Source: a virus
Virus record (IMG/VR): IMGVR_UViG_3300035698_029886
Span: 1 to 23,014 of that record
Length of the DNA: 23,014 nt
Direction: 5' to 3' (one strand)
Below the pieces are notes generated by a model. The model was not told the origin of the DNA. It saw only the letters and a program-made list of their open reading frames with translations, and did not search any database. Made by a program: the position numbers and the translations under genes. Shown one piece after another: positions 1-23,014 of the stretch (position 1 is the stretch's first letter; every line of letters starts with the position of its first letter).

Positions 1-357
1 AAGTACTGGCGACAGGTGACTATCAGATCGCACCGGGACTCAGGGAATGAGACTGAATTGTCCAAGCTGATGAAAGGGTGGGGTGACCTGTTCGTTTACG
101 GGTGGGCCACCGAGGATGATGGGGTCACCGACTGGCGTGTCATCGACCTTAAAAAGCTCAGGGCTTATATTGAACAGAATCCCAACAGGGGCATCGAGAA
201 TAGCAACTACGATGGATCCTCTGACTTCATGGCGTTCGACACGTCTATGTTCCCTGAAGGTACTGAGATAGCTGTGCATGGGTTCCTGGACAAGGTCAGG
301 CCTGCCCCGGCGCAGTCACCTATCGCATCCGAGAACTTGTTCGAGGATGGACTATGA
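1..357 (+). CDS. Hypothetical phage protein, C-terminal part (5' truncated)
   Basis: The reading frame is open from the first base of the window, so this is most likely the C-terminal part of a longer protein; a GTG at 16 is the first possible start inside the window but has no convincing ribosome binding site. The visible part contains the stretches VTIRSHRDSG, GWGDLFVYGWA and WRVIDLKKLRAYI and ends in an acidic tail. I do not recognise the family with confidence. The alternating beta-strand pattern around VTIRS and DLFVYGWA resembles the second half of phage PD-(D/E)XK-type nuclease-like proteins, but that is a loose impression and no catalytic triad can be assigned in this fragment. Its stop codon overlaps the start of the next gene (ATGA), so the two are probably translationally coupled. 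Confidence 0.7.
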   Translation, partial: KYWRQVTIRSHRDSGNETELSKLMKGWGDLFVYGWATEDDGVTDWRVIDLKKLRAYIEQNPNRGIENSNYDGSSDFMAFDTSMFPEGTEIAVHGFLDKVRPAPAQSPIASENLFEDGL

Positions 358-557
358 TCACCTCACGACGAGTCAGCAATACCATCTGCGCAAGATTCCG
401 GGAACGGATGAACAGGGATCGCATGACCCGGGCGGTAATGCGATCCCTTGTCCGCGATGATGACCAGGTGCACATCTGTGACACGATACACAAGTACGAA
501 GCAGTTTCCCTGGCCTACCGCAACGTCATCGAACGGTGCGACTCCGAGGCTATGTGA
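354..557 (+). CDS. Small hypothetical protein, 67 aa
   Basis: The ATG overlaps the stop of the preceding gene by four bases (ATGA), the usual sign of translational coupling in phage early operons. The protein is basic at the N-terminus (several Arg, RFRERMNRDRMTRAVMRSL) and probably all-helical. No cysteine cluster, membrane segment or recognisable motif is visible. I do not recognise the family. It is accepted as real because of the overlap, the same strand as its neighbours, and the lack of a better competing frame. An alternative frame at 278-460 has no such start context. Confidence 0.6.
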   Translation: MITSRRVSNTICARFRERMNRDRMTRAVMRSLVRDDDQVHICDTIHKYEAVSLAYRNVIERCDSEAM

Positions 558-591
558 ATGCGGATCTCACTTAGGTTGAGGGGGCGATGGA

Positions 592-780
592 ATGAGACCG
601 GCCGCTAGATTGTATTGCGCCAGGCTCGACTGGAAGGCGCGCGCGAGCGGCAAACTGTGGCGTGCCACGATAGACGAGTTCCGGGTCACGATGCCTGAGG
701 AGTGGTTTGACATGCGTGCCTACAGGTTCACGGCGTGGGTGCAGATGCGCCGGCTCACTAAGGAGAAAGACGATGGCTGA
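592..780 (+). CDS. Small hypothetical protein, 62 aa
   Basis: The start is preceded by a purine-rich GAGGGGGCGATGGA stretch that can act as a ribosome binding site. The 62-residue product is rich in Arg, Trp and aromatic residues and looks helical, with the segment EEWFDMRAYRFTAWVQMRRL suggesting an amphipathic helix. No known domain is recognised. Its last codons overlap the ATG of the broken gene at 773 (ATGGCTGA), so the two were once, or still are, translated in a coupled way. The gene is supported by position, strand and ribosome binding site rather than by homology. Confidence 0.55.
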   Translation: MRPAARLYCARLDWKARASGKLWRATIDEFRVTMPEEWFDMRAYRFTAWVQMRRLTKEKDDG

Positions 781-969
781 AGCCCCCCCTCGTAGTTCGA
801 TTCCAAGAGGACTTGGACAAGGTCCTCGATAAATATCGTGATGAAGGTTCTGGCCATGCGCCAGCTCGGTGAGATGCTGGCGACGATGGAGAAGAACAAA
901 GGTGCCAAGGGATCTGTTGTCACTGGTGACTCAAGGGTACCGGTGAAGGCTGGAGCAGGAGTGGGTTGA
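773..969 (+). pseudogene. Frameshifted paralogue of the 990-1172 gene
   Basis: An ATG at 773 follows a good AAGGAG ribosome binding site, but the frame closes after 19 codons. Removing one C from the seven-C run at 783-789 gives a product beginning MAEAPLVVRFQEDLDKVLDK and continuing YRDEG. This matches the intact downstream protein (MAQAPLVELFTKDINEVIDR, YRSQG) at about half of the aligned positions. A second one-base shift near 846-852 then restores VLAMRQLGEMLATMEKNKG in the frame that ends at 969. Two single-base insertions are therefore needed for a full paralogue. This is either a decaying duplicate, a sequencing or assembly error at a homopolymer, or less likely programmed frameshifting. 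An unbroken ORF from ATG 841 (42 aa) could still give the C-terminal half. Confidence 0.6.
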
Positions 970-989
970 GCATACACGGAGGAGGCTGG

Positions 990-1172
990 ATGGCACAAGC
1001 ACCGCTGGTTGAGTTGTTCACCAAGGACATCAATGAGGTCATCGACAGGTACAGGTCCCAGGGAATCACCGTTGCGGAGGTGCTGGGCGCGCTGTATCTG
1101 ACCCTGCACTGCCTCGCCGATGAGGCTCAGGACATGGACGACGGCGACAAACCTTGGTTTGGATCCGAATAG
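990..1172 (+). CDS. Small helical hypothetical protein, 60 aa
   Basis: The ATG at 990 is chosen over a TTG at 966 because GGAGGAGG lies about five bases upstream. The 60-residue product has a pattern of two helices separated by a short turn (KDINEVIDRYRSQGITVAEV then LGALYLTLHCLADEAQ) and an acidic tail. It is a paralogue of the frameshifted gene just upstream and a more distant relative of the gene ending at 2017, which shares the D-x2-x-x-R-x-x-G ... hydrophobic TL-x-x-L pattern. The function is unknown. Small duplicated early proteins of this kind are often host-takeover or regulatory proteins, but nothing in the sequence proves that here. Confidence 0.7.
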   Translation: MAQAPLVELFTKDINEVIDRYRSQGITVAEVLGALYLTLHCLADEAQDMDDGDKPWFGSE

Positions 1173-1189
1173 TTTGGGGGTTTTCAATC

Positions 1190-1444
1190 ATGAACTACAA
1201 GGCACCGTTCCTTGTTGATCGCAACGAGTCCGAGAAAGTCATGCTACGATATTATGCCCTATACAGCGATGATGAGCGTAGACTACACATCAGGCACCGT
1301 AACTCTATCACATTTGGCTGTGTACAGGACGTGGAGTCTATGATAGATCCCCTTGCTTGCCGCTTGGAGAATATCAACAAACTTATGTGTGTGACCAGCC
1401 TGGCGAAAGACGTTGTATCGCGGAGGCTGAGTCGTGGCATATGA
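1190..1444 (+). CDS. Hypothetical protein, 84 aa
   Basis: The start chosen is ATG 1190, preceded by TTGGGGG about nine bases upstream; the frame extends back to a TTG at 1154, but that would overlap the preceding gene and has no ribosome binding site. The product (MNYKAPFLVDRNESEKVMLR...) is rich in charged residues and has two cysteines in its second half. No recognised domain. It is the last gene before a strong terminator at 1505-1544, so it probably ends the first small-gene operon. Confidence 0.6.
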   Translation: MNYKAPFLVDRNESEKVMLRYYALYSDDERRLHIRHRNSITFGCVQDVESMIDPLACRLENINKLMCVTSLAKDVVSRRLSRGI

Positions 1445-1451
1445 CAGGTAG

Positions 1452-1504
1452 ACGGTGGGGCTTTATTCCTTTTCCCCCGCCGTAAGGACGGCGTGATACC
1501 GTCC
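1452..1504 (+). other. Overlapping alternative RNA hairpins before terminator
   Basis: Three mutually exclusive hairpins can be drawn. ACGGTGGGG (1452-1460) pairs with CCCCGCCGT (1475-1483) with one G-T pair. GCCGT (1479-1483) pairs with ACGGC (1488-1492). GGACGG (1486-1491) pairs perfectly with CCGTCC (1499-1504). They lie directly ahead of the terminator stem at 1505. The arrangement could be an attenuator or a stack of processing hairpins; that is inference from pairing alone. Confidence 0.4.
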
Positions 1505-1544
1505 AGGCCACTGGGGGTACCTCCCTGGTGGCCTTCTTTATTTC
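1505..1544 (+). terminator. Rho-independent terminator of the first small-gene operon
   Basis: AGGCCAC (1505-1511) pairs with GTGGCCT (1528-1534). The stem continues inward through TGGGGG and CTCCCTG with G-T pairs and a small loop, and a T-rich tract (TTCTTTATTT) follows immediately. It lies 60 bases after the stop of the 84-aa gene and before a new promoter, so it separates two transcription units. Confidence 0.85.
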
Positions 1545-1571
1545 AGGTATTCAGGTATTTTCACAAACACC

Positions 1572-1600
1572 TTGCATGAGCCTGTATAATGGTGTATACT
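1572..1600 (+). promoter_or_regulatory. Sigma70-like promoter for the second small-gene operon
   Basis: TTGCAT (1572-1577) and TATACT (1595-1600) are separated by exactly 17 bases, 30 bases before the ATG at 1630. A second perfect -10 hexamer, TATAAT, lies at 1585-1590 inside the spacer but lacks a -35 partner. TGTATA occurs twice with a 10-base period (1583 and 1593), and GTATA/TATAC form a short inverted repeat, so an operator overlapping the promoter is possible. The next gene may encode a small DNA-binding protein, so autoregulation is plausible. Confidence 0.7.
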
Positions 1601-1629
1601 TCTTACATGAACGGACAGGGAGGTAGCAC

Positions 1630-1827
1630 ATGAGCAGAACCACATTGGGCGTCGATGACAGTACACGGCGCCTGCTGAAGACCACCATGCCGCCTGTCAC
1701 ATCTGACCGAGCCATCCGGCTATTGGTTGAGGTGTGGAACAGGCTGCCAAATGATGAGCGGCGCAGGATGTTGCTTGATGCCGCATGCGAAAGGGAGGCC
1801 ATTGGTGCCGGTACTAATGACGAATGA
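1630..1827 (+). CDS. Possible ribbon-helix-helix regulator, 65 aa
   Basis: The ATG follows GGGAGGT with a five-base gap and is the first gene after the promoter at 1572-1600. The N-terminus, RTTLGVDDSTRRLLKTTMP followed by SDRAIRLLVEVWNRL, has the layout of ribbon-helix-helix proteins: a short basic strand, then two helices. These proteins bind DNA as dimers and often repress their own promoter. The family call rests on pattern only, since no search was possible. A non-DNA-binding small early protein remains possible. The stop overlaps the start of the following gene. Confidence 0.65.
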   Translation: MSRTTLGVDDSTRRLLKTTMPPVTSDRAIRLLVEVWNRLPNDERRRMLLDAACEREAIGAGTNDE

Positions 1828-2017
1828 ACGTGTGTACGGCGACATCATCGCGCTGGCGAGGATGAACGGAGTACCGCTCGGAACCATCTTGGAGGCGGCG
1901 ATGATGACCCTGAATGCGCTACCTGAAAGCCTGCGGTGCGACTACATTTCATGCGCCTCGAAGAGTGACATCGACGTGACGAACTTACTGGAAGAGATTA
2001 GCCGGGAGGGGGAATGA
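1805..2017 (+). CDS. Small helical hypothetical protein, about 70 aa
   Basis: Two starts are possible: GTG 1805, six bases after GGGAGG (best spacing), or ATG 1817, which would begin MTNERVYGDIIALARMNGVP. The protein shares a pattern with the gene at 990-1172: a D-I/I-A helix, an R-x-x-G turn, then a hydrophobic helix with TL-x-x-L (here LGTILEAAMMTLNALPESL). It is therefore probably a third member of the same small family. The function is unknown. It overlaps the gene before it by 11-23 bases and the gene after it by four bases, so it belongs to the operon started at 1572. Confidence 0.65.
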   Translation: MPVLMTNERVYGDIIALARMNGVPLGTILEAAMMTLNALPESLRCDYISCASKSDIDVTNLLEEISREGE

Positions 2018-2448
2018 ATGGAGAGGCCAAGACTCCGAGGAAGCCACGGCAAATGGCTGGCTGGTGGGATAGGGCGTTGCATTTTCTGGGACTCAAAGAC
2101 AGGAAAACTATGCAACGGATCAGCGCACCACAGCGGCGGGATGACGATGATACTCTGCAATCAGGACATACTGGAATGCAACAAGGATGCAGCAATACTG
2201 ATGAACCTCTACCTGTATCGAATCGAAGCCGTTATGGAGGACGCGTCGATAGAGTCGTAGTGGACTACGCCTTAAGCCGCATCGATGAAATCAAATCCGA
2301 TGTGGGCCTGGTCAAGATAGAACACATGGTCAACGGCCTACTTGCGGAGCGCATGCTTGGGCTGACCGACCTTCGTGCCAACGAACTCAAGCAGGTCCTG
2401 GCGTACGTACGCCGGCGGATAGGGAACAAACCCGGACAGGAGAAATGA
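2014..2448 (+). CDS. Hypothetical protein, 144 aa (or 62 aa from GTG 2260)
   Basis: The frame opens with an ATGA overlap at 2014 and runs for 144 codons. The C-terminal part (YALSRIDEIKSDVGLVKIEH, then MVNGLLAERMLGLTDLRANE) looks like a real helical protein with codon use like the rest of the window. The N-terminal 80 codons are less convincing: G or C at the third codon position is about 44% by my count, against about 62% for the overlapping frame that starts at 2018. The true arrangement may therefore be an 80-aa gene (2018-2260) followed by a 62-aa gene starting at GTG 2260, which overlaps the TAG stop by one base. I cannot decide from sequence alone. The product is unknown. Confidence 0.5.
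   Translation: MNGEAKTPRKPRQMAGWWDRALHFLGLKDRKTMQRISAPQRRDDDDTLQSGHTGMQQGCSNTDEPLPVSNRSRYGGRVDRVVVDYALSRIDEIKSDVGLVKIEHMVNGLLAERMLGLTDLRANELKQVLAYVRRRIGNKPGQEK
2018..2260 (+). CDS. Possible small zinc-binding protein, 80 aa, overlapping frame
   Basis: This frame starts at an ATG eight bases after GGAGG and reads inside the first half of the 144-aa frame. It has four cysteines and an HH pair in a spacing typical of small metal-binding proteins: C21, C32, H37, H38, C47 and C54 (core GRCIFWDSKTGKLCNGSAHH). Its third-position GC is higher than that of the competing frame, which favours it as the coding frame here. It ends in TAG overlapping a GTG that could start the next gene. The zinc-binding role is inferred from the Cys/His pattern only. 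Confidence 0.5.
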   Translation: MERPRLRGSHGKWLAGGIGRCIFWDSKTGKLCNGSAHHSGGMTMILCNQDILECNKDAAILMNLYLYRIEAVMEDASIES

Positions 2449-2609
2449 CTATGGGAGCAAGATTTGACCTACTCAGTTTCACGTGCACGCCTAAGGGGTG
2501 GTATATCTGGTTACGAGATCTCGATGATGGCCAGATACATGGGTTCGGAGGGGGAGACTCCCCGCCCACAGACGTGCCAGAAATACCCAAAGATACCGAG
2601 GAAGGGTAA
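2445..2609 (+). CDS. Small hypothetical protein, 54 aa
   Basis: The ATG overlaps the stop of the preceding gene (ATGA at 2445-2448) and is preceded by GGACAGGAG. The product begins MTMGARFDLLSFTCTPKGWY and ends in a proline- and acid-rich tail after a glycine-rich turn (HGFGGGDSPP). No family is recognised. It is supported by translational coupling and by the frame running cleanly to 2609, just before the next start at 2613. Confidence 0.6.
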   Translation: MTMGARFDLLSFTCTPKGWYIWLRDLDDGQIHGFGGGDSPPTDVPEIPKDTEEG

Positions 2610-2612
2610 CTT

Positions 2613-2888
2613 ATGACGTATAAATACGATGATAGCGTCCTTATCCGTTACGAGGGAACCAACGTGGGAAAGATATTTTTGTCCGATATATCAAACGTGA
2701 CAAAGGGCGAGAGATACATGATCCCGGATCAGGTTATGTGCCTCGACCTGAACGTGCCAGCGGTAACCCATTCCCTTTTAAGTGGTATATTGGCCTACTT
2801 TAGCAGCAGACACTCCACCGCTGCCTTCAGGGGCTCTGAAGGACCACCATTGGTAGTCTACGACCTGATGAGGAGAGGACGGGACTGA
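2613..2888 (+). CDS. Hypothetical protein, 91 aa
   Basis: The start lies three bases after the preceding stop and follows GAGGAAGGG. The product, MTYKYDDSVLIRYEGTNVGK and onward, appears to be a small beta-rich domain followed by a helix and an arginine-rich end. I recognise no domain. It is the last rightward gene before the convergent leftward packaging operon. No clear terminator is visible in the 36 bases between the two converging stop codons. Confidence 0.65.
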   Translation: MTYKYDDSVLIRYEGTNVGKIFLSDISNVTKGERYMIPDQVMCLDLNVPAVTHSLLSGILAYFSSRHSTAAFRGSEGPPLVVYDLMRRGRD

Positions 2889-2924
2889 GAGCCCCTTGGC
2901 GCGCCTGGCGGTATAAAAGGAGAG

Positions 2925-3353
2925 CTATAGCCCGAAGTGCTTGGACAGGATGTCCTCTATCTTGGTATCGTCCGCCGGCTGGACCACCATGAAGGGCCGG
3001 GCAGGGATACCGCCGGCTTCATAGCCATAGTTCTGAGCGGCGGCATAAAGATTCGCGGTCGAGTCGTCCACGAATAGCTCAATGGAGTTGCCCTGCACCT
3101 TGTAGTTGATAGAGCGCCGGAGCCTCCCGGTCTTGTCCAGAGGCCGGCGGGAGGAGTCCTTCAGGGGTTCCCACGTCTGTGAGCCGCCCTTCTCGGACCC
3201 CGCCTGGCTGTAGCGTCCCCCAGAGGCAAAGTTCAGGTCGATGCTCTTGTTGAGCATACTGCCAATGTTGTCGTACGGAAGGTTCTTGGCGTCCTTCGTG
3301 GCCTCTCTCAGTTTCTTAAGGGCCCTGCTCGCGTCTATCCTGGCCTTCATCAT
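2925..3353 (-). CDS. G: Phage virion morphogenesis protein (Mu gpG-like)
   Basis: This 142-residue protein has the hallmarks of the Mu gpG / phage virion morphogenesis family: W61-E-P-L, then PLDKTGRLRRSI (71-82), a Tyr/Asn-rich QNYG segment near 107-110, and the near-invariant IPARPFM motif at 116-122. Members act in finishing the tail or joining heads and tails. In Mu the gene follows F in the head operon. Here it is the last gene of the leftward packaging operon. Its start overlaps the stop of the membrane-protein gene upstream by four bases (ATGA). A second ATG directly follows the first. The family call is firm; the exact step in assembly is inferred from relatives. Confidence 0.85.
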   Translation of the reverse strand: MMKARIDASRALKKLREATKDAKNLPYDNIGSMLNKSIDLNFASGGRYSQAGSEKGGSQTWEPLKDSSRRPLDKTGRLRRSINYKVQGNSIELFVDDSTANLYAAAQNYGYEAGGIPARPFMVVQPADDTKIEDILSKHFGL

Positions 3354-3745
3354 GGCTTGCGCACCTCGGTAAGGATGGCGTTGAGGGTGCCGACAGACAG
3401 GTCGACCTTGCCCTCCAGGCGGTCTATCTGCTTGGACATGCGGATCGTGGATACTTTCAAGGACTCAAGGGCCTTCGCATGCTCAACAATGATACCGTCC
3501 AGCCGCTCAATGCAGACATCAGTGTTGTCCTGGTCGTCCTTGAGGCCTTTCGTGGCCTCGTCGTACGTAGCCATCTGGGCCACGCTCTTGGAATTACAGG
3601 TGATAAGAGTGCCTACCCCGGCAGCCAGGATGGTTATCATGAAGACCATACCCCGGAGGACGGTCTTGTAGAAGTCCTTCTTGGCGAGGTACACACCCTC
3701 GCATTCCAAGGCCTGGGACACTACATCCTCCATTTTTGGCGACAT
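3350..3745 (-). CDS. Membrane-anchored coiled-coil protein, 131 aa
   Basis: About 29 charged N-terminal residues are followed by one clear membrane segment at 30-49 (VLRGMVFMITILAAGVGTLI) and then a long, mostly helical region with heptad-like spacing (QDNTDVCIERLDGIIVEHAK onward). The layout, one N-terminal membrane helix plus a periplasmic coiled coil, resembles inner-membrane spanin or Rz-type lysis proteins, but no partner lipoprotein is obvious. An LITC tetrad at the end of the membrane segment is only a poor lipobox. The gene starts one base after the portal stop, with GGAGG embedded in the end of the portal gene. It sits where Mu-like phages carry the F/gp30 head morphogenesis gene, which it does not resemble. 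The function is unknown; spanin is a weak guess. Confidence 0.7.
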   Translation of the reverse strand: MSPKMEDVVSQALECEGVYLAKKDFYKTVLRGMVFMITILAAGVGTLITCNSKSVAQMATYDEATKGLKDDQDNTDVCIERLDGIIVEHAKALESLKVSTIRMSKQIDRLEGKVDLSVGTLNAILTEVRKP

Positions 3746-3746
3746 G

Positions 3747-5024
3747 CTATGCCTCCACCGGGTCAGGTTCGGTGACCTCTTCAGGGTCTACGGTAGTGTC
3801 TACTGGCCTATCGATAGGATCTACTGTAGAACCTGTCGGTTCTCCCATCGTGAAATCCTCCCCTTCCTTGAGGTCGTATGCCCGCTGGACGTACTCCGAG
3901 GTGAACCGCACGCCCACCTTGTCGGTCAGGATAGCATCGCGCTCTGCCTTCTCAAGGTCTACCTCGGCAGACTTGAACATGTAGAACTTAGGCAGCACCT
4001 GGTCGGGGCCCCAGTTGATCTCATAGATCCACTTGATTAGCTCGTTCATGGTGTCTTCGACGATACGGACATCGGAATTGACAATGTCGGATCTGACTTC
4101 CATGTGACTCTTGGCTGCCGCGAAGGAACCACCCTTGACTTCGGTGGTCAGGTTGGTGCCGAGGATCGCTATCGATATCTCAGTCGACGTGGCCTGCAGG
4201 TACTGGTCATACGAGGCGGCCGTGTCCCCGTGCTTGTTCTCCAGCATTTCGATTTTGTAGTCTTCCGGGACTACCGCTATCGAGTCCTGAACCATGTTCT
4301 CAAGCATCGTGGCTATCTCGTTGATACGGGTCTGCTTGGCACCCTGAGGGGCCTTAGCGGTTATCCAAGGCATGCCGTACTTCTCCAGGAACACCGTCCA
4401 GAACCGATATCCGTTATGCCGGAACTTCACGGGCCAGTAGCACGCCGCCAGGATAGGCGTCCCGTACGGGTTGGCGTATGAGGCGTCGTTCGAGGAGACA
4501 AGGAACTTCCTGTCCGGGACTACTTCGCCATTGATCATATCGGTCTTGGTGAGAAACCTAAGGGCGTTCTCGTCGTCGTACCGAAACCAGTCGGGCGGCT
4601 TACCCACTACCCGTCCGGGTATGACGAGGTCGCCCTGCTTCTGCCACATGACCTCAAGGGGTTTGTACCCAAACAGTACACTATCAAGGATCTCCTTGAT
4701 GACCCTGTCCACGTTCATGGTGGCGAAGATCCCTTTTACTATTTCGTACTGCGCCGGCACCACATCGTCCACCGTGATATCCCACTCCCGGGAAGACGTG
4801 CCTGCCTTGCGGGAGGTCACCGCTGCCTGCACCCGGGGATCGGATAGAAGTTTGGTGTACTCCGAAATGTCCTTGCCCAGGTTCTTGAGCACCGGGTCGG
4901 GGTTGGGGAGTGTGGAACCCAAGGTGTCATACCAGTCTATTGACCTTTGGCGTGTGGCTATTTGCCCAGCGGTATCCTCGGTGTCTGCAAACGAGGCGAG
5001 GATGGGATCGTACTTCTTAGACAT
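3747..5024 (-). CDS. Portal protein, DUF935 / Mu gp29-like
   Basis: At 425 residues this is close to the usual length of Mu gp29-type portals. Recognisable stretches include the N-terminal region with DPRVQAAVTSRKAG, the VLFGYKPLEVMW segment, YGTPILAACYWPVKFRHNGY, the FLEKYGMPW motif and ILGTNLTTE-x-x-GGSFAAA. The portal forms the dodecameric DNA entry ring at one head vertex, docks the terminase motor and later joins the tail. The ATG follows GGGGAGACACC. The gene lies 15 bases after the large terminase and one base before the membrane-protein gene. The acidic, proline-rich C-terminus (TVDPEEVTEPDPVEA) is probably disordered. Confidence 0.93.
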   Translation of the reverse strand: MSKKYDPILASFADTEDTAGQIATRQRSIDWYDTLGSTLPNPDPVLKNLGKDISEYTKLLSDPRVQAAVTSRKAGTSSREWDITVDDVVPAQYEIVKGIFATMNVDRVIKEILDSVLFGYKPLEVMWQKQGDLVIPGRVVGKPPDWFRYDDENALRFLTKTDMINGEVVPDRKFLVSSNDASYANPYGTPILAACYWPVKFRHNGYRFWTVFLEKYGMPWITAKAPQGAKQTRINEIATMLENMVQDSIAVVPEDYKIEMLENKHGDTAASYDQYLQATSTEISIAILGTNLTTEVKGGSFAAAKSHMEVRSDIVNSDVRIVEDTMNELIKWIYEINWGPDQVLPKFYMFKSAEVDLEKAERDAILTDKVGVRFTSEYVQRAYDLKEGEDFTMGEPTGSTVDPIDRPVDTTVDPEEVTEPDPVEA

Positions 5025-5039
5025 TGGTGTCTCCCCTAC

Positions 5040-6344
5040 TTAGAAAATTGAATAGCCCTGAAGGACCTTGCTTGACCGAACTATTTTCCTCTGGACAATG
5101 GGCTCTTTCGAGCGAGCCGTGTGCTTCACGTTCTCCAGCAACTGTACAACGGTATCAACTATGTCGTCGTGCCCCGATGGGAACGTGCTCATCTCGTCCA
5201 GCATGGTCTTGGTCCACAGGCTGTCCACCAGGTGAACATTGCCGGCAGCCACGGTATTGGAAACGGCGCAGGCCCGGGAATACTTATCCTTATCGGGCCT
5301 CACGGCCTTCAGGGGCATGCGTGTCTCGTTCCGGATCGTCTGTATCAAGGACTGCCCTGAGGCCTTATCCTCTATAAGCACGAGATCCGGGTCCCACTTC
5401 TCGTACAACTTTTTACAGTTCTCCAAAAGTTCCGGGAACTCCACCCGCTCGTGATACAGGTCTACACAGATGTACTCCGTAGAGGTAATGTACCACGTGG
5501 TGCATACCGAATAGTCGTTCTCCTGCCCCTTCTTGAAGGCCGTATCCCAGGACTGCATAACCTGAAGGACACCCTTGCGCGGCGGCTCGTGGTTTAATAT
5601 CTTAAACCAGTCACGGTGGAACACTTCCTCGGAGCCGATATCGATGAACTCCCCGTGTATCTCCTGCTGCTGGATCGGCCCGGGGACTTCCTCCTCTGCC
5701 TCTCGGATATCGTCCTCGTTCAAGAGGGGGTTGTCATAGGTGGAGTAGTGGAGCGCGCGCCAGTTGGGGTAATCCTCGTCCTGGCCCCGTTTGTACAACG
5801 TGTAGAACTCGTGCTCCTTGCCATCCCTCTTACAGGTCTTGCCCTTAGGGGTGCCTATGAACCATACACGAGCCTGGTAGTCAAGGCACATGGGTCGCAC
5901 GGTAGTCTGCCACAGGTACCGGTTCTGCAGGATGATCCCGGCCTCGTTGAGGATTATGATATCGTATGCAAAACCCTCGATGTTCTCCGGACGGTCAGCA
6001 GAGCGGAAGTCGCATATCCCATTGCAAACCCTAAGTTCCTTCGCCTGTAACTTCCAAGACCAATACTCGCTCTTGATCTTCTTGAGGGATGGCATGGCGT
6101 ATCGCTGTAAGTACTTGTCAATGTTACTATATACAGTGTCTATCCAAAGTATCTTCACCGGTTTACCGGAGAGCATTGTCTCCAGGACGAAGTTGAATGC
6201 GCCGTGGGTGGCCCCGAGGCGTCGGCCCTTAGGCACCACCGTGTACCGTACATCCTCCTGCTCCCAGAAAATCTCATTCTGGGCAGGGGTGGGACGCAGG
6301 TTGAGTGGTTCCCCGCTAAGAGTCAGTCGGCTTTTCTCCACCAA
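5040..6344 (-). CDS. terL: Terminase large subunit (Mu gp28-like TerL)
   Basis: The packaging motor ATPase and nuclease are both visible. A Q-motif-like RPTPAQNEIFW comes first, then a Walker-A-like VPKGRRLGATHG (37-48). Walker B is DIIILNEAG (about 128-136, catalytic Glu134) and the coupling motif is WFIGTPKGK (161-169). The RNase-H-like nuclease follows, with Asp267 (QSWDTAFKKG), Glu325/Asp326 (VLIEDKASGQ) and Asp393/Asp394 (GHDDIVD). The start is a TTG at 6344, six bases from AAGGAAG; GTG 6341 is an alternative. It overlaps the small subunit by 29 bases, as expected for coupled expression. The length of 434 residues is normal for the family. Confidence 0.95.
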   Translation of the reverse strand: MVEKSRLTLSGEPLNLRPTPAQNEIFWEQEDVRYTVVPKGRRLGATHGAFNFVLETMLSGKPVKILWIDTVYSNIDKYLQRYAMPSLKKIKSEYWSWKLQAKELRVCNGICDFRSADRPENIEGFAYDIIILNEAGIILQNRYLWQTTVRPMCLDYQARVWFIGTPKGKTCKRDGKEHEFYTLYKRGQDEDYPNWRALHYSTYDNPLLNEDDIREAEEEVPGPIQQQEIHGEFIDIGSEEVFHRDWFKILNHEPPRKGVLQVMQSWDTAFKKGQENDYSVCTTWYITSTEYICVDLYHERVEFPELLENCKKLYEKWDPDLVLIEDKASGQSLIQTIRNETRMPLKAVRPDKDKYSRACAVSNTVAAGNVHLVDSLWTKTMLDEMSTFPSGHDDIVDTVVQLLENVKHTARSKEPIVQRKIVRSSKVLQGYSIF

Positions 6345-6720
6345 TTTTGTCTTCCTTGGTCAGTATCCTCTTGTCGATCTCCAGAAGGAGCGTCCCGCTG
6401 TGGTCCATCGTGTGCTCGGCCTTCTCAACGTATCCCCGATGCTTGCCCTTGCATTTCAGGAAAAAACATATGGCTCCCAAATTGTCGCCCTTCTTGATCA
6501 TCTCCATCAGTTTGGACTCCGCCAGGTCTATCATGGACTCCTCGATCTCCTTGCGAAGGGCGGCAAAATCCTTTGAACCCCGGGTCCAGTTTGATATGGT
6601 AGAGCTGGATACCTTGGATGCTAAGCATGCCGCGGTCATGTTACAGGCGTTCGCCCCGTACACCGCCAACCACGTCTTCATCCTCTTCGTTACGCGCTCA
6701 TAATGATGAACTTCTGCCAT
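6316..6720 (-). CDS. terS: Terminase small subunit (HTH)
   Basis: This 134-residue protein lies directly before TerL. Its N-terminal part carries a helix-turn-helix-like stretch at about 27-60 (NMTAACLASKVSSSTISNW, then TRGSKDFAALRKEIEES), followed by the typical AESKLMEMIKKGDNLGAICF and LKCKGKHRGYVEK region common to small terminases. Such proteins recognise phage DNA and load it onto the large subunit. The ATG follows GGGAGGT. It is the first gene of the leftward operon and begins 48 bases from the inverted-repeat control region. The family is inferred from pattern and position. Confidence 0.88.
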   Translation of the reverse strand: MAEVHHYERVTKRMKTWLAVYGANACNMTAACLASKVSSSTISNWTRGSKDFAALRKEIEESMIDLAESKLMEMIKKGDNLGAICFFLKCKGKHRGYVEKAEHTMDHSGTLLLEIDKRILTKEDKIGGEKPTDS

Positions 6721-6772
6721 TTAGACCTCCCTGTCTTTTGTACGTAGCCACTCAAACCCTGGCCCGCTCCAC

Positions 6773-6805
6773 AGTAATATAGCCCGTAGTGTGAAAAAAT
6801 TACCG
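6773..6805 (-). promoter_or_regulatory. Putative phage late promoter driving the terminase operon
   Basis: Read leftward, this 33-bp element begins CGGTAATT and ends CGGGCTATATTACT. It matches the rightward element at 18738-18770 at 29 of 33 positions. TATATT is the candidate -10 element. The conserved GGTAAT sits at -35 spacing (17 bp) but is not TTGACA-like, so a phage-encoded activator or sigma factor is likely. The remaining leader to the terS ATG is about 40 bases and contains the ribosome binding site. Confidence 0.65.
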
Positions 6806-6812
6806 ATATGGC

Positions 6813-6829
6813 GGCTATATTACTGTGGA
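6813..6829 (+). promoter_or_regulatory. Putative promoter core for the head operon
   Basis: This is the rightward arm of the inverted repeat, with TATATT at 6816-6821 and about 40 bases to the ATG at 6869. Unlike the other two copies it lacks the upstream CGGTAATT on its own strand, so it may be weaker, differently activated, or simply half of a shared operator. No sigma70-type -35 box is present. Confidence 0.45.
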
Positions 6830-6868
6830 CTGTACTGCGTCGTGTGGTGCAAACAGAGGATTTCGAGC

Positions 6869-7921
6869 ATGCCAGATTTCAATCAGACTCTTGAGGTTGA
6901 GGCATTCCGTTCAGGTAAATGGACGGACAGCGCGGGAAACACTAAGACCTGGAGCGATGCGGATCTTGATACCATCGCCGACAAGTACAACGCCACCAAG
7001 GACAGGGAAGCCCCCGTAGTACTGGGCCACCCTAAGGATAATAGCCCGGCCTATGGCTGGGTCGAGTCGGCGCGCCGGATGGGTGACCGCCTCATGCTCA
7101 AGCTCAAGAACGTACAGGACGGTTTCGTTGAGGCCCTGAAGGCAGGGGCATACAAGAAACGTTCTATCAGCCTCTTCCCCGATATGAACATCCGCCACTT
7201 AGGTTTCCTGGGTGGAGCACAGCCGGCAGTCCCGGGCCTCGCAGACGTGAAGTTTGAGGCCGGCGACGATGCCATTTCCTTTGAGTTCGCCATCGAGGAT
7301 AGCACCGATGACATCGAACTTATCAAAAAAGAAAACAAATTCTTCAAAGGTTTGTTCAGGCAGTTCAAGATGGAACTGCCGACCGATACCAATACAGAGC
7401 CGGACGCTGATCCGGAAACGGAAACTATGGAGGACGATATGTCTGAAGAGCTCAAGGCCCAGGTCACAGACCTCACCGCTAAGGTAGCGGAATTTGAGAA
7501 GGCCTCGACGGAGAAGGACACTGAGATCACTGCCTTGAAGGCTACGATCCAGACGGGTGCCGACACGGCACGTACAGTGGAGCACAAGTCTTTCTGTGAC
7601 GGTTTGGTCACAGAGGGCAAACTGCTTCCCGCAAACGTAGAGATGACCATGGAGAACATGGAGCTACGTTTCCAGGCCGACTTGACCAAGGGCGGCGAGA
7701 GCAAGTCTCTCGAAGTCTACAAGACCAGCCTGAACGGTGGAGAGAAGGTCGTTGAGATGTCCGAGGTCGCCACGAAGACTGAGGCTGTAGAGCCCGTCTC
7801 CACAGACAAGTTCACGGACGCATGCAGGACCCGTGCCGCTGAGAAGAAGATCTCCTTCAGCGATGCGATGAATGAGATCTCACTTGAGCAGCCTGAATTG
7901 GCAAGAGCATACGCTCAGTAA
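6869..7921 (+). CDS. I: Mu gpI-like prohead protease/scaffold precursor
   Basis: The start chosen is ATG 6869, eight bases after AGAGGA, giving 350 residues. The frame reaches back to a GTG at 6791, but that lies inside the inverted-repeat control region. The N-terminal domain (about 1-150) matches Mu gpI-type proteases: APVVLGHPKDNSPAYGWV with His54, then KKRSISLFPDM with Ser99/Ser101 as candidate catalytic residues. After an acidic linker, the C-terminal part is a coiled coil (EELKAQVTDLTAKVAEFEKA). It is typical of scaffold, which shapes the prohead and is then cut away. An internal start at 7439 probably yields the scaffold alone. It is the first gene of the head operon. The family assignment is fairly firm; the catalytic residues are inferred. 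Confidence 0.88.
   Translation: MPDFNQTLEVEAFRSGKWTDSAGNTKTWSDADLDTIADKYNATKDREAPVVLGHPKDNSPAYGWVESARRMGDRLMLKLKNVQDGFVEALKAGAYKKRSISLFPDMNIRHLGFLGGAQPAVPGLADVKFEAGDDAISFEFAIEDSTDDIELIKKENKFFKGLFRQFKMELPTDTNTEPDADPETETMEDDMSEELKAQVTDLTAKVAEFEKASTEKDTEITALKATIQTGADTARTVEHKSFCDGLVTEGKLLPANVEMTMENMELRFQADLTKGGESKSLEVYKTSLNGGEKVVEMSEVATKTEAVEPVSTDKFTDACRTRAAEKKISFSDAMNEISLEQPELARAYAQ
7439..7921 (+). CDS. Z: Nested in-frame scaffold protein (Mu gpZ-like)
   Basis: Inside gene I and in the same frame, GGAGG at 7429-7433 is followed after five bases by ATG 7439, an ideal internal ribosome binding site placed at the boundary between the protease domain and the coiled-coil scaffold. The resulting 160-residue product starts MSEELKAQVTDLTAKVAEFE. 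Mu I/Z and lambda C/Nu3 make their scaffold in this way. Nothing else would explain a near-perfect site at that exact domain boundary. Expression itself has not been shown. Confidence 0.7.
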   Translation: MSEELKAQVTDLTAKVAEFEKASTEKDTEITALKATIQTGADTARTVEHKSFCDGLVTEGKLLPANVEMTMENMELRFQADLTKGGESKSLEVYKTSLNGGEKVVEMSEVATKTEAVEPVSTDKFTDACRTRAAEKKISFSDAMNEISLEQPELARAYAQ

Positions 7922-7931
7922 GGAGTTACAC

Positions 7932-8318
7932 ATGGCATGGGAAAATCGCGGTCAGGACATTTCTTTCGTTGCTGAAGAGGCTATCGAGCAGTATCGTTTC
8001 GTGATACTTTCGAGCACAGAGGGATCCGTGCGCAAGCCGAACTCGGCAGCGGAGTATTCTATCGGTATCACGCAGAACGCTGCGGCGGCTGCCAACGATA
8101 TCGTCTCAGTACGTATCAGTGGGCTCAGCAAGGTAACGGCTAACGATGCGCTTGCGGTCAATGACATGGTCATGCCGGAGTACGTGAGTGCAACCGATGC
8201 TGGTAAGGCAGACGATGCAACCGCCACCCTTGAGTACTCTAAGGGCCAAGTGGTCGCAGCGGCTACTGCCGAGGATGACTACGCGGTAGTCTTGATCCTT
8301 AGCTCGAACCCTGTCTAA
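7932..8318 (+). CDS. DUF2190-type capsid decoration protein (copy 1)
   Basis: The 128-residue protein begins MAWENRGQDISFVAEEAIEQ, the typical opening of DUF2190-like proteins found beside capsid genes, where they act as a decoration or cement protein on the head surface. The rest is small, Ala/Val-rich and beta-strand-like, without cysteine. The ATG follows AAGGAG that overlaps the stop of gene I. It is a paralogue of the next gene, with shared N-termini (ENRG-x-DI-x-F). The role is inferred from the family and the neighbouring protease and capsid genes. Confidence 0.82.
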   Translation: MAWENRGQDISFVAEEAIEQYRFVILSSTEGSVRKPNSAAEYSIGITQNAAAAANDIVSVRISGLSKVTANDALAVNDMVMPEYVSATDAGKADDATATLEYSKGQVVAAATAEDDYAVVLILSSNPV

Positions 8319-8335
8319 GAAGGAGCGAATAGATT

Positions 8336-8737
8336 ATGGCTTTCGAAAACAGAGGGCTCGATATCCGCTTCGATGCGGGTGAAGACCTTAGCTCGTCTCA
8401 GTACCGCTTCATGGAGCTCAACTCCGATGGAGAAGCGATCCTGGCTGGAGCGACAGGTGGTTACGCTGTGGGTATCCTGCAGAACACGCCGGAAGAGGGT
8501 TATGCGGCGGCTGTGCGGGTAGACGGCGTAAGCAAACTTGCCATTGGTTCCACAGGGATCTATGGTACAACGGGCGTAGCAATAAACACGTTCGTGTCTC
8601 CCGATGCCAACGGCAGAGGTGTGGGCGAAACTGGCGTAGGGTATGCGCCGAAGTACACCAAGGCTCGCGTGCTTGAATCTACGTACCTTTTCGACAAGCT
8701 CTCGACCGTCGAGATCGTATCCGCGAACCCCGCGTAA
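8336..8737 (+). CDS. DUF2190-type capsid decoration protein (copy 2)
   Basis: The 133-residue protein starts MAFENRGLDIRFDAGEDLSS and shares the ENRG-x-DI-x-F opening, the G-I-x-QN middle motif (VGILQNT against IGITQNA), the V-R-V/I-x-G-x-SK segment and the V-x-x-NP-A/V end with the previous gene. The two are tandem duplicates that have diverged strongly. Copy 2 carries an extra glycine-rich loop (about 70-105). It lies directly before the major capsid gene and has its own AAGGAG. Two different cement-like proteins may occupy different capsid sites, which is an inference. Confidence 0.8.
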   Translation: MAFENRGLDIRFDAGEDLSSSQYRFMELNSDGEAILAGATGGYAVGILQNTPEEGYAAAVRVDGVSKLAIGSTGIYGTTGVAINTFVSPDANGRGVGETGVGYAPKYTKARVLESTYLFDKLSTVEIVSANPA

Positions 8738-8758
8738 CAACTGAACAAGGAGTAAGAA

Positions 8759-9742
8759 ATGCCTCAGCCAACAGATACTTCAATCCTGGTGCGTGGTGCA
8801 CTACAGGAAGTTAGCATTGGATACAAGAACGAGTCGTACATCGCCGATCAGGTGTTCCCGATCATCAATGGTCTTGGACGTCTGTCGAAGGTCGCCAAGT
8901 ACAACAAGGGCGCATGGTACCGCAACGAGGCCGCTTATCGCGCCCCGGGTACTGAGGCCAGGCGTGGCGGCTACACGGTGACTACCGAGAACCTCGACCC
9001 GAAGCAGATCGCTTTCGCGAAGGAAGTAACGAAAGAGATCGCAGCGGACGCGGCAACTGCCGGCAACCTGCCCCTGCGCCCCGCGCAGGAAGCTATCATG
9101 TACACTGCCGACAAGGTGGATTTGTTCAAAGAGAAGACGATTGCCGACCTTATCTTCGCGCAGACCTGGGCTGATGGCAACTTAGGTGGTGAAGACGCTG
9201 GTGGGTTGTGGGCCGCTACGGACACTACCAACACCCTCGTGACAGACGTCGTAGCCGGCAAGCAGGCTATCCGCACAGCGACTGGCAAGATCGCCAACAC
9301 GCTTGTCATGGACTATGACACCATGATCGCGCAGACTTTGAACGTCGTCCTGTCCGACAAGATCAAGTACACCCAGACTTCCGTCATGACCCCGGCTCTG
9401 CTGGCGTCGTTGCTGGAGCTGGACCAGGTCATTATCGGTTCTGCGGTGTACAGCACCGCTGATGAGAACGCTGACAATGACGACTTCACGGCCGCCAACA
9501 TCTGGGAGCAGAATGCCGGTAAGGGTTCAGCATTCCTGTGCTACCGTCCGGCGTCCGCTGGTCTGTTCCAGGCATCGCCTGGCTACCAGTACCGCCTCAT
9601 GGTAGAGGGTATGAACCGCAGGACGTACTCATGGTACGACAACGCGATTCACTCCACCATCTACGAGACGCAGGAGGATGTGGATCTCGCGGTGGTCGAC
9701 ACGGCGTGCGGCTACCTGTGGAAGGACACGCACACTACCTAA
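8759..9742 (+). CDS. Major capsid protein
   Basis: At 327 residues, starting after AAGGAG, this is the expected capsid gene by position: after protease/scaffold and decoration genes, before gp36/gp37-like connectors. The N-terminus (IADQVFPIINGLGRLSKVAK, then a GAWYRNEAAYRAPGTEARRG segment) and the C-terminal region (FLCYRPASAGLFQASPGYQY, then R-x-Y-SWYDN) resemble HK97-fold capsid proteins of Mu-like and related myophages. It forms the head shell hexamers and pentamers. A strong terminator follows 24 bases after the stop, consistent with high, separately controlled expression. Confidence 0.88.
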   Translation: MPQPTDTSILVRGALQEVSIGYKNESYIADQVFPIINGLGRLSKVAKYNKGAWYRNEAAYRAPGTEARRGGYTVTTENLDPKQIAFAKEVTKEIAADAATAGNLPLRPAQEAIMYTADKVDLFKEKTIADLIFAQTWADGNLGGEDAGGLWAATDTTNTLVTDVVAGKQAIRTATGKIANTLVMDYDTMIAQTLNVVLSDKIKYTQTSVMTPALLASLLELDQVIIGSAVYSTADENADNDDFTAANIWEQNAGKGSAFLCYRPASAGLFQASPGYQYRLMVEGMNRRTYSWYDNAIHSTIYETQEDVDLAVVDTACGYLWKDTHTT

Positions 9743-9766
9743 GGGTAGTTGAAGGATAACGGTCCG

Positions 9767-9799
9767 ATGGGCGGCGGCAGTGTCGCCGCCCATTTTTTG
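9767..9799 (+). terminator. Rho-independent terminator after the major capsid gene
   Basis: ATGGGCGGCG (9767-9776) and CGCCGCCCAT (9784-9793) form a perfect 10-bp stem with a seven-base loop, followed by six T residues (9793-9798). It lies 24 bases after the capsid stop and 21 before the next ATG. Partial read-through is needed unless an unseen promoter serves the tail genes, so it probably sets a high capsid to connector ratio. Confidence 0.92.
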
Positions 9800-9819
9800 T
9801 TGAAACGAAGAAGGGGCAC

Positions 9820-10245
9820 ATGGCATACAGTTCTCTCGAAGACCTGAAGACGTACATGCCCGAGCGCGACCTGGTGCAGCTTACCGACCAGGACGGCGTG
9901 AATGAGATAGACGCGGAGATCGTCGACGATGCGATACTGCGCGCCGACAACATGATCGATACGTACTTGAGGGGAAGATATCCGGCGCCCATCACTGGCA
10001 CCGTCCCACAGGAGATCAAGGATATCAGTACCAAGCTGGCGGCGTACAACCTGTACAGAAAGAACATGCAGACTACGCTTCCTGACCCGGTGAAGATGGA
10101 GCGTTCCGATGCCATGTCGATGTTGAAGGACATACAGTCCGGCAAGCTGACACCGTTCCCGAGCACGGACGAGCCGTCTATTATCGTATCGAACAAGGAC
10201 GCAGATGACAAGATCTACACATCAACGGTATGGGATACATACTAA
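9820..10245 (+). CDS. Mu gp36-like (DUF1320) head-tail connector protein
   Basis: The 141-residue protein begins MAYSSLEDLKTYMPERDLVQ and continues with VDDAILRADNMIDTYLRGRYP and IKDISTKLAAYNLYR. This is the characteristic DUF1320 layout: an adaptor-like helical bundle with a GRYP turn. Such proteins form the ring under the portal. It follows the capsid terminator and carries GAAGAAGGGGC as its ribosome binding site. The stop overlaps the ATG of the next gene by one base (TAATG). The family call is good; the exact ring position is inferred. Confidence 0.87.
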   Translation: MAYSSLEDLKTYMPERDLVQLTDQDGVNEIDAEIVDDAILRADNMIDTYLRGRYPAPITGTVPQEIKDISTKLAAYNLYRKNMQTTLPDPVKMERSDAMSMLKDIQSGKLTPFPSTDEPSIIVSNKDADDKIYTSTVWDTY

Positions 10246-10817
10246 TGATCTCTGATATCTGCAGAGCGATATTGGACAAGTTGAACACTGCCGGGATAGA
10301 TGTCCGGCAGATAGAGTTACGCGATTTGGTCAATAGGACACTAAGCCTTAGGGGGCCTGCTGTAAATGTGGCGGTGGATGCGGCAACAATGACGCCGCTC
10401 ACAGTCAACAGTGTGTACAAAGTTACCTTGGATATCTCTCTTATCCTCGTGCTTAAGAATCTGAAGGGCGAAGAGAGTGCCAGGCTGGAGTCGCAAGACA
10501 TATTGGACGCGCTCATACAGGCGTTCACTCTGACCGACCTTGGACTTGAACTGCAGGACCCGCTGGTCCCCACCTCCTTCCGGAATATCACCGATAAGGA
10601 GTATGCGGACGGCGGGTTCCAACTCTACCAGTTGAACCTGCGGTGTTCGTACAACGTTGAGAAGGAGAGTGACGAGGAGGACTGGGGCATTCTGACCAGC
10701 ATCCTCACCAAGTACTACCTGCAGCCGAGAACTGAAACAGGCATGCTGGGGGTGACCGGGCCGGAGATGGAAGGCCTGGTATGGTACGAAGGCGGATCAA
10801 CAGGGGTCAGTGGATGA
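10245..10817 (+). CDS. Mu gp37-like (DUF1834) neck/tail terminator protein
   Basis: The start is ATG 10245 in a TAATG overlap with the gp36-like gene, rather than the upstream ATG 10230. The 190-residue product shows the DUF1834-like pattern: an N-terminal helix (ISDICRAILDKLNTAG), a long beta-strand section (VNSVYKVTLDISLILVLKNL), RLESQDILDALIQAF and a LGLELQDPLVPTS loop. In Mu, gp37 lies between gp36 and the tail sheath, as here, and is thought to act at the neck or tail end. The family is assigned from pattern and gene order. Confidence 0.78.
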   Translation: MISDICRAILDKLNTAGIDVRQIELRDLVNRTLSLRGPAVNVAVDAATMTPLTVNSVYKVTLDISLILVLKNLKGEESARLESQDILDALIQAFTLTDLGLELQDPLVPTSFRNITDKEYADGGFQLYQLNLRCSYNVEKESDEEDWGILTSILTKYYLQPRTETGMLGVTGPEMEGLVWYEGGSTGVSG

Positions 10818-10851
10818 CCTTGATTATACACGTGAGACAGGAGAGGTGACA

Positions 10852-11199
10852 ATGGCACGGATACAGATTATAGCACCTAAGGGGACAACGTTCACGATAG
10901 GCGGCAAGCGTATCACGGACAGCAAGCCTATCACCGCGCGCTCCGAGGAATACCGTATCATGAAGTACCTGTCCGATGGATCGGTTCTACTGTACGAGGA
11001 ACCGAAGAAACCTAAGAAGGCGCTCGCCCCTAAGGTAAAGGATGAAACCCCGAAGGCCTCCAAGAAGGCCTCCGAGACAGAGGATAAACCCAAAACGGAC
11101 GGTAGCATCGAGGTAGACGAATTGCTCGCCAGCCTCCCTGAAGCGTCCGGTGCGGACAAAGAGGAAGCGTCTGACGCGGCTCTGACAACCGAGGAGTAA
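10852..11199 (+). CDS. DUF2635-like small protein (Mu gp38 position) with Lys-rich tail
   Basis: The start chosen is ATG 10852, seven bases after AGGAGAGG; the frame extends to 10810 but without a better site. The first 50 residues (IIAPKGTTFTIGGKRITDSK, then EEYRIMKYLSDGSVLLYEE) resemble Mu gp38/DUF2635 proteins, which are usually about 60 residues and sit just before the sheath gene, as here. Residues after about 50 are Lys/Pro-rich, then acidic (PKKPKKALAPKVKDETPK, then EASGADKEEASDAA), low in complexity and probably disordered. The extension roughly doubles the usual length. The function is unknown. Confidence 0.65.
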   Translation: MARIQIIAPKGTTFTIGGKRITDSKPITARSEEYRIMKYLSDGSVLLYEEPKKPKKALAPKVKDETPKASKKASETEDKPKTDGSIEVDELLASLPEASGADKEEASDAALTTEE

Positions 11200-11204
11200 A
11201 TATT

Positions 11205-12659
11205 ATGGCATCACCAAACATCTCTTTCACCGAAGTACCTGAGGGCATCCGCAAGCCGGGCGTCTACTTTGAGTACAACACGTCGCTCGCCGTGCGCGGC
11301 CTTCCGACTATTTCCAACAGCATTCTCATGCTGGGTATGCGTACGAGTGGCGGTAGTGTGGCGGAGAATATCCCCACGAAGATCTTCGGCGCCGAAGACG
11401 CAAAGCTGTATTTCGGCACAGGAAGCCCGCTCCATGTCATGGCCATTTCCCTGTACAAGGCTAACCCCTATGCCTCTTCGGTAACGTGCGTAGCACTGGA
11501 CGAAGCGACCGGGACCCCCGCAGAGGGTGCGTGGGGTTTCACCGGCACAGCAACGGCGTCCGGTACAGTCACGTCCTTTATTCAGGATCAGCGTATCGAT
11601 ATATCCGTAGCCAACGAGGATACGGCCGACGAGGTCGCTGCCGCCCTTGAGGCAGAGATCGCCAAGTATGAGGATACTCTCCCCATCACCGCCGCCGTTT
11701 CCACCAACGTGGTTACCTTGACCGCTCGCCTGGACGGGACGGACGGGAACTACATCCCGATGGCGCAGGAAATTGACTGTGCAGGTATCATGACTACTGG
11801 TGAGACTGGCATGATTCTTGGGGCCACCGACCCGACTGTCGCCGATGCATTGACGGCCGTGTTCCCGGGTGAGTACTCGATCTACATTTCTGAATTCGTG
11901 GACGATACGGCCCTCGGCCTTATCAAGACGCACATCGACACCAAGTCGAATGCTATCGAGCAGCGTCCCGCGATATGCGCGTACGGCTACACCGAGCTGG
12001 TGGGTAACGGCGCGGCTATCAAGACACAGGCCGGCACGACCTTGAACAGTGGGCGTATGTCTGTGGCAACAATGGCTTACTCTACTACAGTAGGTCCCCA
12101 GGCCGCACCGATGCAGATAGCCGCCGCTTTCGGTGGTGTGCTTGCCTCGGCGACTGACCCGGCACAGCCGTACAACAACTTGGGTCTGACGGCGATCCCG
12201 ACCCCGGCGGTAGCGGACAGGTTCTCCCGTAGCGTCCAGGAGGATTATCTGGACAACGGTGTGACCCCGCTCCACGTGATACCGGGCAACAAGGCCGCTA
12301 TCGTAAGGGCTATCAGCACGTACACCACGAACGCAGCCGGCACGGCTGACCCGTCTCTGCTGGATATCACGACTATCCGTACGCTTGACTACACGCGTAA
12401 CGCTATCGTGACCCGTCTGGAGAACAGGTTCCCTCGCGCCAAGCTGTCGAGCCGTACGCCGAACCGGGTGCGCACTCAGGTTCTTGATGTCCTGCGCCAG
12501 CTCGAAGACCTTGAGATCGTGGAAGAGGTTGATGCGAACAAGGCCGGTGTCCTGGTCGAGCGCGACTCGTCCGACGCCAGCCGTCTCAATGTCCGCGTGC
12601 CTGCAGACGTTGTGAACGGCCTCCATGTGCTCGCTGGTGTTATCGACCTGTTGCTCTGA
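11205..12659 (+). CDS. L: Contractile tail sheath protein (Mu gpL-like)
   Basis: At 484 residues and directly before the tube gene, this is the Mu L/gp39-type sheath. It begins with the PNISFTEVPEGIRKPGVYFE opening typical of these sheaths, followed by an inserted beta-rich domain (about 90-200, containing VVTLTARLDGTDGNY), the conserved AICAYGYTELV region and a C-terminal segment with LDYTRNAIVTRLENRFPRAK. Sheath subunits encircle the tube and contract during injection. The ribosome binding site is GAGGAG, overlapping the end of the previous gene. The presence of a sheath makes the virion a myovirus. Confidence 0.92.
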   Translation: MASPNISFTEVPEGIRKPGVYFEYNTSLAVRGLPTISNSILMLGMRTSGGSVAENIPTKIFGAEDAKLYFGTGSPLHVMAISLYKANPYASSVTCVALDEATGTPAEGAWGFTGTATASGTVTSFIQDQRIDISVANEDTADEVAAALEAEIAKYEDTLPITAAVSTNVVTLTARLDGTDGNYIPMAQEIDCAGIMTTGETGMILGATDPTVADALTAVFPGEYSIYISEFVDDTALGLIKTHIDTKSNAIEQRPAICAYGYTELVGNGAAIKTQAGTTLNSGRMSVATMAYSTTVGPQAAPMQIAAAFGGVLASATDPAQPYNNLGLTAIPTPAVADRFSRSVQEDYLDNGVTPLHVIPGNKAAIVRAISTYTTNAAGTADPSLLDITTIRTLDYTRNAIVTRLENRFPRAKLSSRTPNRVRTQVLDVLRQLEDLEIVEEVDANKAGVLVERDSSDASRLNVRVPADVVNGLHVLAGVIDLLL

Positions 12660-12707
12660 TGGTAAGATTGATTTGACTTGTAGGTCGACACAGATAGATG
12701 AACTACC

Positions 12708-12733
12708 CCCGGGGTCCTAAGGGCCTCGGGTTT
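12708..12733 (+). other. Hairpin between sheath and tube genes, possible weak terminator
   Basis: CCCGGGG (12708-12714) can pair with CCTCGGG (12724-12730), with one G-T pair and a nine-base loop, followed by only three T residues. A TTGACT at 12673 has only a poor -10 partner near 12695. I read the gap (12660-12752) as a processing or weak attenuation site ahead of the highly expressed tube gene. Confidence 0.4.
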
Positions 12734-12752
12734 CAACTAAGGAGAAATCACC

Positions 12753-13112
12753 ATGGCACGATATGTATCGCGCATAGAACTCGAAGTGAACGGAGAGGCA
12801 ATCTCCGATTTCAGTTCATTCACGGACATGACGAAGAGCCGTCACATCCAGGTCGAGCTGATGAACAAAACAGGCCATGCGGCTATCACGCCCCGCTATC
12901 AGGTTTCGGTAGACTATGTCACGCCGAGGGACTCTAAGGAATTCGACTGGTCGGATGTGTCTAACGGCACGCTGACTATCGAGTATGAGAACGGCAACCG
13001 GACTACTTGGGGCGGCGTGTTCGTCCTTGATGAAGGCGACTCGTCTTTCGACGGGACTGCTGCATCGACAAGGACCATTACCCTTGGTGCGGAGTCGCGC
13101 GCCACAGAGTAA
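12753..13112 (+). CDS. M: Tail tube protein (Mu gpM-like)
   Basis: The 119-residue protein follows the sheath gene and starts after AAGGAG. Its sequence (MARYVSRIELEVNGEAISDF, then SSFTDMTKSRHIQVELMNKTG, YQVSVDYVTPRD and NGTLTIEYENGNRTTWGGVF) is beta-rich and fits the Mu M/gp40 tube family at its usual length. Tube subunits stack into hexameric rings through which DNA passes. Hairpins lie on both sides of the gene, which suits the much higher tube copy number compared with the chaperone after it. Confidence 0.87.
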   Translation: MARYVSRIELEVNGEAISDFSSFTDMTKSRHIQVELMNKTGHAAITPRYQVSVDYVTPRDSKEFDWSDVSNGTLTIEYENGNRTTWGGVFVLDEGDSSFDGTAASTRTITLGAESRATE

Positions 13113-13125
13113 CATCGGATAGACA

Positions 13126-13148
13126 GGAGGCTCTTGGGTAGAGCCTCC
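13126..13148 (+). other. Perfect 8-bp hairpin after the tube gene
   Basis: GGAGGCTC (13126-13133) pairs exactly with GAGCCTCC (13141-13148) around a seven-base loop. No T tract follows, so a classic terminator is unlikely. The stem also hides a GGAGG sequence that might otherwise act as a ribosome binding site. An mRNA stability or processing role is possible. Confidence 0.6.
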
Positions 13149-13170
13149 GTACCATAGCAAGGAGACAGGA

Positions 13171-13704
13171 ATGGCACAGGAACCGCAAGGTAAAAGCCTG
13201 CTATCGAAGCTGAAGGCCGGCTCGAAGAACTTCAAGGTCATTAGCTGGCCAAGTACCGGGGACGAGGTCAAGATCCGCATTCTCAACGAGCAGGACTATC
13301 TGGAGGCCTCGGAGGCGACCGACAAGTTATTCGCCGATAGGCATGTAGCCGCAGAGAACATCAGCGACTACGAGTCCGAGAAGGCGACACAGCAGCTGTT
13401 CAGGGCCATAGAGGACCCGAAGAGTGGCAAGGCACTTACTGGCAACATCACGGAGTTCAGGCGGTTGCTGACCTCCGAGGTCAAAGAGGCTTTGTACGAC
13501 GAGTTCAAGCAGTTCTCTGACGAGGTAGATCCGAGCCCCACGAGACTTACGGACGATGAATTTGACGTGCTGTTCAACAACGTAAAAAAAAATTCGAAGC
13601 AAACGAGTGGGAACGTCTCAAGTATCTTCACCGCGAGAAGGCTTATCATTGCTTTGGTAGAGGAGCTTTCGAGCTTACAGACGGACAGTGGCTCTACATC
13701 TTAG
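13171..13704 (+). CDS. Tail assembly chaperone, zero-frame product (Mu gp41-like)
   Basis: The 177-residue product starts after AAGGAGACAGG and lies exactly between tube and tape measure, the fixed place of the tail assembly chaperone pair. It is a helical, charged protein (VKIRILNEQDYLEASEATDK, EFRRLLTSEVKEALYDEFKQ). After the A9 run at 13584-13592 the zero frame continues for 37 codons of Ser/Thr-rich, unremarkable sequence to 13704, while the -1 frame gives a better-looking extension. Chaperones of this kind coat the tape measure while the tube polymerises. The assignment rests on position and the frameshift signature. Confidence 0.82.
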   Translation: MAQEPQGKSLLSKLKAGSKNFKVISWPSTGDEVKIRILNEQDYLEASEATDKLFADRHVAAENISDYESEKATQQLFRAIEDPKSGKALTGNITEFRRLLTSEVKEALYDEFKQFSDEVDPSPTRLTDDEFDVLFNNVKKNSKQTSGNVSSIFTARRLIIALVEELSSLQTDSGSTS

Positions 13705-13811
13705 CCGCTGAAACCGTCACTGCTACCCCCGCTTCACAGCCCGCCCAAGGCGACCCCCTCGCCGAATCTGGACCTAAAGAATACGTACAAGGCAGGAAAC
13801 CCCAGGACTGA
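13171..13811 (+). CDS. Tail assembly chaperone, -1 frameshift extended product
   Basis: A -1 slip at 13584-13590 joins the first 140 codons to a second frame that runs as KFEANEWERLKYLHREKAYH, then GRGAFELTDGQWLYILAAET, ending at TGA 13809-13811, three bases before the tape measure ATG. The predicted fusion is about 213 residues. Lambda G/GT and the Mu gp41 region use the same strategy, in which a minority long form binds the tape measure. The second frame has no usable start of its own and reads as real protein, which strongly supports the shift. A sequencing error in the A run is the main alternative. Confidence 0.78.
13584..13590 (+). promoter_or_regulatory. -1 ribosomal frameshift slippery site A AAA AAA
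   Basis: In the zero frame the codons read gtA AAA AAA AAT, which is the strong bacterial slippery heptamer A AAA AAA inside a nine-A run (13584-13592). Re-pairing one base back keeps both lysine tRNAs matched and leads into the open -1 frame. No clear downstream pseudoknot or upstream Shine-Dalgarno-like stimulator is seen. Confidence 0.75.
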
Positions 13812-13813
13812 CT

Positions 13814-15400
13814 ATGGCTGATCTCAGGATAATCATAAGCGGAGACGTTAAGAACCTCACGCTCAACCTGAATAAGGCGACCAAGTCCGTCGACAAATTC
13901 TCGAAGCGTTCCAAGAAGTCGTTCAGTGGCCTTGGAAAATCGTTGAAGGGTGTCACCAAACTGCTCGGGCCTTTGGGTGTAGCAGGGGCTATGGCTGGTG
14001 TGGCGTTCTGGGCTATCAAGAGTGCGAAGTCCATTATCAAGTTTGACGAGGCGGTCTTCCGTCTTTCCATACAGTCGAACATCAGTGCCGAAGCGCAGAT
14101 CAATCTACGCGATAAGATCATGCAAACCTCCCTGTCTACCATGCAGTCGAGAGATGAAATCGTCGCCGCGTTGGACACCATCATAACCAAAACAGGTGAA
14201 ATGAAGTTCGCCTCTGATAACATAGAGACTATCGCCCGAGCAGCGACGGCCTCCGGTGCTGCAGGCACGGACCTCGCATCCGTAGCCGTAGAACTGAAAG
14301 AGGGCTGGGGGTTGGGTTCGGATGAAATCGAGAGGTTCTTCAACGTCCTCGTCGCTCAGGGTAAGCGGGGTAAGTTCACGTTGTCTGAGATAGCGAGCCA
14401 GTCGGAGAGGCTGTTCCTCTCAGCCTCACAACTCGGTGTGAAGAAAGAAGGCCTCGACTTTTTTGGGGGCCTGCTGCAGATAGCGCGTGGAAAAACCGGG
14501 AGTGCGGAAGAGGCGTCCACAGCCGTGGCGCGCTTTGCTGATGACATTGTCAAGAACGAAGCTAAAATAAAGAAACTGACCGGGTTTAGTGTCTGGGACC
14601 CGGAGGAAACTAAGAAGCAGAGTAAGCCTGTTCTCAAGGAGATCAGGGAGTTGACCTACGGCCTCCTCGAGGCTATGGGTGGTGACGTCACGAAGATACA
14701 GAAAGTCTTCGGTGTTAGGTCGAAGAAGGTCTTCCAGGCGCTTGATAAGGCCTATAAGGAACTTGGCATACCTGGTGTCGAGAGATATGTGAAAACATCG
14801 AAGAAGGAACTGAACTCCCTCAACAGGGACTTCGACCGATTCGGGAAGAGCACCGCAGGCAAGATGAAACATCTCAACTCGTTGTTCACCTTCGCCTCGG
14901 ACAAAGCAATTGCTCCCGTGCTCGCGGAGATGTCTGAAGAGTTGTCTAAGTTCCTTGAAGACGAAGAGAACGTTGAACTCATGATCGGCGCCTTCCAAGG
15001 CCTCGGAGAGATTATCGGTGGCACGGCAAAAGCGGTCATAGCACTGTCAAAGGCATGGCAGGGGCTGGTCGGATGGGTAGCCGCGTATCTCATAAAAGAG
15101 AAAGCGGTACGGTACACGCCATATACCGGGGGCGGTAAAGATGCCCCCCTTGCCCGTACGGCGGGATCGGAGTCGTCCAGGCAACCATACATACCGCCAG
15201 AGTTGAGAGCCCAAGTTAAGAAGCAAGGGAACGTCGCGTCGGAAACAAAACAGTCCGCAGCGGACAGACTATGGGGTGGCGACGTAAAGAACACGACGAA
15301 CGTGTACATAGGTGGCCAGAAGGTTAAACCCGACAAGGTCACAAATGTAATGTCTCGCGGTAACCGTACCGCCACAACCGCAGTACCAGGGGGCAACTAA
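13814..15400 (+). CDS. Tail tape measure protein
   Basis: At 528 residues this is the long, helical, Lys/Ser-rich protein expected after the chaperone pair. It has an N-terminal charged section, a hydrophobic segment at about 50-68 (LLGPLGVAGAMAGVAFWAI), a long helical middle with ISAEAQINLRDKIMQTSLST-like repeats of Mu-type tape measures, and a second hydrophobic zone near 390-430 (LGEIIGGTAKAVIAL, LVGWVAAYLI). The tail end is basic and Gly/Thr-rich. It sets tail length; by the usual rule of about 0.15 nm per residue it predicts a tail of roughly 80 nm. The stop overlaps the next ATG (TAATG). Confidence 0.9.
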   Translation: MADLRIIISGDVKNLTLNLNKATKSVDKFSKRSKKSFSGLGKSLKGVTKLLGPLGVAGAMAGVAFWAIKSAKSIIKFDEAVFRLSIQSNISAEAQINLRDKIMQTSLSTMQSRDEIVAALDTIITKTGEMKFASDNIETIARAATASGAAGTDLASVAVELKEGWGLGSDEIERFFNVLVAQGKRGKFTLSEIASQSERLFLSASQLGVKKEGLDFFGGLLQIARGKTGSAEEASTAVARFADDIVKNEAKIKKLTGFSVWDPEETKKQSKPVLKEIRELTYGLLEAMGGDVTKIQKVFGVRSKKVFQALDKAYKELGIPGVERYVKTSKKELNSLNRDFDRFGKSTAGKMKHLNSLFTFASDKAIAPVLAEMSEELSKFLEDEENVELMIGAFQGLGEIIGGTAKAVIALSKAWQGLVGWVAAYLIKEKAVRYTPYTGGGKDAPLARTAGSESSRQPYIPPELRAQVKKQGNVASETKQSAADRLWGGDVKNTTNVYIGGQKVKPDKVTNVMSRGNRTATTAVPGGN

Positions 15401-16749
15401 TGCCAGATAGAGTAACAGCAAAACTGGTAGTTGAGAGGCTCTTCACTACGCGGGCCTTCAGGCTCGATATCATAGACATCTCGGACACCATAGAACGTGC
15501 CGTGATAGTGCATGAGTTACCCTATAGGAACGGTGCCGTGCTGGAGGATCTCGGTTCTCTCGCCCGCGTGGTGAATGTGAACTGCGCCTTCTATGAGAAC
15601 TCCGTACCGAGCCTGAACCCGCTGAGTGGTATCAACCCATCATATAGTGCACACTTCCTGTTCGTGAAAGACTTGCAGAACGAGGAGGTCCTGGAACTTC
15701 ACCACCCTAAGTATCGGATGATGAAGGGCAAGGTCCGCAACATATCAGTACTGAACAACGAGCGTGACCAGTACGCCGAGGTGGCCTTTGAGTTCGTTGA
15801 GCAGACAGTGGACGTCGCCGTCCTGCCGGCCTTCGAGGTGACGGCAGCCGTCGCCCAGGGGTTCCGTGCCGCACAGGGGTTCTCCCTGAGTGCCATAAAG
15901 GACTCGGTCAAAGGTGCCCTCGATGCCAGTTCAGCCCTTCAGGTACTGGACGCGGCCGTTGATTTCACGCAGGACATGGCTGACCAGATCACCAATGTAT
16001 CCAAGGCGGCACGCGAGTACATCAAGGGCGTAGACGCTGTCGTGGGCAAGTTCGACACCATCCTCGGCAATATCGCACAGCCGGTCAAGAGCATCCTCGG
16101 CACCATAGACTATACGGCTGACCTCCCGGGCAGGCTCCTGTACGCTACCGCCCAGACCACAGAGAGGTACCAACAACTGTACGCCGGCATCGAGAGTACG
16201 CCCGTCACCTACGTGTCCAGTTTCATGAACGGCATGACCGCCCTGCAGTCGTCGTTTCAAGGCTATGCGCAGGAGACTCTTGCGATCGACCAGGCCAAGG
16301 CCTTGAAGGCACAGTGGGGTTGTATCATGGCCGCACGCGTCCTGCGTACCGATCAGGACAGCAGGGACGAACTCCAGGCTAAGGAAACTGAGAAGGCTTT
16401 CGATAAGAACGGCAATCTGGTAGGCACCACGGTCAGGCCGAACATCATGACGAAGGACGACCTTGAGCGTATCCTGTATGATACCAAGGCGGCTGCACAG
16501 GGGACGGTGGATGTCTCACGCGACAACCGTGGGCTGAAGGAAGAGATCAAGGCGTTGCAGGACAACGTGAACACGACCAAACTGGAGAGGCTCCGCATCA
16601 AGAGAGTCGATGTTGAAAACATGCCTCTTCACGTACTCTGCCTCCAGAACAAGTTGAGCTACCAGACTGCGGAGAAAATTCTCAAACTGAACCCTAAGAT
16701 CAAGAACCCCACATTCACGCAGGGAGCTGTGGACATTTATGGCCGATAG
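15400..16749 (+). CDS. N: Mu gpN-like tail/DNA circularisation protein
   Basis: The 449-residue product overlaps the tape measure stop by one base. Its N-terminal 100 residues (IERAVIVHELPYRNGAVLED, LGSLARVVNVNCAFY, LELHHPKYRMMKGKVRNI) match the DNA circulation N-terminal family represented by Mu gpN/gp43. This is followed by a long helical and Ala-rich middle. A C-terminal segment (LRIKRVDVENMPLHVLCLQN) is LysM-like in feel, but not clearly so. In Mu, gpN is a baseplate hub component connecting to the tape measure. It overlaps the following gene by 11 bases. Confidence 0.87.
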   Translation: MPDRVTAKLVVERLFTTRAFRLDIIDISDTIERAVIVHELPYRNGAVLEDLGSLARVVNVNCAFYENSVPSLNPLSGINPSYSAHFLFVKDLQNEEVLELHHPKYRMMKGKVRNISVLNNERDQYAEVAFEFVEQTVDVAVLPAFEVTAAVAQGFRAAQGFSLSAIKDSVKGALDASSALQVLDAAVDFTQDMADQITNVSKAAREYIKGVDAVVGKFDTILGNIAQPVKSILGTIDYTADLPGRLLYATAQTTERYQQLYAGIESTPVTYVSSFMNGMTALQSSFQGYAQETLAIDQAKALKAQWGCIMAARVLRTDQDSRDELQAKETEKAFDKNGNLVGTTVRPNIMTKDDLERILYDTKAAAQGTVDVSRDNRGLKEEIKALQDNVNTTKLERLRIKRVDVENMPLHVLCLQNKLSYQTAEKILKLNPKIKNPTFTQGAVDIYGR

Positions 16750-17872
16750 GATGGAGATTACACTTCTCGCGCCGCCCCCTCTGATGACCTCAAGGGTGCT
16801 GCAGAACTTCACTTCCTACTCCTTTAGCTCGGATCTGTACGAGCTGGCGGACATGGCAGAGGTGACGGTTCCGGTCGGGGAGCTCGGTAATGTCCAGCCA
16901 GGCTACCAGATAGTGGCTCAGGTAGTGGACGATGAGCGTAGCGCCATTAGCGTGGCCGTGTTCGCGGGGACGGTAGACGCCGTAGTTCACGAGTACAACA
17001 AGACCGCGCACAACGTGACCCTTCGCTGTCGCGACTACAGTGCCTTCCTGGTGGACGAGTACTGCTCGAAGTTCACGGACTACACGGTGGGCACGGCTCT
17101 GCGCGTGTACAACGATTTGGTAGACAACGTCTCAGCGGTCAAGTACCTCGACCTCAGCGTGCAGGACCTGTTCAAACTGTACAACTCGAAGGACCTCTTG
17201 GCGCACGTTTTCACGTCTGCCAACCCGTTCAAGGTGTCCCCAGGTGACACGGTGGCAGGGAAGCTACAGGAACTCGCCGTGCGCATGGGTGTGGATTTCT
17301 ATTACCTTGAGGACGGGAAGGTGCTTTTCGGCAAACTGAACGTCCTCAGGATAAAGGAACAGCTCAGTGGCGTAGGCGTACACGCCCTCTACAACACGTG
17401 GCTCAAGCCGAATGTGAACATAAAGTCGTGCTCCTTCGTGAACGATCTGTCCGGGCGGTACTCGAAGATACGCGTCTTCGGGCAGTCGCAGCAGGGCAAG
17501 ACGTTCTACTCTACAACCTATGATAATAGCCTGCTTTGGAACAAGTTCATGATCGTGAACTTCAATGACCTTGAGGAGTCGCTCGAAACCAGGGGCATTG
17601 AGATCCGGGAGGAGCAGAGGGAGGCCGGGTTCGAACTGGAGTACAACGTGGTGGGACACACGCAGATGGGCCAGGCGTGGCAGGTGAACCGCGAGGTGGA
17701 TGTGGCGGACGATACCATAGGTGTACGTGACAGGTATCTGGTAAACTCGCGCACCATGACGTACGGACCTACCAGCGGCACGGAGACCTATTTGCGCCTT
17801 GGCCTGGTCAAGGACTACACCAACGACCCGCCCCCGCCGATTACGGGCAATTCATGGAAGCCGTTAGGATAA
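16739..17872 (+). CDS. P: Baseplate hub protein (Mu gp44/gpP-like)
   Basis: The 377-residue protein starts inside the end of gene N (11-base overlap) after GGAGCTG. Features of the gp44/gpD-type hub are visible: an N-terminal beta-rich domain (YSFSSDLYELADMAEVTVPV), the FAGTVDAVVHEY turn, the VSPGDTVAGKLQELAVRMGV motif near 170, and a C-terminal section with TMTYGPTSGTETYLRLGLVK. Hub trimers form the end of the tail tube and hold the spike, which is the next gene. The call rests on motifs and gene order. Confidence 0.87.
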   Translation: MADRMEITLLAPPPLMTSRVLQNFTSYSFSSDLYELADMAEVTVPVGELGNVQPGYQIVAQVVDDERSAISVAVFAGTVDAVVHEYNKTAHNVTLRCRDYSAFLVDEYCSKFTDYTVGTALRVYNDLVDNVSAVKYLDLSVQDLFKLYNSKDLLAHVFTSANPFKVSPGDTVAGKLQELAVRMGVDFYYLEDGKVLFGKLNVLRIKEQLSGVGVHALYNTWLKPNVNIKSCSFVNDLSGRYSKIRVFGQSQQGKTFYSTTYDNSLLWNKFMIVNFNDLEESLETRGIEIREEQREAGFELEYNVVGHTQMGQAWQVNREVDVADDTIGVRDRYLVNSRTMTYGPTSGTETYLRLGLVKDYTNDPPPPITGNSWKPLG

Positions 17873-17876
17873 CGAT

Positions 17877-18374
17877 ATGGCACAGGACAGGGACAGCAAG
17901 CTGATTCGAGCAAAGCTCAAGGACGTCTACAACACCGTGGACGTGGATGAACTTGTCGTGGACGCCGACCGTGACCTCGGGGAAGGCGATACCGACTCAT
18001 ACAGCAACAGGTCGTACTTCCAGCACGACGGGTTCTACTCGATACCGCGTAGCGAGAGTGTCGTGGGTGCCGGGGACGGCGATGAGATAATCTTTGTCAA
18101 GGCCGACAACACCTATGTGGCCATAGCCTCGGCGAGTGCTGCCTCCCTGAAACCGGCTCTCACCTCGGAGGGGGATTCGTGCATTTACTACAACGCCGAG
18201 ATCTTCGTGGCCGTCCTGGCAGACGGTACGGTGCGCATACAGAGCAAAGGTGGCCTGTTCCTCATGGAGCCGGATGGCGTTATCAGTATGGAGAACGACG
18301 TTGGAAGCATCGATATGGCGGCTGATGGGACTGTGGCTATCAACGGTGGCAACCTTACGGTGGATCCTTCTTAA
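17877..18374 (+). CDS. Baseplate spike protein (Mu gp45-like)
   Basis: The 165-residue protein fits Mu gp45: an N-terminal part with YFQHDGFYSIPRSESVVGAG, an OB-fold-like centre (GDEIIFVKADNTYVAIASAS), GDSCIYYNAEIFVAV and a repetitive beta-helix-like end (SKGGLFLMEPDGVISMENDV, then GSIDMAADGTVAINGG). It would form the trimeric membrane-piercing spike. The iron-binding His-x-His tip seen in Mu gp45 and P2 gpV is absent, and the protein ends just after the beta-helix turns. The next gene overlaps its stop by one base. Confidence 0.85.
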   Translation: MAQDRDSKLIRAKLKDVYNTVDVDELVVDADRDLGEGDTDSYSNRSYFQHDGFYSIPRSESVVGAGDGDEIIFVKADNTYVAIASASAASLKPALTSEGDSCIYYNAEIFVAVLADGTVRIQSKGGLFLMEPDGVISMENDVGSIDMAADGTVAINGGNLTVDPS

Positions 18375-18733
18375 TGGCTGAGTACATAGCAACCGAGGAC
18401 TCAACGTTCTCCTTTGATGTCTCAACGGCGGGTAGCGTGTCCATAGTGCCGGCTACAAGCGTGGCGGCGAAGTTTCAGGTGAAGACCTTGGGTACGTACA
18501 CGAGCATGGGTATTGTTGTGAGTGGTGCCACGAATGGCACAGTGACGGGTGCGAGTGGTGTAGCGGTCATTACAGGTGGTGCGGCTAAGGTGTCTTCAGG
18601 GGGCCTCTACGTTGTCCTGGAGGGAGACTGTGTGCCCATCACGCTGCTGGGGATGGTAGGAACGACTCCGACCTCCTATCCGGACACGGTAACGATAGCG
18701 ACAGCCGGGCAGACGGTGACGAAAGCGACGTAG
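18374..18733 (+). CDS. Small beta-rich protein after the spike gene, 119 aa
   Basis: The ATG overlaps the spike stop (TAATG), so the two are co-translated. The product is rich in Gly, Thr, Val and Ala, with alternating strand-like patterns (KFQVKTLGTYTSMGIVVSGA, ATNGTVTGASGVAVITGG) and an end of DTVTIATAGQTVTKAT. No membrane helix or signal peptide. I do not recognise a named family. Its position between spike and gp46 suggests a baseplate part, perhaps a spike tip or cap, since the spike lacks the usual His-x-His tip. That role is inference only. PAAR repeats are not visible. Confidence 0.65.
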   Translation: MAEYIATEDSTFSFDVSTAGSVSIVPATSVAAKFQVKTLGTYTSMGIVVSGATNGTVTGASGVAVITGGAAKVSSGGLYVVLEGDCVPITLLGMVGTTPTSYPDTVTIATAGQTVTKAT

Positions 18734-18737
18734 TAAT

Positions 18738-18770
18738 CGGTAATTGTTGCACAGTGCGGGCTATATTACT
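18738..18770 (+). promoter_or_regulatory. Putative phage late promoter driving the baseplate operon
   Basis: This 33-bp element begins CGGTAATT and ends CGGGCTATATTACT. It is 29/33 identical to the leftward element at 6773-6805. With TATATT (18762-18767) as the -10, transcription would start near 18774, leaving a leader of about 14 bases that still contains GGGGA as ribosome binding site for the ATG at 18788. GGTAAT lies at -35 spacing (17 bp) but is not sigma70-like. GTAAT and ATTAC form an inverted pair near the ends of the element. Confidence 0.7.
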
Positions 18771-18787
18771 TGTAGGGGACTTAGGTT

Positions 18788-19147
18788 ATGGACTTCAAAA
18801 TAGTGAGCACAGACGGTTTGGGTGGGGAGATGTCTTGGGACAAGGCCGAGGATCTTGGCACCCACGTCGCGCTGTCTCTGTCAGTGAATCAGGGTGACTT
18901 CTTTCAGGATCCCACATTCGGGAGCCGGCTGTTTGAGGTGAAGAAACTTACCACAAAGGGCATGAACCTGGCACAACAGTACATAGAAGAGGCGCTTCAG
19001 TGGCTTTTGGACACAGGTAAGGCCTCGAACATTGACGTGTTCGTGGAGCGGGACAGCATCGACCGCAACCGTTTGAACATACGCGTTCAGGTTGAGGAGC
19101 GGGACGGCAACCAGATCACATATGATCTCTACAAAGAATTCGTATAG
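18788..19147 (+). CDS. Baseplate wedge protein (Mu gp46-like)
   Basis: The 119-residue protein (MDFKIVSTDGLGGEMSWDKA, then LGTHVALSLSVNQGDFFQDP, FGSRLFEVKKLT and an amphipathic helix AQQYIEEALQWLLDTGKAS) fits the gp46/gp25-type wedge family, with the typical FGSRL turn. It links the hub to gp47. It is the first gene after the second late-promoter element and is followed closely by the gp47-like gene. The usual gp25-like length is kept. Confidence 0.88.
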   Translation: MDFKIVSTDGLGGEMSWDKAEDLGTHVALSLSVNQGDFFQDPTFGSRLFEVKKLTTKGMNLAQQYIEEALQWLLDTGKASNIDVFVERDSIDRNRLNIRVQVEERDGNQITYDLYKEFV

Positions 19148-19155
19148 GGGCTATT

Positions 19156-20028
19156 ATGGCAGACTTTTACAACAAGACCTTCGATGAGATACTGGCAGAC
19201 ATCCTGACTGACTACGGGAACCTGGACTCAAACCCGGATACTTCCGAGGGGACTATGACCTTTGTCTCTGCCGCCTGCCAGGCGAGCGCGCTCTGGGGAC
19301 TGTACACCTTTGGCAATTTCGTGGGCCGGCAGATCTTCGCCGACACTTCGGACACCGACCAACTGAACCACCACGGTGCCATTTACGGCGTGGACAGGGA
19401 CGAGGACGATAGCGATGCCGACTACCTGGCGCGCGTCTTGAACCGTATCCGTAAGCCGCCGGCAGGGGGCAATGCAAACGATTGGGCCAACTGGTGTCAG
19501 TACGATGAAGAGGGTGACCGCATTGAAACGGTGACCAACCTTGACCCGGACGGGGACGGGTACTACGCCCAACAGGTGGTAATAGTCACACCCCCCGATG
19601 TTACCCCAGGCACCGTTACAGCAGTGATAGTGCCCAATGATACGGACATTTTGGGCGGTGGCGCGGCAATAACAGAACTTATCGGCCTCATAGAAACCAA
19701 CATCGATCTGGTCAGGCCCGTAACTTCCTCGGGATATACCGTCTCCGAGGTGACCATTGTGCCGTACACCTTCGTGGTAGCGGTTTCAGGTGAGGACCTT
19801 GACGAGGACGCGATCGAAGCAGACCTTCAGGACTACATCGATGATCTGTTGCCGGGCGAGCCTCTCTACAAGAGTCGCATGTCGTCCATCGCGCTGGAGG
19901 CTGGCGCGGATAACGTCCTCTCTATCGCGGCAGTGCCGGACGATTTCGATTCATCCGGGGCCATACGTCCGGACAAGGACGAGGCGGTACGGGTAGCAAG
20001 CATAGTCATTTCGGTAAGTGTTTCCTAA
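19156..20028 (+). CDS. Baseplate J-like wedge protein (Mu gp47-like)
   Basis: The 290-residue protein begins MADFYNKTFDEILADILTDY and shows the baseplate J pattern: an N-terminal helix region with FADTSDTDQLNHHGAIYGV, then YLARVLNRIRKPPAGGNAND, a beta-rich middle (GTVTAVIVPNDTD) and a C-terminal LLPGEPLYKSRMSSIALEA region. Wedge proteins of this family surround the hub and trigger sheath contraction. It is somewhat shorter than Mu gp47 (about 360), with the difference in the middle domain. The gp48-like tail protein that usually follows is not seen. Confidence 0.88.
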   Translation: MADFYNKTFDEILADILTDYGNLDSNPDTSEGTMTFVSAACQASALWGLYTFGNFVGRQIFADTSDTDQLNHHGAIYGVDRDEDDSDADYLARVLNRIRKPPAGGNANDWANWCQYDEEGDRIETVTNLDPDGDGYYAQQVVIVTPPDVTPGTVTAVIVPNDTDILGGGAAITELIGLIETNIDLVRPVTSSGYTVSEVTIVPYTFVVAVSGEDLDEDAIEADLQDYIDDLLPGEPLYKSRMSSIALEAGADNVLSIAAVPDDFDSSGAIRPDKDEAVRVASIVISVSVS

Positions 20029-20037
20029 GGAGTAATC

Positions 20038-21351
20038 ATGTCTTACGACTACAGAGGTTTTGATCTCAACGAGTATCTGGAAGAGCCGTGGTATGCTGTA
20101 GAGCAGACGCTGTTCACGGAGATTCTGGACTTCCTCCCTGAAAAGGGTGACAAGCTGGCCTCAAGCCACTACCATTCCTACATCGCTTCGGCGTCCGACG
20201 AGAGTAATCTTGCCGCTTCGGCGAACAACGACGGCACCTTGGTGTTCAATCAGTACACCACGGATGGCGTTCTCCAGACCTATGATAGCGACGGAAGCGT
20301 TGGAGCCACAGGTATCGCCGCCGAGATCATCGGGTCCGGGAACATATCCGAGGCGGAGTACGAGAACTTGAACGGAACCGAGACAGGCATACAGTCCCAG
20401 ATCGATGCGCTCGGCGAGTTTATCAAGGGTTATCTGGTAAGTACGGGCGTGACTGGAGTTCCTTACTGGGGCGACGGATTTGTGGAAGGCTATCTCACCG
20501 AGGTGGGCACGGCTGTGTACAGCACCGATGGTAGCGTATATCTGATGGGCGAGTCTGGGTTCACGGGGATGGAATCGCTTCTTGGGTGCCGCTTCGTAAC
20601 CAATGCTTTCCCGGCGGGCGATAATATCAAGTTCGTGTCGCCAGGTGCGGCTACGTCCTTCTATTCGTCCTTCGGATTCACGGGCGGTGCATCAGCAAAC
20701 GACAGCGAACTTCACCTCAACTCTCAGTCAAGCAATGGTACCAAGACCTCCCATCTGAGGCTGTCTGCTTCCTACGGTAAGGTGATACTGAAGGCGAGCA
20801 CCACAACCTCGGTAGAGAACGGTATCCAATTGGGCGGATACGATGGCGCGAGTGCCAACTACACCGATGCGGCCGCTGGCAAGTGGCGCGACCTGTATGC
20901 GGATGAGGTCGGCAACCTGGTGGTGGGTGAGTCAGACAACGAACAGCGGTACAAGTCTTCAGGGTTCACAGCCATCATCACCGACACTTACATGGACGTT
21001 GAATCGTACAGCTGGGTCGACTATGAACTCGTGGGTAAGGTCGCCTTCATGCACCTCGCGGACTTCCAGGCGAACTCTGTGAACGCGCAGTTGGTCATAA
21101 GCAACATACCCGCCGAGCTGGATTCGCCCGGAGGCACGCGATCCGCACCTTGTGTCGTACTGGACTTCGTGAACGCGCCGTCCGGGCAGTCTTGCCCGGG
21201 TAGGTTCTACACCTCAGGCAACACGTGGGGAACGTTCAACCGGGCACGTATCAACGGTACCTCCGGCGAACCAGAGTACTTCGGAGACTTCGGTACGACC
21301 GGAGTGAAAGGCTGGGTGGGTCAAACATTGGTATTAAGGGTTAGCACGTAA
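20038..21351 (+). CDS. Tail fibre / host-binding protein, 437 aa
   Basis: The first gene after the baseplate wedges, it starts after AAGGAG. The N-terminal part is acidic and aromatic (DLNEYLEEPWYAVEQTLFTE), probably the baseplate attachment. A motif typical of fibre stalks follows at about 110-135 (ISEAEYENLNGTETGIQSQI). Next come Gly/Ser/Thr-rich beta repeats with a KWRDLYADEVGNLVVG segment often seen in fibre shafts, and a C-terminal beta-sandwich-like domain (WVDYELVGKVAFMHLADF, VSTs end). A short GVTG occurs after the stalk motif. It is probably the receptor-binding fibre. No chaperone (U/gp38-like) gene is next to it; a glycosyltransferase gene is. Confidence 0.75.
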   Translation: MSYDYRGFDLNEYLEEPWYAVEQTLFTEILDFLPEKGDKLASSHYHSYIASASDESNLAASANNDGTLVFNQYTTDGVLQTYDSDGSVGATGIAAEIIGSGNISEAEYENLNGTETGIQSQIDALGEFIKGYLVSTGVTGVPYWGDGFVEGYLTEVGTAVYSTDGSVYLMGESGFTGMESLLGCRFVTNAFPAGDNIKFVSPGAATSFYSSFGFTGGASANDSELHLNSQSSNGTKTSHLRLSASYGKVILKASTTTSVENGIQLGGYDGASANYTDAAAGKWRDLYADEVGNLVVGESDNEQRYKSSGFTAIITDTYMDVESYSWVDYELVGKVAFMHLADFQANSVNAQLVISNIPAELDSPGGTRSAPCVVLDFVNAPSGQSCPGRFYTSGNTWGTFNRARINGTSGEPEYFGDFGTTGVKGWVGQTLVLRVST

Positions 21352-21375
21352 GCACCTTTTCACAGGAGACAGGAA

Positions 21376-22191
21376 ATGGAACAGACAGGACAAGGCGTGA
21401 CCGGAGGGCAGTTGCCATCGATACCGGACTACAACCTCAAGGTTTGCGTGCCGGTGTACAGCGACACATGTGACAATCACAAGATGTCACTGATGGAAAC
21501 GGAGAGGGCGGGTATCAAGTTCACGTACCAGGTTTGCCAAAGCGCGCTGCCTGCTCTTGCGAGGAACCTTCTCATTAACGAAGACGGGAAGACAACTGTA
21601 AGGCAGACGCTCAAAGGAGACTACACGCACTACCTGTTCATCGACGCGGACATTGCATGGAGGCCACAGGATATTCTGCAGTTGTTGGCTCGGAGGAGGC
21701 ATATCGTTTCAGGTTCCTATGTCGCCAGGGGAACGCATGACTGTTACCAGGCAGGGCGGTGGGAGCATGCGGTGGGCAACCCGGGCGAACTTGTGAAGAG
21801 AAACTCTACCGGTATGCACAAAGTTGACTGGGTCGGAGGTGGCTTTTTGATGGTAACGAAGATGGCGCTTGAGCATATGAACCACCCGTGGTTCCGGCAC
21901 CGTTTGGTAGAAATAGATGAAGATGTAGGGGAGGGCAAGGTAATAAGGCATGCGATTGAGGCCAACGAAGACTGTGGCTTCTGTCTCAATGCCGTGAAGA
22001 GCGGAGTGCCTGTCTACCTTGACTGTGATACAGAGGTGGAACATGTGACAGAGTTTGATGTGCCGCCCCTTAGGCTTACGCCTCCGGCGACACATTTCGA
22101 GGTAACGAAGGAACCGAGCGGGCCAGGGATTGCTATACCGGCCTCGATGCTGCACAAGGGCTCCGATGGGGCTTCAGGTAAAAACGGGTAA
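21376..22191 (+). CDS. Phage glycosyltransferase, GT-A type with DAD motif
   Basis: The 271-residue protein starts after GGAGACAGG. The pattern of a GT-A-fold glycosyltransferase is visible: a first strand with KVCVPVYSDT at about 22-31, ALPALARNLLINE, then HYLFIDADI with DxD at Asp90-Ala-Asp92 for the metal and sugar nucleotide. After these come DILQLLARRRHIVSGSYVAR and a WVGGGFLMVTKMALE acceptor-side motif near 150-165. No membrane helix. The natural target cannot be read from sequence. Its place between two fibre genes on the same strand, with one fibre rich in Gly-X-Thr, points to the fibre rather than to host glycans. Host surface modification (seroconversion) is the alternative. Confidence 0.8.
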   Translation: MEQTGQGVTGGQLPSIPDYNLKVCVPVYSDTCDNHKMSLMETERAGIKFTYQVCQSALPALARNLLINEDGKTTVRQTLKGDYTHYLFIDADIAWRPQDILQLLARRRHIVSGSYVARGTHDCYQAGRWEHAVGNPGELVKRNSTGMHKVDWVGGGFLMVTKMALEHMNHPWFRHRLVEIDEDVGEGKVIRHAIEANEDCGFCLNAVKSGVPVYLDCDTEVEHVTEFDVPPLRLTPPATHFEVTKEPSGPGIAIPASMLHKGSDGASGKNG

Positions 22192-22209
22192 CACAACACG
22201 AGGGACGAC

Positions 22210-23014
22210 ATGGCTATAATTAATCCAGTCCGGTATCAGGTTTTCGACCAAGACGTGCCAAACAACCGCCCGCCGGTAGTCGAGATCAATGCAGGGTCAA
22301 CGGCATCGGGGACGATCACGTTCAGCACGGCCGCGCTCGCCTCCATCAGTACGGTGGACCCGACTGTGAACCGTCTCTCACAGCCCACGAAATCTGAAAG
22401 CCGGTGGTCTCTCATAGCTCCCGAGCTATATCAAACGTACGGCGAGGACCTTCTTTACTACTCTACCACGGAACTATCGACTGGGGAGTACGTACTGTCT
22501 TGGGTGTTTGACCCATCGCAGATCACTACCATGGTAGACGGGTGGTATTTCGGTCTTGAGTTCTTCATCAACCAAGCATCGACCGCCACGGTCAAGCAGT
22601 CGCAACCCGACGTTATTATCAAGATCAAGAACTTCCTCGACGTGACTGGTGTCACCGGACTTCCCGAGGGCGACTCTGTCTATCAGGGGCCCACAGGCGT
22701 GGACGGTGCTACTGGTGCCGAGGGGCAGACTGGTGTGGACGGTACCACAGGCGTACAGGGCGTCCCTGGAGGCTCCACAGGATACGGCGGTGTTACTGGC
22801 TATCCGGGTGTCACGGGGGCGCCAGGAGTTACAGGAGCGACCCCTACAGGTTCGGTTGGTCTACAGGGTATTACAGGAGAGGACGGCGTTCGGGGTATTA
22901 CCGGAGCGCAGCCAGTCACTGGCAATGACGGTATTACTGGAGATGATGGTGTTCAGGGTATTACAGGAGAGGACGGTGTTCAGGGCGAAACCGGTGAGCA
23001 GGGAGATCAAGGTG
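22210..23014 (+). CDS. Collagen-like tail fibre protein, 3' truncated by the window
   Basis: The ATG at 22210 follows GAGGGACG, and the frame is open to the last base, so at least 268 codons are present and the stop lies outside. Residues 1-159 form a globular, beta-rich domain (WSLIAPELYQTYGEDLLYYS, GEYVLSWVFDPSQITTMVDG) that probably attaches to the baseplate or first fibre. From residue 160 the sequence turns into Gly-X-Y repeats with Thr very often in the third place (GPTGVDGATGAEGQTGVDGT), interrupted at a few points. Collagen-like stalks are common in phage fibres and form trimers. The Thr residues are candidate O-glycosylation sites next to the glycosyltransferase gene. Confidence 0.85.
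   Translation, partial: MAIINPVRYQVFDQDVPNNRPPVVEINAGSTASGTITFSTAALASISTVDPTVNRLSQPTKSESRWSLIAPELYQTYGEDLLYYSTTELSTGEYVLSWVFDPSQITTMVDGWYFGLEFFINQASTATVKQSQPDVIIKIKNFLDVTGVTGLPEGDSVYQGPTGVDGATGAEGQTGVDGTTGVQGVPGGSTGYGGVTGYPGVTGAPGVTGATPTGSVGLQGITGEDGVRGITGAQPVTGNDGITGDDGVQGITGEDGVQGETGEQGDQG
22864..22981 (+). repeat. Near-exact 28-bp DNA repeats in the collagen-like stalk
   Basis: CAGGGTATTACAGGAGAGGA and the following eight bases occur at 22864-22891 and again at 22954-22981 with one mismatch, exactly 90 bp (30 codons) apart. Shorter related units (GGTATTACTGGAGATGATGG) lie between. Such in-frame repeats allow stalk length to change by recombination. Confidence 0.8.

Follow-up and report, generated by a model that had tools for sequence, protein, structure and literature searches.

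Repeated elements ahead of the packaging, head and baseplate genes of a Mu-like phage fragment as candidate late promoters

How could a phage whose packaging genes diverge from its head and tail genes bring all its assembly genes into action together? The question is raised by a metagenomic tailed phage fragment, positions 1-23,014 of the incomplete IMG/VR record IMGVR_UViG_3300035698_029886 (the window). Its rightward genes run in the order Mu I-type protease, capsid, Mu gp36-like adaptor, Mu-type sheath, tube, tape measure, hubs, gp46 and gpJ-type wedges, with the P and gp45-position genes at 16739-18374, upstream of the third of the sites described below. The genes that these sites would serve are:

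6316..6720, minus strand: terminase small subunit (terS), which opens the leftward packaging operon (PHROG 4044, E=2e-4)
5040..6344, minus strand: terminase large subunit (terL; PHROG 38, E=4e-37)
3747..5024, minus strand: portal protein (PHROG 113, E=5e-101)
among the leftward genes, minus strand: neck protein (Phage_tail_S match; PHROG neck/tail completion)
6869..7921, plus strand: Mu I-type head maturation protease, which opens the head operon (PHROG 976, E=5e-57)
18788..19147, plus strand: baseplate wedge protein of the Mu gp46 type, first gene past the rightward element (PHROG 180, E=2e-18; 81% amino acid identity to L021)
19156..20028, plus strand: baseplate J / gp47-type protein (PHROG 6, E=2e-23)

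Other signals occur elsewhere in the window. Two terminator-like hairpins within 1480-1630 are followed by a canonical TATAAT (1585-1590), possibly an early, sigma70-type promoter, ahead of a small ORF (1630-1827) that is ribbon-helix-helix-like by eye. A sigma70-like promoter matching at 11/12 positions, TTGTCA-18-TATAAT, lies antisense inside the head-tail operon (10852-10823, minus strand), and the last, truncated fibre-like ORF includes collagen-like G-x-y tandem repeats (22857-23001).

The sites and their parts are located as follows:

6773..6807, minus strand: candidate late-promoter element ahead of terS, terL and portal, ATCGGTAATTTTTTCACACTACGGGCTATATTACT; 29/33 against the gp46 copy; kept in L019, where the flanks have diverged
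6800..6807, minus strand: block ATCGGTAA of the leftward element, in the -35 position and 17 bp from its -10 box; identical in 4/4 full copies
6776..6781, minus strand: putative -10 box TATATT of the leftward element, predicted start ~6769; block GGCTATATTAC invariant in six sites
18736..18770, plus strand: candidate late-promoter element ahead of the gp46/gpJ baseplate genes, ATCGGTAATTGTTGCACAGTGCGGGCTATATTACT; homologous site in L021
18762..18767, plus strand: putative -10 box TATATT of the gp46 element, predicted start ~18774, 14 nt ahead of the ATG; invariant in six sites
6812..6824, plus strand: head-operon core CGGCTATATTACT, one mismatch to the -10 core; putative -10 TATATT at 6816-6821, predicted start ~6828; identical in L019
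6786..6797, plus strand: block GTAGTGTGAAAA at the -35 position of the putative head promoter, within the spacer of the leftward one; 12/12 in L019

An earlier note made from the window alone had reported a shared 33-bp element, and its coordinates and counts are correct: the leftward 33-mer (6773-6805, minus strand; CGGTAATTTTTTCACACTACGGGCTATATTACT) and the rightward one (18738-18770, plus strand; CGGTAATTGTTGCACAGTGCGGGCTATATTACT) agree at 29 of 33 positions, or 89% over 35 nt including the flanking AT. This 35-nt pair is the top-ranked inverted repeat in the window. There are just two full copies in the 23,014-base record, and the pattern CGGTAATT-N8..16-GGGCTATATTAC is found twice. The gp46 element begins 3 bp past the stop codon of the upstream gene and 52 bp ahead of gp46, and the predicted start would give a 14-nt leader whose first bases are AGGGG. 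Dinucleotide-preserving shuffles were used as a chance test (1000 for any pair, 300 for a fixed 33-mer): two 33-mers matching at 29 or more positions anywhere arose in 2 of the 1000, and the best match to the fixed 33-mer never rose above 23/33 in the 300.

When the four full copies (two from the window and one each from the relatives L019 and L021) are lined up on TATATT, they read ATC GGTAA[T/A] - 17 bp - TATATT AC. The distance between GGTAA[T/A] and TATATT is exactly 17 bp in all four, and both window copies have GGTAAT. TATATT matches the sigma70 -10 consensus TATAAT at 5/6 positions and is invariant in six sites. The hexamer at -35 matches TTGACA at only 2/6 (GGTAAA) or 1/6 (GGTAAT), no sigma70-type -35 being found at 16-18 bp, and the sites are not among the listed results of a sigma70 consensus promoter scan.

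The third core described in the note, facing the head operon, was recovered as GGCTATATTACTGTGGA at 6813-6829, identical to the reverse complement of 6768-6784. This copy has the same GGCTATATTAC but no GGTAA, ATCGGTAA or CGGTAATT at -35, where GTAGTGTGAAAA stands instead; the pairing of TATATT with a non-sigma70 GGTAAT, proposed for every site, thus applies to both full copies but not to the head-facing one. GTAGTGTGAAAA is missing from both gp46 copies (window and L021). The divergent -10 boxes are 34 bp apart in the window and 33 in L019, and since the head block is also the spacer of the leftward promoter, the two divergent promoters would be interleaved. A CRP site was considered and dropped, a GTGTGA half-site being present in the divergent gap only.

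The motif is present in homologous phages at matching places. A major capsid protein (MCP) search yielded L019 and L020 (82% amino acid identity), and the terS/protease gap of L019 holds the divergent block GTAATATAGCC..GTAGTGTGAAAA..TTTACCGATA..CGGCTATATTACT. A blind scan of all IMG/VR viral contigs with GGTAA-N15-GGCTATATTAC returned 11 contigs, among them that of L019 and L021, the other nine having no homology to the window. L021 is a relative by tblastn, with the element directly ahead of its gp46 homologue (81% amino acid identity). Absence ahead of homologous operons, which the note had named as the outcome that would count against it, is therefore not what close relatives display: each carries the motif, at one position. 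Four-fold-degenerate sites are only 37-43% identical, yet ATCGGTAA and GGCTATATTAC are both intact. In L019 the divergent block is identical at 46/51 positions, against 43% at four-fold-degenerate sites (binomial P ~3e-12); in L021 the core blocks of the gp46 site agree at 21/21, against 37%, with a binomial P (~1e-9) that is optimistic because the blocks were picked after the data had been seen. Independent homologous sites outside the window are few, one divergent region and one gp46 region. Judged by this conservation, the element is real and functionally constrained. In L021 the gp46 element is preceded by CAGTATAGCCC (L021:1861-1880, minus strand), which resembles an inverted -10 core and overlaps the stop codon of the upstream gene.

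These observations are probably best explained if one phage lineage uses the three sites as coordinated late promoters, with TATATT as the -10 and a phage late activator at ATCGGTAA. Promoter function in itself is likely, to judge from the sites, their spacing, positions and conservation; from these we infer initiation of transcription, its late timing and the use of an activator. Host RNA polymerase would read TATATT as a -10, and ATCGGTAA would serve as the dock for a phage-encoded late activator, comparable in role to Mu C, that replaces the -35 contact. The leftward promoter would drive terS-terL-portal and the rightward head promoter protease, capsid and tail genes, the two standing back to back with their upstream regions interleaved, and the gp46 site would act as an internal rightward booster for gp46, gpJ and fibre genes. 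A shared activator could in this way turn on all assembly genes together. Against this reading stand the missing GGTAAT of the head-facing copy, the small number of independent homologous sites and the lack of the motif in relatives of ~50% identity (below); the different elements ahead of I and gp46 in ST405 and several prophages (below) speak for it. The shared late-promoter class proposed in the note is well supported by position-specific conservation in independent relatives; its undescribed activator is a hypothesis, no activator or sigma gene having been found in the window, an incomplete fragment.

The main rival, which seems unlikely, is that a dedicated sigma factor, either encoded by the phage or an alternative one of the host, recognises ATCGGTAA at -35 as well as GGCTATATTAC at -10 and requires no activator besides. 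Both blocks are indeed kept beyond the sigma70 norm, including GGC before and AC after TATATT, at a fixed 17-bp spacing, and the L019 and L021 copies contain TAAAGTTT, the -35 of the sigma28 (FliA) promoter consensus TAAAGTTT-N11-GCCGATAA. However, TAAAGTTT occurs in those two copies only, the window reading TAATTTTT/TAATTGTT; the -10, GCTATATT, matches at 2/8 positions by eye and is not sigma28-like; the head-facing copy lacks ATCGGTAA at -35; and the fragment shows no sigma gene.

That the sites are instead operators for a phage regulator, acting as a repressor or as a timing switch and superimposed on ordinary promoters, is improbable. Inverted half-sites GTAA...TTAC stand at both ends of all four full copies and the divergent gap forms a long inverted repeat, but conservation is strongest in the -10-like box, the fixed 17-bp spacing and the distance expected of a promoter, none of which a pure operator needs. 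Even less credit can be given to an RNA hairpin, a terminator or a packaging or recombination site that is repeated incidentally: the divergent region does form a strong fold on either strand (-30.6 and -28.1 kcal/mol, z ~-7), but the gp46 copy has no fold (z 0.35), for which reason the hairpin reading was abandoned, and no T-run follows sites that lie just ahead of the first genes of operons, at a position kept in relatives. Chance or a recent duplication without function, which the mere two full copies in the window and the 2/1000 shuffles might still allow, is virtually excluded, the footprints in L019 and L021 having already refuted it against 37-43% neutral identity; given the intergenic placement and this conservation in other phages, a chance origin of the pair is untenable.

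The candidate late promoters appear to be narrowly distributed. The exact motif had no match over IMG/VR. A relaxed scan with ATCGGTAA-N15-GGCTATA hit 42 contigs, of which L021 and L024 alone are kin of the window around the site; nearly all the sites lie within long open frames and the scan added no further members. Protein scans with J, MCP and TerL found few close kin. The motif is absent from L033/G001, L115, L116 and L117/G007, relatives of ~50% identity whose packaging genes share the divergent arrangement, and the divergent gap of L033/G001 holds no repeated element. Because it is absent from these relatives and the looser scan adds no members, the motif is clade-specific. The divergent terS/head gap of G007 has a perfect inverted repeat of its own, ATAATACGCT-24-AGCGTATTAT (L117:7410-7453), with facing -10-like boxes ~32 bp apart; a related CGTATTATCCTTATA occurs at L120:1792, near the end of the gene after a DNA_circ-type hub. 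Among 398 + 369 genomes sampled around a betaproteobacterial prophage host, no close prophage turned up. In a literature search, neither the -10 core GGGCTATATTAC/GGCTATATTACT nor the element sequences of phage ST405 (below) were found in any of the papers searched, and CGGTAATTTTTTC was printed in one unrelated paper.

Among described promoter classes, the late promoters of T4 (TATAAATA) belong to the class of the sigma factor gp55 (PMC2988020). The likeness lies in one phage-specific promoter class for assembly genes; the window element differs in having a conserved block where a -35 would lie, whereas the late promoters of T4 are not known to have one.

In Mu, the activator C drives late transcription from the lys, I, P and mom promoters (Plys, PI, PP, Pmom; PMC4461284). 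The window resembles Mu in having one element common to several late operons, a promoter, here putative, ahead of the protease gene I, a non-consensus -35 and, as predicted for the window, use of host polymerase with a weak -10. The layout parallel drawn in the earlier note is real insofar as the packaging and I positions match; but the third site here precedes gp46, downstream of the P homologue, rather than P itself, and the packaging operon is divergent and inverted, whereas Mu packaging genes are co-oriented. The C-binding site of Mu, of the ATAACC/TTAT-N6-ATAA type, lies upstream of the -10. No site of this type was found at the three window sites; the I gap of Mu does contain ATAACCCC. 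The Mor/C family (PF08765) had no match in the window, G001, L019-L021, G006 or G007, all of them fragments, under a search that gave two matches in Mu and one in ST405 as positive controls; rve was absent too. The window element thus resembles the Mu late regulon in layout, and membership is not supported.

The closest annotated phage by sheath (45%) is ST405-OXA48phi1.1, a Mu-like phage of Klebsiella, in which another element is repeated:

MK388859.1:9269, 18062 and 29749; L110:4059 and L110:15746: ST405 element ACTGAAnCnCnTCA, with dyad TGAAG-N2-CTTCA

Exactly three copies of ACTGAAnCnCnTCA are found over 32 kb, ahead of the endolysin gene, I and gp46. Here, too, one element is repeated across late operons, at the lysis region, before I and before gp46; unlike the window, its sequence is unrelated, a Mor/C-family gene is present and the packaging genes are co-oriented. 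Elements related to that of ST405 lie ahead of I and gp46, at near-equal distances, in the prophages L040, L043, L051 and L060, and a different one, ATTTTGCCCnCGTTCnAAATACGCCAG, exactly 53 bp ahead of both genes in a Bordetella pseudohinzii prophage (L056:5777 and L056:17545). In a formal 28-mer test, L110, L051 and L056 alone stand out, the best 28-mer of L051 being a start-codon hairpin and not the ACTGAA element. The hairpin CATGCCCCGCACACTGCGGGGCATG, or a close variant, is found at or over predicted start codons in L051, L040 and L060 (I and gp46) and in L043 (gp46); translational control is possible. Mor/C-family genes are encoded by ST405 and by the genomes behind L040, L051, L056 and L060.

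Comparison of these sequences suggests that late-promoter positions are fixed in Mu-like tail modules and that the elements are lineage-specific. It can tentatively be proposed, as a bolder form of the late-promoter reading, that the window has a late switch with its own new activator family, distinct from Mor/C and from known sigma factors, acting at ATCGGTAA, and that this is one of several unrelated switches swapped at fixed positions (ahead of packaging or lysis genes, I and gp46) in Mu-like contractile-tailed phages. Knowledge of late activators and of their sites is confined to few phage lineages, and the present case offers a concrete sequence with exact positions. A repeated element ahead of I and gp46 could be sought to find such regulons in unannotated phages. 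Late-promoter positions in Mu-like tail modules may persist as regulator and site are replaced.
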